A stretch of 64,000 bases of DNA. It comes from Sphingobacteriaceae bacterium DW12 (GTDB taxonomy: Bacteria; Bacteroidota; Bacteroidia; Sphingobacteriales; Sphingobacteriaceae). The stretch is taken from assembly GCA_000783305.1 (NCBI GenBank), contig JROE01000004.1, positions 372,001 to 436,000 on the forward strand. The letters are read 5' to 3'. Shown here in pieces: positions 1-64,000 of the stretch. Positions within the stretch are counted from its first letter, which is position 1; the number at the start of each line of letters is the position of its first letter. A program made the position numbers and the translations under genes. The notes beneath the pieces were generated by a model. That model had not been told where the DNA came from. It did no database searches and saw only the letters and a program-made list of their open reading frames with translations.

Positions 1-1
1 T

Positions 2-1366
2 ATATTGCATCCAACCGTCACAGCATACCTTAAAACAGATAATAAGCGTAAAGCAAGGGAGACGGCACAGCTCGCAAACCAAATCGGCGAAGAGTTAAAA
101 AGACAAGATAGTGTATCGAGACAAATACTGCTCAATACCGACCTATTTCTGATCAGCATACCGATTGCTATGGCCGTACACGAAAAAGACAACCTGGAGG
201 TAGGGGCCTTATTGAAAAAACTAGAAGGATTAAAAACGACGTATAAAGATATAAATACCATCTATGTGGACGGCAACCTTTTTAAGTGGCGGCTACACTA
301 TTTCTTGCAGACTCGAAACGCAGATAGCTTAAGCTTTTACATCAAAGAGATGGAAAAATATCCTACGTCCAGCAATAAGCAAAAAGCCCATATCGCAGCA
401 TATAAAGGGGATGTACAAGCGATAATGGGCAATTATAAAGAATCTTATGATCTACTCCACGAGGCCATCACGCTTTATCAACAATCGGAGGCTGACGTGA
501 CCGTCGAAATGGATACGCTACTCTATGCCCATACAGAGGCCGAGCATAATCAAATAGCACTGGAAAAGGCAGAGAAGGTGAAACAGCAACGGACCATTTG
601 GCTGATCGGTATTTCTGGCTTAGCGGTGACCATCATACTCGGCATATACTTGCTCATGCAAAAAAGGAACAAAAAAGCCCAACAAATCATCTACGCGCTC
701 AATGACACCGCAAATATACAAATTGCGCTTATGGAAGAGGCTCGTGACCAAGCGAAGCGCGATGAACAACACCGGCTGTCTCGTGAGCTACATGATGGTC
801 TTTCGGGCACCCTAGCCAGCCTAAAGAACCGATTGGAAATTCAAATCAATTCATTAGACGGAGACTTCCAAGAGGATCTACAACAACTAAAACAGATGAC
901 CGAACAAGTGTATGCGGAAGTGCGAGGGCGCAGTCATACGTTGTATGATAAGGCTAACACGGTTGACGAGAATCGCTTCAGACAGCATATAATCGATCTT
1001 GCACAAGCTGCATTCCCAAATGCAGTCTACGCTTATGACGTTATCATTGACGAGGATGCGCTAGATGGAACATCATTCGAATTTCGGAGTCACCTAATCC
1101 GCATCGTGCAGGAGAGCTTTGCGAATATACTGAAACATGCCAAAGCTACAGCGGTATCTATACTCATGTACCACGAACAGACAGATTTGATCCTTGAAGT
1201 CCAAGATAATGGTGAAGGAATGAAAAAAGCACAAAAAAGAGGATTAGGGCTCCAGAGTATGTTTACTAGAATTAAAGAAATGGATGGTAAGCTGGAGATA
1301 AAATCATCTGAAGAGGGGACATTGATCACCTGCATATTTCCTATCGATAGGGAAAGTAATGTTTAA
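2..1366 (+). CDS. Sensor histidine kinase (HisKA_3/HATPase), 5'-truncated
   Basis: This is the C-terminal part of a two-component sensor kinase. The reading frame is open to the left edge, so the true start lies outside the window. In the visible 453 residues, about 1-190 are helical and TPR-like (sensor side). One membrane helix lies at about 198-218. A coiled linker leads to a HisKA_3 dimerisation/phosphoacceptor motif RELHDG with His263. A HATPase_c domain follows, with the N-box near 365 (QESFANILKHA), a DNGEGM box and a GLGLQSM box. This is the NarL/LuxR-partnered kinase type common in Bacteroidota. The cognate response regulator is not visible downstream and may lie upstream. A 19-bp imperfect hairpin follows the stop codon. 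The family call is firm; the signal is unknown. Confidence 0.88.
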   Translation: MLHPTVTAYLKTDNKRKARETAQLANQIGEELKRQDSVSRQILLNTDLFLISIPIAMAVHEKDNLEVGALLKKLEGLKTTYKDINTIYVDGNLFKWRLHYFLQTRNADSLSFYIKEMEKYPTSSNKQKAHIAAYKGDVQAIMGNYKESYDLLHEAITLYQQSEADVTVEMDTLLYAHTEAEHNQIALEKAEKVKQQRTIWLIGISGLAVTIILGIYLLMQKRNKKAQQIIYALNDTANIQIALMEEARDQAKRDEQHRLSRELHDGLSGTLASLKNRLEIQINSLDGDFQEDLQQLKQMTEQVYAEVRGRSHTLYDKANTVDENRFRQHIIDLAQAAFPNAVYAYDVIIDEDALDGTSFEFRSHLIRIVQESFANILKHAKATAVSILMYHEQTDLILEVQDNGEGMKKAQKRGLGLQSMFTRIKEMDGKLEIKSSEEGTLITCIFPIDRESNV

Positions 1367-1383
1367 ATAAAAATCTGTACAAC

Positions 1384-1438
1384 AAGGGGTATCACCTAAA
1401 TTGAAAATAAGCAATTTATAATTTAAGTGCTATCCCTT
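1384..1438. terminator. Imperfect inverted repeat between convergent genes
   Basis: The arms at 1384-1402 and 1420-1438 pair at 16 of 19 positions around a 17-nt loop. The repeat lies between the stop of the histidine kinase gene and the stop of the small minus-strand gene at 1469. It is a plausible bidirectional terminator, although the T-tract is weak. Confidence 0.5.
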
Positions 1439-1468
1439 ATCCATCTTTTAGCCACTTTTTGGCTAGAG

Positions 1469-1774
1469 TTATCTATCCTCATCCAAAATAACTTGGGGGT
1501 TATAGAACTCTCCATAGTATTTTTCTATCAAGCCAACAACTCTTTTCCTTTCATCGATGCTCATGACTTCATCAGTATTGTACCATTTTTTGATAGACCT
1601 ACTATAAATAATACCATGCGCTTCATCAATAGTACAAATCAACCCCTTTCCATTTTCTATAAAAAGAAGGTCATCTCCCTTTCCTAAAATACGAATCACG
1701 TACTGATTACCTGTCTTATCTTTAGCAAAATTTAAGTTTTCTATCGTCGACAGTCCACTAAAATAACAATCCAT
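1469..1774 (-). CDS. Small hypothetical protein (101 aa)
   Basis: This short acidic protein has no signal peptide, no membrane segment and no motif I recognise. It has a plausible alternating strand/helix pattern and a charged C-terminal helix (residues about 70-90) ending in DEDR. It starts with ATG and faces the histidine kinase gene convergently. Size and style recall the orphan immunity or unknown proteins common in Bacteroidota accessory DNA, but nothing in the sequence proves that role. The overlapping plus-strand frame is AT-rich and looks like a shadow. The gene lies in a degraded stretch next to a pseudogene, so it may itself be a remnant of something longer. Confidence 0.5.
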   Translation of the reverse strand: MDCYFSGLSTIENLNFAKDKTGNQYVIRILGKGDDLLFIENGKGLICTIDEAHGIIYSRSIKKWYNTDEVMSIDERKRVVGLIEKYYGEFYNPQVILDEDR

Positions 1775-2085
1775 TGGTTTTCCAGTTAAATGTTGAACAT
1801 CGGGCTCTTATCACAGCGAAAACGTTGTCCGCCAACCATCCCTAGGTTGTTGATCTAGACCAAGCCAGATTGATCAAAGTTTTCTGATTTTAATTTTTCT
1901 AAAAAAACGCTGTGTCTCACTGGATATATGTCCAGCTTTAGATTGATGTGCCTTGTTTTTCAAATATTATGCATAACATATCCAAAATTTTCGATTCCGG
2001 ATATTTTTATTCCAGTGCAAATGATATTCTTTTTTGTCAAAAAATCCACACCTCGCGGATCAAATAGCAAAAACATGCTACCATC
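1775..2085. other. AT-rich intergenic DNA without a recognisable gene
   Basis: There is no open frame of useful length, no strong hairpin and no RNA gene that I can see. Together with the broken NTF2-like remnant that follows, it looks like decayed accessory DNA. Confidence 0.4.
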
Positions 2086-2350
2086 TAGGTATTGAATCCC
2101 ATATAAATGCAACAAATGGTCTTTCAAAAATCCCTGCTACGCCATATCTTTTTGTTGCTAAAAATGTACATGACCGAAAATGGAGATTTAGTAAGCGCAT
2201 CTATCCATTTTAAGGTCGAGAAGGGGGAGCGAACGCTTGCCATGAAAGGGATCGACCTGTTGAGAATGGAAAATAAACGAAGTGTGGCTATTCTCTGAAA
2301 ACATCGAAGAAGAAGATGATTTTTGGAATAGTGTCGCTGTTGATGAGTGA
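2086..2350 (+). pseudogene. Frameshifted NTF2/SnoaL-like remnant
   Basis: Three successive plus-strand frames join into one protein-like string. PYLFVAKNVH is read in one frame near 2120-2170. MTENGDLVSASIHFKVEKG follows in the next frame near 2160-2230. WKINEVWLFSENIEEEDDFW is in a third frame near 2268-2330, ending at the stop at 2348-2350. This matches the C-terminal half of SnoaL/NTF2-like proteins, whose last strand usually reads 'dGKI.EvWlFsed'. At least two frameshifts are needed and the N-terminal half is missing. The family assignment is from pattern memory. The intact 63-residue frame inside it is therefore not a separate gene. Confidence 0.5.
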
Positions 2351-2380
2351 CCACTACAGCGTGCTGAGCGGCTAAAAAAC

Positions 2381-2411
2381 ACCCCCAAGAAGCTAAATCC
2401 TTCTTGGGGGT
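2381..2411 (-). terminator. Rho-independent terminator of locus A
   Basis: A perfect 12-bp stem (ACCCCCAAGAAG at 2381-2392 with its complement at 2400-2411) has a 7-nt loop. Read on the minus strand it is followed by GTTTTTT. It lies 33 nt after the stop of the SusD gene and ends the locus A transcript. Confidence 0.85.
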
Positions 2412-2443
2412 AGGTGGGTTGCTTAGCTGACGCTAGGAATACC

Positions 2444-3964
2444 TTATTTCAATATCCACATGAGCTTGTTGATGTCATCCACGCCGTCATATTGTCGGGC
2501 GACGGCAGCATCTACATTTTCCGTGTTGTAATTAAACTCGCTGGACGGATATTTCCAACGGACTGGAATCCTATCGGGGGCCTCGGAATTGAGACTGCTT
2601 GCTGAATTGATCTTCCACTTAGGATATCCGGTGCGACGATAGTCATAGTAGGTATAGAATTCCGACTGTAGAAAGCTCGCCAAATACTTCTGGGTAATGA
2701 TGGCTTCGATACGTGCTTCGGGAGCAACAGGGAATGCTGTACCTAATCCCGTAACATAGGTGGAAATATAAGTGGCGTCCAAAGGCATATTATGATGAAA
2801 CTGGGCTGCATTGGGTGTATTATCATAAATAAATTTCATCGAAGCCTCAACTCCTTTTTTATACCAATCTACGGCTGCATCGGCTATCCAACCCCTAGTA
2901 GCAGCTTCGGCGACAATAAAGCAGAGCTGCGAATAGGACAGTTGCTGCGTAGGCTCGCCAGTGGCTATCTCGGTGTAGCGATCATTGAGCTTGGAGTAGT
3001 CTCGGGTACTTTTGATGGCTGTGATATTGTCATAAACCAACGATGGATCGATACCTACATAAGCGCCAAACTCCTGTTGTGACATCCCCCCTTCTAGCTT
3101 GACCGGAGAAGGTGCTGCATAATAGAACAATCGCCGATCTTGCAAGGTCTTTAACCTGTCGATGATCTCGGTGGACATGATGGGATAGATCGTAAAGTTA
3201 TTACCGACCTTATAAAAAGGATACATCTGCCCACTTTTATCCGAACGAATCAGCTGGTAATTGTCGGCATTGGACGTAAAAATGGGCTTATTGGCGAGGA
3301 TTTGTTGAAACTTGCTTTTGATCTGCAGGTCGCTGTCGCTTTCTTTTTTGCTCAGCTGAATCAACACATGTAGCGCAAAGCTGTTGACCAACTTGCGCCA
3401 TTTTACAGGATCACCACCGTACATAGGGTCCCCGGCAAACTTCTCTCCTTCTGCAAATAATTGGTCTGCTCGCTCCAATTCGGCCAAAACACCGATAAAT
3501 ACATCTTTTTGGGTATCGTACTTAGGAAAGTAATTTTTATCCGTCTCACCCTTTAAGGCATCTTGATAGGGGATATCGCCCAAATCCATAGTGGATTCGA
3601 AGAATTTGACCGCCCGGGCAAAGTACATCAACCCATCGTACGATTTCGCTAACTTCTCGGTGCCTGCGAATTGCGCCATAAAGTGAGCGTCATTGATAGA
3701 AGTAAAGCTTAACCCTGTCGATCCAAAGCCATTATACTGGTAAGACTCGACAAACTCCGTCCATACGATATTCTTATTGAGCATATAGGGTTGCAAGAAT
3801 CCCTTTTGTGTGGGTTGATTGGCGATATTAATAATGATGCGCGTGGCAATCATGGCCGAGGTCACCTTTTCGGGTGCCTCTGGATTGGTATTGACTTCGT
3901 CAAATTTGGAACAGGATGAACCTGCTATCACGAGTCCAAATAAGATATATTTTAATTTTTTCAT
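2444..3964 (-). CDS. SusD-like glycan-binding lipoprotein (SusD-like_2 type), locus A
   Basis: This outer-membrane lipoprotein should cap the SusC pore and bind incoming oligosaccharide. It has a lipoprotein signal peptide with lipobox GSSC (Cys18), followed by KFDEVNTNPEAP. The 'NTNP' start and the helical architecture fit the SusD-like_2 (PF12771) branch rather than classic SusD. At 506 residues the length is normal. It follows SusC after a 122-nt gap and is the last gene of the locus. No hydrolase accompanies it, so the substrate cannot be inferred from context. Confidence 0.9.
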   Translation of the reverse strand: MKKLKYILFGLVIAGSSCSKFDEVNTNPEAPEKVTSAMIATRIIINIANQPTQKGFLQPYMLNKNIVWTEFVESYQYNGFGSTGLSFTSINDAHFMAQFAGTEKLAKSYDGLMYFARAVKFFESTMDLGDIPYQDALKGETDKNYFPKYDTQKDVFIGVLAELERADQLFAEGEKFAGDPMYGGDPVKWRKLVNSFALHVLIQLSKKESDSDLQIKSKFQQILANKPIFTSNADNYQLIRSDKSGQMYPFYKVGNNFTIYPIMSTEIIDRLKTLQDRRLFYYAAPSPVKLEGGMSQQEFGAYVGIDPSLVYDNITAIKSTRDYSKLNDRYTEIATGEPTQQLSYSQLCFIVAEAATRGWIADAAVDWYKKGVEASMKFIYDNTPNAAQFHHNMPLDATYISTYVTGLGTAFPVAPEARIEAIITQKYLASFLQSEFYTYYDYRRTGYPKWKINSASSLNSEAPDRIPVRWKYPSSEFNYNTENVDAAVARQYDGVDDINKLMWILK

Positions 3965-4086
3965 CTGTGTATTGCTTTTGTCAATTGTTGATCAGATCTC
4001 GAGTACAGAATAATTAACAGGTGCTAAGCATTCTTGACATCGTGACGTTTCTATTTTATATCTGTGATTAAAATCTCTCCGGTACG

Positions 4087-7000
4087 TTAAAAACTAACAT
4101 TCAGGTTGAAACCAATGTAGCGCATCGAAGGTGAATTCAGGTCCTCTGATCCTGTATCTGGATCGGAAAAGCGATACTCCTTCGTCCACAAAAATAGATT
4201 CTGACCGGTCACCCCCACACTCGCTCGCTTGGCTTTGAATTTGGCGGCGACCTCGGCTGGGAGATAGTAACTCAGAGACACTTCCCTCAACTTGATAAAT
4301 GTCTCATCCCAAATGTTGCGCGTACCTGAATAGGCTCTTTTCCAGTACGACTCATAGGAGACTGTCTGATCGTTGGGCGCAAACTCACGGGTATCGGTCA
4401 GGATCTGCCCATACTTATCGTAGGTCACATTGCCAGACACGATCTTCACCCCTTGGCCGATAAACGTTTTATTGCCATTGACTACTTCTTCATATCTTTC
4501 GGGCGAATCTGAATCTGGATGGGCCCCTGTCTGCCACAGGCGCGCATTCATATTGGAATAAGAGAGACCTTTGACACGCCCATCGAGACTGAATGATAAG
4601 CTAAAATCATGGTAACGCAGGGTATTGGTCAATCCCCAAATCCATTTGGGGGCCGTATAGCCGATTCTTCTCGCCTCGTGAACGGCACTGATAGGCATTC
4701 CAGAAGCATTGTGTACAATCTGTCCATCAGGCGTGCGCTCCCAATCACGCGTGACATAATGGTCGGTACGCTCGCCAACCTTGACATACAGGGCATCTGC
4801 CGAATACTCGGGATCTAACTTGTGGTAGTACTTGAGATTTTGGGAAAGATTACCCAATATATCCCACTGAAATTTTTCTTGCTTTATAGGTGTGCCTCCT
4901 ATCGTGATTTCATGGCCTTTGGTCATGGTCTCCTCTTTGGTATTGATCAATCGCGAAGTGAAACCGGTAGCTCCTGATATGGTCGCCGAAGTAATTGCAT
5001 TATGCTCTCTTCGGTAATAGCGGGTATAGTCCCCATATAATCTGTTGTTCAAAACGGAGAAATCTACACCAATCTCGGTCAGGTCACGCTGTGTCGCGGA
5101 TACTGAAAAATCCTTAATCGAATTAGAGTAAGAGCCAGTAGACATCCCATCCCATACATTGGCCGTCACAGCAAAAGTTTGATTGATTTCATACGGATCC
5201 AATATCTGCTTGGTCACGGCCTGCGAACCTCTAACCTTCAACATATTGAGCCACTGCGGCTTGTCAAATAAATCGGATACCATCACACTTCCTGATATAG
5301 ACGGATAGAAGTAAGAGCGATGCTCCTCAGGCAGGGTCGATGACCAATCATTACGCCCGGTAGCTTCTACGAAAATGATGTTTCGCCAGGACACCGATAG
5401 TCTCCCATACATGCTGTTGGTCATTTCCTTGACCTTACCCTCTACAGAAGAAACCGGCCCGACCGAATTGCGAAGTGAATAAAATCCGGGGATGGCTAGA
5501 CCATTGACCGTAGAGGCCGTCAAAGTATTGTCCCGACGGTAGAATATAGCACCTCCCAATAACCCATCAATACCAAAGTCACCAAAGGTCTTCTTCGCTG
5601 TAAAAATCAAATCATTGTTGGTCGAAAAGCCATCCTGCTTGCGTGTCCAATATTTCCCTCTGTTGTCATATCCTGAAAACCCACCTCTAGTACCGTATAT
5701 ACCCATTGGATTGGTCTGCTCTTGTGTATTTCCGTAATAGTCGTATCCAGAGCGTAATACCAATTTGCCCCAATCGGTCAGTTGATAATTAAGGGTGATG
5801 GCCGCATTCATCTTATTGATCAACTCGGCACTGATTTTTTCATATGCTGATAGATAAGGATTGTCATACCACGCATTGTAGTTCCAATTTTGCTTTTCAT
5901 CCTTGATTATCCAATAGTCTTTATATTGGGTCAAATCGTATTCAGGCCCTGTCCACACTAAGATATTGTAAATATATCCTTGCGCATTGTATCCCGCTCC
6001 AAAATCATTGGGCGTATTGCGACGGTTGTACCCGAATCGACTTTCCAAATTAAGCTTGTCGGTAATCTTGGTCTCACCCGATACCGATATATTGGTCATG
6101 TTCAATTTGGTATTGGGATATTGCCCTTTATTGTACACATGACTGATGGAGGTGGTAATACTTCCATTCTCTCCTTGGTTGGTAAAGCTTACGCTATTGT
6201 TGCTGATAAAGCCGGGCTCCAGGAAATTTTGAAAATTATTCTTACCCTTAGACACCAATTCGCTCTCTTCAAGCTGCTTGGTAAAGGGATTCCACTGTTT
6301 GTATCGACGGCCGATATCCAGCTTATCGCCCCATACCTCGTCATCGGTATTAAACTTGCCGCTGTATCCCGCTGAGTAAGAACTCTGTACGGTGGGCAGG
6401 GCTAAATAGCCTGAGAAGAACATATTGTTTGAACTCACGGATATCTCCGTCCCTTTGCTCTGCAACCCTTTCTTGGTACTCACCATGATGGCGCCCCCGA
6501 CACCACGCGCTCCGTAGAGTGCTGTGGCTGTAGCTCCCTTCAAGACGTTGATATTCTCGATATTGTCAACGGGTATATCCCTTAGGTTCATATTTTCGTA
6601 CAGCACCCCATCAATGACCAATATAGGATCCATACCCCTCAAGGTGATAGTGGGCATCTTATTGAATTCGGTACTGTTGAAGACTCGTAGACCAGAAATA
6701 CGCCCTGTGAGTGTAGTCCCCACATCTACTCCTTTCACCCGCTGCAGTTCTTCGCCTTTGATCTCCTGCACAGCATAGCCTAGAGCCCGTTTCTCACGTT
6801 TGATACCCAAGGCCGTTACCACCACTTCCTGTAGCTCTTCGGATGATTTGGCCAACTCTATGTGTGCTGCCTGGCTCGCCGGTATCTCAATCGTGTGGTA
6901 ACCTAAGGAAGACACCACCAAGATGGCGTCAGTCCCTACATCCTCCAGTGCAAATGCGCCATTGCTGTCAGTGGTAGTAGCTTTGTCCGTCCCCTTGACC

Positions 7001-7431
7001 CGAATCGTGACCCCAGCGACCTTGGCTTTACTTTCTTGATCGACCACTTCTCCCCGAATGGTGTTTTGAACATGGGCAATCTCCACTCGCGATGTCTCCC
7101 TGACTGCCACATTCTTAGGCTCGCCTTTCTTGGACAGGACAAATAACATCTTATCGACTTGACTCACTTCCAGTTTGTCATAGGATATGTCCTTCACGAA
7201 TGCGCTCAGATTCTCCTTTTTGAGGTTATCCAAATTGGCATCGTCTTTTATCTTCAGATGGGCGATACCTGTATCGTACCCAAATCGGATATTGAGCCTC
7301 TTTTCAATCTTGGCAATCACGCTCCCTATTTCGCGATTTTGCTGGGGGTCGGCAGCATGTACTTGTGGCATGCAGAGCTGCAAGCACAAGACGCTACCCA
7401 TAAGTTTAAGATAGTAATTGGTTTTTTTCAT
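4087..7431 (-). CDS. SusC/RagA TonB-linked outer-membrane transporter with STN domain, locus A
   Basis: This 1114-residue TonB-dependent importer has a signal peptide ending near VHA. An STN (secretin/TonB short N-terminal) domain covers about residues 30-105 and signals to FecR. A carboxypeptidase-regulatory-like domain (about 125-200) follows, then a TonB-box-like stretch EEVVVTALGIKR. The plug spans about 210-340, with LYGARGVGGAIMVSTKKG, and is followed by a long beta-barrel ending in aromatic NLNVSF. It starts 7 nt after the FecR stop, much closer than in the other loci. The ALGIKR motif places it with the SusC of locus B, apart from the VVVG-type proteins of loci C to E. Confidence 0.94.
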   Translation of the reverse strand: MKKTNYYLKLMGSVLCLQLCMPQVHAADPQQNREIGSVIAKIEKRLNIRFGYDTGIAHLKIKDDANLDNLKKENLSAFVKDISYDKLEVSQVDKMLFVLSKKGEPKNVAVRETSRVEIAHVQNTIRGEVVDQESKAKVAGVTIRVKGTDKATTTDSNGAFALEDVGTDAILVVSSLGYHTIEIPASQAAHIELAKSSEELQEVVVTALGIKREKRALGYAVQEIKGEELQRVKGVDVGTTLTGRISGLRVFNSTEFNKMPTITLRGMDPILVIDGVLYENMNLRDIPVDNIENINVLKGATATALYGARGVGGAIMVSTKKGLQSKGTEISVSSNNMFFSGYLALPTVQSSYSAGYSGKFNTDDEVWGDKLDIGRRYKQWNPFTKQLEESELVSKGKNNFQNFLEPGFISNNSVSFTNQGENGSITTSISHVYNKGQYPNTKLNMTNISVSGETKITDKLNLESRFGYNRRNTPNDFGAGYNAQGYIYNILVWTGPEYDLTQYKDYWIIKDEKQNWNYNAWYDNPYLSAYEKISAELINKMNAAITLNYQLTDWGKLVLRSGYDYYGNTQEQTNPMGIYGTRGGFSGYDNRGKYWTRKQDGFSTNNDLIFTAKKTFGDFGIDGLLGGAIFYRRDNTLTASTVNGLAIPGFYSLRNSVGPVSSVEGKVKEMTNSMYGRLSVSWRNIIFVEATGRNDWSSTLPEEHRSYFYPSISGSVMVSDLFDKPQWLNMLKVRGSQAVTKQILDPYEINQTFAVTANVWDGMSTGSYSNSIKDFSVSATQRDLTEIGVDFSVLNNRLYGDYTRYYRREHNAITSATISGATGFTSRLINTKEETMTKGHEITIGGTPIKQEKFQWDILGNLSQNLKYYHKLDPEYSADALYVKVGERTDHYVTRDWERTPDGQIVHNASGMPISAVHEARRIGYTAPKWIWGLTNTLRYHDFSLSFSLDGRVKGLSYSNMNARLWQTGAHPDSDSPERYEEVVNGNKTFIGQGVKIVSGNVTYDKYGQILTDTREFAPNDQTVSYESYWKRAYSGTRNIWDETFIKLREVSLSYYLPAEVAAKFKAKRASVGVTGQNLFLWTKEYRFSDPDTGSEDLNSPSMRYIGFNLNVSF

Positions 7432-7438
7432 ATGAATT

Positions 7439-8365
7439 TTATTTGGTTATTATGGTATAGTTATAGGCTGTATTGAGCAGTTTGATGGTCTTGTCTAAAT
7501 CCTGCTGGGGCAAGTAGCCGGAAAAGCGATGGTCACTATATCGACTATCTAATCGGATAGATTGGTCGGGATGGTTTTCGTTCAATTCATTGACAATATT
7601 GGAAAGAGGAACTGCTGTAAAGTATATCAAATTGTATTTCCAGGCTGAATGTGCTGCCGTGTCCACCTGCGCAATCCGGAATTGCTGGTGCCGATCGTCA
7701 AAATCAACCCGCTCACCAGGACGTACCGAGGCTTTGAGTGGCCCTCGACTCACCTCTACGGCTCCCGTATTGAGCACTAATACGCCTTGTGCCTTATTTA
7801 ATTTGAGATTGAATTGGGTGCCGAGTACCTTCACATTAAAATGGTGCTCATCGACCACGACAAAGGGTTTCGATTTATTTTTGGATACGGTAAAGAAGGC
7901 TTCGCCTACTAAGCGAACACTACGGATGGTGTCGCGCTTGAAATCGGAGAGCACTTGTAGCGTACTGCCCTGTTTGAGTAATACTGTACTGTGATCCTCG
8001 AGTAGGATCTCCTTTATAAAGCTTGTATTATTGGTATATAATGTAGGGGGAGCATCTCGTCCCCACAAAAAATAAGCGGATAACATTATCAATAGGACCA
8101 CAGCAGCAGCAACGGACCGCCACCATAGGGGTATGGATGCTGACTTGGTCTTATATGCTGTACCTATGACAGCTGCATAAATGGCTTCAGAGGTAGGGGC
8201 ATCCATGCAGATGTCCTCTTCGACCAGGTTGAGGACTTCTTCAAAATCCAGCAATTCGTCCTCGGGTGCATGTACAAGTAGCTCTCTCAGTATCTGACGT
8301 TCAGACGCTGATGCCACTCCCGTCACATATTTGTGGTGTAAGGCTTTGGTGTGTTCTGTTTTCAT
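7439..8365 (-). CDS. FecR-type anti-sigma factor, locus A
   Basis: This membrane anti-sigma regulator should hold the adjacent ECF sigma factor until SusC signals. The N-terminal cytoplasmic part (about 1-80) is followed by one membrane helix near 82-102. A periplasmic FecR domain follows, with the typical GEAFFTVSKNKSKPFVV and VKVLGTQFNLK blocks and a C-terminal STN-interacting domain. At 308 residues it is about 70-100 residues shorter than the other FecR proteins here. It lacks the GG.Y.v.LsDGT.VWLNA block they carry. It lies 58 nt downstream of the sigma gene and 7 nt before susC, so it is co-transcribed. Confidence 0.9.
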   Translation of the reverse strand: MKTEHTKALHHKYVTGVASASERQILRELLVHAPEDELLDFEEVLNLVEEDICMDAPTSEAIYAAVIGTAYKTKSASIPLWWRSVAAAVVLLIMLSAYFLWGRDAPPTLYTNNTSFIKEILLEDHSTVLLKQGSTLQVLSDFKRDTIRSVRLVGEAFFTVSKNKSKPFVVVDEHHFNVKVLGTQFNLKLNKAQGVLVLNTGAVEVSRGPLKASVRPGERVDFDDRHQQFRIAQVDTAAHSAWKYNLIYFTAVPLSNIVNELNENHPDQSIRLDSRYSDHRFSGYLPQQDLDKTIKLLNTAYNYTIITK

Positions 8366-8423
8366 CTTTTAGGGCACTCTTATATAGATATACGGGCCAA
8401 GATGACAGAAAGACGATTGGGGG

Positions 8424-8993
8424 TTATAAAATTCTTAAAAAAATTAAGACAGCTAGTGATACATCAAAATGGGCCAGGACAAAGGTACGTACAGACTTAT
8501 TGGCTTTTACTAATTGATCGCGTACTGTATTGACTGAAATGCCTAGCTGATCTGCTATTTCGGTATTGGTCAGATACTCCACCTTACTCAATAGGAATAT
8601 ACGTTGGCGCTCGGTAGGCAATTGTTGTATCGCATCTTGATAGACTTTTTCCAAGTCCTTGAAGGCAAGACTCTCATCGGTGGAGTTGTCCACTTGCGGG
8701 GGACGCGCACCTTCAAGAATGGCATATGTGCCCTTGACTTGGATTTTGCGCAACTCGTCAAAGACGGCATTTCTAGCGGCCGTGTAAAGATAGGCTTTGA
8801 TATTCTGCGTATGGTCAAGCTCATCAAAGCGTACCCATATCTTAGCGAATACCTCTTGTACGATATCGAGGGCAAGATCCTCTTCTTTTAGGTGCATCCA
8901 TGCGTACTTGTACACCTTGTCTTTATAGTCCAAATAAAATTCCCTGAACAGGTCAGTCCTTTCTTTTCCAATATGTTGACCTTTCAATTTCAT
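8424..8993 (-). CDS. ECF sigma-70 factor, locus A
   Basis: This is an extracytoplasmic-function sigma factor of 189 residues. Region 2 is at about 20-85 (ALDIVQEVFAKIWVR, then IKAYLYTAARN). Region 4 is at about 120-170, with helix-turn-helix YLTNTEIADQLGISVNTVRD. The C-terminus adds a hydrophobic tail (VSLAVLIFLRIL) beyond region 4, a feature shared by all four sigma factors in the window. It is the first gene of locus A and should drive the FecR-SusC-SusD genes behind it. Confidence 0.93.
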   Translation of the reverse strand: MKLKGQHIGKERTDLFREFYLDYKDKVYKYAWMHLKEEDLALDIVQEVFAKIWVRFDELDHTQNIKAYLYTAARNAVFDELRKIQVKGTYAILEGARPPQVDNSTDESLAFKDLEKVYQDAIQQLPTERQRIFLLSKVEYLTNTEIADQLGISVNTVRDQLVKANKSVRTFVLAHFDVSLAVLIFLRIL

Positions 8994-9258
8994 GTGTTTA
9001 TAATTTGACCTATGAAGTCATCCGCCAGACAGCACATCCAAAGAACATTTAGGGGTGTTGATCGGCTTATCTCTGGAGGATATTTCATTATTTTTTATTT
9101 TGCTTCTATGCACAATGTTAGATACATTTTGACAGAAATAAAAATACAAGATATTAAATTAATATTAAGTATCCAGTGACGAAATAAGGAGTGACTAGTA
9201 GTGACCAGTGACGGAGGGGAGACAGGTGAGATGGGATGGCTATAAGCCGGAGGCAAAA
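8994..9258. other. Upstream region of the locus A sigma gene
   Basis: No coding frame was found. The stretch must contain the minus-strand promoter of locus A. I could not identify a convincing TTTG / TAnnTTTG Bacteroidota promoter pair. Confidence 0.35.
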
Positions 9259-9290
9259 AAAAAGTAGCGAGTGATTGCTCGCTACTTTTT
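9259..9290 (-). terminator. Terminator of locus B (bidirectional-looking)
   Basis: The stem AAAAAGTAGCGAG (9259-9271) pairs perfectly with 9278-9290 around a 6-nt loop. It is flanked by A and T tracts on both sides. It lies 4 nt after the stop of the LamG-protein gene at 9295, so it ends locus B on the minus strand. Confidence 0.85.
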
Positions 9291-9294
9291 CTAT

Positions 9295-10434
9295 TTAATT
9301 TTTAAAATCTACATTGGAGATCCAACTTCTTAATATTCCGGCTCCCGCAACGGCATCGTGTCCATTGCCGGTGATATCTTTAAAGGTATCCCCCGACCCT
9401 TCATCCATAGGCCAATATCCGATCAAATCGGTATTTTTCGGATTGATGGCAAAATACATATTGTTTTTGATTTGGGTCTGGGTGATGGCTTTCTTCCAAA
9501 GTCTCACTTGTCCCATCTGGCACCTGTCTCTGAAGTAAGTTCCGCCACTGGACACCATCTGGAACTGATCAAATCTGACACTGCCGCCATTGGGTGCCGG
9601 GGGTTGGAATTTCACATCTAACTCACCGTCGCGGTATATGCTCAGCGTATTGCCATCATACACAAACGCCCAGTGATACCATTTATTAGCCTCCAGATTG
9701 GAGGCGGTCTGAATCTGTCCCCCAAGTGTCTTAATCTGCAGGTAATTGTACGGCCTATTGGCATCTCCAAATCGGATATAAATCTCATGGTCACTACTTC
9801 CCGTGTTGAATATTGCTTGATTATTGATACTGTATGCAGACATTTTGGTCCAACATTCCAAGCTCCATTGGTTTGTATTGATTCCCCATTTATCCGTCGG
9901 AAGTGCATTTACCTGACTATTGGAACCGGACATCTCAGGGACAGACACATGCAAAGGCTTAGCCAGTAGATATATAAATCGAGATTGAGAATCTGCACGT
10001 TCTATATTCCCTTTCAGTACTCCTCCTAATTCGACACCCAACGCATATCTATTTCCATTGGTTTCAAAATCTTCGACTCGGATCGTATAAATTGCACTTA
10101 TTTCTCCGGCAGGAATCAAGACTTTGGCCTGTCCAGGTAAAGAAAAGTTGGGTACTGGCAGATACTCTGAACTGTTTTCCTTATTGTAGTTATCCAATAA
10201 GGAAGGGGTCAGCTTCACTTCTACTTCTACATCTTCGCTTACTTTTTTAGCCAGTCTCACCAGTATTTTAATATCCGCTCCATTATTCATCGTTATCGTC
10301 TCCGCCTTTTCAGAACTATTGGCCGCGCTACTGATATAAATACGATTATCAATGACCTTATAATCTGCATTCTTACAGGAGATAACCAAGCCTGCTAGAC
10401 TCCATATGATATATTTTAGAATTTTCATGTTCAT
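9295..10434 (-). CDS. DUF1735/LamG surface lipoprotein, locus B
   Basis: This is a predicted cell-surface glycan-binding lipoprotein. The signal peptide ends in a LVISC lipobox; MNMK or MKIL are both possible starts. Residues about 25-155 fit the BT_3987-like DUF1735 domain (Ig-like; RIYISSAANSS, VLIPAG, YALGVEL). Residues about 165-375 are a LamG/concanavalin-like jelly roll (WSLECWTKMS, WYHWAFVYDGNTLSIYRDG, LIGYWPMDEGSGDTFKDITGNG). This pair of domains commonly follows SusD and GH18 genes in host-glycan loci. It lies 97 nt after the GH18 gene and is last in the operon. A binding role is inferred; no catalytic residues are evident. Confidence 0.85.
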   Translation of the reverse strand: MNMKILKYIIWSLAGLVISCKNADYKVIDNRIYISSAANSSEKAETITMNNGADIKILVRLAKKVSEDVEVEVKLTPSLLDNYNKENSSEYLPVPNFSLPGQAKVLIPAGEISAIYTIRVEDFETNGNRYALGVELGGVLKGNIERADSQSRFIYLLAKPLHVSVPEMSGSNSQVNALPTDKWGINTNQWSLECWTKMSAYSINNQAIFNTGSSDHEIYIRFGDANRPYNYLQIKTLGGQIQTASNLEANKWYHWAFVYDGNTLSIYRDGELDVKFQPPAPNGGSVRFDQFQMVSSGGTYFRDRCQMGQVRLWKKAITQTQIKNNMYFAINPKNTDLIGYWPMDEGSGDTFKDITGNGHDAVAGAGILRSWISNVDFKN

Positions 10435-10531
10435 CCTATTGTTTATTTATAAATTGATGATGAGCGTTTGCGTAGATAACATTGGCTTTATACGCCGTTA
10501 CTAGGTATAGCTCAATTTCATCGTTTCGGTT

Positions 10532-11662
10532 TTAATCTTGATTTTGGACTTTTCGTTCGTTAAAGACGCGATACAAATTCGTGATGCCCTGTCTCAGGAA
10601 GTAGTATTCTGGCGAGCCATCATAATCTCCTTTGCCCTTAGGCATGTAATCAAATCCAGACCGGTATAATCCGCAACCACCTATCTGTTGGTCAAGACCA
10701 TCAGCTGTATATATAAACTGGGCCATAGATAGAAAACCTCCCCCTGTATTGGCATAGGATTCAAAATTTTCGGTGAGTAAGGTCCGTCTGACCACTTCCT
10801 CGGCTGTAATCCTTCCCGCGGCAATATGTGCACTCATATCGTCGATAACACCTTTCACGCGTGATGTCTGATTAGCAACCGTCGTGGATCCATAGGCTTG
10901 TAGCACGTAATAATCAAAGTATTGCGACTCCCAGTCTTTGTCCATGCGACCTCTGATGCCTACCTCGCCATCAATGATGAGCAGAAGCCCTGGTATAGCA
11001 GATTTTCGACCATCTCGTTCCGTACGTTGAGAGCCGGGGCCAAACCAATAGCCTAACTCCTCCACAAAAATGCGACGCTGTACGCGATTGGTCCAAAGAT
11101 AGCTCCCACCTATACCCCCTCCCTGTGGTTCATAATCCCAATCAAAACCATCATATCCCGCCTTTACAACGGCGTCATAGATTGCCTCCCCATATTTTCG
11201 GATAGCAGGTCTTACAACAGCTTCATCCGAACTGTTGCCAATGTTATAGACTTCTTCTGCCGGCATATCGTCCCCTATCTTTGCGGAAAACAGGGTTACG
11301 ACGACTTTGGTACCTTTCACCTTTTGAACGTATTCCATATCCGCTTTTCTCTCGGGGCTCAAATCAAACTTTGGATGCCCTCCCCAGTTGGATGCAATCG
11401 TAATCGAATCAGGCAACCCCCGAAGGCTATTCTCACCAGTGGGCGCGACACCTGTCCAATTGTCAAACCAGACAAAGGTCTGCGGTAATCCGGGAGTTTT
11501 CTTCCATTCACGCAATGCAGCATAATATGCCTCGGTTTTGATGGTCGCGTTGAGATCTATTGAATTATTACTAAGCGGCTCCACCTCTGTCCATTCTTTA
11601 CAAGATTGAAAAAGCAGGAGGTACAGAAGCATCGAAAGTGCAATATTTATATTTTTCATCAT
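10532..11662 (-). CDS. GH18 endo-beta-N-acetylglucosaminidase-like lipoprotein, locus B
   Basis: This is an exported glycoside hydrolase of family 18. The complete DxxDxDxE catalytic motif is present as DGFDWDYE (Asp171, Asp174, Asp176, Glu178 in a 376-residue protein). The acid/base Glu and the assisting Asp residues are therefore intact. I chose the ATG at 11662 because it gives a clean lipoprotein signal (LFQSC, Cys21). The longer frame would run back into the SusD gene. Layout and length resemble the GH18 enzymes of N-glycan PULs such as BT1044, which cut the chitobiose core of N-glycans. The exact substrate is inferred from that resemblance. Confidence 0.88.
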   Translation of the reverse strand: MMKNINIALSMLLYLLLFQSCKEWTEVEPLSNNSIDLNATIKTEAYYAALREWKKTPGLPQTFVWFDNWTGVAPTGENSLRGLPDSITIASNWGGHPKFDLSPERKADMEYVQKVKGTKVVVTLFSAKIGDDMPAEEVYNIGNSSDEAVVRPAIRKYGEAIYDAVVKAGYDGFDWDYEPQGGGIGGSYLWTNRVQRRIFVEELGYWFGPGSQRTERDGRKSAIPGLLLIIDGEVGIRGRMDKDWESQYFDYYVLQAYGSTTVANQTSRVKGVIDDMSAHIAAGRITAEEVVRRTLLTENFESYANTGGGFLSMAQFIYTADGLDQQIGGCGLYRSGFDYMPKGKGDYDGSPEYYFLRQGITNLYRVFNERKVQNQD

Positions 11663-11684
11663 GTTGTTTATAAAGGATAAAAAT

Positions 11685-13271
11685 TTAGTTTTTCTTCGCC
11701 CACCACAAATCGGTAGAGGCCACATCATCTCCACCGAGCAGGGACACGGCCTGTGCTACGTTAGCGCCATTGCTCCTGTACTGTGCTTGGGGATAGGGTA
11801 ATCGACGTGCCAGACGATCAGGTGTATTCACGACATTGCCAATGAAACTACTCGAGCTAAGATTGTCCAATGCCGTAAAGAACTGTGGAAAACCCGTCCT
11901 TCTATGATCTGCCCATGCCTCCATACCGTATGGAAAATTGGCCAACCACTTTTGGGTGATGATTTTCTCGAGTTTGGTATTCTGTGTGCTCATAAAATCA
12001 TCCCAACTTACCGTAATGGGATTGGGAACAGAAGTATTCGATCTGGTGAGGAATGGATTTGTGTATGCCTGCGGAAGTGTCTTACCCGTTAAAAAGGTTC
12101 CTTTTGAGACCTCATGTTGATCCATCGAAATCTGTATACCACTTTCATAAAAACTCTTGGCCTGCGCATCTCCTCCTGCAATCCATCCTTTAAGAGCCGC
12201 TTCGGCTTTTAGGAAAGCAATCTCTGCTGCACAAAACACCAATATGGGCGTATTCGCGGCAAAGGCCGGTTTCGAAAAGTTAGTCGCATTGCTATAGGTT
12301 GTTTTATTGATATTCTGGATTCCCATTCTTACTCCTCTGTACTGGCCACCCGATATGGGCGTCATATATTTTGGTCTTCTTGGGTCCTCAAAGCCATTCA
12401 TATAGGAGGAGAGGACCGCATTAATCGCCAAATCGCCCCAGCTGGCGGATGCTTTATAATAGGGGTTGTCATCGGTAGGAATCCATGCATTATCCGCATT
12501 GGTTTCAATAGCGCCACCTTGCATGGCCTGTACAAACATCCCTTTGGCATAGTCCGTATCCACCGAAGAGATACGCATGGCCATACGCATTTTTAGGGCG
12601 TTGGCAAATCGTATCCATTTCGAAAAATCTCCCTGATAGATGATATCATATGTCGCCATGGGATTGTCTTTGGAATTGTTGGTCTCTTGCACAAAATTGG
12701 TCAACGTATTGATGCTGTTGTCCAACTCATCAAACATTTGATGGTAGACGCTCTTGACATCGTCAAAAGCGACATTGTCATCGTTGGTTTCTCCGATTTT
12801 TGAATACGGGATAGGCCCGTACATATCGACCACGCGCAACATGGATGCTACTCGAATGACACTCGCCCAAGCGTAGATATAGCCCTTGCTTTCCGTTACC
12901 TTTTTTATCTTGATAAAATTGGAATTGAAGTCGACCATAATATCTTTAAAAGGGACTTCAACCCAATCCAGTGCGGGATTGAAAGTACCAAAATTGGTTC
13001 CTTGCCAATTATTGGTCGTGGCAAAATATCCTCCATATTGACCGCCTACCATCTGCTCTGTGTGTTGGCTCTTATTCTCCTGTGCATAGTGCATGGTCGC
13101 AATCAGTGCCGGAAATAGCGTGCCTAATTTTTCTGAATTGGTCAAATCTCGTTCAGTAGGATTGGTAGGGTGTATATTAAGTTCCTCAAAATTCTTTGTA
13201 CAGGATACGATAAAGACCATACAAGCTGCTATACAGATACTATATATGTGTTGAAATGTAAGTTGTTTCAT
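11685..13271 (-). CDS. SusD-like glycan-binding lipoprotein (SusD-like_2 type), locus B
   Basis: This 528-residue outer-membrane lipoprotein partners the SusC encoded 12 nt upstream. The signal peptide ends in IVSC (lipobox), followed by TKNFEELNIHPTNPTE, the SusD-like_2 signature. Helical repeats follow, including WVEVPFKDIMVDF and FLKAEAALKGWI, typical of the TPR-like fold. The C-terminus reads RLPYPQAQYRSN, the usual 'R.pYP..E...N' end of this branch. In context it binds the glycan processed by the GH18 enzyme encoded next. Confidence 0.91.
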   Translation of the reverse strand: MKQLTFQHIYSICIAACMVFIVSCTKNFEELNIHPTNPTERDLTNSEKLGTLFPALIATMHYAQENKSQHTEQMVGGQYGGYFATTNNWQGTNFGTFNPALDWVEVPFKDIMVDFNSNFIKIKKVTESKGYIYAWASVIRVASMLRVVDMYGPIPYSKIGETNDDNVAFDDVKSVYHQMFDELDNSINTLTNFVQETNNSKDNPMATYDIIYQGDFSKWIRFANALKMRMAMRISSVDTDYAKGMFVQAMQGGAIETNADNAWIPTDDNPYYKASASWGDLAINAVLSSYMNGFEDPRRPKYMTPISGGQYRGVRMGIQNINKTTYSNATNFSKPAFAANTPILVFCAAEIAFLKAEAALKGWIAGGDAQAKSFYESGIQISMDQHEVSKGTFLTGKTLPQAYTNPFLTRSNTSVPNPITVSWDDFMSTQNTKLEKIITQKWLANFPYGMEAWADHRRTGFPQFFTALDNLSSSSFIGNVVNTPDRLARRLPYPQAQYRSNGANVAQAVSLLGGDDVASTDLWWAKKN

Positions 13272-13283
13272 GATGTTCTCGAA

Positions 13284-16200
13284 TTAGAATTGTAGCTTGA
13301 GATTAAAGCCTATATTTCTTAGGCTAGGTTGCATAAAGAAGTCAACACCTGTATAATAGGTGCTCGATGCCGACGGGACCGATTCGGGGTCAAATGGCGC
13401 CTTATTATAAAGTAGCGCCAAATTGCTGCCAACGATTCCGATGGTCGCATTGGCAATATTTCCCAATAACCTTTTGTTGATCGTATACTCTATGCTCAGC
13501 TCTTGTAATCTTATATTGTCCGCCTTATAGACGTATAAATCGGATTTGCCTGTTCCTTCGGCTACCACATTCATATAATCTTGGGTGGAGATGTCATGCC
13601 CCAATATATTGATATTCCCTTGCTGGCGTAAGTTGGCACTGTATTCAGACACGCCGTATCTATCTAAGATAGCCTGCGTATTAGAGACGACCAATCCGCC
13701 AAAGCGACCACTCAATACTACATTCAATCGGAGGTCTTTATACGTGAAAGAGTTTTTCCAGCCGATATGTGACTTGGGTAATAACGACCCCAGCTTTCTG
13801 TATTCGTCTGTATTCAAGGTTTCCATGGCTGGCAAAAGGGTAGATGGATTTAAATAAATATATCCATTATTATCCCGTTTAAAATCCGATGTCGAATAGA
13901 TATCCCCCATTGACCCTCCTTCTCTAAGGCGGACTACAGGAGAGCCTAAACTTCCTAAAGTGGCTTTGTCTACATAATTTTCCAAAGTGGGATTATCTCT
14001 AAGCACGTCCGCCCCATATAGGCTCACAATCTTATTCTTATTGATGGAAAACGTCAGGTTGCTGTTCCAAGCAAATTTATTCCAAGTATTCTGATAACCT
14101 AATAGTAATTCTATCCCGCTGTTGCGTACATTACCGGTCTGTATAATGCTACCGGTATATTCTGTCCCACTTTCTAGGATAGTATGCGTTTGGTTCTCGG
14201 TATCGGAGTTGTAATATGTAGCGCTTAGCGATAGGCTATTTTTCAAAAACTTGAGATCCACACCAAATTCATAGGAGCTGGTGAGTTCAGGCTTTAAAAA
14301 ATAATTAGGCCGGATCTTAGCGAGCGAATACGTATGGGTCTGCGCATCATAGATATACTGCTCCGTAGTTAAGTAGGGGTCGTATGAATTACCAACTCTG
14401 GTGTATGACCCTCGAGCCTTAAGATAAGAGAACCAGCTCGGGAGCGTGAATACCTCGTTTAGGACAGTCGACAGTCCTACAGATGGGTAAAAGAACGACC
14501 GTTCAGGGGATTGTGACCACGCCAATGCCGAATCCCAATCATTTCTTCCTGTCAGTGTCAGGAAGAGATAGTTTCTATATCCAATCTCGGCATTCGCAAA
14601 GACGGATTGTGTCTGTCTCTTCAGTCCTTCTTGATCGGTCTTGAAGGTCCCTACCGCTCTATTCATATTCTCTACGCTGAAGTAATTGATAATCTGCTGT
14701 AGATCACCTTCTGTGGTGTAGCCTTCCATCCTCTTATCCTTTATGGACGCACCTGCATTGATATTAATATTGAAGAGATCCAACTGCTTGGTATAGGTTG
14801 CGATCAAGTCTCCATATAGCTGTCGCTCTTCACGCATGGCTAGCGCATGTCTACCTTTGGGCCCCGCAAGAGCTCCCAGCGTACTGGCGTACCGATCATC
14901 AGTGCTCCGAAGATTCATATTATCAACGTTGACACGTCCTGTGATGTTCAGCTCATTAGACACATTATATTTTAAGGAAGAAGTCAGTATATATCTTTTA
15001 CGATCTACATTCCTATTCATGCGGTACATGGTCCAATACGGATTTTGAATGGATAAGCCTTGATCGCCATAGATCCAGTATTGCTTGTTCACTTCCGTGA
15101 TGGGATCATAACGTTCAAATAGCTGGATATTGGCAAAGTCTTCATTTCGAGGAAACAGATAGAGTGCGGGTAAAGGGTTGAAATATTGTCCCTGGGCTAC
15201 CATATTTCTATTGTTTTGAACAATGTAGTTGACACTAGCGTCCAACACCAATTTATTGTCCAAGAAATTGGTCGTATTGCGATATAGAAAATTGTATCGG
15301 TTGTACTTATTGTTCGGCAGTATCCCTGTGGCATTATTTGCCCCTGTCGAAAAGTAATTCTGGCTTTTTTCATTACCGGTCGAAAGTGCAACCACATTAC
15401 TGATATTTGTTCCGGTATTGAAAAATCCGGAAGGATCGTATTGGGCAGTAGTCTCTTCTCCCCAGCTCATGACCGAGCCGGCAACATTACCATATCTATT
15501 CTGAAATTTGGGAAGTAACAACGGGTTCGAAAATGTGGTGCTGTTACTGACGGATAGTGTAGTTTTGTCTATAGCACCCTTTTTTGTGGTAATCAATATG
15601 ACACCATTGGCTCCTTCGAACCCATATAATGCTGCAGCAGAAGGTCCTGTAAGGACGGAGATATTTTCGATATCATCTGGATTAATGTCTGCTATACTCT
15701 CGGTGCCAGGCTGTGCGGTCATCTGTCCATCCCCACCACTGCTAATAAAATTGTTCATAGGGACTCCGTCTATTACATAGAGCACATTGTTGTTAAGCGA
15801 GATGGATTTGTTGCCTCGCATGACAACCTTGACTGCACCTCCCGGACCAGCAGCGCTGGTATTGATTTGAGCCCCAGCCACCTTACCTACTAAGGAGTTT
15901 ACAAAATTTGAATTTTTGACGGTTGTTAAATCTTCATTGCCAATTTTTTGTACCTGATAGCTCAATGTTTTTTCAGACCGCTTGATTCCTAATGCGGTGA
16001 CCACGACCATATCAATCTGCTGTTGTTCGGCCCGCAACACAATACGAATAGTCGAGCTCGATTTTACTTCATAGCGTTGCGTACGATATCCGATATAGGA
16101 GGCCGTCAGGATATCTCTAGGCTTACCCTCTAAGGAGAACGCACCACTTTGATCGGTCGATATTCTCTTCTGGTTGGTATTATTCAATATGGAAACGCCT

Positions 16201-16664
16201 GATATCGCTTGTCCCAGCGAATCTACGATAACTCCTGAGAGTATCGATTGGATGGCTACATTGTTTTTAGGAGCGTCGGCTGTTGGGGCCTTATCTTTCT
16301 TTTGACTGATAACAATATATTTCTGATGGATCTTAAAATCTAGGGGTTGGTTTTTCAGAAGCAGCTGAAGCACTTCGGTAAGAGGCTCCCCGTTGAAAGA
16401 GATATTTAGCTTTTTGGTATCTTTCAGCATGTTCTTCTCATATACGAACGTATATGTAGACTGCCTTTCGATCTCTTCAAAGACGTCTTTCAAAAGCGCA
16501 TTCTTTAGATTTAAAGAAATGTTTTGAGAATAGCTCTTCGTAAAGCTCAATGTCATCAATGACAACAACAACAATAAGGATAACTTCATAAGCAGGAAGA
16601 CCTTTGTTTTGACACTATTTTTGAATAAATAAATATTACTTTTTCCAATGTTGAAAAAATTCAT
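13284..16664 (-). CDS. SusC/RagA TonB-linked transporter with STN domain, locus B
   Basis: This 1126-residue importer has a long positively charged leader before the hydrophobic signal core (LSLLLLLSLMTLS). An STN domain follows (about 45-120; NISLNLKNALLKDVFEEIE). A carboxypeptidase-like domain covers about 140-215. The motif MVVVTALGIKR precedes the plug, which carries LYGFEGANGVILITTKKG. The barrel ends in NIGFNLKLQF. It shares the ALGIKR class with locus A. A 104-nt spacer with a strong hairpin separates it from FecR, so it may be transcribed from its own sigma-dependent promoter. Confidence 0.94.
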   Translation of the reverse strand: MNFFNIGKSNIYLFKNSVKTKVFLLMKLSLLLLLSLMTLSFTKSYSQNISLNLKNALLKDVFEEIERQSTYTFVYEKNMLKDTKKLNISFNGEPLTEVLQLLLKNQPLDFKIHQKYIVISQKKDKAPTADAPKNNVAIQSILSGVIVDSLGQAISGVSILNNTNQKRISTDQSGAFSLEGKPRDILTASYIGYRTQRYEVKSSSTIRIVLRAEQQQIDMVVVTALGIKRSEKTLSYQVQKIGNEDLTTVKNSNFVNSLVGKVAGAQINTSAAGPGGAVKVVMRGNKSISLNNNVLYVIDGVPMNNFISSGGDGQMTAQPGTESIADINPDDIENISVLTGPSAAALYGFEGANGVILITTKKGAIDKTTLSVSNSTTFSNPLLLPKFQNRYGNVAGSVMSWGEETTAQYDPSGFFNTGTNISNVVALSTGNEKSQNYFSTGANNATGILPNNKYNRYNFLYRNTTNFLDNKLVLDASVNYIVQNNRNMVAQGQYFNPLPALYLFPRNEDFANIQLFERYDPITEVNKQYWIYGDQGLSIQNPYWTMYRMNRNVDRKRYILTSSLKYNVSNELNITGRVNVDNMNLRSTDDRYASTLGALAGPKGRHALAMREERQLYGDLIATYTKQLDLFNININAGASIKDKRMEGYTTEGDLQQIINYFSVENMNRAVGTFKTDQEGLKRQTQSVFANAEIGYRNYLFLTLTGRNDWDSALAWSQSPERSFFYPSVGLSTVLNEVFTLPSWFSYLKARGSYTRVGNSYDPYLTTEQYIYDAQTHTYSLAKIRPNYFLKPELTSSYEFGVDLKFLKNSLSLSATYYNSDTENQTHTILESGTEYTGSIIQTGNVRNSGIELLLGYQNTWNKFAWNSNLTFSINKNKIVSLYGADVLRDNPTLENYVDKATLGSLGSPVVRLREGGSMGDIYSTSDFKRDNNGYIYLNPSTLLPAMETLNTDEYRKLGSLLPKSHIGWKNSFTYKDLRLNVVLSGRFGGLVVSNTQAILDRYGVSEYSANLRQQGNINILGHDISTQDYMNVVAEGTGKSDLYVYKADNIRLQELSIEYTINKRLLGNIANATIGIVGSNLALLYNKAPFDPESVPSASSTYYTGVDFFMQPSLRNIGFNLKLQF

Positions 16665-16695
16665 AAATTAGAGTGAATTAGGTTTAAAATCTTGT

Positions 16696-16748
16696 TAGCG
16701 CTAGATGGAAAAGCCGTTCATTAGCCGATTTGTTGACAGACAAATCGG
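16696..16748 (-). promoter_or_regulatory. Hairpin plus second dyad in the FecR-susC spacer, locus B
   Basis: A perfect 9-bp stem (CCGATTTGT at 16725-16733 with 16740-16748, 6-nt loop) is followed, in the direction of transcription, by the palindrome TAGCGCTA at 16696-16703. That palindrome ends 31 nt before the susC start. No T-tract follows the stem on the minus strand. It may be an attenuator, processing site or promoter-proximal element; the function is inferred. Confidence 0.5.
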
Positions 16749-16768
16749 TTTTCTTATGGCTATGGGGT

Positions 16769-17944
16769 TTATGTCTTTGTCTTCATAATTTTTAGTGTTT
16801 TAAGGTTTAAATCAAATTTTACTTCTCCTGTTAGTTCAAGTAGGGTAATAAGTTCTTTGAGGCTGATGTCCTTAGGCAATTTTGCGACAAATTCGGCTTG
16901 TATGGGCTCTGAGTAGATTACCTTGACACCATACCACCTGGATACCTCCTCCATCAGATCTTTCAAAGAGATTGCTTTCTTACTAAAATAACCTTCTTTC
17001 CATGCCGTAACTTGGGTCACATCGACCTCATTTGCTACATGCATGGTATTAGCCCCATTATATTGTAATTGTTGACCCGGCAATACAGTTTTGCTTTGGT
17101 CTGCTTTGCTGACGGCTACGGCACCCTCCAATACCGTTGTATAGATGGCCGATCGAGGAGTATAGGAGTTGATATTGAAGTGTGTACCCAACACCTTGAC
17201 CTGCATGTCATTCACGTCGACAACGAATGGCTTGGCCTTGTCCTTAGCGACCTCAAAATAAGCCTCGCCTCTAAGCTGGACCTGCCGAATATCCGAAGGG
17301 AATGAGGTAGGAAATTTTAAAGATGACAATGCATTGAGCCATACACGTGTACCATCGGGCAGGTGTATCTGATAAAACCCTCCAATGGGAGTTTCGATCG
17401 TATTATAGCTGCCGCGATGCGAGCCCTTCGTGTTGACACTGTAGGTCACCTGCCCATCGCTGGATTTGATGATGCGGATATTTCCCTCATTAATGGCTGT
17501 CCCTTCGGATAGGGAATCCAATATCACCTTGTTCCCGTCGGACAAGGTAAGTATGGCCCTGTTGCCTCCAGCTGGTATATCATAAGCTATCGTGGAGCCG
17601 ATAAGAGACTGTTCTCCACGATTTTGATAAAAGAGATAAGCCCCCAATACCATCAGGACACTCGCTGCAATCGTGAATGGCTTGATCCATCTCATTTTTT
17701 TCGGAGAAATTTCGTTGGATGATTGGACACTGTGTATGCGCTGTAAAATGACGTGGGGGTCTATCTCCGGTATCGTATTGGCAACGGCATCAAATTCTTC
17801 GTTGTAATACATTTGGAGATACCCTTCGACCTTTTCTCTGTTCTCGTCGTTGGCTACCCAATGGAATAGCTCCTGACGCTCTTTCTCAGAAGCCGTCTTA
17901 TCGTAATACTTACGAAATAAATTGTGTATCTGTTCGTCTGTCAT
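16769..17944 (-). CDS. FecR-type anti-sigma factor, locus B
   Basis: This membrane anti-sigma factor has an N-terminal sigma-binding part (DEQIHNLFRKYYDKTASEKE). One membrane helix follows (near 85-105, PFTIAASVLMVLGAYLFY). The periplasmic FecR domain carries GGFYQIHLPDGTRVWLNA, LRGEAYFEVAKDKAKPFVV and VKVLGTHFNINSY. A C-terminal STN-contacting domain ends the protein. I preferred the ATG at 17944 because the family normally starts at this short helix; an ATG at 17989 adds 15 residues. It is encoded behind the sigma factor and ahead of susC. Confidence 0.92.
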   Translation of the reverse strand: MTDEQIHNLFRKYYDKTASEKERQELFHWVANDENREKVEGYLQMYYNEEFDAVANTIPEIDPHVILQRIHSVQSSNEISPKKMRWIKPFTIAASVLMVLGAYLFYQNRGEQSLIGSTIAYDIPAGGNRAILTLSDGNKVILDSLSEGTAINEGNIRIIKSSDGQVTYSVNTKGSHRGSYNTIETPIGGFYQIHLPDGTRVWLNALSSLKFPTSFPSDIRQVQLRGEAYFEVAKDKAKPFVVDVNDMQVKVLGTHFNINSYTPRSAIYTTVLEGAVAVSKADQSKTVLPGQQLQYNGANTMHVANEVDVTQVTAWKEGYFSKKAISLKDLMEEVSRWYGVKVIYSEPIQAEFVAKLPKDISLKELITLLELTGEVKFDLNLKTLKIMKTKT

Positions 17945-18027
17945 TGGTTCTCCAAAATGGATAAAACTGGTTATATGATATAAAGACAAACAATCCCAAA
18001 AAAGTGGTAATGAAAAAAAATATTTTT

Positions 18028-18657
18028 TTAAATTTTTTGAGAAAGTACAGACAGCAGGAGCAAAAGAATACCTGCGTCTCTTCCTTTTAATTTGGCTTTT
18101 AGGGTATTATTGGCTAGATAGGCATGCTTACGGACTGTTTCTATTGAAATATCGAGCATCTGGGCAATTTCCTCATATTTCATTTTCTTAAATCTGCTGA
18201 GCTTAAATATCTTTTGTTGTTGACTCGGTAGGTTTTCGATTTCCTGTTCAAGTAAAGCATAATAGCGCTCCATATCGACCTTCGATTCGTCCTCTTGTTG
18301 TGGGATTTGGTTCAAATTACCTATGTCATCCAGCGATTCAAAAAGTACACTTTTCTTGGATTTTTCATTCAATAGATTATACACCCTATTGCGTGTGATG
18401 ATAAAGAGGTAGTTTTTAAAATTAGTAATCGTGTGCAGGTTTTCTCGGTCCGTCCATATCCTTAAAAATACCTCTTGCAGGACATCTTCGGTCTGCTGGA
18501 TATTCTCCAACAATTTAAACACATAATTCCCAAACGGCTTGTAATAATGAAGAAATAGGATTTCAAAGCTCTTATGATCGCCATTGCTAATAGCGACTAG
18601 TAAAGATTGTTCATTATGAAGGCTGGTTATTTTCAAATTAACATGAATGTTACACAA
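18028..18657 (-). CDS. ECF sigma-70 factor, locus B
   Basis: This ECF sigma factor has region 2 at about 25-95 (TEDVLQEVFLRIWTDRENL, NYLFIITRNRVYN). Region 4 is at about 140-190, with helix-turn-helix MKYEEIAQMLDISIETVRKHAY. A hydrophobic tail (GILLLLLSVLSQKI) follows. No in-frame ATG precedes the conserved N-terminus; the available starts are TTG codons at 18657 and 18636. The choice between them is open. It should control locus B, whose FecR gene is next. Confidence 0.9.
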   Translation of the reverse strand: MCNIHVNLKITSLHNEQSLLVAISNGDHKSFEILFLHYYKPFGNYVFKLLENIQQTEDVLQEVFLRIWTDRENLHTITNFKNYLFIITRNRVYNLLNEKSKKSVLFESLDDIGNLNQIPQQEDESKVDMERYYALLEQEIENLPSQQQKIFKLSRFKKMKYEEIAQMLDISIETVRKHAYLANNTLKAKLKGRDAGILLLLLSVLSQKI

Positions 18658-18996
18658 TGCAAATATAGGGTATATTACTGTTTCTTTTACAGTGCTTTTT
18701 TTGTATAGATCAATCTACTCATTTATCGGGAGTATCTACATCGTCGAGCTTACAAACCATGCCGTTCCATCACGAATAGAAGTAAAGGAAAGACGTCTTT
18801 GCTAAAACTAGTGATGCTTAGATGAGGAGTACAAAGAGGTCCATCATTACATTAAGATATTTCAACATGCTGAACGCCTAATATAGACTCTTTCTGGGAT
18901 TGTGAATGAAAAATATTTTACTTACATGCCGCAATTAGATTAAAACACTACGGGACAATGGATTAAACTAGTATATTTAGAAATATATGACACCTA
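18658..18996. other. Divergent intergenic region
   Basis: No gene or strong hairpin is visible in these 339 nt. The region separates the locus B sigma gene from the divergent PsbP-like gene, so it should hold both promoters. I could not assign either one. Confidence 0.35.
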
Positions 18997-19524
18997 ATGA
19001 CAATGAAAGCAAAACTACTTATCACTATATTCCTGTTTGTAGCAGTATGTAGTGCCGCGCTAAGCCAAACCACCTTTGAGAATAAAAGGTTTAAATTTCA
19101 GGCATCCATTCCCGATGATTGGAAATTGCATCAGGAAATTAGAGGGGATACGCTCAATTATACGATGGTTGGATGGGGATTGCCAAAGGTGTATACCGAA
19201 ATGGATAAACATGAAGTCGAAAATGCGGTTTCTATCACAGCTGTTGAACATGGCAGGATAAAAAGCGTTGACGATTTAGTAAAAGCGGAGTTCAATAGAG
19301 TTAAAAACATCGCCACCATATTGAATCAGGTAAAGATAGATTCTGTTGAACACACAGCTTATATTACAAACACATTTATGAAAAACCTATCGTATGTATC
19401 GCAACAGTATTTTATTTTTAAAAATGGAACAGGTTACATCATCACTTTCACGGCGACCCCGGGAACGTTCAATATCAACCTACCCAAATTTGAAGAGTTT
19501 TACAAAACAGTAGTAATCCTTTAA
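18997..19524 (+). CDS. Secreted PsbP-like protein of unknown function
   Basis: This 175-residue protein has a clear Sec signal peptide (residues about 4-23, ending in ALSQ). The mature part begins FENKRFKFQASIPDDWK, the opening of PsbP-like/DUF1795-type beta-sandwich domains. It closes with a strand-rich segment (YIITFTATPGTFN) and a final helix (KFEEFYKTVVIL). Such proteins are small exported folds of unknown role in Bacteroidota. ATG codons at 18997 and 19003 are both usable. It stands alone on the plus strand between two minus-strand PULs, and nothing links it to them. Confidence 0.7.
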   Translation: MTMKAKLLITIFLFVAVCSAALSQTTFENKRFKFQASIPDDWKLHQEIRGDTLNYTMVGWGLPKVYTEMDKHEVENAVSITAVEHGRIKSVDDLVKAEFNRVKNIATILNQVKIDSVEHTAYITNTFMKNLSYVSQQYFIFKNGTGYIITFTATPGTFNINLPKFEEFYKTVVIL

Positions 19525-19742
19525 AAATTCGTAAGGGCAACTCCGCTCTACATCCGGAGGGATGGAGATAACCACAGCACTCAGAAAGGCAAGAAAATAT
19601 TGCGACTATACGAAATGGATAAGGAATAGTGGTAAATGAAGTCGTACATCCAGACAAGTAAGGAGTAACTCGTGATTGATAAACTGGGAGGGGCAACTTA
19701 ATTATTGGCGATGTAGTGAAGAGAATCAACAGCAATAAAATT

Positions 19743-19778
19743 GAGCCTGTCTCCGAAATACATGCCAGAGACAGGCTC
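19743..19778 (-). terminator. Terminator of locus C
   Basis: A perfect 11-bp stem (GAGCCTGTCTC at 19743-19753 with 19768-19778) has a 14-nt loop. On the minus strand it is followed by AATTTTATT. It lies shortly after the stop of the GH97 gene and ends the locus C transcript. Confidence 0.75.
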
Positions 19779-19794
19779 GATGATAAACTATACC

Positions 19795-21750
19795 TTACTT
19801 GGGCTCAATAACTGCAGCCCACCCACCATTTCGAGCAATCTTGATATTCAGCTCTTCATTGGCCGTAACAGATTGTTCGGTACGTCTATAGTCCATCGCT
19901 TGTCGAGGTGCATTGATTCCGTCGGAGAAAGCCTCCATTCGATATGTTTGATGATTGTTCAAAAAATCCAACGAAATCTTAAATTCCCGCCATTTTTGAT
20001 CGTTGTTTGCAATGGCAGCTATATACCATTTATCCCCCTTGCGCTTGGCTACAACCAAATATTTCCCTGCTTCGGCCTCGATAGCACGTGTCTCGTCCCA
20101 AGTTGTCGGAACTTTGGTGATAAACGCAGTACAATCTGGATTGCGATAGTATAAAGACGGATTATCGGCCAGCATCTGCAAACCACTCTCAAAGGCTATA
20201 AATAAAGCCATTTGATAAGCTCTTGTCCCTATACTCGCCGAATTAGGTCTTTCGGATCGATAAACCTCCGGCTGCATGCTTAACATGGCACCCGGTGTAT
20301 AATCCATTGGTCCGACAACATTTCGAATAAAAGGAAGATAAAGACTGTTATTCGGAAATGCGCCTCCCATTTGTTCCATACCTCGAACACCTTCATAGGA
20401 TAGTACATTGGGATATTTTAACTCCAAACCAGCAGGCTTAAATGAACCGTGAAAATCTACAAATAACTTATTCTTGGAAGCTTCAATAGCTACACGTTCA
20501 TAAAAATCTACCATCCACTGATCGCTTCGATCCATAAAATCAATTTTAATCCCTTTTACTCCCCATTCCTGAAAAGTCTTAAAGACATCAAAATTATTCT
20601 CTACCGCTAACCAAGTCAGCCAAAGCACTACGCCCACATTTTTCTCCTTCCCATAACGGATCAACTCATGCACATCTACCTCAGGATTGGGCGTAAATGG
20701 ATCTGTGGTCGTCTTTGCCCATCCTTCATCCATAATAATGTATGGGATACCATACTTTGCCGCAAAATCAATATAATATTTATATGTAGCGACATTATAT
20801 CCTGCGACAAAATCTACATCTTCGCCGTAAGGAGAAGCGTCATGCCACCATTCCCAACTCACCTGTCCCGGTTTGATCCAGCTCGGATCAAGGATAGCGG
20901 ATTTAGCGCCCAATTTGACGGCCATCGTATTTTCCAGCAATGACCTGTCCGAGGTAGATACCACCACAAAACGCCAAGGGAAGTCACGTTGACCAGCGGT
21001 CTTGGCGATATAGTCTGCTTCTTTTAAGATTTTTACACTTCGGTCACCATCGTGACCAAAGTCGAGTGGCACTTTGGGGAAAACAGCCCGAATCTTATTC
21101 GAACCGCCGGACTGTAAGAACATCGCTGGATACTGCTCCAAGTTAGCTTCCGAAATGAACAACCTAAGCTGTTCCTTCCCGGATAAAAGTACAGGTAATA
21201 CGATTTTTTTATCCTGAGGTTTCCACTCTGCACTGGAAAAATGGGTGTAGGGCTCTTCATAAGCTGTCTTAAAGCCGCCGACCTGTTGTCCATGCAGCAC
21301 ATAACTGCTGGGTAGGGAAAGGCTAAAAATTTCGTTTTGAATATATAGCTCCTGTTTCAAATCTGTCTTAAAACGATGGGCAAGACCATCATCAAAGAGT
21401 CTAAATTCCAAGGAAAAACCACCTTTAAAGGTTAGATTCAACGCGTTGTATTGATTTTGAACTTTTGAAAATTTCAAGGGTACAACCGGAAAAATATCGG
21501 TATTTGATTGTGTATACTGATGTTTATTCAGAAGGGGTGTATCCCCCCATATTCTATCGGCTATTTGCATACCCAAATGGACGGAATCTAACAGAAGTTG
21601 CCCTTGATGATATAGAGTATAATGAATGGATTTATCAATTGATATTTTGGCTACTAAATATCCATTTGGCGATTTCAATTCCAATTCTTGGGCCTGTAGT
21701 AGCACGAATGGAAAAGTGAGCAAAAGCAGGACAAAAAGTCGTTTCTTCAT
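19795..21750 (-). CDS. GH97 glycoside hydrolase, probably retaining type, locus C
   Basis: This exported enzyme has the GH97 layout: an N-terminal beta-sandwich (about 25-285), a (beta/alpha)8 barrel (about 290-560) and a C-terminal beta-domain. Counting from the ATG at 21768, Asp410 in GIKIDFMDR and Glu465 in GVRGME are 55 residues apart. That is the spacing of the nucleophile/acid-base pair Asp415/Glu470 reported for the retaining alpha-galactosidase BtGal97a, so a retaining GH97 is more likely than a SusB-type inverting alpha-glucosidase. I chose the ATG at 21750, which starts the signal peptide KKRLFVLLLLTFPFVLLQAQ. It is the last gene of the locus, 18 nt after GH105. Confidence 0.9.
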   Translation of the reverse strand: MKKRLFVLLLLTFPFVLLQAQELELKSPNGYLVAKISIDKSIHYTLYHQGQLLLDSVHLGMQIADRIWGDTPLLNKHQYTQSNTDIFPVVPLKFSKVQNQYNALNLTFKGGFSLEFRLFDDGLAHRFKTDLKQELYIQNEIFSLSLPSSYVLHGQQVGGFKTAYEEPYTHFSSAEWKPQDKKIVLPVLLSGKEQLRLFISEANLEQYPAMFLQSGGSNKIRAVFPKVPLDFGHDGDRSVKILKEADYIAKTAGQRDFPWRFVVVSTSDRSLLENTMAVKLGAKSAILDPSWIKPGQVSWEWWHDASPYGEDVDFVAGYNVATYKYYIDFAAKYGIPYIIMDEGWAKTTTDPFTPNPEVDVHELIRYGKEKNVGVVLWLTWLAVENNFDVFKTFQEWGVKGIKIDFMDRSDQWMVDFYERVAIEASKNKLFVDFHGSFKPAGLELKYPNVLSYEGVRGMEQMGGAFPNNSLYLPFIRNVVGPMDYTPGAMLSMQPEVYRSERPNSASIGTRAYQMALFIAFESGLQMLADNPSLYYRNPDCTAFITKVPTTWDETRAIEAEAGKYLVVAKRKGDKWYIAAIANNDQKWREFKISLDFLNNHQTYRMEAFSDGINAPRQAMDYRRTEQSVTANEELNIKIARNGGWAAVIEPK

Positions 21751-21768
21751 GTATTTAAATTTTAGCAA

Positions 21769-22932
21769 TTAATTATTCTGCAATAAGGCAAATGCGGTCC
21801 ACAATATTGGGGCTTGACCATGCATATCTCCCTTCAAGCGTCTTCTATCTAGGTAGTATTGTTTATCATTCTTTTTGTTGGTCCCTTCACAAACTTCACT
21901 TACATCTCCTAGGGTATCGATATACTCCGTTAGGGCCAACCAGGATTTGCGCACTACAGGGCCAAATTTTCGCTCTTCCAGCCAACCGTTTTTAACCCCC
22001 AAAGTCATCGCATACGTAAACATTGCCGTACCTGAACTTTCATTCCAAGCGGTCGGATCATCTATGATTTGCTTCCACATACCTGTAGTATCTTGATAAT
22101 CCAGCAGCGTCAGCATCATCTTTTGATAACCGGCTAAAATCTCTGCCCTATAGGGATTGTCTAGGGGAAGTGACCGCAGTAACTCGGCCATTCCTGCTGC
22201 ATACCAGCCATTACCACGTCCCCAAAAAATAGGAACATCATCGGCATGGTAGAACAAGCCGTTACTGCGTTGTAATTGGGAAATATACATCACCATCTCA
22301 CGTGCAGCTCTATTGATATAGCTTACATCGCCGGTAGCTCGGTAGGCCTGTGCTTGAATGGTGGAAATCATGAACATATCGTCTATCCATAATCTAGTCT
22401 GCCAGGTGAATCCCTTATCATGCCAATCTTTTTCAGCGGTTGTGGCCTTTTCGGGCAACTGCCATTGTTGATCGGCATAGAGAATACCTTGTTTCAAGTA
22501 TTTATTGTCCTTGGTTAGCATATACAATTCCAAAGGGATGCTGCCAAATACGGTATGATCGACATGATCTGCTTTGGGAATGAGCTTTCCTTCGGTAGCC
22601 TGCAATATCTCATATCGCCCTTGTAGCGCCTTCAGTAGAATGTCATGTTGGATTCGACCTGCAAACAACAGTGCGCCATACCATGCGCACGTCTCGGGAT
22701 AGGTAATCTCGTTTGCTGTACCAGGATTGCCCCAATTGGGATGAGCCGATTGGACAAACCGCCCAGCCACGAGTAGGCCAATCTCTTCTGGAGATTTGCC
22801 TTTCGGCCATACATCCAAATTCTGTCCGTACAAAATGGGGAGCAATGTCCAAGTCAATAGGAGAACGCCCACACTTTTTTTAAAATATCTCTTCACCACT
22901 ATATTACTTTTTAATATAGGATGCACCTGCAT
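21769..22932 (-). CDS. GH105 unsaturated glycuronyl hydrolase, locus C
   Basis: This exported (alpha/alpha)6-barrel enzyme has 387 residues. It has a signal peptide (VLLLTWTLLPILYGQ) and the hallmarks of GH105 (YteR/YesR family). These are ADHVDHTVFGSIP (Asp125), the catalytic-type WIDDMFM (Asp184/Asp185), WGRGNGWYAAG (about 237-247) and a late GTAMFTYAM block. GH105 enzymes remove the unsaturated uronic acid left by polysaccharide lyases, classically from rhamnogalacturonan. No lyase is encoded in this locus, so the lyase may act elsewhere in the genome. Alternatively the substrate may be a different uronic-acid-capped glycan. Confidence 0.88.
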   Translation of the reverse strand: MQVHPILKSNIVVKRYFKKSVGVLLLTWTLLPILYGQNLDVWPKGKSPEEIGLLVAGRFVQSAHPNWGNPGTANEITYPETCAWYGALLFAGRIQHDILLKALQGRYEILQATEGKLIPKADHVDHTVFGSIPLELYMLTKDNKYLKQGILYADQQWQLPEKATTAEKDWHDKGFTWQTRLWIDDMFMISTIQAQAYRATGDVSYINRAAREMVMYISQLQRSNGLFYHADDVPIFWGRGNGWYAAGMAELLRSLPLDNPYRAEILAGYQKMMLTLLDYQDTTGMWKQIIDDPTAWNESSGTAMFTYAMTLGVKNGWLEERKFGPVVRKSWLALTEYIDTLGDVSEVCEGTNKKNDKQYYLDRRRLKGDMHGQAPILWTAFALLQNN

Positions 22933-23007
22933 CCGCTGGTATGTGTCAAATCAATCTACTAGCAAGATAATCAGGTGCCTCCTTAATAACATTATCTGAT
23001 TTTATCA

Positions 23008-24591
23008 TTAATTTTCTAACGCCGCCAGTCGCGCCATCATTTCTACACAGGCACCTTCAAAAAGTATTTCCCATTTATCCTGATAGGTGCCTCCTCGAAA
23101 ATCAGTGTTCAATAGATTAGTGGTTTGATTCCGAGCATTAGAACTCCAAGCATGCTGTAGCGTTTTCCTGTATGCAGACACGTATGTATCTACACCGTCG
23201 ACATGATAAAGCTCTACGTATCCTCTTAACAGAATGGCCTGAAACCATACATGACCGGGTTCCAATATTTGAAAAGTCTCACCCAATATCGACGAATTGA
23301 ACGGTATAAACCATTTTTGATAAGCTGCGGCAGCTATTTTTTTTGCATCCTCGAGATAGTTGGATTCACCCGTCAATTTGTACAGTAATGCCGCCGCTTG
23401 CATCGGCTGTCCAGCATTGTAGGTATACTTTGTTTTGTCAATCTTTAAACCAGATGTGGGGTCATCGGGATTATTCAACCTGACATTGTCCCAATAAAGG
23501 TAATCACTTGGATCCTGTAACGTGGCCTTGACCCATTTATACAGTTCCTTAGCACTGTCCAGATATGGCTTTTCTTTAGTGGCTTGATACAGTTTCGCCG
23601 CCAGTACGGAAGCTGGAGCTGTGGAGCAAGTGTTTTTACCAAGCGTCCCTTCTTTCCAATACACCCCTCCACCTAAAGTATTGTCAGTACCTGATTTTAC
23701 GAAGCTCCAGACCAATCTGGCCCGATCTAAGTACTTTTGGTCCCTCGTCTGTTCGTATAAATCCACCATATCCAAGCCTACCCAAATGTTGTCATCGTAA
23801 TACCGTTCGTCGGACTCCCCCGGATAGACAGCATAGGCTTCTGGACCACCGCTTCTTCTGTTCCTGAATTTATCTATCGCAACCAACAAACGCTCGTCGT
23901 ATTGCTGTTGGTATCTACTTTTAGCTGAGGGATACCGCTCGGCGGCTCCTTTCAGCGCCACGTACCCCGAGAATATTGCCCCATGACCCCATATAACTGC
24001 CGCTCCATCCCAATAACCGTCCGATTGAGGATACGTATTTGTCCAGATATCTCTCGGCTTACCATCGAGATACAAGGTTGTCAAGGATGTCATAAGCTCA
24101 TCTGCATTTTTGAACATCATGGATAACTCTTGTTGAGGGTCAGCGTGAAGTTCAAAGGTACGGGAAGCGTCAAGAAGAGAAGCTGTGGTACCGTTGGCCG
24201 CTTTTATGGTCCATTTAATCTTTACAGATCTATCTACACTGACTCCAGCTTTATCTGCCAAGACGTCCAATAAATCACGACCTAATGACAGGCTATTTTG
24301 CGTACCCATTCTTTCGGGAACCAGTTCCAACAATGGTGTGGAGAAATCACCATTCTCGATGTCAAATAAAATTTTGTAAAAGACCGTAGTTCCATCTTTG
24401 GCGATGGCCTTATCCCAATGAAAGAGCAAAGGGTCGGCTTCGTCGTCTGTCAAAGTGACGACCGTATCATTTTGAGGATATACTAGACTTTGAAATACAA
24501 TCTCCGTGTCATGGTTGATTATGTCATGTGTCTGACAGCTGGTCAGTCCTATAAGCGCAGTAATCAGGAATGTTATATATATTCTTGCCAT
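23008..24591 (-). CDS. SusE-like domain fused to GH76 alpha-mannanase-type domain, locus C
   Basis: This two-part surface lipoprotein starts at the ATG at 24591, giving a clean lipobox (GLTSC). A frame extending upstream would overlap the SusD stop. Residues about 20-150 look like a SusE/Ig-like binding domain (VVTLTDDEADPLLFHWDKA). Residues about 160-527 are an (alpha/alpha)6 barrel with the GH76 double-aspartate motif YYDDNIWVGLD (Asp266/Asp267). Also visible are GGGVYWKE, KNTCSTAPASVLAAKLY and YTYNAGQPMQAAALLY. GH76 enzymes characteristically cut alpha-1,6-mannan backbones. The gene occupies the usual SusE position after SusD, so it may tether catalysis to binding at the surface. Family call good; substrate inferred. 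Confidence 0.85.
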   Translation of the reverse strand: MARIYITFLITALIGLTSCQTHDIINHDTEIVFQSLVYPQNDTVVTLTDDEADPLLFHWDKAIAKDGTTVFYKILFDIENGDFSTPLLELVPERMGTQNSLSLGRDLLDVLADKAGVSVDRSVKIKWTIKAANGTTASLLDASRTFELHADPQQELSMMFKNADELMTSLTTLYLDGKPRDIWTNTYPQSDGYWDGAAVIWGHGAIFSGYVALKGAAERYPSAKSRYQQQYDERLLVAIDKFRNRRSGGPEAYAVYPGESDERYYDDNIWVGLDMVDLYEQTRDQKYLDRARLVWSFVKSGTDNTLGGGVYWKEGTLGKNTCSTAPASVLAAKLYQATKEKPYLDSAKELYKWVKATLQDPSDYLYWDNVRLNNPDDPTSGLKIDKTKYTYNAGQPMQAAALLYKLTGESNYLEDAKKIAAAAYQKWFIPFNSSILGETFQILEPGHVWFQAILLRGYVELYHVDGVDTYVSAYRKTLQHAWSSNARNQTTNLLNTDFRGGTYQDKWEILFEGACVEMMARLAALEN

Positions 24592-24604
24592 TATTTTTGA
24601 ATTA

Positions 24605-26395
24605 TTACCAACCAGGGTTACCAATTAAATTACGATTTCTGTCTAATTCGTCCTGAACAATATTCCAGAAATACATCTTGTCATTCCAAATCCTATTTTC
24701 GAACACCGTTCGCTTCATAAAATCTTGCTTGTTCGTTGCTTCTATATTCATCCCAAAGAAGCTCCCTCCATCGGTATTTTCAGCAATTTTCCAGCGTCTG
24801 GTGTCAAAAAAACGAATACTTTCGAAACAGAGTTCGACCCTTCTTTCTTGTTGAATCATTTTGCGCATCATCTCTTGACTAGCCGGCACGGGAACCTGTC
24901 CCACAGCGCTACCATACAACGGTATTCCAGCCCGCTCGCGTATCATATTAAGGTACCTCACGATGTCTGCATTACCAGGGTCAATTTCATTGAGAGCTTC
25001 CACATAGCTCAGTATGATCTCTCCTAGTCGTAAAAGGGTTTCCATCCGGGCTTGGATGCGGTCCGGCTCTAGAGTTGTATTAGGATCTATAAGTTTTCTA
25101 GCAATATATCCAGTCCTTGAAAAATTACGCCCTGTATACATGCCGCTATTTCCATTTCTATACATTTGTATTACAACTGGAGCACCATTTCCCCTATCAT
25201 TATTGATCCACTTGCTTTGGTCGAAGGTCACCGATACATAGAATCTAGGCTCCCTTTTGACATACATGTTACTCGTCCCACTTCCATAGTAAACTGTCGC
25301 CGTTTGTTCAAACCCCTCTTCCTTGTACTGTGACTGCGGATGATCGATCGGGTACCCATTCTCCATAAAGAATGCATCCACCAACTGTTGAGTTACACCA
25401 AATGCTGCCCAACCGCCCAAATTACGAGGGGTCACCAATTTATCATAGTCAAACATATTGGCTGTTCGTGCCATGATAATCTCAGGATTCCAATCTTTGA
25501 GATGAACGTTTCTCAAAGATTCGATAGGTTTTATCTTCCCATTGCCATCTCGCTCAACATATAGGTGGTAGGAGCCAAAATCAATCACTGCTTTAGCAGC
25601 ATCAGCAGCTAGTTTCCACTTGTTTGGATTGTATTCTTGATTAATGAGTTGTTTGCCGTCTTTATTTTTCAATTGTACTAAATCCTTATTACCGTTGAAT
25701 AATGGACTCGCAGCATGCAAGAGCACCCTAGCCTTAATTCCTAAGGCCACACCTTGATTGATACGGTTCCATTCACGTGTATTAACTGGATTTTTGGGCA
25801 AATCGGGAATGGCCTTTTCTAGCTCACTAACGATATAGGCTACGCATTCGTCATAGCTGCTTCGTGGGATACTCAGTTCGTCTATGGTCGCATCTGGTTC
25901 GAAGGGTACCTCAGGCATGATAATGACAGGCCCATACTGTTTAATTAGATTGGCATAAAAGAAAGCTCGTAAAAAGCGAGCTTCGGCTTTCCATTTTTTT
26001 AATTCCTCGGCACCCACCTCTTCGTTCTTGTCCACATGTTGAATAAAATAGGAAGCTGAACGGATACCTCGGTAATAATGATTCCAACGATTGAAGTGAC
26101 CGGTATTTCTATCCCAATTGCCAATATTCATCTGATATGTCGCCATATCGTTGTAGGTTACATCAACATCATCCGTCAATCCTTCAAAAGAGCCATCAAA
26201 TCTCCAACTGATTTCCGAACGAATGTAATTGTAAATATTGGCCAAATACTTCTCCGTATTAGCCCGTTGCCTAAACACTTCGTCTATCTGTAACCGATCA
26301 TCCGGTACCTGATTAAAAAAATCCTTGTTACAAGCTGACAGGTTAACTATCAACAGTACCAGCAATGCATTATATTTAAATCTTGTTAGTTTCAT
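24605..26395 (-). CDS. SusD/RagB glycan-binding lipoprotein (classic type), locus C
   Basis: This 596-residue lipoprotein has lipobox LSAC followed by NKDFFNQVPDDRLQIDEVF, the standard SusD/RagB opening. The middle carries EARFLRAFFYANLIKQYGPVIIM, the core SusD helix. The C-terminal RagB part ends in WNDKMYFWNIVQDELDRN. This is the PF07980/PF14322 branch, unlike the SusD proteins of loci A and B. It is encoded 27 nt after susC and 13 nt before the SusE-like/GH76 gene, so it is translationally close to both. Confidence 0.94.
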   Translation of the reverse strand: MKLTRFKYNALLVLLIVNLSACNKDFFNQVPDDRLQIDEVFRQRANTEKYLANIYNYIRSEISWRFDGSFEGLTDDVDVTYNDMATYQMNIGNWDRNTGHFNRWNHYYRGIRSASYFIQHVDKNEEVGAEELKKWKAEARFLRAFFYANLIKQYGPVIIMPEVPFEPDATIDELSIPRSSYDECVAYIVSELEKAIPDLPKNPVNTREWNRINQGVALGIKARVLLHAASPLFNGNKDLVQLKNKDGKQLINQEYNPNKWKLAADAAKAVIDFGSYHLYVERDGNGKIKPIESLRNVHLKDWNPEIIMARTANMFDYDKLVTPRNLGGWAAFGVTQQLVDAFFMENGYPIDHPQSQYKEEGFEQTATVYYGSGTSNMYVKREPRFYVSVTFDQSKWINNDRGNGAPVVIQMYRNGNSGMYTGRNFSRTGYIARKLIDPNTTLEPDRIQARMETLLRLGEIILSYVEALNEIDPGNADIVRYLNMIRERAGIPLYGSAVGQVPVPASQEMMRKMIQQERRVELCFESIRFFDTRRWKIAENTDGGSFFGMNIEATNKQDFMKRTVFENRIWNDKMYFWNIVQDELDRNRNLIGNPGW

Positions 26396-26422
26396 CTTTT
26401 ATTTTTTTAGGCTATAAACAGA

Positions 26423-29400
26423 TTAAAATGAAGCGCTCAATCCTAGACTATAGGTCTTGATATTGGGGTATCGACCTCCAGTGCCATTCCCTAGCTCGGG
26501 ATCAAACATTTTAAAAGGACTGAAGGTAAGCAGATTATAGCCAATCAAGTAGATACGCATATTTTCCATTCCAATTCTTTTAAAAGTCTTTTGCGGAAAC
26601 GTATATCCTGCGTCGAGAGTCTTCAGTCGCAAAAATCTCCCGTCTTGTAACCAATGGCTACTCTCTGCAGAATAATTTTGATTGATATCCCCGTAAGACA
26701 ATCGCGGGTAGAACGCATCTTGTCGAGGATTATCTTCCGTCCAACGATCATCTATATTAGCGTACAGATTACCTTTTGTCGAACCTTCACGAAATGGCAT
26801 GAACGTGGTACTCATGTAAAACTGCACCTTACTCACTCCTTGAAAAAAAGCACCTATGGAAAATCCCTTATATCCACCCGTAATTCCAAATCCATATACA
26901 ATTTGTGGGTCTTGTGATAGACCAATAGCAGTTTGATCATTACCATCGATAACACCATCTTGATTCATATCCCGAAATTTGAGATCTCCAGCTTGTACAA
27001 TACCCGCTGTACGGGCTATATTAGGGTCTTCAATCTCTTCCTGTGTATAAAAACCATCAGCAATGTATCCAAACCGTTGGTTGATACGATGCCCTCTTCT
27101 CTCCATATACGGATAAGGTTTTGAGGCTTGATCATTTTCGATTACTTCATTCTGATTGTACGAGAACGTCCCCCTTATCTGTAAATCCACAGCATTAATT
27201 TTCTTTTGGAAACTTGCGGTGACATCTATTCCCTTATTATTAGTGGCTCCTAGATTACCCAATAGATTACTCCGAAATCCAGCTGAGGATGGGACAGAGG
27301 CTCTCGCAAGAAAGATGTTCTCTCTTCTCCTATTGAATAGGTCGATCTGTAGGTTTAAAGCATTGTTGAAGGTGGTTAATTCTAATCCAATATTTACGTT
27401 TTTCTCGGTCTCCCAAGTTACCATCGAAGCATAATCTCCAATATCTAACCCAGGTATATAATTGCCCCTGTCTTGGCCATAGTCCCAACCTCCTGTATTG
27501 GCTACAGTGCCGATATAGGCAAACCGGCGTCCATCGATATTACCACTTCCAACAAGCCCATATGATGCTCTCAATTTCAAAAGCTGTATAACACGTTGGG
27601 TACCCTGCCAAAATCCTTCATTGGAAATCACCCAACCTGCTGCAAATGATGGAAACAATCCATATCTTCTTTCAGGGGCAAAATTTTCAGCTCCGTTATA
27701 TCCAAAGCTTACTTCTGCAAGGTACCGGTCGTCGTAGCCATAACTTACGCGACCGACTATCCCCTTGCTGCGGTAGGGCAGTGAGCCAATCAAATCAGAA
27801 GCTACGGCACTCAAACCATCCGATTGATTGAATAGAAAAAGTCCGTTGACGGTATGCTGACCGAATACCCTATCATAATTGACCGCTGTCTCAAGGTAGA
27901 ATTGACGAGAGCCCCCGTTTGTCCTTCCAAACGAAAGATAATCTTGTCCATCACCACCATCAGTGCGTTCATAAACTAACTCTCCATTGTCATCTCTCTT
28001 GGTTGCATAATAGGTTATCGGTGATTTTGTACGATTGAGACGATTATCGTTTTTAGCATCAAACGAATAGAGTATTCTAGCGGATAGCCCCTCGGTTAGG
28101 AAATTAAGTTTTTGCTTAACATGTATATCTGACATGATTTGATTGGCATAGGTTGTAACATATCCCCTATTTGTCAATAAACCATATGGATTATGCAAAC
28201 CACCACCTGTCGCGACAAAGGGTTCGTATCCATTTGGATATACAACCGGGTACAGAATGGGATAAGTATTAAAGACCGCTTCAAATATCTGTGCAGTACC
28301 TGTTCCAGGGTAGTTGCCATTGGATATCCATCCCTTTACCCCCAAATCTACCTGTGTACTTTTAGTTGCTTGCAACGACAACGCAGAAGTAAAGTTGTAC
28401 CGTTTGAATGCAATTTCAGAATTATATTTCTTGAGATCATCGGTTTTGAACAACCCTTTTTCACTATAATAACTGGCCGATACATAATAGTTCATGCGCT
28501 GCGAGCCTCCAGTGATATTGAGATTGGCTTTAGTATTTTGTCCCACTTTATTAAATATTTCATCTGTCCACTTCACATCTGGATAGAGATATGGATCTTC
28601 GCGACTATAAGTCTTCTGGATACGTTCGGCATCATAAATAGGTGAGTTGCCGCGTGTGATATTAGCTTCATTTGCCACCTGCATATAGGTGATACCATCT
28701 GCAACTTCGGGTACTTTAGTAAACTGGGTCAAGCCTTGATAGATATCTACTTTTATAGATGGCTTATCCATGTTAGATCCTTTCTTAGTGGTAATCAAGA
28801 TTACCCCATTTGCACCTCGTACTCCATATACAGAGGTGGCTGAAGCATCTTTCAGAATGGTAAAACTTTCTATATCATTGGGATCTAAATTTCCGAAATC
28901 ACGTTGGACTCCATCCACCAAGATAAGTGGTTTTGCATTGCTATTGCTCAGGGTATTAATTCCTCTAATCCACAGCTCAGATTGATCTAATCCAGGCTCA
29001 CCAGAGCGTTGCATGCCTATCAAACCCGATATGCGACCTGATAGCACATTGGTCAAACTTGCAACAGGCTGTTTAAGTTCCTTCACGCTTACGGTAGACT
29101 GCGCCCCTAAGGTCTGTATTTTGCGTTGGGTACCAAAGCCCACCACGACAACCTCATCCAGAGCTTCTTGAGTGGACGCCAAGACAACACGCAAAGGAGA
29201 ATAATTGGCAACCGTAAGTTCTTGACTATTATAACCGACGTAGGAAAAGAGTAATTTGTTACCGAGTGGGACCTTCAATTCAAAATGCCCCTTTGCATCT
29301 GTTTTTGCTCCCTCGCCACTCTTACCGACAACCACGATTGTAACCCCTGACAAGGCATTGCCTAGGGAGTCAAGCACCTTCCCGGTAATCAATTCCTGCT

Positions 29401-29803
29401 GTATTTTGCTAACTGATGCTTCAGCTTTAATCGTCCGCTTATCTTTTTCTACAAAGATAGATTTGTCGTTCACATCAAATCTTAAGCCGTTTGTAGTCAA
29501 AATGCTATTCAAAGCATCGACTAAAGGTCTATTCCTGATGCTCACGGAAAAACTACCGGCATGGGAAATATCTTCATTTGCATAAAAAAAATCATAACCG
29601 GTCTGCTTTTTGATTTCCAAAAAAACCTGCTTTATAGTTGTCTTTTTCGAGACAATAGTGACGGTCTGCGCTCTTGTGCTTGCTTCTAATTGCATTACAA
29701 AAGCAAATAGCATAATTGCCAAAAGCTTCATTCTAATTAATTTGGGGTATAAATGGTCTGGTCTCCTGAATCTTCGACTCAGGAAAAAATTGTATATTTG
29801 CAT
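26423..29803 (-). CDS. SusC/RagA TonB-linked transporter with STN domain, locus C
   Basis: This 1126-residue importer has an arginine-rich leader before the signal core (MKLLAIMLFAFVMQLEAS), as often seen in sigma/FecR-linked SusC proteins. An STN domain covers about 45-120 (TIKQVFLEIKKQTGYDFFYANED). A carboxypeptidase-like domain covers about 140-215. The TonB-box-like DEVVVVGFGTQRK leads into the plug, with SVYGVRGANGVILITTKKG. The barrel closes with TYSLGLSASF. A 132-nt spacer with two dyads separates it from FecR. Context suggests import of an alpha-mannan- or uronate-containing oligosaccharide. Confidence 0.94.
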   Translation of the reverse strand: MQIYNFFLSRRFRRPDHLYPKLIRMKLLAIMLFAFVMQLEASTRAQTVTIVSKKTTIKQVFLEIKKQTGYDFFYANEDISHAGSFSVSIRNRPLVDALNSILTTNGLRFDVNDKSIFVEKDKRTIKAEASVSKIQQELITGKVLDSLGNALSGVTIVVVGKSGEGAKTDAKGHFELKVPLGNKLLFSYVGYNSQELTVANYSPLRVVLASTQEALDEVVVVGFGTQRKIQTLGAQSTVSVKELKQPVASLTNVLSGRISGLIGMQRSGEPGLDQSELWIRGINTLSNSNAKPLILVDGVQRDFGNLDPNDIESFTILKDASATSVYGVRGANGVILITTKKGSNMDKPSIKVDIYQGLTQFTKVPEVADGITYMQVANEANITRGNSPIYDAERIQKTYSREDPYLYPDVKWTDEIFNKVGQNTKANLNITGGSQRMNYYVSASYYSEKGLFKTDDLKKYNSEIAFKRYNFTSALSLQATKSTQVDLGVKGWISNGNYPGTGTAQIFEAVFNTYPILYPVVYPNGYEPFVATGGGLHNPYGLLTNRGYVTTYANQIMSDIHVKQKLNFLTEGLSARILYSFDAKNDNRLNRTKSPITYYATKRDDNGELVYERTDGGDGQDYLSFGRTNGGSRQFYLETAVNYDRVFGQHTVNGLFLFNQSDGLSAVASDLIGSLPYRSKGIVGRVSYGYDDRYLAEVSFGYNGAENFAPERRYGLFPSFAAGWVISNEGFWQGTQRVIQLLKLRASYGLVGSGNIDGRRFAYIGTVANTGGWDYGQDRGNYIPGLDIGDYASMVTWETEKNVNIGLELTTFNNALNLQIDLFNRRRENIFLARASVPSSAGFRSNLLGNLGATNNKGIDVTASFQKKINAVDLQIRGTFSYNQNEVIENDQASKPYPYMERRGHRINQRFGYIADGFYTQEEIEDPNIARTAGIVQAGDLKFRDMNQDGVIDGNDQTAIGLSQDPQIVYGFGITGGYKGFSIGAFFQGVSKVQFYMSTTFMPFREGSTKGNLYANIDDRWTEDNPRQDAFYPRLSYGDINQNYSAESSHWLQDGRFLRLKTLDAGYTFPQKTFKRIGMENMRIYLIGYNLLTFSPFKMFDPELGNGTGGRYPNIKTYSLGLSASF

Positions 29804-29857
29804 GGATTAGGTTTGTAAGAATTACGAAATAAAAACTCTTAGGATAAAGAACCTGAT

Positions 29858-29903
29858 TTTACCATTTGGTAAAGAAAAGTTTGGGAATGCCCTACATTCC
29901 CAA
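29858..29903 (-). promoter_or_regulatory. Hairpin plus second dyad in the FecR-susC spacer, locus C
   Basis: The stem TTGGGAATG (29881-29889) pairs perfectly with 29895-29903 around 5 nt. On the minus strand it is followed by ACTTTTCTTT, so it resembles a weak terminator. Next comes the dyad TTTACCA-TT-TGGTAAA (29858-29873), which ends 54 nt before the susC start. The order hairpin, dyad, susC is the same as in loci B and E. Confidence 0.55.
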
Positions 29904-29935
29904 CTTTTTGGTTCAGACAAAATTCTTTAGGTATT

Positions 29936-31072
29936 TTAAGATTTCACCGTGACCCTCCTTCCTTCTATTACAAATCGATTACCTGTCATCTTGGTTAGAT
30001 GATTTAAAAGAACTTTCAAGCCCTTAGATTTTGTAAAGTTTCCTCCGTATTTTACGCTAGATATTTCTCCTTCGTAAGACACGTCGATATTATACCACCG
30101 TTCTATATCTTCCATGATTTCTCGTAGAGATTTGTTATCGAATACAAAATTGCCATTTTTCCATCCAAGGACATCCATCTCCTCAAAAGCCCGTACTTTC
30201 AAGGTGGTTCCCGGGCTACTTTGTGCTTGCTGTCCCGGTGATAAATGGACCTGTTGGTCACCTTGCGAAATAAGTACTCCCCCCTCTAATAAGGAAGTTT
30301 GCACATAGGCATTTTGACCGTATGATTTGACATTAAACTTGGTTCCCGTCACCTGTACAATCTGGTCCTTACTCAAGACTCTAAACGGTCTTTTTGCATC
30401 TTTTTCAACCTCAAAATAAGCTTCTCCTTCGAGCGAAACAACTCGATCTGTTCCCGTAAATCGTACAGGATAACGTAGTGTACTGGCGGAATTCATCGTT
30501 ACACGTGTCCCGTCAGACAGAACGACTACATATTGCCCTCCTCGTGGAATAATCAGTTCATTCCAAGCATCTAGACCATGGTTATCACTAGCCTGTGGAT
30601 GGGCATAATTTAATTCTTGCCCTTTACTGTTTTCAGCTAGTTGCATATGGCCCTCCATCAACACACCATCGTGCTTACCTAGAAACACTTTTTTACCATC
30701 CGCAAGCTTTAGGATAGCAGAAGTATCTCCAGGATTGACGGCTTCCGTAATATAGATGTTCGTCTTATTGTTATCCAAATAATTCGGGATATATAGCAAT
30801 TTGACGAGGAGAAAACCAAAAATAAACGAAGCAGCCACAGCAGTAACTATCTTTATTCTCTTCCTAAGTCTGACCGACCTATTTTGGATAGATAAATAGT
30901 CTACCAGTTGTTTTCTACCACGATCTTTCAAAAAAGAATAGTCGGGTTCACTCTTTCGAATCTGATCGGCAAGGCCTTTTTTGAGTACAAATGATTCAAG
31001 CTGCTTTTTTTCTTCAACAGTACTTTTTTCATCCGCATAGCGATAAAGCAGTGCCATGATTTCTTTTTTCAT
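29936..31072 (-). CDS. FecR-type anti-sigma factor, locus C
   Basis: This anti-sigma factor has 378 residues. The cytoplasmic N-terminus carries YADEKSTVEEKKQLESF. One membrane helix is near 91-110 (IVTAVAASFIFGFLLVKLLY). The periplasmic FecR domain shows GGQYVVVLSDGTRVTMNSAS, LEGEAYFEVEKDAKRPFRV and VQVTGTKFNVKSY. The C-terminal domain ends in VEGRRVTVKS-like strands (residues RFVIEGRRVTVKS). It is encoded 113 nt after the sigma gene. Regulation by the neighbouring SusC STN domain is inferred from family knowledge. Confidence 0.92.
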   Translation of the reverse strand: MKKEIMALLYRYADEKSTVEEKKQLESFVLKKGLADQIRKSEPDYSFLKDRGRKQLVDYLSIQNRSVRLRKRIKIVTAVAASFIFGFLLVKLLYIPNYLDNNKTNIYITEAVNPGDTSAILKLADGKKVFLGKHDGVLMEGHMQLAENSKGQELNYAHPQASDNHGLDAWNELIIPRGGQYVVVLSDGTRVTMNSASTLRYPVRFTGTDRVVSLEGEAYFEVEKDAKRPFRVLSKDQIVQVTGTKFNVKSYGQNAYVQTSLLEGGVLISQGDQQVHLSPGQQAQSSPGTTLKVRAFEEMDVLGWKNGNFVFDNKSLREIMEDIERWYNIDVSYEGEISSVKYGGNFTKSKGLKVLLNHLTKMTGNRFVIEGRRVTVKS

Positions 31073-31185
31073 GGAAAAGGTTTAATTTATAATCAGTTGT
31101 TATATAGTAGAGTATATTAAAGTAGGGGAAGGGGTATATAAAACATAGTAAAAAATATAATAAGCTGATAATAAGCAATATAATT

Positions 31186-31779
31186 TTACATATTCTTCGT
31201 ATAATCGAGCAAGATGAGTATAAAAATACTCTGGTAGTACTCTGGAGGAAGGTGGGTCTTTAAATAGCGTAGACTTAAGCTAATTTGCTTTTTAACGGTC
31301 TCCGTCGATATCTCCAATTTTTCTGCAATTTCCTTGTAAGACAAATTATCCTTTCTACTCAGCAAGAAAACTTCCTTCATCCTAGGTGGCAGCTTATCGA
31401 TTTCTTGATTCACAACTTCTTCCAGTTCTTTGGAATCAACAAGGCCCGATATAACATACCCTTCATGTTCAAATTGAGAACTATATTGTGCAAGCACTTC
31501 TTCTGATTTTAGGATTTCCTTCAATCGCTTAAAAGCTCTATTGCGGGCAACGACTATGAGGTACGATTTTAAAGATTTGATTTTGACACCCTCAGCTCTG
31601 TTTTCCCATATACTAATGAAGGTATCCTGCAATATATCAGCCACCTCGTCATCATCGAATAAAATACGCTCGACGTATTTGAACAAACTATTCCAATACT
31701 TATCGTATAAAGTGACCAAGGCCAATGTATCGCCCAAGGCTAGCTTTGTCAAGATTTCTTGATCATCGTCCTTACACAT
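31186..31779 (-). CDS. ECF sigma-70 factor, locus C
   Basis: This ECF sigma factor has 197 residues. Region 2 is at about 18-85 (VADILQDTFISIWENRAEG, YLIVVARNRAFKRL). Region 4 is at about 130-180, with helix-turn-helix LSYKEIAEKLEISTETVKKQI. The hydrophobic C-terminal tail is YYQSIFILILLDYTKNM. It is the promoter-proximal gene of locus C and is divergent from the AraC gene at 32294, across a 514-nt spacer. Confidence 0.93.
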   Translation of the reverse strand: MCKDDDQEILTKLALGDTLALVTLYDKYWNSLFKYVERILFDDDEVADILQDTFISIWENRAEGVKIKSLKSYLIVVARNRAFKRLKEILKSEEVLAQYSSQFEHEGYVISGLVDSKELEEVVNQEIDKLPPRMKEVFLLSRKDNLSYKEIAEKLEISTETVKKQISLSLRYLKTHLPPEYYQSIFILILLDYTKNM

Positions 31780-32293
31780 AAGTATTGTTAAATTTATTGG
31801 AATATAACTATCTATGCAAACATAAAAATAATACCGTAGAATTCAAATCATGGGTGCGGCCACATCCAAATACTTACACACTATTGAAATATATCCATAA
31901 AACCGTAGTTCCAAACATTCATAGAAGCGGGCCGAATAACGTCTATTTAGAGCGTATATCTAAAAACTGTACCCTCTGCGTCGGTATGAAAATATTGCAT
32001 TTATTTAAGAATAACGAGTGACAGAGCAAAAAGCGATAAAGTGACTAGTAAACAGAGATCCAATATCAGAGAAAGCCTCATAAAGTGTTGCATAATGTGG
32101 AGAAAAATGGATAAATTTGTTTGACGCCAATTAGGAGTGACTGTGCTTGAAATAAAAGGGAAAAGTAGTTTAAAACTTAGCCATGGATTTTCGATCCCTA
32201 GTGATTAAAAAGAAAAACTCGAGATAGCCTACGGCCAATGACATTCTGGAGGATTCGTCAACAAAACCAATTACCCCAAAAATCGTAAACAAA
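31780..32293. other. Long divergent intergenic region, nothing identified
   Basis: These 514 nt separate the locus C sigma gene from the AraC gene. One plus-strand frame of 78 codons exists (31785-32021), but it has no family resemblance and an unconvincing composition. I saw no strong hairpin, tRNA or riboswitch. It should hold two promoters and possibly AraC operators. Confidence 0.35.
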
Positions 32294-33187
32294 ATGAAAC
32301 CAGAGCTTATTGTAGATGCCCCAATTGCGGGTCAAAAGAAAATCTGGATCAAAAAACTCAAAGTTCCATATTTTGATCACCCATTTCACTTTCACAATCT
32401 TTGTGAGCTTGTCTGGATACAAAGAGGATATGGAAAATTAATCATAGGTGACTATGTAGGTAGTTTTGACGAAGGAGAAGTAATCTTAAAGGCTGCAGAA
32501 CTCCCTCATCTTTGGAAGTCTGATGTGATTTTTCACCAACAGAATGCCAAGTTGTACACCCAAGCGACCAGCATTTATTTCCCTACAGACCTAATCCTTC
32601 ATATCACGGACGATGTCGACAATATCCGGTTATACCAAGACCTGAGCCTACGTGCTCAACGGGGCGTAAGATTTGTAGGGTCTACCCGACAAGGCGTCAT
32701 AAAACAGATTAGCAAAATCGTCAAAAGCAGGGGGTTAGCCCAAATGGGAATCTTCTTAAAAATAATAGACACCCTAGTCTACAGTCAAGATGGTACTTCG
32801 CTAGCGAGCCATAACTACCAAAGATCTACCGATGAGCACGACATCCAAAGGTTCAACATGGTATATCAACACCTTCTGCAAAATTTTCAACAAGCAATCA
32901 CACTGACAGAGGTGGCCGATATATGCAACATGTCTCCCAACGCCTTTTGTCGCTTTTTTAAGAAAAAAACCCAAAAGACCTTAATTCAATTTCTAAACGA
33001 GATTCGAATTGGACATGCCTGTAAGCTTTTACAGAATGGCGACTTGACCCTCAAAAGCATTTGCTACACTTGCGGTTACAATAATCCTGTCAGCTTTTTT
33101 GCGGCCTTCAAACAAGTCAAAGAGATGACTCCTACTGAATACCGTGAAGCCTTTAACAAAAAAAGTCTTAACGCGACCAATCTATAG
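32294..33187 (+). CDS. AraC-family transcriptional regulator (cupin plus HTH)
   Basis: This 297-residue regulator has an N-terminal cupin-type ligand pocket (about 15-95; PFHFHNLCELVWIQRGYGKLI). The C-terminal double helix-turn-helix AraC domain spans about 195-290 (TLTEVADICNMSPNAFCRFFKKK and SICYTCGYNNPVSFFAAFKQ). It is convergent with the Gfo/Idh gene at the end of locus D, and the two coding regions overlap by 20 nt. Locus D has no sigma/FecR pair, so this protein is the best local candidate for its regulator, sensing a sugar or its catabolite. That assignment is inference from position. Confidence 0.92.
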   Translation: MKPELIVDAPIAGQKKIWIKKLKVPYFDHPFHFHNLCELVWIQRGYGKLIIGDYVGSFDEGEVILKAAELPHLWKSDVIFHQQNAKLYTQATSIYFPTDLILHITDDVDNIRLYQDLSLRAQRGVRFVGSTRQGVIKQISKIVKSRGLAQMGIFLKIIDTLVYSQDGTSLASHNYQRSTDEHDIQRFNMVYQHLLQNFQQAITLTEVADICNMSPNAFCRFFKKKTQKTLIQFLNEIRIGHACKLLQNGDLTLKSICYTCGYNNPVSFFAAFKQVKEMTPTEYREAFNKKSLNATNL

Positions 33188-34244
33188 CGGGCACGACACT
33201 CTTGTACGCCGCCTCAACGCACAGCATCGTGCAGTAGCTATCCGCTACCGAATTATCCAATACGCAACCACTATCGTGCTTTACGCTCAGTAACTGAGCC
33301 ATACTACCTATGAATCCGTGCGGAAACCAAGATCCATTAATAGGCACAGTATTCCATTTTGGAGATGTCAAATCTGAAGCAATGACATATTCAAATCGAT
33401 CATCTTCGCCAGCTGGATAGTTCATATTGAGGCCCATGCGTACTTTTATAGCTCCCTTAGTTCCCTCTATCTTGAGATAAGACTCTTGATGATCCGTGCC
33501 GAAGTCATGCGTGTGATTGGTCACAATATTAGCGCGTACATAGTCTCCGTAGTCCATGATGATATTTGATCTCACGCTGTGCAACTCTTTCATCCGGGGG
33601 TGTTTAGTAGTTTTGGCAAAGATACCGTGAGGATTGCCGAGAATATGGCGAATCAAATCTATATAATGGATACTGTGATATAGGATCTCAACCCTTTCAG
33701 ACGAGTATAAAAACTCCCACACGTACCACGGTGTAAATACATTGAGGTGGATTTCGATATCGCAGACCTCGCCAATTATACCAGTAGCCAACAATTTTTT
33801 GGCCATGACGATATAGGGGGCATAGCGTAACTGAAAATTGACGGCTGCTACGAGCCTCTTTCGTTGGCATAATGATAGAATTGCCGCTGCTTCAGTAAGA
33901 TTTTCACCCATAGGTTTCTGCAGGAGTACGTGACAGTGGTCGGGTAATAATGCCAAGACATCTAAGATTGCTCCTCCTGGGACAGCAACGTCATAGACAA
34001 CATCTGTACCGTTCTTTTGTACCATCTCCGGTATAGATTCATATACTGTGGAAATATCAAATGCCAGGGCAAGCGCTACGGCTCTCTCGTGATCGAGATC
34101 AAAGAGTCCCTTCACGTCAAATCCAGCTATACGATATGCTGGAAGATGCGCATCTCGCACGATGCTTCCAGCCCCTATCACTACAATGGGGGCGGGTGTA
34201 TCCAACTGTGGAATTTCATAGTTTATAAAATTCATAATATCCAT
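33168..34244 (-). CDS. Gfo/Idh/MocA-family NAD(P)-dependent dehydrogenase, locus D
   Basis: This cytoplasmic oxidoreductase has 358 residues. The Rossmann motif is VVIGAGSIVRDAH (about 21-33), and the cofactor-binding acidic turn is FDLDHERA (about 48-55). The family's usual EKP is changed to QKPMG (Gln109-Lys110-Pro111), keeping the catalytic lysine candidate. The HSIHYIDLIRH motif, near 190, supplies the His/Asp of the active site. Family members oxidise sugars, inositols or sugar acids. With a lactonase-like gene and a RhaT-like permease in the same operon, oxidation of a 6-deoxyhexose is a reasonable guess. It is the last gene of locus D, 17 nt after the permease gene. Confidence 0.88.
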   Translation of the reverse strand: MDIMNFINYEIPQLDTPAPIVVIGAGSIVRDAHLPAYRIAGFDVKGLFDLDHERAVALALAFDISTVYESIPEMVQKNGTDVVYDVAVPGGAILDVLALLPDHCHVLLQKPMGENLTEAAAILSLCQRKRLVAAVNFQLRYAPYIVMAKKLLATGIIGEVCDIEIHLNVFTPWYVWEFLYSSERVEILYHSIHYIDLIRHILGNPHGIFAKTTKHPRMKELHSVRSNIIMDYGDYVRANIVTNHTHDFGTDHQESYLKIEGTKGAIKVRMGLNMNYPAGEDDRFEYVIASDLTSPKWNTVPINGSWFPHGFIGSMAQLLSVKHDSGCVLDNSVADSYCTMLCVEAAYKSVVPAIDWSR

Positions 34245-34261
34245 GTGTCAATTTTTCAAGA

Positions 34262-35317
34262 TTAATTCTTACCTAACGAATTACCATAAGTCAGTACCAA
34301 GACCGCAATAATCAAAACTGATACGGCTCCCAAAAGCAAGTTACGCGTTTTCGTGCTTGTACTTTTCCATTCTTTCAGCAGTAACCCAATCACACTGCTA
34401 CACAATACCAGCAGAATCATATGAATAGCCCAACTACTGAATTCAAATTTTCCCATGCGGGTATGGCCAAGACCATAAAAAAAGAATTGGGTATACCACA
34501 ATATCCCTGTTAATCCGGCAAATGCATAATTCAGACTCAAAATTATTGGTTTTCTGGTCCGATGAATATTTGGCAACATGATAAACTCTTTAAATGTTCG
34601 ATTCTTAACATGTAGATAAATACAGTAGATTGCTGTCGTAACAAAGGCTCCTGTATTGGAGAAGATGTAAATCACATTACCCTGAAAATCACCAGCACCA
34701 TATTGCTCGGCAATGACTGCTATTGGCCGGCCCTGATCTAACGCAAAACTAAAGAAAGCGGCCAATACTCCTGCAAGCAAGCATACGGGTAGACCTTTTG
34801 CTATATTGAAAGAATCTGACTCTTGCCTACCCTGAGCAAGATCCCTATCTTTAGCATATCCAGCCATACCACATAGCGTGATTCCTAATACACCTATCAG
34901 GATGCCTACTAATATCCAAACAAATCCATCTTGCGCGACGACAATCCGAAATTCGCCTTTGTATAAAGGGGGCAACAGTGTACCCAGCACGCAGGATATG
35001 CCGACTGAAATTGCATAGGTTAACGAAAAACCCACATAACGGATGGCAATCCCAAAAGCGGTCCCGCCGATACCATATACCGCACCTAATAAGAATGATC
35101 GCCACATAGCATCTGCAGGAGCTGCCGAAAGAACCTTCCCCAAGCTGGGAATTGTAAAATAAGCAACAACAAACGGTAAAATAAGCCAACATATGGCGGC
35201 CTGTACCAACCAATAAGTCTGCCACGACCACCCGCTTACTCCCTTTTGAGGCGTATAGCATAACGATGCAGACAATGCTCCCAATCCATGCAATAGTATA
35301 CCTGTGAATAGTCCCAT
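34262..35317 (-). CDS. RhaT-like L-rhamnose/proton symporter homologue, locus D
   Basis: This integral inner-membrane protein has 351 residues and about ten hydrophobic helices. It begins MGLFTGILLHGLGALSASL and carries the RhaT-type motifs WLILPFVVAYFTIP and GAVYGIGGTAFGIAIRYVGFSLTYA (within about 50-125). RhaT of enteric bacteria imports L-rhamnose with a proton. Here the neighbours are fucosidase-type hydrolases, so L-fucose or another 6-deoxyhexose is possible. It starts 5 nt after the amidohydrolase stop, which argues for strict co-expression. A minus-strand frame of 165 codons overlapping its first half is a shadow. Confidence 0.88.
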   Translation of the reverse strand: MGLFTGILLHGLGALSASLCYTPQKGVSGWSWQTYWLVQAAICWLILPFVVAYFTIPSLGKVLSAAPADAMWRSFLLGAVYGIGGTAFGIAIRYVGFSLTYAISVGISCVLGTLLPPLYKGEFRIVVAQDGFVWILVGILIGVLGITLCGMAGYAKDRDLAQGRQESDSFNIAKGLPVCLLAGVLAAFFSFALDQGRPIAVIAEQYGAGDFQGNVIYIFSNTGAFVTTAIYCIYLHVKNRTFKEFIMLPNIHRTRKPIILSLNYAFAGLTGILWYTQFFFYGLGHTRMGKFEFSSWAIHMILLVLCSSVIGLLLKEWKSTSTKTRNLLLGAVSVLIIAVLVLTYGNSLGKN

Positions 35318-35322
35318 AGCTG

Positions 35323-36180
35323 CTATATATTGTAAAATAAACTTGCATTTTTATACCAGATCGATAGCTGGTCCTCTCCTGATAGTTCTTCGGTGATAAT
35401 TTCTTTATAAATCTTCCAAGTATCTTTATAGGACAGCGCTAATAGTGATACGGGCCAGTCTCCTCCACACAGACATCGATCAACACCAAATAAATCAAGC
35501 ACATACATGATATACGGCTTGATATCTGACTTGGACCAAGTAGCCATCGCGGCAGCGGCGGTCCCCAGCCCAGATATCTTTGCATATATATTCTGTTGCC
35601 GGGCGGCGGCTTTCATCAACTCGCCCCATCGGCCAAATGCTGCACCTCGAGCTATTGGTGGTTGATTAAGATGATCCAACACCATCCGTAAGTCCGGCAG
35701 TCGATGAGCCACTTCCAATATCGTCTCTAGATGGTCAGTACTGGTACCCACTACGTCAAACGGAAGATTATACTCAACGAGTGTTTTCAAGCTCTCCAAT
35801 ACAGCCTCTTGTAATAACCACCTTGGGTCACTTTCATTGTGGATGAGATGCCGAACACCTTTGAAGTAGGGGTCGCTAACTAATCCGCTAGTTAACAAAT
35901 TATGTGTCTCCTCCGGCTCAACAAGGGGCAGCCACCCCACGACACCAATAACTTCCTTATACTCACGAGCTGTGCGCAACATACGCTCGGTATCGTCCAA
36001 AGTATTGGCCGCTTGCACCAGTATACAATCAGTGACTTCGGCCGCTTCCATCTCAGGCAACAATTCCTGAAAAGCGTAAGATTTTTTCAGTATACTGGTA
36101 TCGCCATCCAACCAACTGTAACGGCCGCGATCCAGGTCCCAAATATGCACATGAGTGTCTATTATCCTATTTGTCTTCAT
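35323..36180 (-). CDS. Amidohydrolase-2 / L-fuconolactonase-like hydrolase, locus D
   Basis: This cytoplasmic TIM-barrel hydrolase has 285 residues. The metal-binding HxH is His10/His12 in IDTHVHIWDL. A later His is in MVLDHLNQPP (His170), and the catalytic Asp lies in CGGDWPVS (Asp241). This set and the length fit amidohydrolase family 2 enzymes of the fucono/rhamnono/galactaro-lactonase group. The probable reaction is opening of a sugar-acid lactone made by the Gfo/Idh dehydrogenase. Its ATG overlaps the stop of the preceding solute-binding-like gene as ATGA (36177-36180), a sign of translational coupling. Confidence 0.87.
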   Translation of the reverse strand: MKTNRIIDTHVHIWDLDRGRYSWLDGDTSILKKSYAFQELLPEMEAAEVTDCILVQAANTLDDTERMLRTAREYKEVIGVVGWLPLVEPEETHNLLTSGLVSDPYFKGVRHLIHNESDPRWLLQEAVLESLKTLVEYNLPFDVVGTSTDHLETILEVAHRLPDLRMVLDHLNQPPIARGAAFGRWGELMKAAARQQNIYAKISGLGTAAAAMATWSKSDIKPYIMYVLDLFGVDRCLCGGDWPVSLLALSYKDTWKIYKEIITEELSGEDQLSIWYKNASLFYNI

Positions 36181-37322
36181 TTCTTTCGATAAATGGTATT
36201 CATATGTTCAATAACCAAACGTGGGTCACCTCCTTTTTGTAAATAGTTGTGCAATGGTATACCTGCATTGTCTTGAAAGGTTAGATATCCCTTATACCTA
36301 GGTCTGGTGTATGCTCTATCTAATGATGGTAGCGTACGGCTAAAATATTGGCGTGTGTAACTATTCACTCCGGCATCCTCCCAAGCTGTACGATGTCCGG
36401 GCTGTCCTCCATTATCCACGTACAAGGACGACTGAATAAACGGAGAAGCTACCCATTGGACAAATTGAAGAGCCTCATTTGTGTGTGTACAATACGCAGA
36501 CACTGCCAAGCCAGTACCTCCTAAAGTAGTCCTAAGTCGATCCTTGTATGCACCAAACTGGATAACATCTGTATAGTCCAATAGATGCTCGGCATACCCA
36601 CGCCTTGAATAATTGGAATATCCATAGGCAAATGGGCAATACCAATAATCGTCGCTACTACTCATAATCTCTGCCACTTGTATCGGATTGTAACTGAAAA
36701 AACGATTATCAATCAGACTCCAGAGTGAACGCATCGTATCCAGGACTTCTACACCTGTCTCGATATCAATAACTTCGTCAGCATCACTAAAGGGCTCTTT
36801 GCCGACGGCAATACAAAAAGTATAAAAATTCATCAACAGGTCAATCGGTATGGCTGGTGCGGCTACCTTACCGGCTCTCGCCATGGTCAGCAACTCATCC
36901 CAGTCCATGGGCACGGCTAATCCATATTGGGTCAATAAATCTTTCCGATAACTAGCTACGGGAGTAGCCGCGTCTATAGCTAATGCCCACTGATGGCCTC
37001 CATAATGATAACTCAAATGGGAGTTACCTACTGAATTGTCCGCTTGGTCTTGTAAAAATTTAGGACTCAAACACTTATCCAAAGGTAATACACAATTCCC
37101 CGCGGCGGCATACCCTACCCAGGGATGATCGATAATCAAAAGATCATATTCCTTTACCAATTCGTGGATTGGATAGTCAGCAAATTGTTGCAAGGTCCTC
37201 TTGTCCCAAGTAATCGACACATTTGTCTCTTGTTCACAAAAGCGTTGGGCGGCGGCTACCAAAGGCGTATACCCTCGACTGTGATCCCATGTGATGCCTT
37301 TCAGCTTAATCAGTGATGACAT
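36177..37322 (-). CDS. Solute-binding-protein-fold protein without signal peptide, locus D
   Basis: This 381-residue protein resembles family 1 ABC substrate-binding proteins: two alpha/beta lobes, ITWDHSRGYTPLVAAAQRF at the start, YDLLIIDHPWVG near 60-71, and a C-terminal KRLR-like helical lobe. It has no signal peptide or lipobox. The start at 37322 cannot be extended, because only five codons precede it before an in-frame stop at 37338-37340. No ABC permease or ATPase gene is present in the window. It should therefore be cytoplasmic and may bind, sense or process an intermediate of the CoA-dependent route. It is 2 nt from the MaoC gene and overlaps the lactonase-like gene. Confidence 0.82.
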   Translation of the reverse strand: MSSLIKLKGITWDHSRGYTPLVAAAQRFCEQETNVSITWDKRTLQQFADYPIHELVKEYDLLIIDHPWVGYAAAGNCVLPLDKCLSPKFLQDQADNSVGNSHLSYHYGGHQWALAIDAATPVASYRKDLLTQYGLAVPMDWDELLTMARAGKVAAPAIPIDLLMNFYTFCIAVGKEPFSDADEVIDIETGVEVLDTMRSLWSLIDNRFFSYNPIQVAEIMSSSDDYWYCPFAYGYSNYSRRGYAEHLLDYTDVIQFGAYKDRLRTTLGGTGLAVSAYCTHTNEALQFVQWVASPFIQSSLYVDNGGQPGHRTAWEDAGVNSYTRQYFSRTLPSLDRAYTRPRYKGYLTFQDNAGIPLHNYLQKGGDPRLVIEHMNTIYRKK

Positions 37323-37324
37323 AT

Positions 37325-37768
37325 TTATTTTCCCTTTTTATTTACCAACAATAGGTGGTCACAAACCATCACTACGTCCCCCTGTTGATTGTGTACAGTT
37401 ATAGATTCGACAACTATTCCTTTTTCTGGCAACTTGTATGCGCGCTTCTCACGAATCGTAATCTGCACCGTAATGGTATCGCCAATATAAACTGGTCTGA
37501 CAAATCTCAAATGCTCATAACCATAGGTAAATGCTTGTTCATTGATAAGGCCTGCAGTCATCCCTATTGCTACACTAAATATCAAAGTACCGTGTGCCAT
37601 CCGTTGCCCAAACGGCTGCTTCTTGCACCATTCGGCATCCATGTGATGCGGAAAGAAATCACCTGTCTGACCGGCATGTATGACAATATCGGCTTCCGTA
37701 ATCGTTCTTCCGCCAGTAAGACGGGTATCTTGTTCGATATAATTTTCGAAATAAATATGTTGGAGCAT
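37325..37768 (-). CDS. MaoC-type (R)-specific hydratase, catalytic subunit candidate, locus D
   Basis: This single-hotdog protein of 147 residues is of the MaoC/(R)-enoyl-CoA hydratase family. The catalytic dyad is present: Asp37 and His42 in [10 protein letters not shown], followed by the substrate-loop [28 protein letters not shown] is the usual second half of the fold. Itaconyl-CoA and mesaconyl-CoA hydratases belong to this broad group and are often encoded beside family III CoA-transferases. It is encoded 6 nt after a paralogue with a damaged dyad. A heteromer is therefore plausible, with this chain supplying catalysis. The substrate is unknown. Confidence 0.88.
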
Positions 37769-37774
37769 AATTGT

Positions 37775-38281
37775 TTATCTAAGGTACGAAGCTGGATCTT
37801 TATATTTAACCGTTTGGAGGTGTTCGCAGTACAAGACCAACTCCCCGTCGTTCTTGAATACTTCATAGCTAGCCGTATACAGGCCCATATTTTCGTATTT
37901 TGGAGATTTGCTAAGGTCTGTTTTTATAGCATATAGGGTATCTCCGATGAATACGGGTTTGATAAACCGCAGCTTATCGTAACCATAGCTAAATGCATGT
38001 ACGCAATTGGTGGCTACGAGTCCCAGTCCGACACTGAATACAAAGGCTCCCGCCACCAGCCGCTTTCCAAATAGACCTTCTTGCGTAGCAAATATTTCAT
38101 CTGCGACATAAGGGTGCATATCCTGCACCAATGCATTGAACTGCATACTCTCCCCTTCGCTGATGGTTCTTCGAATGGATCGGATCCGCTTTCCGATTTC
38201 AATATCTTCATAAAACCAATTTTCGGCGTTCCAAACGGCAATATTACGATGTAATCGGGAATCGGGATTAGGATTTTTCAT
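37775..38281 (-). CDS. MaoC-type hotdog protein lacking the catalytic His, locus D
   Basis: This 168-residue hotdog protein is related to its neighbour at 37325. The expected dyad region reads [10 protein letters not shown]: Asp54 is kept, but the position five residues later is Val59 where the hydratase motif (D-W-H-P-L-H) has His. The loop [20 protein letters not shown] and the half-fold [19 protein letters not shown] are intact. The fold is thus preserved while the active site looks incomplete. That suits a structural or substrate-binding partner in a heteromeric hydratase. The alternative is activity on a different thioester. It lies between the CoA-transferases and the catalytic paralogue. 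Confidence 0.85.
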
Positions 38282-38300
38282 CTTATTATAAATTTAAAAA

Positions 38301-39443
38301 TTACAAACCAAACTCTATTACAATACTATCTGTGTGCTCTCCTAAAGCTGGAGCACCCTTCGGAGACTTCAAAAGCTCTCCATCTACACGAATGGGACAT
38401 CTGGTCGTACGGACAAGCTTGTCGCCACATTTGACTACTTGTTCCATATCGAGAGCTACATACCCTTCCTCTTGTCTCAACTGGTCATAGTCTAGCACCG
38501 CTGCACACCATATATCTGCTGATTCGAGCATCGCCAACCATTCTTTAGTCGTTTTTCCAAGTAGATGGGTTTTCAAAATCGCTTTTATCTCATCTCTCAA
38601 GGAATACCATTTCTGCTGATCGGTATAGGCAGACAACGGTGGACAATCCAATAAAACTGCTAGCACTGGAATGGGGGCCATCGCGATAGCAATATAGGAG
38701 TCCATTGTTTTATAAATACCGTAGGGTGCGGCAATATATGCATGGGCGCTATTGATTTGACCTCGCTCAGGGAGTTGGTTCCCGTCGTTGAAATAGGTGG
38801 TCAATACTTCAAATTGAAAATCTAATAGACTCTCGAGCATACTTACAGAAACGTATGCTCCAGTATTGGTGATAAAACGCTCCCAAATAGCCGTGAGGAT
38901 GCCCTGTACTAAATGTGTGCCCGCTAGGATATCGGCGACCGCTACTCCCATGGGAATAGGTGCTGCTCCGCGGTTACCGCTTAGATGGGTCAATCCAGAA
39001 ATGGCCTGTAACAACAAATCCTGTCCAGGTAGACCCCTCCACTCACCGACCTCACCATAGCCACTGATAGAAGCATAGATTAAGGTGGGGTTAATCTTTT
39101 TGATCTCTTCATAGCTCAACCCCAATCGCTCCATTACCCCGGGTCTGAAATTATGGATCAACACGTCTGCTTTCGCGATTAATTTTTTAATCTTTGCTAG
39201 CTGCTCAATTGATTTTATATCTGCTTCAAAGCTCTCCTTATTCCGATTGATTGCATGAAAAATAGTCGATTCGCCGTCAATATTCGTTTCAGAGACATAT
39301 AGCGAACGGCATATATCACCTACCCCTGGTCGCTCGACTTTGATGACTCTTGCCCCCATATCGGCAAGGCGTAAACTAGCTGAGGGTGCGGATAAAAACT
39401 GGCTAAAGTCCAGCACGAGATAACCTGTTAATAATTTCATCAT
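38301..39443 (-). CDS. Family III (CaiB/BaiF) CoA-transferase, second of a pair, locus D
   Basis: This 380-residue CoA-transferase moves CoA from an acyl-CoA to a carboxylic acid. It opens with VLDFSQFLSAPSASLRLADMG, the family nucleotide/CoA loop. It also carries AINRNKESF, NFRPGVMERLGLSYEE and PGQDLLLQAISGLT. The catalytic Asp aligns as Asp171 (VAVADILAG), matching Asp169 of formyl-CoA transferase. The start ATG overlaps the stop of the upstream paralogue as ATGA (39440-39443). The two proteins may form a heteromer like those known for benzylsuccinate or malate CoA-transferases. The substrate is unknown. Confidence 0.93.
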   Translation of the reverse strand: MMKLLTGYLVLDFSQFLSAPSASLRLADMGARVIKVERPGVGDICRSLYVSETNIDGESTIFHAINRNKESFEADIKSIEQLAKIKKLIAKADVLIHNFRPGVMERLGLSYEEIKKINPTLIYASISGYGEVGEWRGLPGQDLLLQAISGLTHLSGNRGAAPIPMGVAVADILAGTHLVQGILTAIWERFITNTGAYVSVSMLESLLDFQFEVLTTYFNDGNQLPERGQINSAHAYIAAPYGIYKTMDSYIAIAMAPIPVLAVLLDCPPLSAYTDQQKWYSLRDEIKAILKTHLLGKTTKEWLAMLESADIWCAAVLDYDQLRQEEGYVALDMEQVVKCGDKLVRTTRCPIRVDGELLKSPKGAPALGEHTDSIVIEFGL

Positions 39444-40576
39444 GATGCAAGCTCGCTTTTAATACACTGGGTATCAGCACCGAGAACTGGTGCTGGTGTC
39501 GTAGATAAAAAATATTGTCCATTGATCCGAATAGGGCACCGTGTGGTCTTTATCTTTCTATCGGCCAACTGTATCCATTGTTCCATTTTCAAATCGGTAT
39601 AACCCTTCATCTCCATTAACTGTCGCCAATTCATTACCTGAGCTATCCAGAGATCCAACGGACGGCCCTTTTCCAACCAATAAGCGGTGGTATGTTGGAG
39701 CAAATGCTGTTGGAGAATGGCCTTGATTTCATCTCTTTTTGTGAAAGCATCTTGCTCGTCAAAACTTTCTAGCATTACACAGGCAATGGCCTCATTGAGT
39801 TTGCTAAGTGGCATCATGGCCACGGCAAGGTATCCATCCTTAGTTTGATAGATGCCATAGGGTGCACTTAATAGCGCATGTGCATTATTGGCGGCCGATC
39901 GCTTAGGTAGCGCACCGGAGTGGAAGTAAGTCGTAAAGAACTCAAACTGAAAATCAATCAATGACTCCAGCAAACTAAGTTGGAGCAAGGAACCTTTTCC
40001 TGTTCTCTTCCTTCGAATGAGGGCTGCTAAAATGGCCTGTACAGCCTGATTGCCGCATAGATAATCTCCCATGGCCAAGCCGAATGGCAAAAAATCATCC
40101 TCCCCATTTCCAGATGTATGAGCGAGTCCAGAAAGCGACTGTACGAGCAAATCCTGTCCGGGCTTATCTTTCCAGGGTCCCTGGTTTCCATAGCCTGTAA
40201 TAGAGGTATAGACAATAGCCGAATTGAGCTGTCGAACAGCCTCATATCCCAGCCCCTTTCTATCCATTACCCCTGGTCGAAAGTTTTCAATGATGACATC
40301 AGCTTTTGCAATGAGCTTATTCAACCATAGTCGATCATTAGCGTCGTCAAAATCCGTAGTAAAGCTCTCTTTATTCCGATTGATCGTGTGAAACAAAAGA
40401 GAATCATCTCCAACCCACATATCTTTAATCGCCAACCGCCGTCCTGCTTCGCCTCCTAAAGGCCGTTCAATCTTAATCACTCTGGCGCCCAAATCTGCTA
40501 ACCGTAGGCCTGCACATGGCCCAGACAGATATTGGCTAAATTCCAGGACCGTAATCCCTTTCAATGGTAGCTGCAT
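39440..40576 (-). CDS. Family III (CaiB/BaiF) CoA-transferase, first of a pair, locus D
   Basis: This protein has 378 residues and is collinear with the next gene product. It carries VLEFSQYLSGPCAGLRLADLG, TINRNKESF, NFRPGVMDRKGLGYEA and PGQDLLVQSLSGLAHTSG. The catalytic aspartate is Asp171 (LAMGDYLCG). Both paralogues keep the nucleophile, so both may be active, either as partners or on different acids. It starts 12 nt after the stop of the GH95-like gene and so joins the exported hydrolase genes to the cytoplasmic block. No CoA ligase or acyl-CoA dehydrogenase is encoded nearby. Confidence 0.93.
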   Translation of the reverse strand: MQLPLKGITVLEFSQYLSGPCAGLRLADLGARVIKIERPLGGEAGRRLAIKDMWVGDDSLLFHTINRNKESFTTDFDDANDRLWLNKLIAKADVIIENFRPGVMDRKGLGYEAVRQLNSAIVYTSITGYGNQGPWKDKPGQDLLVQSLSGLAHTSGNGEDDFLPFGLAMGDYLCGNQAVQAILAALIRRKRTGKGSLLQLSLLESLIDFQFEFFTTYFHSGALPKRSAANNAHALLSAPYGIYQTKDGYLAVAMMPLSKLNEAIACVMLESFDEQDAFTKRDEIKAILQQHLLQHTTAYWLEKGRPLDLWIAQVMNWRQLMEMKGYTDLKMEQWIQLADRKIKTTRCPIRINGQYFLSTTPAPVLGADTQCIKSELAS

Positions 40577-40588
40577 ATATTTAAGTAT

Positions 40589-43069
40589 TTAAAGTGACAG
40601 TAGTATTTGTTCACCCGGCTTGGTTTTAATCTCTATCCACTCGCCCGAAACCTTACTTTTGACACCATTGCGCTTCATATTGACCTCAGCGTTCCATGGG
40701 GAAAGTAATCTTAGTAACCCACCTTGCTCACTCTTGATTTCGACTTGCTGTACCACTCCATGCTGTTGGGTTGCACTGATCAAGAAAGCGCCTACTGCAC
40801 GTAAATCTTTGAATGAAGCGTCTTTCTCTTTGGGCCAGTTAGGAAATAGACGAAGTGTGCCATTGTAGCTCTGAAGTAAGCACTCATTGATGACTGCCGG
40901 CAGGCCAAAGTTCTCAAACCAAATCCCCATTTTACCCATATAGTCAAACTTGGTTCCGTCCGAATAACGACCGTGTACCTGTAAGACCTTATCGGTAGCT
41001 GTCCCATTGGGCAATAGCGAGTAGTTGATATGGCGCTTGAATTGCTCTATATCCAACATACCAATACGGGCGGCCTGTAGATTAGCAAACACGAGATCAT
41101 TTCCACCTTCATTTTGTTGATTTCGAAAAGTATTCTGAAGTATCTGTAAGGTATCTATGTGGGAATCTAAGCCATGTTGCTCTCCCGGAAACACGGTACT
41201 TAGAGGCAAGGGCACATTATATACGACCTGATCGTGTTCTCCTGGAACTGACACAAAGACCTCCCCGTATTTTGAAGATATTGTGGTCGGATATGCTGGA
41301 TAATGACGCTGTATCTCTTCGATAGATTTTAAAGTCTGCCTATCGACTTTCTCTGTCCCAAGAATCTTTGTCATCTTGATAAAAGCTTGAAAGAGAAATT
41401 TGGTTAATGCTAAATCGATGTTAACATCATAGTTGTATTCAAATCCTGGACGCAATCCGTATAACTCTGGGGGTACAGTTGGAAAGATGTGGTATTTGTC
41501 ATCTTTCCAACGATCACCACCTTTAGCATTTGGACGTGTCATATAAGCTACCATAAATTCTACGGCTTCCTTAATAGGACCATATGCTCTTTCTTTCAAA
41601 AAATCTCGATCGCCGGAATATAAATAATGCCACCATAATCCCTGTACGGTCCAAGGGGTTTCACTAATCTCCCATCCCCAATCTGGTACGGGATATGGAT
41701 TCATGGTCATATTGACCGGATAAGCGGAATGTGGGAAATAAGCCCCTGGCAGCTGATAATAATCCTTTGCCCATATGCGGGCCACGTCCATCAATGATTC
41801 CACCAAGCTTACATAAGGCAGGTTTTTTTCTAAATGATTACTAGAAAATGTCATCCAAAAGGGCTGTTGCGTATTATAATTCATATGATAGTCCCCGTGC
41901 CATGCTGTCCCGATATCATTATAGCTCCAATTGGCAAATAACCCAGGCGCTGTAATACCTTCTTTTGCTGCACAATTGAAAAAATACAGATTACGATACC
42001 AAATTTGTTCTAAAAAGCTATCGCTCAAATAGACACCGGATTTTTCCCAATATGAACGCCACACTTTATCAGCATTGGCTTTTGCACGATCAAATTCGCT
42101 CCAAGAAGATGAGTTCCCCCTCTTTTGAAGCACTGCAGTGCTTAAGCCTTCCATCAAACTCACACTTACTACAAATTCTTGATTATCTAGAAGGGCCCCC
42201 TCTAATATATGCATCTGCTCTTCGTTTCCATCCCAATTTATCCTTGATTTTTTTTTTAGAGATGTGCTACTATGTAAAGTCAAACTAAAGGCCTTATCCT
42301 GCGGATGCCCTATTTTCAAATTGTATATGTCCGGTTCTTGATAAGGAAGTATCTGTTTGAATGCCATTACGCCTTTATCCAACTCTTCCAAGGTGGTGAA
42401 TGCGGGTATATCCTTTGGCGTGGATGAATCTGGCATGATTCGGATGCGATTAAAAAAACTTTTCACTTTCTTTCCGTTTTTATCCATGAGCCGCATCCAT
42501 ATCTTGTCCTCCTTCATTTCGGTAAATAACTGTAGCACTACCTCTTCCTTATCAGCGGTTAGGAATTTTACATCACATATCCCATTTGCGATATCTAGAT
42601 GGTGACCAATAAGCTCGGCATGCCTTCGATCGAATCCCAGAACAATAGATCCTGCGGGAAAGGGTCTCGGATAGGGCTTGTTATAATTTTCGGCAGTCAT
42701 CTTGTTATAATCACGGTACCACGGATCATCGGTAAGATTTTTGAAAGTACTTGGGATTTGATCTACTTTGTCAAATACTTGCTGGAAAGTGCCAATTTTT
42801 TCTTTATTGTGCTCGGCAATCCGAATATCCCAAACATTGTTGTGCCCAAAATACAACACCACGGCATCTGGTCTTGTAGTGACAACCACTCCCAGTCCTC
42901 CATTGCCGAGCAGGGCACCCTCAAAAAAATCGGGTGCAGGTTTAGGATAATCGATTGCATGTTTTTGGGCTTGCTCGTATGACCGAGAGTGTTGTTGGGC
43001 TTGAATGTAGGCTGCAAATAACAGTAAGAAGCCAAATGTAGCTAAGGGCAGTTTAACATTTATTCTCAT
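40589..43069 (-). CDS. GH95-like exported hydrolase (alpha-L-fucosidase type), locus D
   Basis: This 826-residue protein has a signal peptide (TFGFLLLFAAYIQAQ). The N-terminal beta-domain begins FFEGALLGNGGLGVVV, the GH95-style 'iGNGrLGamv' opening. An (alpha/alpha)6 barrel follows. The active-site strand reads WHGDYHMNYNTQQPFW and keeps Asn397 and Asn399, equivalent to the base-activating pair known in the GH95 fucosidase AfcA. A late FENFGLPAVINECLLQSYNG segment and a C-terminal beta-sandwich complete the GH95 layout. It is more divergent than typical fucosidases, so L-galactose or another 6-deoxy sugar is possible. It follows a long hairpin after susD. Confidence 0.8.
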   Translation of the reverse strand: MRINVKLPLATFGFLLLFAAYIQAQQHSRSYEQAQKHAIDYPKPAPDFFEGALLGNGGLGVVVTTRPDAVVLYFGHNNVWDIRIAEHNKEKIGTFQQVFDKVDQIPSTFKNLTDDPWYRDYNKMTAENYNKPYPRPFPAGSIVLGFDRRHAELIGHHLDIANGICDVKFLTADKEEVVLQLFTEMKEDKIWMRLMDKNGKKVKSFFNRIRIMPDSSTPKDIPAFTTLEELDKGVMAFKQILPYQEPDIYNLKIGHPQDKAFSLTLHSSTSLKKKSRINWDGNEEQMHILEGALLDNQEFVVSVSLMEGLSTAVLQKRGNSSSWSEFDRAKANADKVWRSYWEKSGVYLSDSFLEQIWYRNLYFFNCAAKEGITAPGLFANWSYNDIGTAWHGDYHMNYNTQQPFWMTFSSNHLEKNLPYVSLVESLMDVARIWAKDYYQLPGAYFPHSAYPVNMTMNPYPVPDWGWEISETPWTVQGLWWHYLYSGDRDFLKERAYGPIKEAVEFMVAYMTRPNAKGGDRWKDDKYHIFPTVPPELYGLRPGFEYNYDVNIDLALTKFLFQAFIKMTKILGTEKVDRQTLKSIEEIQRHYPAYPTTISSKYGEVFVSVPGEHDQVVYNVPLPLSTVFPGEQHGLDSHIDTLQILQNTFRNQQNEGGNDLVFANLQAARIGMLDIEQFKRHINYSLLPNGTATDKVLQVHGRYSDGTKFDYMGKMGIWFENFGLPAVINECLLQSYNGTLRLFPNWPKEKDASFKDLRAVGAFLISATQQHGVVQQVEIKSEQGGLLRLLSPWNAEVNMKRNGVKSKVSGEWIEIKTKPGEQILLSL

Positions 43070-43154
43070 CGTATCAGAATCTGGTTTAAAAGTATTTCAC
43101 TTCGATAATCATTGGAAAGTGCTTCTCATAAGAATCGTCAGTGCTTGTTATCGG

Positions 43155-43210
43155 CAATACATATGCAGGGCTGGCAAAGTGATCTCCGCGCCCAGCCCTG
43201 GTATGTATTG
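43155..43210 (-). promoter_or_regulatory. Long hairpin between susD and the GH95-like gene, locus D
   Basis: The arms at 43155-43174 and 43192-43210 match over 18-19 positions with one bulge, including the GC-rich core CAGGGCTGG, around a 17-nt loop. It begins 10 nt after the susD stop and has no T-tract. It may protect the susCD part of the message or set its level relative to the downstream enzyme genes; this role is inferred. Confidence 0.6.
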
Positions 43211-43220
43211 TATCGGCTAT

Positions 43221-44741
43221 CTAATTATAATCTTCATTTTGAACTAATTGCTTGTTGCGATCCAGTTCGGACTGTGCAAAAGGCAACACATTGTTTTTTT
43301 CACCAAATTTCAGTGGTGCTCCACCTGGATTCTTTAGTGGCGCAAGTGTACTTTCCATAAGATTACGACGCTTGAGATCATAATAACGATGTCCTTCCAA
43401 TGCCAATTCAATCCTTCTTTCATGTAGAATGAAGTCTCGCAGCTTCTCTTTGGTATTGTACACCACCTCGTCTACTGGCGGCATATCTACACTTGTCCGT
43501 TGTCTAATCTCGTTCAAAGCGTCGTATATACTTTGGTCTGGGCCGCTCGCCTCATTCTTGGCTTCGGCATACATCAGCAGTACATCAGCGTATCGGAGAT
43601 GCACGATGTTCTGATCAGTTAGCGGTGTCTTACTTCTATCAAATGGCAACTTGGACAAATCGATGTATTTTTTCTGTACATAGGTTGTCAACAAGGGATC
43701 AGTTTCTTTAAACACCGATCCATCTGGATTGATATAGTCCTCGGTGGGCACTTTTATCGTAAATTTCAGGCGGGGATCCCGATTATTATAAGGATTGGCT
43801 AAATCATAACCCGACCCAGGTTCGTTAATACGCTTACCATTAGTCATTTCATAAGCATCTACCAGATTCTGGTAAGGAGCGATACCACCATACCATGCGA
43901 CTTCAACCAATACTCCCTCACCTCCTTGCGGATTGTTGGGAGCTAGATATTTGGTCGAAAATATGATTTCTGGATTATTCTGCTGTGTGGACGTCAAGAA
44001 CAGATTTGCATATCCTCCTTGATAAACCTGAAATTTACCACCGGTAATGATGTCATTGGAGGTACTGGCTGCCAAAGGCCAATTTTGCTGAAAGAGATAG
44101 ACCTTAGCCTTCAATGCCTGCGCACTACCCTTTACAGCATGGCCAGCATAAGCTACATCGGGTAAATTAGTAATGGCATAGTCCAATTCTTCATGTACGA
44201 ATGTCAATACGTCTTCTTTGGAGCTCTTTGCCACCTTGGCATCGTCAACAGTGACGGGTGCCGTTTTGTAGAGGATTACACCTCCGTAAGCCTGCACCAA
44301 ATCGAAATAGATCATCGCTCGAATGAATCGTACCTCCGCTTTGTACTTTGTTTTTTGAACCTCAGAGCTAGGAGCTTTGTCAATATTGTCCAGAAAAAAA
44401 TTGCAGCCTGCGATGGCTTCGTATGGTGTATTATAAAATGTTCCTGTGATATTAGTAGAATTGACTATACCCTGTGTCAAGTCGCCGAACCCGTAGAATG
44501 AGTGTCTATCAAGGGCATTGTCTGAGTAGGTATCCAACCATAGCTTGCCATGGCCGTAAAATCCATTCTGCAGTCGTCTATACACTCCTGCCAGACCCAT
44601 TTGTGCGTCTGCATCACTCTTCCAAAAGGTTTCACTGGCAATTGCTGCAGTGGGATTTTTATCTAGAAAGTCTTTTCTACAGGAGGTAAGCATACCGATC
44701 ATTATGATGATAAAGGATATGCTGGTGTGTTTTGCTTTCAT
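43221..44741 (-). CDS. SusD/RagB glycan-binding lipoprotein (classic type), locus D
   Basis: This 506-residue lipoprotein, counted from the ATG at 44741, has lipobox MLTSC followed by RKDFLDKNPTAAI. That start gives a clean signal peptide; an upstream ATG adds 13 residues. The core helix EVRFIRAMIYFDLVQAYGGVIL and the C-terminal HERRIELALEGHRYYDLKRR identify the RagB/SusD family (PF07980). The end reads NVLPFAQSELDRN, the standard closing motif. It partners the SusC encoded 54 nt upstream and should bind a fucosylated oligosaccharide, judging from the enzymes around it. Confidence 0.94.
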   Translation of the reverse strand: MKAKHTSISFIIIMIGMLTSCRKDFLDKNPTAAIASETFWKSDADAQMGLAGVYRRLQNGFYGHGKLWLDTYSDNALDRHSFYGFGDLTQGIVNSTNITGTFYNTPYEAIAGCNFFLDNIDKAPSSEVQKTKYKAEVRFIRAMIYFDLVQAYGGVILYKTAPVTVDDAKVAKSSKEDVLTFVHEELDYAITNLPDVAYAGHAVKGSAQALKAKVYLFQQNWPLAASTSNDIITGGKFQVYQGGYANLFLTSTQQNNPEIIFSTKYLAPNNPQGGEGVLVEVAWYGGIAPYQNLVDAYEMTNGKRINEPGSGYDLANPYNNRDPRLKFTIKVPTEDYINPDGSVFKETDPLLTTYVQKKYIDLSKLPFDRSKTPLTDQNIVHLRYADVLLMYAEAKNEASGPDQSIYDALNEIRQRTSVDMPPVDEVVYNTKEKLRDFILHERRIELALEGHRYYDLKRRNLMESTLAPLKNPGGAPLKFGEKNNVLPFAQSELDRNKQLVQNEDYN

Positions 44742-44795
44742 TATTCCTATTTTATATATTAAATACAATACTGTAATCAATTCAGCGGGTTCAGA

Positions 44796-47700
44796 TTAAT
44801 ACTTAATCTTGATTCCGGCGGTATACATTCTCAATTGTGGAAACTGTGCAAACCTCCCCGAACCTGACCTTTCTGGATCGTTTCCTTCATACTTGGTCCA
44901 CGTAATCAGATTGTCACCAGAAACATAAACCGTAATTCCTTTGGCGGCTACGCGTTGGGTTATGGACTCCGGAAAAGTGTAGGATAAATACAGATTTTTT
45001 AACCGCATATAGGATGCATCTTGTAAAAAATACGTAGATGGATAACCCGATACCCCTGCATAACCAGTCATGTAAACAGCAGGTACTGTATTGCTCGGAT
45101 TGGTCGGTGTCCATGCATCTAAAAATTTGGTTGGCGGTGCAGATCCCTGCATAAAAGGTTCATAGCCCCACTGGCTAACCTGCACTTTTTGTCCCTGCAC
45201 TCCTTGAAAGAATGCACTCAGATTAAATCCTTTCCAATCCGCATATAGGTTGAATGAATACGTATAGTCGGGAAATCGGCTAATCCTTATGCGATCCTCT
45301 GGACCTATCGTACCATTACCATCGGTATCTCGCATTTTGAGATCCCCTGGTTTGAGCGTACCGGAGTTGGGTTGCTTGGGTGAGCTATCAATCTCTTGTT
45401 GACTCTGGAAGATGCCAATCCAATCGTACAGATAAAAATTATCATATGGCTGCCCTACTTCAATGGTACCTACTGTCTCTGCCAATACTTTGGTCACTTT
45501 ATTGCGATAGCGATTGAATATTGCATTGACGCCGTAATTGAAATCTCCAATCTGATTCTGGTGACGTAGCTCTATTTCAATTCCTTTGTTGACCATGGCA
45601 CCAGCATTTACAATCGGTGCGGCCAAGCCAAGACTGGCAGGCTGGTCGGCCCGTACAGCCAAAATATCAGTTGTGTTTTTATAATACCAGTCAACAGTGG
45701 CTCCAAATAAGCCTCTAAAAATATCCACATCTAACCCGAAATCTGTAATCGCTGTTTTCTCCCAACGCAAATCCTTTTGTGTCAAACGAGTCAGTAATAC
45801 TCCGGATTCCAATGTGGAGAAAGGGTAGGTCGTATTAGAAAGAATATCTTGATAAGGATAGTAATCAGGATTTCCAGATCTGGTTATCTCTTGATTACCT
45901 AAGGCGCCGTATGATGCCCGCAATTTCAGATTATCCAACCAAGCAACATTATTTTTTACAAAGTCCTCTTCAGAAATCCGCCAGGCTGCAGACCCTCCGC
46001 CAAATGTACCCCATCTATATTTCGGATCTACACGCGAAGTACCGTCATGGCGAATATTACCTTCCAATATGTACTTTCCCTTATAATCGTATGTGGCTCG
46101 TCCAAATAATGACTGGAGCCCCCATTCAAAGGAATTGCCGCTAAGGGACTGATCTTTAGGCGAACTCCCATCTAATTCCATAATGGTATTGTTCGGAAAA
46201 TCATACCGATTGCCACCTATATTGGTACTTCTATTGTCTTGTTGCTCATAGCCCCCAAGAATCCCGATATTATGAGATTCATCAAAAGTCTTATTGTAAT
46301 TGAGCGTCGTATAGAACGTCTTGGTGATATTTCGGGCTGAGGTCTGTCTAAGCCCGAAGTATGATGGGTTTCCATTACCAACCTGCGGATATTCGCCACT
46401 GGCATCAGGTTGATAGGCAAACGATGGGCTGCCATATTGGCGCTGCCTATAATCTTGATTAAAAAAAGTAACTGCAGCTTTTGAGTGCCATTTCAGACCG
46501 GACATGATATCCACATCTACGAAAGCTTGCGCATTAACGTTGTAGTTTTTGGTCAATTGGGCACCCGTATTGTATACTTCTTCTACTGTCCGATTGGTTC
46601 CTCCGCTGGAAACATAGTCTCGAGCAGCTACACGACCACTGCCATCCGGAAGATAGGGTCTAAAAGTCGGCGCCGAAGCGTAGGCCAATAACAATAAATC
46701 ATCATTGGTCAACCAAGGTGCTTTAAAATCCTGATACGACATGTTAACATTGGTCCCGACTTTGACTCTTTTATGCACTTGCGTCGAATAATCCACCAAT
46801 CCATTATATCTCTTGTACAGGTATCCTTTGGTAATGCTATTTTGATCCAAATAATTGAAGGATATATTATGCGTGCTTTTATCACTGCCTCCCAAGAAGG
46901 CGAGATTATGATTCTGCATTGGTCCTTTGTCCAATACGTAATCCAACCAGTCAAAGTTGGGATATTGATCACTATTGGGGTTGTTTTTATAAGCATCGAT
47001 CTGTGCCTGTGTATATTGGGCGGGCTGCCCGCTTCGGGCTCGAGCAGCATTATACATCTCCATGTAGGTGACCGAATTGGTTATCAAATCAGGATATTTA
47101 GTGGCTTCACTCGTACCCCAGTTGCCATTATACTCGATGATACTGGTTCCTGCTTTTCCTTTTTTCGTGGTCACTAAGATTACTCCATTGGCCGCTCTAG
47201 CTCCATAGATAGATGCCGAGGCGGCATCCTTTAGTACGGTCACACTTTCAATATCTTGAGGGGAAAGGTTGGACATGGTCCCTACGATACCGTCAACCAA
47301 AACAAGCGGATTAGGTGATGCTCCATTGGAGCCAAATCCTCGTATCCGCATACTCCCATTGTCCCGACCAGGCTCACCCGTAGGCTGTACCACATCCAAC
47401 CCAGCAATTCGACCTTGTAAAAGGTTTTGAACATTTGGCACTGGCCGTTCGGTAATGGTCTTTCCAGAAACGCTGGCTACCGACCCTGATAGATTAATTT
47501 TCTTTTGTGTGGCATATCCCACGACGACAACTTCATCGATCTGTTCGGCGTCTTCCAGTAAGGTGACGGTGTAAGAACTGGAACTACCCACCACCACCTC
47601 CTGTGACTTGAAGCCTACAGAGGTAACAATCAAGACGTCATTCTGGGTCGCCTGGAGACTGAACCGTCCCTGGCCATCGGTTTTTACAGCTTGATTGGTC

Positions 47701-47915
47701 CCTTTTATCTGCACAGTGACTCCTGGCAGATTAACCCCCTGTTCATTCTTGATGACCCCTGTAATCGGAACCTGCTGAGAAACATGGAGATGTGTAGCCT
47801 GTACGGGTAGGTACAATGCGATTAAAAAGAAAAGCATCAATAGCTGATTCACATTTCTCTTTAGTAATCCCCATATGCTATATGCATTGGGCATTATAGG
47901 TTTAAATAGATACAT
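44796..47915 (-). CDS. SusC/RagA TonB-linked transporter without STN domain, locus D
   Basis: This 1039-residue importer is the shortest of the five SusC proteins. After the signal segment (LLMLFFLIALYLPVQA) it goes straight into the carboxypeptidase-like domain (about 50-125, ITGVIKNEQGVNLPGVTVQIKG), with no STN domain. The TonB-box-like DEVVVVGYATQKK leads to the plug, with SIYGARAANGVILVTTKKG. Lack of STN agrees with the absence of sigma/FecR genes in locus D. A 204-nt gap with a terminator-like hairpin separates it from GH29, so it may have its own promoter. Confidence 0.94.
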   Translation of the reverse strand: MYLFKPIMPNAYSIWGLLKRNVNQLLMLFFLIALYLPVQATHLHVSQQVPITGVIKNEQGVNLPGVTVQIKGTNQAVKTDGQGRFSLQATQNDVLIVTSVGFKSQEVVVGSSSSYTVTLLEDAEQIDEVVVVGYATQKKINLSGSVASVSGKTITERPVPNVQNLLQGRIAGLDVVQPTGEPGRDNGSMRIRGFGSNGASPNPLVLVDGIVGTMSNLSPQDIESVTVLKDAASASIYGARAANGVILVTTKKGKAGTSIIEYNGNWGTSEATKYPDLITNSVTYMEMYNAARARSGQPAQYTQAQIDAYKNNPNSDQYPNFDWLDYVLDKGPMQNHNLAFLGGSDKSTHNISFNYLDQNSITKGYLYKRYNGLVDYSTQVHKRVKVGTNVNMSYQDFKAPWLTNDDLLLLAYASAPTFRPYLPDGSGRVAARDYVSSGGTNRTVEEVYNTGAQLTKNYNVNAQAFVDVDIMSGLKWHSKAAVTFFNQDYRQRQYGSPSFAYQPDASGEYPQVGNGNPSYFGLRQTSARNITKTFYTTLNYNKTFDESHNIGILGGYEQQDNRSTNIGGNRYDFPNNTIMELDGSSPKDQSLSGNSFEWGLQSLFGRATYDYKGKYILEGNIRHDGTSRVDPKYRWGTFGGGSAAWRISEEDFVKNNVAWLDNLKLRASYGALGNQEITRSGNPDYYPYQDILSNTTYPFSTLESGVLLTRLTQKDLRWEKTAITDFGLDVDIFRGLFGATVDWYYKNTTDILAVRADQPASLGLAAPIVNAGAMVNKGIEIELRHQNQIGDFNYGVNAIFNRYRNKVTKVLAETVGTIEVGQPYDNFYLYDWIGIFQSQQEIDSSPKQPNSGTLKPGDLKMRDTDGNGTIGPEDRIRISRFPDYTYSFNLYADWKGFNLSAFFQGVQGQKVQVSQWGYEPFMQGSAPPTKFLDAWTPTNPSNTVPAVYMTGYAGVSGYPSTYFLQDASYMRLKNLYLSYTFPESITQRVAAKGITVYVSGDNLITWTKYEGNDPERSGSGRFAQFPQLRMYTAGIKIKY

Positions 47916-48090
47916 AAAACTAATTGGTTAAGTGTGTAATTATTTCGTTACCCTAAATTATCGAACAAAGTGCCTCGTTATACACTCGATATTAACAGAT
48001 GTACATGCATAATTAACCTGTTACCACAAAGGCAAGTCTATGGCAAGTCCCTCGAAAAAGGAGGATTTAGCGTGCAATCCAAATAAAATT

Positions 48091-48112
48091 AACAGCTTAA
48101 TTAGCTGATGTT
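48091..48112 (-). terminator. Terminator-like hairpin after GH29, locus D
   Basis: A short stem (CAGCT at 48093-48097 with AGCTG at 48103-48107, plus flanking AACA/TGTT pairing around one bulge) is followed on the minus strand by AATTTTATTT. It lies just after the GH29 stop. It could partly uncouple the GH95-GH29 genes from susC. Confidence 0.45.
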
Positions 48113-48119
48113 TATCAAC

Positions 48120-49835
48120 TTAATATGTCAGTCGCTTAATTGTAATCTCTCCCGACGACTTTGAGGGTTTTCGTTTAACTTTGAGACGGAGTATCGTCCT
48201 ATATTCATCCAACGTCTGTTGTGACCTGGTTATCCTAAAGGTGGTCGCATTTTTGGCCAGCTGGGTTATATTTTGGGGACCATCCTCCCCGTACATCTCC
48301 AGTCTCCAATCACTAAACTCCAGTCCTGTAGGAGCTGTATTGGTAAAATCATAAGCCAGCGTCGAGAAGGTGATATCATACTGACCTATACTGTTGACGT
48401 GGGGTGTCAAATCTAGTTCGAGATCTTTCCATTCGCCATCACTATAGGTGTCAGCCTCCCAATGACCTATGACCAGCGGTTTTTCCTTTTGATTCCTACT
48501 GATATCGTCAAGTGTACTTTTGACGTTGTACACTGCAAAATTACGGATGTGGGGAGTATCCTTAGCCTTCAAGACCCGCAGCCTGATCTTTAGAAGGACA
48601 ACCGTCGGAAAATAATCTATTTTCTTATTTCCTACCGAGCTACCGGTACATAGCTGATTCCAATTTTTACCGTCCTCACTTCCTTCTAAAACATACTCCA
48701 TAATTCGTTGCCCGAGTGGCAATTCCTCTTGTAGGATGCTATGATTTATTGCCGTCGGTCCAGCGAAGGAAAGCTCTAAGGTATTCCCTGTGCTCGTACT
48801 ACTTTTAATAGGTTTTTCAAATCGTTGCTCAAGCTCTTTACCAAAAGCAGCGTATACCTCTACATGCGACCGTGGAATCATTCCCGAGGTATCGGGTGTC
48901 GCATTCATCAATAAAACAGACCCGCGGCCAACAGAGTGATAGTACAGATTCATCAATTGATCTTGAGTAGGAATGAGGTGTTCGGTATTTGGAGCCCAAA
49001 ACCACTTATGGCCTTTGTTTTTCAAGAATGGAACATCCGCCTCTACTGGTGCATACACGTTACCATTCACATTTGAATGTAGTGCTGTCGATACTCCTGT
49101 TTTGAGGTCAGCTTCATTTACGGTATACCAATTGGGATAGGGAGCATAACCATCTTCATTACCGACCCATCGGATATTAGCTGATTTGCTTTGCAAGATT
49201 ACCGCATCAGAAGCATATTCTGCCAATAAATCTTCTACTGGGATATAACAATTGCCATCAAACCAAACTTCTCGCATAGGGCCATATTTGGTGAGTACTT
49301 CTGTAAGCTGTTGACGGTATATTCTATTATATTCCGCTTGCTTGGCTGGATCTTTGGTACGACCGCCACTACCAATACCAGCACCCCATTGCTCATCACC
49401 TGGATAGACATACACCCCTAAATCAAGAGCGTACTTTTTACAGGAACGGGAGAGCTCCCATAATACATCTCCTTTGCCTCGTTTCCAAGGTGTATTCTTG
49501 ATACCATAGTCAGATGTCTCTGTCTGCCACCAACAAAATCCACCTGCATGTTTGGCTACAAATAGAATCATCTTTGCTCCCCAAGAATGGGCGACTTCAC
49601 ACCATTGATCTGTATTCAATTTGGATAATCTAATATCCTCCACAGAGGACGACCAATCATCGTACTCTCTGCCCTGCCAAGTTGCCGGGCTCAAATGAAT
49701 AAACATAATATTCTCATACATCTGCCAACGCACTTGCGCTGCCGAAGGAAGAGGATATTCGTTCTTTGTGACCTGCGCCTCCGCACTGCCTAACAGCCAT
49801 ACGCAAAAACTTATAAGAAGTCCTATATTTTTCAT
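48120..49835 (-). CDS. GH29 alpha-L-fucosidase, locus D
   Basis: This exported fucosidase has 571 residues and a signal peptide ending SAEAQ. A (beta/alpha)8-type catalytic domain spans about 30-340. The family nucleophile appears as REVWFDGNC (Asp193). The usual K-H-H-D-G-F motif is altered to KHAGGFCWW (about 95-103), so the second His and the Asp are not conserved. That is a subgroup feature or a change in specificity. The C-terminal part (about 350-571) is beta-rich, with an F5/8-type-like segment (YVLEGSEDGKNWNQL). It follows GH95 by 17 nt. GH29 enzymes release terminal alpha-L-fucose with retention. Confidence 0.9.
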   Translation of the reverse strand: MKNIGLLISFCVWLLGSAEAQVTKNEYPLPSAAQVRWQMYENIMFIHLSPATWQGREYDDWSSSVEDIRLSKLNTDQWCEVAHSWGAKMILFVAKHAGGFCWWQTETSDYGIKNTPWKRGKGDVLWELSRSCKKYALDLGVYVYPGDEQWGAGIGSGGRTKDPAKQAEYNRIYRQQLTEVLTKYGPMREVWFDGNCYIPVEDLLAEYASDAVILQSKSANIRWVGNEDGYAPYPNWYTVNEADLKTGVSTALHSNVNGNVYAPVEADVPFLKNKGHKWFWAPNTEHLIPTQDQLMNLYYHSVGRGSVLLMNATPDTSGMIPRSHVEVYAAFGKELEQRFEKPIKSSTSTGNTLELSFAGPTAINHSILQEELPLGQRIMEYVLEGSEDGKNWNQLCTGSSVGNKKIDYFPTVVLLKIRLRVLKAKDTPHIRNFAVYNVKSTLDDISRNQKEKPLVIGHWEADTYSDGEWKDLELDLTPHVNSIGQYDITFSTLAYDFTNTAPTGLEFSDWRLEMYGEDGPQNITQLAKNATTFRITRSQQTLDEYRTILRLKVKRKPSKSSGEITIKRLTY

Positions 49836-49852
49836 CTTTTATCTGCGTTAGT

Positions 49853-52144
49853 CTAGTTAATATTCGTAATTACCAATACTGCACCTGGCTTTGCAGAGAG
49901 TTCTATAAAACCATCTCTATTTCGCTCTACTCGAAAACCTTTATTATGAGATTCTTTATATCTTGAAAATGGTAGCTTCAGGATAGTACTACCTCCTTTT
50001 TCGGAGACTATCTTTACCTCCGAGACTACCCCCCCCAATCGTTGAGCGCTAATTAAGAATGCGCCTTCAGCACGTAGCTTATCGAAGGAAATATCCGTCC
50101 ATGCAGATGGTACAGCAGGCATGATTTCAATAAAGCCCGCATAGCTTTGTAGAAGCATCTCCTGTACACCGGAGGCAAAAGCAAAGTTGCCTTCCAAAGT
50201 AAACGGACGATAGGTAAACTTGGATAAGCCTGACTTGGTCTGGTCGCCATTCAGGTGAAAACTATTGGTGGAGCAAAAGGCCTCTGCAAAAGTCTTCAAA
50301 GCTTTAGCGGCTCCCTCGCCGTCTTTTGCCCTAGCCTTTAGGTTGCCAAGCCAAGCGTATGAATACCCACACCAGTAATCAGGACCAATGCGATCCAACA
50401 TGTCGATACTATTGCGAATTATGGATTGCGCCTTGGCTCCATCCTCCCATTTTATCAAACCCAAAGGATGAATGGCCATCATATTCGAAAAGTGACGATG
50501 AGACTGGTTGTAATCCATCGAAGGAGCAAATCTGAGTTCATCTTTATCTGTCAGTGCATACTCTCCAAATTCTTTTAATATCGTAGCCCAATGCTTAGCT
50601 TCCTCCTCAAACTTTAAAGTAGTTGCTAACTCAGCGGCAATACTAAAGGTGTACTTCATAAGGGCGAGGTCATAATTTGTATTTTGCAGGAACCAAGCGT
50701 CAAGGCTATTGTCATTAATCTCAGGACTTGCACTGATCTCCAATTGACGATATCCTTTTTCGTCTTTAATCGTCAGCTTTTCTAGTAACGTTGCAGTTTG
50801 CTTAAACCATGGATAAGCCTTTTGCTTTAAGAAATCGTAATCCATACTGTAACGCCACTGTAGGTAATAATGCTGTGCAAGCCAAGAAGACACCGTTGGA
50901 GACAAAGAGTACTGGATCCATCCGCCCATTTCTGTACCGTCCAATGTGGTAACTCCTGGTACAGCTAATCCGTCAGTCCCGAAATACATTTTGGTGTAAC
51001 GCAAATAATTGTCTTTGTTTTCTTCTAAATGATGAATGTAGCCCAGCGCTTCGTCTAGATGATTGGCACTATAGGCTGGCCAATAGCTTAATTGGGTATT
51101 CAAATCATGGTGATAGTCACCTTTCCAAGGTGGTATTCGGCCATTATCTGCTGTCCATACAGCCTGCAAGGAGATAGGTGGTGCGTCATTACGCGCAACA
51201 GAACCAAATTTGTACTGCTCTAGATACCACTGCTTTTCAAGTATTGTATCGGGGATTCGAATGGCAGATTTACTCCAAAAGTGTTTCCACCAAAGGGTAT
51301 GTGCTTGGAGGTCGGCTTTGAAAGAACGGCCAATTGCTGCTTTTGTTGTTTGATCGGCTTGAGCGGTAACTTTGTCTGGGTAATGGCTAGATATACTCCA
51401 TACCCCTTCTACGGTGGTCGCATCAATTTTTTTCCATCTTACCGATATCACGTAGCGAAATCCCCCCCATCCCTCCTGATCATAGGTGATGCTCTGAGCA
51501 TCTCGATGAATATTGCCTTGCCTATAGCCCAATCGCGCCAAATCGTCACCACCGACTGGGTTACCAGATATTGTAACGGCCCCCTGATATCGCGGAGCAA
51601 CAATCTGCGGTTCAAAGGTCGCCTTTACATCCTCAAATCTAAATCTACCATACTGTTTCTCCGCACTGACAAAAGTTTGGAGCTTCATCCCGTTTGACCA
51701 ATGCACCTCGCATAGGGCATTATTTAATGACAAGTGGACTTTCTGCACACTACCCCAGCCTTTAGTCTCAAACTCCAGTGCGCCACCAGGTATTTTGGTT
51801 GGTCCAGGTTCCCGATCATAAGGCTCATCAAAATATTGCTGTACGGGTTTATAGTCCTTCTTTTTGACTTGATCGATTACCCATTGAAAGCTGAATTCCT
51901 CTCGATGCAAGCCTCTCATGGGACGCATGTCCCACAAATCGGCTCTATCCAATGAAAACCGAAGCTTATCTTCTTTCTGCCATATCAATGCTCCCAACCA
52001 TCCATTACCGATTGGAATAGCTTCATCCCATTGATTTGCTAAAGTGGAGGATAATAAATCGTGCTTGGAAGTGGGCTGTGCACGTAACACACTTGTAAAC
52101 AAGCAAAAGAATATGAATAGCTTAAAAGATTGGGATACTTTCAT
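49853..52144 (-). CDS. GH95-like exported hydrolase (alpha-L-fucosidase type), locus D
   Basis: This protein has 763 residues counted from the ATG at 52144, which gives the signal peptide KLFIFFCLFTSVLRA. The GH95 N-terminal domain opens with WDEAIPIGNGWLGALIW. The barrel carries WKGDYHHDLNTQLSYWPAY, where the first Asn of the Asn-x-Asn pair is Asp (Asp347) and the second is kept (Asn349). FTYRPFTLEGNFAFASGVQEMLLQS and a C-terminal beta-domain complete the family pattern. The altered first residue, unlike the paralogue at 40589, hints at a different subfamily or substrate. It is the first gene of locus D on the minus strand, divergent from the locus E FecR gene. Confidence 0.83.
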   Translation of the reverse strand: MKVSQSFKLFIFFCLFTSVLRAQPTSKHDLLSSTLANQWDEAIPIGNGWLGALIWQKEDKLRFSLDRADLWDMRPMRGLHREEFSFQWVIDQVKKKDYKPVQQYFDEPYDREPGPTKIPGGALEFETKGWGSVQKVHLSLNNALCEVHWSNGMKLQTFVSAEKQYGRFRFEDVKATFEPQIVAPRYQGAVTISGNPVGGDDLARLGYRQGNIHRDAQSITYDQEGWGGFRYVISVRWKKIDATTVEGVWSISSHYPDKVTAQADQTTKAAIGRSFKADLQAHTLWWKHFWSKSAIRIPDTILEKQWYLEQYKFGSVARNDAPPISLQAVWTADNGRIPPWKGDYHHDLNTQLSYWPAYSANHLDEALGYIHHLEENKDNYLRYTKMYFGTDGLAVPGVTTLDGTEMGGWIQYSLSPTVSSWLAQHYYLQWRYSMDYDFLKQKAYPWFKQTATLLEKLTIKDEKGYRQLEISASPEINDNSLDAWFLQNTNYDLALMKYTFSIAAELATTLKFEEEAKHWATILKEFGEYALTDKDELRFAPSMDYNQSHRHFSNMMAIHPLGLIKWEDGAKAQSIIRNSIDMLDRIGPDYWCGYSYAWLGNLKARAKDGEGAAKALKTFAEAFCSTNSFHLNGDQTKSGLSKFTYRPFTLEGNFAFASGVQEMLLQSYAGFIEIMPAVPSAWTDISFDKLRAEGAFLISAQRLGGVVSEVKIVSEKGGSTILKLPFSRYKESHNKGFRVERNRDGFIELSAKPGAVLVITNIN

Positions 52145-52556
52145 AATTTGTCGGATTATCAATATCACAAACTTACGGGTCTAAAAAGAAGGTTAAGTAA
52201 TCTAATCTACCATATTAATAAAGGATTTTACCCTACCATTACTTGTCGTAGCCACCATTTCTTTATGGAATTTGGTCGCAATCGGCATTGAAATCGCCTC
52301 CAAACCATCGCATTCAACGACAGATACGGGCACTTAGCCGATACCAGTGATTGATATGGGGCTCCGACATCGCCTTCTCTCGGGTAGATATTAAAGAATT
52401 GTTTTATTCATCAGTGTTGACATAGACATTTGATGCTATTCATCTCAAGATATATAGTGAGTGGTTGAATAAAATCAATCTCAAATTTATTTTATTTTTC
52501 TACTAAGGTTGCTTTCTATTTACCGTTTCTATCTTGTAGACCATTATAATATTATT
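52145..52556. other. Divergent spacer between loci D and E
   Basis: These 412 nt must contain the promoters of locus D (minus) and of the FecR gene (plus). I found no sigma gene, or remnant of one, where the FecR partner is expected. No convincing hairpin is present, and the right part is AT-rich. Confidence 0.4.
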
Positions 52557-53753
52557 ATGACAAGTAGTGAGGAGATAACATTTCTTATCAAAAAGAAGTT
52601 GGAGGGTAGTATTACTCTAGCTGAGAACGACTATTTATGTTCATGGGCGAAGAAGTCATCACATCGCACTTCATTTTTGGAAAGCGTCCTTCATGGGGAC
52701 CTTCCATGGGAAGATGTTTGTATTTGGCTTGAATTAGAGCTTTCCGACCGGCAAGACTGGAATAGTCGCTTAGAAGATACTGTACTGGACAAAATTTATC
52801 AACACAAACAGGAGAATCGACAATCTTCTTGGGGTCTATATAGACGCTTAATGCCCTATGCGGCGGCGTTGTTTATCGTATTATTTGGCATAGGCATCTA
52901 TCATTACCATGAGAGCAAATCTACAGAGGGGAAGGCGCTCACTACGGCAATAGACATCGAGGCTGGTGAAGATAAAGCTTCATTGACACTGTCCGATGGG
53001 CGTATAGTCGAACTGAACGGTACTAAAGCAGGGATAGTTGTAGACAATCAACTTACCTACGCAGATGGAGATCCAATCCCTACGGGACAGTTACAAGGTA
53101 CGGATTTGGTGACCTTAACGGTACCTAGAGGCGGAAAATACAAAATTACGTTGTCGGACGGGACAGTGGTATGGCTAAATGCTGCATCAAAGCTTAGGTA
53201 TCCGATAAGATTTACCCGCACATCGCGTACCGTAGAGTTGGAGGGCGAAGCCTATTTCGATGTTGCCAAAGCGAAAGGTCCCAATGGCCATATCCCCTTT
53301 TTGGTAAAATCGGCTAGACAAACGGTGCAGGTATTGGGGACACAATTTAATTTAAAAGCCTATGGTGATGAGGCGAGTAGTACAACGACTTTGGTAGAAG
53401 GCTCCGTATTGTTGAGGACGGCCCAAGATAGCATGAAACTAAAACCGGGAGAACAAGGGATATACCTAGGCAATGTGTTTAGAAAGGCAAACGTGAACCT
53501 TGAAGAATTTACGGCTTGGAAAGACAATAAGTTCGTCTTTAACGAGACTACCTTACCGGATGCCATGGCACAAATAAGTAGATGGTATGATATAGAAATC
53601 GTCTACAAAGGAGCGAGTAAGCAAACATACTTTTATGGAGAAATCAGCAGAACAAAAAAATTATCTGAAGTGCTTGCCATACTTAAAGAAGGAGGTGTAT
53701 CCTTTAAAATAGAAAGAAAAGCAAATCAAAATAGACTTATCGTCTTGTTGTAA
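52557..53753 (+). CDS. FecR-type anti-sigma factor without adjacent sigma gene, locus E
   Basis: This 398-residue protein is counted from the ATG at 52557, where the family N-terminus (TSSEEITFLIKKKLEGS) begins. An upstream start adds 16 residues. One membrane helix lies near 88-107 (LMPYAAALFIVLFGIGIY). The periplasmic FecR domain shows GGKYKITLSDGTVVWLNAASKL, LEGEAYFDVAKAKG and VQVLGTQFNLKAY. The C-terminus carries the STN-contact domain. Unlike in loci A to C, no ECF sigma gene precedes it. The nearest candidate is at 62970, at the far end of the same locus. Confidence 0.92.
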   Translation: MTSSEEITFLIKKKLEGSITLAENDYLCSWAKKSSHRTSFLESVLHGDLPWEDVCIWLELELSDRQDWNSRLEDTVLDKIYQHKQENRQSSWGLYRRLMPYAAALFIVLFGIGIYHYHESKSTEGKALTTAIDIEAGEDKASLTLSDGRIVELNGTKAGIVVDNQLTYADGDPIPTGQLQGTDLVTLTVPRGGKYKITLSDGTVVWLNAASKLRYPIRFTRTSRTVELEGEAYFDVAKAKGPNGHIPFLVKSARQTVQVLGTQFNLKAYGDEASSTTTLVEGSVLLRTAQDSMKLKPGEQGIYLGNVFRKANVNLEEFTAWKDNKFVFNETTLPDAMAQISRWYDIEIVYKGASKQTYFYGEISRTKKLSEVLAILKEGGVSFKIERKANQNRLIVLL

Positions 53754-53852
53754 TTTCAGCGTATATAACCCAATTATTGACCAAATATAACACAAGTTAT
53801 GAAGCACTTACGATCTTATCTCTAGACTACAGTAGGAGTAGCTTAAACAAAA

Positions 53853-53934
53853 CCGGATAGAGTGGCGACTCTATCCGGATAAGTTTGATAAGCTATCAAA
53901 TCAGTTAGCAACCTCATTTTTTAACACTATCAAA
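53853..53934 (+). promoter_or_regulatory. Hairpin plus TATCAAA dyads in the FecR-susC spacer, locus E
   Basis: A perfect 11-bp stem (CCGGATAGAGT at 53853-53863 with 53868-53878, 4-nt loop) is followed by the dyad TTTGATA-AGC-TATCAAA (53884-53900). A third TATCAAA lies at 53928-53934, shortly before the susC start at 53947. The arrangement repeats that of loci B and C and could mark an attenuator and a regulator or promoter site. Confidence 0.55.
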
Positions 53935-53946
53935 CGATACAAACTT

Positions 53947-56900
53947 ATGATTTTTTATGAATATGTTAAAGACCGATTTTGGCCTTTGGCATTCCGATGT
54001 ATTCTGGCTATGAAACTAGTGGTATATATTATGTTTTTGACTGCTTTCCAAGTGTTCGCTCATCCCAGCGCTGCACAAAAAGTCAGTATCAGTGCAAAGA
54101 ATTTGCCCTTATCAAAAATTATGAAGAGTGTCCAAGATCAGTCTGGGTATCCTTTTTTCCTTTATGGAAGGGATCTTGCCAAACTGACCGTAAGCGCCAA
54201 TGTACAGAACATGGATGTGGAGCAGGCCATGGAAGAAATCCTGCGCGACCAGCCGGTAGGTTGGGTAATCAGTGCTGGTACAATCATCTTAAAACCAAGG
54301 CCTATAGAGCCAAAGACGGTATCATCAATGGAGATGGTCCCTGCACAAGCGCAAGAGCGTGTCATCACCGGTCAGGTAGTGGATTCGCAGGGGATGCCTA
54401 TTTCAGGTGTGACGATACGGGCTTCACAGTCTTCCAATGTAACTTCGACAGATGATAATGGAAGTTATAGTATCGTCGTAACATCAACGGGGGATGTTTT
54501 ATTCTTCAGTATGATCGGTTACGATAGGCATGAAATACGGATTGGCGCTAGCAATACAGCAAATGTGACTTTAAAAGCGTCTATCGATAATCTGGATGAG
54601 GTGGTCGTGGTAGGATATGGTACGATGAGAAAGAAAGATATGACAGGTTCGGTGACCAATGTAAAGACGGAAGAAATTCGAGATATTCCCGCAAATTCTA
54701 TTGAGGGGCTATTGCAGGGACGAGCTGCTGGTCTTCAAGTGGTCAAGACTTCTCAAGACCCGGGAGCCGGTGCCACTGTTAGGATACGGGGAGGGAGCTC
54801 TCTACGAGGATCCAACTCCCCATTGATTGTAGTAGATGGGTTTCCTATTGGTGATGCGGGTAATCTCAAGCAGATTAATCCAGCTGATATCGTATCGGTA
54901 GAAATTCTAAAAGATGCTTCGGCATCATCCATTTATGGATCTAGAGGAGCAAACGGGGTCATCATGGTCACAACCAAGAAAGCTAAGAACGGACAAACCG
55001 ACATCCATATCAAACATCAAACGACCTTATCCCAGTTTACATCCGAATTCATTCAATGGACAGACCCAGCGTTGATGGCACAATTGGACAATGAGGCCAA
55101 AATAAATGGCGACATGCCCCCGCTCTATATAGGCTCGGTCAACTCCACAGGGATCTACTTCCCTTCGGTCGATGAGATCCAAAGTGGGGCTTGGCCATAT
55201 TTTACGGATTGGTCCAAAGTAGTCTTTAGGGACAATCCGATGAATAATACATCGACCATATCGCTGGCCACTGCCAACGACAAGACCTCCTTTACACTGA
55301 GCGCAAATAACCTTCAGCAGGAAGGTTCCTATATCCGGGATAATTATGGTAAACAAATCGTGAGTTCGAATATCAAACATCAGTTTAACAAATATCTAAA
55401 TATCAGCGCATTTAACAACCTATCAAAAGACAATCGCCGGACGAATACAGGATTAGCTTACTGGCGCAATCCCCTATGGCCAATATATAATGAAGATGGG
55501 AGTTATTTTTTAGAAGGTAATGCCGATTACAGTCATCCGATGGCTTGGACGGACAATCGTAAAAATATAGCTAAGGGAACGGATGTCATCTCCTCTTGGT
55601 TACTGGATCTGCAACTGTATCCTGGACTAAGTCTGAAGTCGCAGCTCAACTACAAGTATGGAGCTTCGATACAAGATCGCTATGAACCCGACCGGTATAC
55701 AGAAGCAGGGACCAATAACAAGGGGGCTGCCTACCTTGACAATTGGATGGGACAGGTGTACACGGTGGATACCTACTTAACTTATCAAAAGCTAATGAAG
55801 CAAAACCATGATATTACCGCTATGCTGGGACATTCTTATGAGTATTCGCATGCTCGGAGTTCGGCCATGGAGTCCTATAATTTTAAAAATGGCACGTTGA
55901 ATAATGAAAATATGGCATCTGGAGCTCCAGAGCTAAATCGTCATCGTAATGCGCAGACGGAGACCAAACTACTCTCTTATTTTGGACGTGTAAATTATGC
56001 ATTCATGGACAAGTACCTTTTAACACTTACCATGCGTACGGACGGATCTTCCAAATTCAGTACAAACCATAAGTGGGCATACTTTCCATCTGGTGCTATT
56101 AGCTGGAAACTGCATCAAGAGCAATTTATAAAGGATTTGCAGGTATTTGACGAGTTTAAAATACGAGCGAGCTATGGTGTATCAGGAAATCAAGGGATAT
56201 CGCCCTACCAGACATTGAGTCGCTATGGAATCGAGACGTTCTATACCGACGGGGCGTGGAATACGGCAATAGGCCCTGGCTACGTCATTGGAAATACGGG
56301 TGTCGGCGGACGATACAAAGAGTGGGGAGGTATACCTAACAAGGATTTACGTTGGGAGACAACAGCTCAATATAACGTAGGGGCAGATTTTTCATTCTTA
56401 AAGAATAGGCTGGGAGTTACGGTAGACTATTATAGCAAAAACACGTATGATTTGCTACGTGAGCGGTATCTGACATTGAGTTCGGGATACGACCGTATGT
56501 GGGTCAATGACGGGGAAATCAATAACAAAGGTATCGAGCTTACTTTCACGGGCAACATTATCCGTAAGCAAGATTGGGAATTGTCGGGTACATTTATATT
56601 CTCCAGAAATATAAACAAAGTGGTCAGCTTAGGCGATGCAATCAGCTCAGGGCTTAACAAAGACTTCTTATCAGATACCAACTATGAGTACTATGGTGGA
56701 GGCATGGATCCTTTTCGAGAACCTTCATCCAATATCTTAGCTGTGGGCTTGCCTGTCAATGTCTTTTACGGATATCGGGTAAATGGCATTGTCCAATCGG
56801 ATCAAGAGGGAGAGGCGGCAGGACTTGTGGGCGCTGAGGCTCGAGCGGGTGAGTTCCTATATGCCGATTTGAATCAAGATGGAGTATTTGACACTAAAGA

Positions 56901-57363
56901 CAGGACCGCCATTGGAGATCCGAATCCTGATTTCATGGCGAGCTTGAATCTTAATTTCAGATATAAGAGATTAGATATGAACATCTTCCTAAATGGCGTA
57001 TTTGGAAATGACGTCCTATGGAGCGGTATGTACAATTCGGCTTTGTACGTTCCTCTTCGCTGGACGCCGGACAATCCCAGTACCGAGTACCCAAGCGTAC
57101 GACAAGGAAGATTGCATTATACGTCCGATTGGTTCGTAAAGGACGGAAGTTTTCTGCGAATCCAAAATGTCAATGTCGGTTACAACATACCCACGCCCAA
57201 TCGAAAATGGATAAAACAGGCTCGTGTATCCATCAATGCCGAAAACCTGTATACATTCACCAAGTTTGAAGGGTACGACCCAGAGGTAGGGCTTAACGGG
57301 CGCTATGGCGGAGGTTATCCCAAGTTGAGAATGTTCTCATTTGGTATTGATTTTACATTTTAA
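53947..57363 (+). CDS. SusC/RagA TonB-linked transporter with STN domain, locus E
   Basis: This 1138-residue importer has a charged leader and a signal core (LVVYIMFLTAFQVFA). An STN domain covers about 45-115 (SISAKNLPLSKIMKSVQDQSGYPFF, then EEILRDQPVGWVI). A carboxypeptidase-like domain covers about 138-212. The TonB-box-like DEVVVVGYGTMRK precedes the plug, with SIYGSRGANGVIMVTTKKA. The barrel ends MFSFGIDFTF. The STN domain implies dialogue with the FecR encoded 193 nt upstream. Frames in other phases inside it are shadows. Confidence 0.94.
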   Translation: MIFYEYVKDRFWPLAFRCILAMKLVVYIMFLTAFQVFAHPSAAQKVSISAKNLPLSKIMKSVQDQSGYPFFLYGRDLAKLTVSANVQNMDVEQAMEEILRDQPVGWVISAGTIILKPRPIEPKTVSSMEMVPAQAQERVITGQVVDSQGMPISGVTIRASQSSNVTSTDDNGSYSIVVTSTGDVLFFSMIGYDRHEIRIGASNTANVTLKASIDNLDEVVVVGYGTMRKKDMTGSVTNVKTEEIRDIPANSIEGLLQGRAAGLQVVKTSQDPGAGATVRIRGGSSLRGSNSPLIVVDGFPIGDAGNLKQINPADIVSVEILKDASASSIYGSRGANGVIMVTTKKAKNGQTDIHIKHQTTLSQFTSEFIQWTDPALMAQLDNEAKINGDMPPLYIGSVNSTGIYFPSVDEIQSGAWPYFTDWSKVVFRDNPMNNTSTISLATANDKTSFTLSANNLQQEGSYIRDNYGKQIVSSNIKHQFNKYLNISAFNNLSKDNRRTNTGLAYWRNPLWPIYNEDGSYFLEGNADYSHPMAWTDNRKNIAKGTDVISSWLLDLQLYPGLSLKSQLNYKYGASIQDRYEPDRYTEAGTNNKGAAYLDNWMGQVYTVDTYLTYQKLMKQNHDITAMLGHSYEYSHARSSAMESYNFKNGTLNNENMASGAPELNRHRNAQTETKLLSYFGRVNYAFMDKYLLTLTMRTDGSSKFSTNHKWAYFPSGAISWKLHQEQFIKDLQVFDEFKIRASYGVSGNQGISPYQTLSRYGIETFYTDGAWNTAIGPGYVIGNTGVGGRYKEWGGIPNKDLRWETTAQYNVGADFSFLKNRLGVTVDYYSKNTYDLLRERYLTLSSGYDRMWVNDGEINNKGIELTFTGNIIRKQDWELSGTFIFSRNINKVVSLGDAISSGLNKDFLSDTNYEYYGGGMDPFREPSSNILAVGLPVNVFYGYRVNGIVQSDQEGEAAGLVGAEARAGEFLYADLNQDGVFDTKDRTAIGDPNPDFMASLNLNFRYKRLDMNIFLNGVFGNDVLWSGMYNSALYVPLRWTPDNPSTEYPSVRQGRLHYTSDWFVKDGSFLRIQNVNVGYNIPTPNRKWIKQARVSINAENLYTFTKFEGYDPEVGLNGRYGGGYPKLRMFSFGIDFTF

Positions 57364-57373
57364 AGATTTTTAT

Positions 57374-58870
57374 ATGTACAGATATTTAATATTATTGACC
57401 ATATGCACGCTGTTAGCGGGGTGCGACCTTGAAGAGGAACCTTATGGATTCTATTCTGAGGAGAATTTTTACAAAACAAATGAGGATGCTGAATCCGCTC
57501 TTTTTTACGCTTATAATACTTTTTCATATAATGAGTATGTACGGGCAATATTCTATATTAATGAACTAGCCACGGAAAGCTGTGATGTGAAAGGAGAAGA
57601 GGGATTTGGTTCACAAGAGATCAATCGTTGGGACTATACCTTATTCCGAGAAAATGAACAATTGGAGCTGTACTACAAGTACTGCTATATTGCCATAAAC
57701 AGGTCAAATGCAGTCATCGACAACGTCATCAACAGCAATCTGAGTGAAGACTTCAAAAGTAGTGTGTTGGGCGAAGCGTACTTTCTGAGAGCCTGGAACT
57801 ATTACCATCTCATCCAGATGTATGGATTAGTGCCTCTTCATAAGAGCGCTATCACGTCTGCGTCGCAGACTGTGGCACCAATGCCCAAAGATTTCGACGA
57901 ATTGTATGATTTTATCATCGCCGATTGTATAGAGGCGGAGAAACGTATGTCCATTCGGCGAATAGTAGGACGAGTGGACAAAGTCGCCGCACAGGCTCTT
58001 CTGGCAAAAGTATATCTCAGTATTGCCTCTTCCAAGGAAAATGGAGTTGCTGGTTATAAAGAGATGGATAAAGATGTGTCAGAGATGTATCAGTTTGCGG
58101 CGGATTGGTCACGTAAAGTATTGTATGATCAATCTACCTATAGCTTATCGCCTGACCTAATAAGTATCTATGACACCCGCAAACCAGGGGGACCGGAGCA
58201 TATTTTCATCATGTCTATGGATAAAAGTGGTGTAGATGAGGGCAATTTTTCTTCTATAGACAAGATGTTCATCCCATACAAAAACGGGACAAGCCTATGG
58301 TTCGCTGATCCGGATGGAGGATATACTCAAGCGACGAATATGGGGTGGGGTGTATTTGTTACCACAGAATTGTACGCCAATAGCTTTGACCCCATGGATA
58401 AACGCAAGACTCAATTGATGACAAAGCGATTTTATACCAAGGCTGATGGGAGTACTTCTGAATTGAACGATTACTTTTTGACCCGAAAATATATAGATCC
58501 AGATTTTGTGGGGGTCAAATCCAGTACACGTCCATTCCTCATTCGGTTTTCCGAAGTTGCTCTTGTATATGCCGAAGCAACAGGGCCTAGCCCTGAGGGT
58601 TATCACTGGGTCAATGCTCTTCGTAGACGAGCAGGATTGGACGATTTACCAGTCAACTTGAGTACGACGGAGTTTCGCAACGCTGTATTCAAGGAACGCG
58701 GCTTTGAGCTAGCATTCGAAGGCAAGAGATTGCACGATTTAAGACGCAAGGCTTTGCTTATCCGCACAGACCCTCGTGCTGCAGCCTCTGGAATGTCGGA
58801 AGAGCAAGCCGCCTATTATCCTATCCCACAAAAAGAAGTTGACCTCAATCCCAACATACCAAGAAATTAG
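57374..58870 (+). CDS. SusD/RagB glycan-binding lipoprotein (classic type), locus E
   Basis: This 498-residue lipoprotein is counted from the ATG at 57374. That start gives a short lipoprotein signal (LILLTICTLLAGC) and sits 10 nt after susC. An upstream start would overlap the SusC gene. EEEPYGFYSEENFYKTNEDAE opens the SusD fold, and GEAYFLRAWNYYHLIQMYGLVPL is the core helix. KERGFELAFEGKRLHDLRRK and AAYYPIPQKEVDLNPN close it. It binds the ligand taken up by SusC. The next gene begins 4 nt after its stop. Confidence 0.94.
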   Translation: MYRYLILLTICTLLAGCDLEEEPYGFYSEENFYKTNEDAESALFYAYNTFSYNEYVRAIFYINELATESCDVKGEEGFGSQEINRWDYTLFRENEQLELYYKYCYIAINRSNAVIDNVINSNLSEDFKSSVLGEAYFLRAWNYYHLIQMYGLVPLHKSAITSASQTVAPMPKDFDELYDFIIADCIEAEKRMSIRRIVGRVDKVAAQALLAKVYLSIASSKENGVAGYKEMDKDVSEMYQFAADWSRKVLYDQSTYSLSPDLISIYDTRKPGGPEHIFIMSMDKSGVDEGNFSSIDKMFIPYKNGTSLWFADPDGGYTQATNMGWGVFVTTELYANSFDPMDKRKTQLMTKRFYTKADGSTSELNDYFLTRKYIDPDFVGVKSSTRPFLIRFSEVALVYAEATGPSPEGYHWVNALRRRAGLDDLPVNLSTTEFRNAVFKERGFELAFEGKRLHDLRRKALLIRTDPRAAASGMSEEQAAYYPIPQKEVDLNPNIPRN

Positions 58871-58874
58871 ATTT

Positions 58875-59828
58875 ATGAAAGCAAAATTGATCATAGTTTT
58901 GATGCTATCCACGTTGGCTTCTTGTAAGAAAGATTTAATGAAAGAGATACGCAACGAGGCTTGGAACAACGAACGGGCTATCCTGCATATTACATTTGAA
59001 AATCAAGTGGGAAACGCAACAATACAAAGAGATGAAAATCAGAACGGCGAGATTACCTTTATGTACAATCAGACTGCTGGTGACGCCGAAAATATAAAGA
59101 TAAAGGAGCTTGAGCTGTCCTACGGTGCGTCTTCAGATATCTTGAAGGACCAGATATTGACTTTTGATGATAAGCAGACGGCACAAATCAAGGTAACTTC
59201 AAAATCGGGTCAAGATAGGATATGGAAGATATCCTATATCCCATTCTCTGACGAATTGGTCGGTACTTGGCAAATCTCGACCTTATCCGTGTATGGGGGC
59301 GCATGGCCAGAATACGGTGGTGCAGCTGCCCATGCAAGTATGGCCGAGCGCAGTTGGAACTGGAAGACCGACGGATCAGGACCTCTCGCGGAATACGACA
59401 ATACTTTGACTTTTAGTCTAGAAGGAATTACTGAAGAAGGAGATGCTTACGGTAAAGTAGTACATGACGCTGGTCCTGATAATAAGTATGCCAATTTTAT
59501 TTTTGTAGATGACCCGGATGGTGCAGCTGTGCCAATAGATGTCAACAGTAAATACCGCAAAATACCGATTGGAGAAGGCACGTGGAAACGTAACTCTAAG
59601 CAAGGTACCATCACCTTCTCTTCAACATCTTTGGTGTCTACGGCCAAGTTCATAGCAAGTAGCACCCTTGCACTTGACGACTACAACAATTCCATTATCA
59701 TAAAAGACAAGGCCTTTGAGTTTGAACTTCAGCCCACATTCATTTGGATAGATATTTATAAGGATAGGGAGCGATTTGTGGAAAATGCAAAAAAATACTG
59801 GGTCCAGATTAAGAAAATTTCAGAATAG
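58875..59828 (+). CDS. Putative surface glycan-binding lipoprotein, locus E
   Basis: This 317-residue lipoprotein (lipobox LASC) occupies the SusE/SGBP position right after SusD. Residues about 20-120 look like one beta-sandwich (ILHITFENQVGNATIQ, KIKELELSYGASSD, TVKSGQDRIWKISY-like strands). The rest is a second, larger beta-rich domain with GTWQISTLSVYGGAWPEYGG near 130-150 and lipocalin-like GTWKRNSKQGTITFSS near 235. I recognise no named family with certainty; DUF5018/DUF5004-like lipoproteins have comparable layouts. A glycan-binding role is inferred from location only. I used the ATG at 58875 because it gives the lipoprotein signal. Confidence 0.75.
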   Translation: MKAKLIIVLMLSTLASCKKDLMKEIRNEAWNNERAILHITFENQVGNATIQRDENQNGEITFMYNQTAGDAENIKIKELELSYGASSDILKDQILTFDDKQTAQIKVTSKSGQDRIWKISYIPFSDELVGTWQISTLSVYGGAWPEYGGAAAHASMAERSWNWKTDGSGPLAEYDNTLTFSLEGITEEGDAYGKVVHDAGPDNKYANFIFVDDPDGAAVPIDVNSKYRKIPIGEGTWKRNSKQGTITFSSTSLVSTAKFIASSTLALDDYNNSIIIKDKAFEFELQPTFIWIDIYKDRERFVENAKKYWVQIKKISE

Positions 59829-59831
59829 ACT

Positions 59832-61355
59832 ATGAATCTCAAAAACGTAAATACAATGAAAATACATACCGTTATTTGCTTTGTGATGTTTATCAGCGCG
59901 ACATTTGGTTGTCAGGATACGTTGATGAAACCAAAGAATATCAACAATGATCTCCTTATTCGCTCTACCCCGGTCACGAGCATACCTTTTGTCGGTATCG
60001 GTCCTCAATGGGGTGGATATGACAATATCTCGCGCTGGACTGGGGCATCTACTTTCAGTACAGCAGACTGGCAAGTGCTTCAAGAGCGTGTTCAATTTTT
60101 ACGACCAGGTTTAGTGCGGATAATGGCTTCCCAAGGATGGAATTATTATCAAAATGGAATCTACTCACCCGAGATTAGCGAAGGTATCTTGTTTAAGATC
60201 CTAGATTTCTGTCAAGCGAACGGAATACAGGTCATGTATGGCGAATGGGGAGAGAAAGCACTATCAAATGGTGATGTAGATGTCGCTTGGCTAGAGCGCT
60301 CAACGGATTTTCTGAAATATCTACTCGACATCCGTGGTTATACATGTCTCAAATACTACAACATGTGTAATGAGCCTGCTGGAGACTGGTCTTCTATTGG
60401 AGGCGATTATAGTCTGTGGCAACGGACCTATGACGAAATATTGACCCTTATGCAGACCAAGGGGCTTGATAAGCGCATCGAAGTCATTGCTCCGGATGTT
60501 GCTATTTGGAATGACGTGAGCCTAAGTGATTGGATTACTAGACCGGCCGCACATTTTGGAGATAGGATACACGCCTATGATATCCATTCGTATCCAACAG
60601 ATGACCAGGTGAAGGGAGGTTCTTATCGTCAGGTAATCGAACACTATCGTAGCATTGTCCCTGCGGGCAAAGCGATGATTATGGGCGAGCTAGGTTTCAA
60701 ATACAATCCCAACTCGGCCCACGGAGCTACGAATACCGCACGAATCAATGCAGACCCCTTTGCTGGAGATGATTCGAATATGATGATTTATGATGCTTTT
60801 TATGGTGTCGATGTAGCAGATGCCGTCGTACAGAATATGTTGGCTGGTTATAATGGTGTGATATTGTGGAATATGGATGATGCGATGTACAGCGATACGG
60901 ATCAAGATAAACTGAAGCGCTGGGGCTTTTGGAATATATTGGGTGAAGAAAGATTTGGGGGTGCTGCTGATGAAGCTATCCGACCATGGTTTTATCCGAT
61001 GTCATTATTATGCCGTTATTTCCCCAATGGAAGCACCATATATCCGATAGATATCCCCGCTAAGAAAGGACTTCAGGCAGTAAGTGCCAGGAAGAATGGA
61101 CAGACAACGGTTGCTCTAGTGAATTCCCATGCTTCGGAATACACCCTTCAACTCAAATCTGAAGAACAATTAAAACTTCAAGGCGCCAAAGTATATAAAT
61201 ACATAGCACGTGATGGTGCAAATTTTGACGGAGCGAAAGACAGTAAGGGCTTTGCAGTACCTAATAGCGTAGAGAATATTACCTTACAAAAAGATGATGG
61301 GTTTACCATCCAGCTACCAGGTCGCTCTCTTATATTGATTACCACAATGCAATAG
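59832..61355 (+). CDS. Clan GH-A glycoside hydrolase (cellulase-like fold), locus E
   Basis: This exported (beta/alpha)8 hydrolase has 507 residues and a lipoprotein signal (SATFGC). The clan GH-A pair is visible: acid/base Glu181 in YYNMCNEPAGDW and nucleophile Glu286 in MIMGELGFKY. DIHSYPTDD (about 250-258) supplies a typical His-Tyr of the active site. Residues about 410-507 form a beta-sandwich common behind GH5/GH30/GH39 catalytic domains. I cannot decide the family from sequence alone. The ATG at 59856 is an alternative start. It lies 3 nt after the surface lipoprotein gene and 5 nt before the acetylesterase gene. Confidence 0.83.
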   Translation: MNLKNVNTMKIHTVICFVMFISATFGCQDTLMKPKNINNDLLIRSTPVTSIPFVGIGPQWGGYDNISRWTGASTFSTADWQVLQERVQFLRPGLVRIMASQGWNYYQNGIYSPEISEGILFKILDFCQANGIQVMYGEWGEKALSNGDVDVAWLERSTDFLKYLLDIRGYTCLKYYNMCNEPAGDWSSIGGDYSLWQRTYDEILTLMQTKGLDKRIEVIAPDVAIWNDVSLSDWITRPAAHFGDRIHAYDIHSYPTDDQVKGGSYRQVIEHYRSIVPAGKAMIMGELGFKYNPNSAHGATNTARINADPFAGDDSNMMIYDAFYGVDVADAVVQNMLAGYNGVILWNMDDAMYSDTDQDKLKRWGFWNILGEERFGGAADEAIRPWFYPMSLLCRYFPNGSTIYPIDIPAKKGLQAVSARKNGQTTVALVNSHASEYTLQLKSEEQLKLQGAKVYKYIARDGANFDGAKDSKGFAVPNSVENITLQKDDGFTIQLPGRSLILITTMQ

Positions 61356-61360
61356 GAAAT

Positions 61361-62863
61361 ATGATGAATAGGAAAATTTTCTTTGGAATATACTGCTGGT
61401 TGTTTGTACTGGGATGTTCGGATTCGAGAGGTGAGGATATGCCTACGCCAACTGACCCCGACAAAACAGCATCATCCAAACTGGAGGTCAAAAATAATCT
61501 CCAAAGCAACATGGTATTGCAGCAAAATAGCAATTTTACCATATCCGGGATTGGAACCCCAGACCAATACGTAACCATTGCGACGAGTTGGGAAGATTTA
61601 ACTCCCGAAGAAGTTAAGGTGGATCAGTCAGGCAAATGGTCTAAGACCATTCGTACACCGGCAGGCAGTTTTACAGTACAATCGATTAAGGTGTCTGGAA
61701 AAAGTAGTTTGACATTCAACGACATTTTAATCGGTGAAGTGTGGCTATGCTCCGGCCAATCAAATATGTGGTATCCAATGAAAGATGCGCTCGGTGGATT
61801 GGATGAGATGCTCAAGGCGGATGCATCGAATGGGATACGCTTATTGAATGTACAACAGGTACAGTCAGACATCCCGACCAACAAATTGAATGCCACGTGG
61901 CAAAAATGTGCTGCCGGCTCTTTAGAATGGTTCAGTGCTGTAGGTTACTATTTTGCTAAGCATCTCCGACAGACCCTCCAAGTGCCCATCGGGATTATCA
62001 ACGCTAGCTGGGGCGACACCACGGGAGAGGTTTGGGCCGAACGTAATGCTGTACTGGCCCAGTCGTCGATACGTGACGCAGCATTACTTCAAGATAAACA
62101 GCCACGAGCCGATCCCTTTTCACCATATAAGATAGGCTCGGCGTACAATGCGATGATCTTTCCATTACACGATATACCTGTCACTGGAGCCATATGGTAT
62201 CAAGGAGAGGCCAATATGGACAATCCAGCATACTATCCAGAGTTGTTAGAGACGTTGGTCCAAAGTTGGCGGACCTTATGGAACAAATCAGCAAAGGACT
62301 TTTCTTTTTACATAGCCCAAATATGCCCTTACAAGCGCATGTATGATTTCAAGACCAATTATGCCAATCCCAATATGCGATTCGCACAACTTCAGGCCAG
62401 TACAAAAATAGCACATAGTGGCTTGATCAGCAATGATGACATAGCCGATTTAGAGGATATACATCCCAAGAATAAAAGAGATGTCGGGTTACGATTCGCC
62501 TATCTAGCATTAGCGGATAAATATAACAGACCCGAAGGTGATCGATCTCCGGTTTTTGACCGATCAACCCATGATGGAAGTAAGATGATAATTGATTTTA
62601 AATTTGCAGAAGCAGGGTTAAAGACAAGAGATGGAGCACCGCCTACGCAATTTGAAATAGCAGGCGAAGACAGACAGTTTTATCCTGCACATGGAGAGAT
62701 TTTGGGCAATAAGGTTATACTTAGCTCGTCTAATGTACCAAGTCCTACGGCGGCACGGCTTGGATGGAGTTATACTAAGGTCAGCAATCTGGTCAGTAGT
62801 AGTGGACTGCCCGTCAGCATCTTTAAGACGTATACATGGGCAGACCTTCAGGAGGAGAAGTAA
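61361..62863 (+). CDS. SASA-domain (sialate O-acetylesterase-type) carbohydrate esterase, locus E
   Basis: This exported SGNH-type esterase has 500 residues and a lipoprotein signal (FVLGC). An N-terminal beta-domain (about 40-125; NMVLQQNSNFTISGIG) precedes the esterase domain. The catalytic Ser lies in GEVWLCSGQSNM (Ser131), with the oxyanion-type motif WYQGEANMDNP (about 265). The Asp/His pair appears as DLEDIHPKN near 365. SASA esterases remove acetyl groups from sialic acids or from plant polysaccharides such as xylans and pectins. Its pairing with the GH-A hydrolase suggests an acetylated substrate. A strong terminator follows. Confidence 0.9.
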   Translation: MMNRKIFFGIYCWLFVLGCSDSRGEDMPTPTDPDKTASSKLEVKNNLQSNMVLQQNSNFTISGIGTPDQYVTIATSWEDLTPEEVKVDQSGKWSKTIRTPAGSFTVQSIKVSGKSSLTFNDILIGEVWLCSGQSNMWYPMKDALGGLDEMLKADASNGIRLLNVQQVQSDIPTNKLNATWQKCAAGSLEWFSAVGYYFAKHLRQTLQVPIGIINASWGDTTGEVWAERNAVLAQSSIRDAALLQDKQPRADPFSPYKIGSAYNAMIFPLHDIPVTGAIWYQGEANMDNPAYYPELLETLVQSWRTLWNKSAKDFSFYIAQICPYKRMYDFKTNYANPNMRFAQLQASTKIAHSGLISNDDIADLEDIHPKNKRDVGLRFAYLALADKYNRPEGDRSPVFDRSTHDGSKMIIDFKFAEAGLKTRDGAPPTQFEIAGEDRQFYPAHGEILGNKVILSSSNVPSPTAARLGWSYTKVSNLVSSSGLPVSIFKTYTWADLQEEK

Positions 62864-62887
62864 GGAACAAAAAAATCACACAGTCAC

Positions 62888-62920
62888 AATTTGATTGGAA
62901 GAAATACTTCCAATCAAATT
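62888..62920 (+). terminator. Rho-independent terminator after the locus E esterase
   Basis: A perfect 14-bp stem (62888-62901 with 62907-62920) has a 5-nt loop AAATA and is followed by TTTGTTATATTT. It lies 24 nt after the esterase stop and before the sigma gene. The sigma gene is therefore probably expressed from its own promoter. Confidence 0.88.
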
Positions 62921-62969
62921 TTTGTTATATTTAGTAGTTAGCTCCTTTTTAACCTAGATTAAGCTTTCG

Positions 62970-63560
62970 ATGAAAACCGATATTGGATATTTTCAAGATT
63001 TTAAAAATGGCCGTGAGTCTGCCCTAAAATATCTGATGGCTAGATATGGTAAAGAGCTGCGCTTCTTTGCGCACTCAATCATTCACAATAAGGAGATGGC
63101 TGAAGAAATTGTATCTGATACTTTTTTCAAGCTCTGGTTGCGTCGAGACAAGGTAGTAAAGGAGTGTAATATAAAGGCTTTTCTGTTTATCGCCACACGT
63201 AATGCTTGCTATGACTACATCGATTCCTCACAGTATAAGAGATATTTGGATGCTGTTGCGATCGAGGAGGAAACTGCGATGGCGGATGACGACATCATGA
63301 CTAGGATAATTCGGGTGGAATTGACTCAACTGATCGTGTCCGAATTGGACAAGCTTCCCGAGCAACAAGCGGCAGTATTCAAAATGACATATTTAGAAGA
63401 CCTTAATGTAGACGAAATTTGCGCTAGACTCAATACAACTGCAAGCAATGTCTATTTTGCGCGATCAAAGGCAATATCCGCTCTCAAGGAAACTTTTAAA
63501 AGAAAGAATGTACTTATCTACATCTTATTCTGTTGTCTATCCGTGTCAATCAGGATGTAA
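62970..63560 (+). CDS. ECF sigma-70 factor at the distal end of locus E
   Basis: This 196-residue ECF sigma factor has region 2 at about 20-90 (MAEEIVSDTFFKLWLRRDKV, AFLFIATRNACYDYID). Region 4 is at about 115-170, with helix-turn-helix LNVDEICARLNTTASNVYFARSK. The hydrophobic tail is VLIYILFCCLSVSIRM. Uniquely in this window, it lies downstream of the structural genes rather than before FecR. It is separated from them by a terminator. It may be the partner of the FecR at 52557, or it may serve genes beyond the right edge. Confidence 0.92.
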   Translation: MKTDIGYFQDFKNGRESALKYLMARYGKELRFFAHSIIHNKEMAEEIVSDTFFKLWLRRDKVVKECNIKAFLFIATRNACYDYIDSSQYKRYLDAVAIEEETAMADDDIMTRIIRVELTQLIVSELDKLPEQQAAVFKMTYLEDLNVDEICARLNTTASNVYFARSKAISALKETFKRKNVLIYILFCCLSVSIRM

Positions 63561-63626
63561 CAAAAGGTGAGTTATTCAGTTGACATTTGAAAGAGCGTCT
63601 AACTGCTAGGAAGCAGAACCAATGTG

Positions 63627-63717
63627 TAGGACCGCGGTCCTATTCGATACACCTTTCCACATCGTACACAAAACTGATACTATTTTTCAAAAATATAGCC
63701 TATATTACGGGTCCTAT
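63627..63717 (+). promoter_or_regulatory. Palindrome and repeated half-sites upstream of the AraC gene
   Basis: The 16-bp perfect palindrome TAGGACCGCGGTCCTA lies at 63627-63642. Its half-site GGTCCTAT occurs at 63636-63643 and again at 63710-63717, 74 nt apart, which is about seven helical turns. The dyad TATTTTT-C-AAAAATA lies between them at 63681-63695. Position just before the regulator gene suggests an operator, possibly autoregulatory. Confidence 0.5.
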
Positions 63718-63761
63718 ACTTTTTTTATATAAATTTAGGATACCTAACCACTAGAACTGTA

Positions 63762-64000
63762 ATGAAAGCAATCGAATATAGGCTCCCCAAGGAATTTGAT
63801 AAATCTTTTATCGTATTTAATGAAAAAGGCAGTCACTTTCCATGCCCTTGGCACTATCATCCAGAATATGAACTGGTTCTCGTCCACAAAAGTACAGGAA
63901 AGCGAATGGTAGGGGATCATATTGGACATTTTGGGGAGAATGATCTGGTACTCATGGGACCAGACCTGCCACATGTATGGGTGAATGACAATACGTTCTT
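63762..64000 (+). CDS. AraC-family regulator, N-terminal cupin part, truncated by window edge
   Basis: An open frame from the ATG at 63762 runs to the right edge without a stop (79 complete codons). It begins MKAIEYRLPKEFDKSFIVFN. The HFPCPWHYHPEYELVLVHKSTGKRM segment that follows shows the His-rich cupin fold of AraC regulators. The closing stretch LVLMGPDLPHVWVND repeats the 'LPHLW' hallmark seen in the regulator at 32294. The DNA-binding half lies outside the window. It may be the regulator of the next locus to the right. Confidence 0.82.
   Translation, partial: MKAIEYRLPKEFDKSFIVFNEKGSHFPCPWHYHPEYELVLVHKSTGKRMVGDHIGHFGENDLVLMGPDLPHVWVNDNTF

Follow-up and report, generated by a model that had tools for sequence, protein, structure and literature searches.

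The SBPc gene (36177-37322, minus strand), carried by the 64,000-nucleotide stretch of DNA analysed here (the window), encodes a leaderless protein of 381 aa with a carbohydrate-type solute-binding fold. The protein is best read as a cytosolic descendant of the ABC sugar-binding proteins that works with a CoA-transferase/hydratase module in the breakdown of sugar acids by binding a ligand; we assign this reading a probability of roughly 55%. Comparisons over several phyla give strong support to a role in the cytosol and outside transport, and we infer the ligand class, the order of the steps and the action of SBPc at the CoA step as a carrier or holding protein. Its place beside CoA-transferases in sugar-breakdown operons suggests a function in sugar-acid metabolism, so far undescribed, and not in transport.

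The SBPc gene and its predicted fold

The SBPc frame starts with an ATG at 37322 and is complete at its stop codon (36177-36179, minus strand). Upstream of the ATG there are only five codons (KGKIN) before an in-frame stop, so the frame cannot be extended, as the initial annotation had stated. The flanking genes were also confirmed as described there: the ATG lies 2 nt past the stop codon of the hydratase gene MaoC1, and the other end of SBPc overlaps a lactonase-like amidohydrolase gene by ATGA.

The Pfam SBP_bac_1 profile matches SBPc above its cut-off (E 2.8e-12), and none of the NCBIfam models fits it. The AlphaFold model, computed from an input of 27 sequences, reached a pLDDT of 93.2 and a pTM of 0.90. 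When this model was compared with the PDB by Foldseek, the top 50 matches listed were all proteins that bind ligands, for the most part components of ABC sugar importers, with MalE3 (E 1.9e-20) and a sulfoquinovosyl-binding protein (TM 0.84) as the best, both only 15-17% identical to SBPc. Sugar-binding proteins are the closest structures, the solute-binding fold assigned in the initial annotation holds, and SBPc is predicted from model and profile to be a bilobed protein of the carbohydrate SBP type. The complete fold is shared with ABC carbohydrate SBPs such as MalE3, SmoF and the trehalose/maltose-binding protein (TM 0.81-0.84), from which SBPc differs in having no export signal, other gene neighbours and an identity of about 13-19% to the nearest solved sugar-binding proteins. 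The GGW tryptophan of the trehalose/maltose-binding protein is aligned with GGT in SBPc.

The family is about 50-60% identical between phyla, and its invariant polar residues are H14, R16, R42, D65, H66, D117, Y235, N237, Q307, R340 and R342. Many of the invariant residues would sit on cleft-lining loops, in a placement derived from the known fold topology and not from coordinates, and the putative ligand-site loops appear to be intact. The strict conservation of His, Arg and Asp in the cleft loops, together with the identity across phyla, also suits the main rival to a ligand-binding partner, namely that SBPc is itself an enzyme in which the fold has acquired an active site for a single reaction, with a sugar acid, its lactone or its CoA ester as the substrate. 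The cytosolic use of a fold of the periplasmic-binding-protein type has precedents in MqnA, Thi5/NMT1, HisG and porphobilinogen deaminase. However, enzymes of the MqnA/Thi5 type are absent from the top 50 PDB matches of SBPc, no enzyme is found among these listed matches, and a conserved binding site suffices to account for the invariant residues. An enzymatic SBPc is considered rather unlikely.

Export leader and transporter partners across the family

Scanning genome contigs with SBPc returned at least 535 related stretches, the best 80 of which were taken as loci. Their hosts belong to the Bacteroidota, Bacillota, Chloroflexota and the gamma- and alphaproteobacteria, with one Acidobacteria MAG, and further alphaproteobacterial homologues are found in plasmid records. 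A match to SBPc is present in 54 of the 201 genomes of the window's family and in 19 of the 395 genomes sampled across its phylum. What had been taken for an oddity confined to one permease-less locus is actually a family of wide distribution, and the operon itself encodes a sugar symporter.

The non-hydrophobic N-terminus reported earlier for SBPc is common to its relatives. A hydropathy scan, used in place of a trained signal predictor, covered 117 SBPc homologues, a few of which represent the same genome twice, and detected a hydrophobic segment within residues 1-30 in none of them; on the same scale, nine of nine secreted SBPs of the same loci score 2.0-2.7. A Sec signal peptide, lipoprotein leader or lipobox is absent in all 117, Bacillota included. 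In 93 of the 117 the frame is closed at most 25 codons before the conserved GITW motif, and L109 would gain a hydrophobic stretch solely from a start codon placed far upstream. The leaderless start is more than chance, because it is conserved in 117/117 homologues. In vivo, SBPc would presumably be located in the cytosol.

The host genome (5.3 Mb, 99.97% complete) contains SBPc as its sole SBP_bac_1 protein and only two CoA_transf_3 proteins, both encoded in the SBPc operon. Its five ABC permease domains of PF00528 are distributed over two phosphate-type (PstSCAB-like) operons and one methionine-type (NlpA/MetQ) system. The genome-wide search, which covered PF00528 (BPD_transp_1) as distinct from the ribose-type BPD_transp_2 family, revealed no ABC permease of the sugar type, and within the PF00528 scope SBPc has no cognate ABC permease and ATPase. 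The earlier claim that the 64 kb hold no permease or ATPase stands for ABC components and fails for RhaT: two genes downstream of SBPc lies the gene of a RhaT family sugar/H+ symporter (34262-35317, minus strand; Pfam PF06379, 1.1e-59; NCBIfam RhaT, 9.6e-96), which is the likely route of sugar entry. Elsewhere in the same genome, on contig 74, the protein encoded at L128:2780-4387 matches the C-terminal domain of fucose isomerase only (PF02952) and is no clear L-fucose isomerase; more sugar genes follow it.

If SBPc served an ABC importer after all and left the cytosol by a route not yet recognised, this would accord with the fold family and with the permeases that lie nearby in some Bacillota, Chloroflexota and Alphaproteobacteria. 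Yet the host genome is without a sugar-type BPD_transp_1 permease, and complete ABC importers near the cassette usually come with an SBP of their own that has a leader (lipoproteins in the case of Paenibacillus), a pattern that leaves aside the Chloroflexota locus L080. The SBPc proteins of Gram-positive bacteria, where a lipobox would be required, are leaderless too, and export by such a route is very improbable. The filing of SBPc as an ABC binding protein was ruled out by two features, the lack of a leader and the lack of a cognate permease/ATPase. A host genome that retains no sugar-type ABC partner might also carry SBPc as the decaying remnant of a past transporter operon, but the frames are intact, many residues are invariant across phyla and the co-occurrence with CaiB is near-perfect in 201 genomes. 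Gene decay is contradicted by this conservation and deserves practically no credence.

Public records label SBPc as an "extracellular solute-binding protein" or a "carbohydrate ABC transporter substrate-binding protein", no curated family in the family libraries searched describes it, and the open-access literature yielded no account of a cytosolic SBP in connection with a CoA-transferase, MaoC, an aldonate or fucose. As a consequence of the current annotation, genomes appear to own ABC importers that they lack, and a widespread catabolic module stays hidden.

The CoA-transferase and hydratase cassette

The catalytic motif of MaoC hydratases consists of an Asp and a His. In the window, MaoC1 (37325-37768, minus strand) is a MaoC/PaaZ-type hydratase (Pfam 3.8e-22; best PDB match 4ffu, 8.7e-54) that is 56% identical to its Roseibium orthologue and has the D-x4-H motif (GDFFPHHMD). 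The second MaoC domain protein, MaoC2 (37775-38281, minus strand; Pfam 9e-13), has Val in place of the catalytic His (QDMHPYVAD; alignment to 4ffu), and the same Val is found in the Roseibium copy, which is 74% identical. The CaiB pair adjoins an acyl-CoA hydratase in which MaoC1 keeps both Asp and His and MaoC2 is without the His. MaoC2 is likely the structural partner of MaoC1, and its loss of the His, together with the Roseibium copy that carries the same change, suggests an obligate MaoC1/MaoC2 heterodimer. The two family III CoA-transferases, CaiB2 (38301-39443, minus strand; Pfam 1.3e-91; PDB YfdE, 1.4e-50) and CaiB1 (39440-40576, minus strand; Pfam 4.8e-90), are encoded by genes with an ATGA overlap. 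Aligned to YfdE and a formyl-CoA transferase, CaiB2 keeps the family Asp, which we take to be the catalytic Asp of family III CoA-transferases.

Among the best 80 of the at least 535 loci, a CaiB/BaiF CoA-transferase is present in 76, at a distance of no more than 200 nt in 69 and often with a 4-nt overlap. MaoC is found in 65 of these 80 loci and a crotonase in 8 others, which amounts to a hydratase in 73; Gfo/Idh occurs in 62 and RhaT in 30. In the 201 family genomes, SBPc and CaiB occur together in 53, SBPc alone in one (38% identity), CaiB alone in one (37% identity) and neither in 146, so that the CoA-transferase query, too, matches 54 of the 201 (Fisher p 2e-46 for the co-occurrence, uncorrected for kinship). 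Two CaiB genes are present in 53/53 genomes with SBPc and CaiB. In four Hymenobacter loci (L081:9327-11705, L085:9226-11646, L099:9265-11721 and L107:9269-11650) CaiB1 and CaiB2 are fused in one frame of about 800 aa, which suggests a heteromeric CoA-transferase. Judged by open-frame lengths, no SBPc-CaiB gene fusion occurs in the 54 + 19 genomes. An AlphaFold model of the in-frame read-through SBPc-CaiB chain of L086, from which CaiB dimers were left out, kept both folds with no confident mutual placement (pTM 0.53).

Two CaiB-less loci, Microvirga L118:10007-11179 and Bacteroidota L139:8793-9926, have a UxuA-type sugar-acid dehydratase directly adjoining and an SDR near; the Microvirga locus additionally contains an SMP-30 lactonase, and L139 is the SBPc-only genome among the 201. 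The remaining CaiB-less SBPc loci are mostly interrupted by contig ends. The UxuA-type context shows that SBPc does not strictly depend on CaiB, a point against its reading as a partner of the CoA module. From the CaiB co-occurrence and these UxuA-type loci, the constant theme appears to be a sugar-acid step, usually through CoA.

The transporters round the cassette interchange (RhaT, CUT1-type ABC and ribose-type ABC) and the SBPc-CaiB pair stays. The regulators vary as well, with AraC, IclR, LacI, MarR and GntR-like types among the SBPc loci; the AraC-type regulator of the window (32294-33187, plus strand; Pfam 5.7e-21) is convergent with the operon. Binding-protein folds are commonly used for sensing, and with its ligand-site loops seemingly intact SBPc might be a cytosolic sensor that reports a sugar acid to a regulator or an enzyme. 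A sensor fits poorly because the regulators change from locus to locus and SBPc, which stays with CaiB, does not; in addition, Pfam detects no DNA-binding or output domain in its 381 aa, and we hold a sensory role to be improbable. Of the new cytosolic roles suggested in the initial annotation, carrier or enzyme subunit fits the tie to CaiB and the hydratase.

SBP2 (FRIAVRKFGPFES...) is a second leaderless SBP family, encoded in 27 of the best 80 of the at least 535 loci (for example L031:15550-16797 and L035:15451-16683). SBP2 and the amidohydrolase lactonase largely alternate in the cassettes: the two are found together in only one of these 80 loci, and there the amidohydrolase gene lies far off on the reverse strand. 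Their substitution for each other in most cassettes is a further point in favour of an enzymatic SBPc. In the tree, SBPc and SBP2 each form one group with full support, and SBP2 is placed among secreted proteins and not with SBPc, although this placement is less well supported and involves long branches. The topology hints that the leader was lost twice, separately, in the two families. More broadly, and tentatively, SBPc and SBP2 may both stem from carbohydrate ABC binding proteins that were drawn into the cytosol, probably on two occasions, to act as dedicated subunits, as carriers or as enzymes where sugar acids are processed through CoA thioesters. The fold would then have found a novel use, in a branch of sugar catabolism that is so far undescribed and is present in several phyla.

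A proposed route for an L-fucose-like sugar

The substrate is probably an L-fucose-like sugar, on account of GH95, GH29, RhaT, the fuconolactonase-like amidohydrolase and the L-fuconate dehydratase and rhamnose mutarotase annotations of Alphaproteobacteria. A GH95-family glycoside hydrolase gene (40589-43069, minus strand; Pfam GH95 catalytic domain, 1.8e-30) lies upstream of the cassette as a possible sugar source. It is preceded on the same strand by the outer-membrane glycan uptake pair SusD (43221-44780) and SusC (44796-47915), named from sequence features and position, by a gene of the GH29 alpha-L-fucosidase family (48120-49835; Pfam 1.1e-24) and by a second GH95 gene (49853-52168; Pfam 5.4e-49). 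The COG3618-like Amidohydrolase_2 protein (35323-36180, minus strand; Pfam 1e-35; PDB 4dlf/4do7, 3.8e-23) resembles L-fucono-1,5-lactonase, its score against the NCBIfam model (3.3e-44, 151.6 bits) being far under the cut-off of 400. Further downstream lies a Gfo/Idh/MocA family oxidoreductase gene (33168-34244, minus strand; Pfam 2.8e-12).

In the proposed route, the GH95/GH29 fucosidases and SusCD would release and import the L-fucose-like sugar, and RhaT would bring it into the cytosol. There it would be oxidised to a lactone by Gfo/Idh or another dehydrogenase, and the amidohydrolase would open the lactone to the aldonic acid. The cleft of SBPc might hold this acid or a close intermediate (or ester), the CaiB1/CaiB2 pair would transfer CoA to the sugar acid, and MaoC1/MaoC2 would hydrate or dehydrate the CoA ester, with the CoA perhaps handed on by analogy with the CaiB/CaiD carnitine system. 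It may be speculated that a holding protein is of use because aldonyl-CoA esters could cyclise to lactones.

In the carnitine-crotonobetaine system, CaiB and CaiD act while CoA is moved between the acid substrate and the dehydrated product. Both systems have a family III CoA-transferase adjoining a crotonase or MaoC hydratase, whereas the SBPc module is sugar-catabolic, usually has two CoA-transferase genes and includes an SBP-fold partner; we know of no such partner in the Cai system. In Roseibium, Labrenzia, Martelella and Shinella, the SBPc cassette also stands beside genes annotated as L-fuconate dehydratase and L-rhamnose mutarotase, a likeness to the oxidative L-fucose pathway of Alphaproteobacteria. 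To our knowledge, that pathway runs without a CoA-transferase and without a cytosolic SBP. In Martelella (L034:14779-22225), the genes adjoining the cassette are annotated as CoA transferase, enoyl-CoA hydratase, SDR, aldose epimerase and ribose-type ABC genes. If the proposed role is true, a fold of transport proteins has come to serve as a partner in metabolism, and the CoA-dependent breakdown of an L-fucose-like sugar acid can be tested directly in ordinary soil and marine bacteria, including Sinorhizobium meliloti. The L-fucose binding protein of S. meliloti is SMc02774 (PMC3454389); it was set aside as proof of the substrate, the link being a possible likeness in gene order to the L119-type operon.

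The SusC and SusD of the window, used as queries, match related loci. Judged from the translations alone, sigma-factor-like and anti-sigma-like genes stand beside SusC-like genes at 18028-18657, 31186-31779, 62970-63560 and other places in the window, and the gene content suggests that the window is packed with separate glycan utilisation loci.
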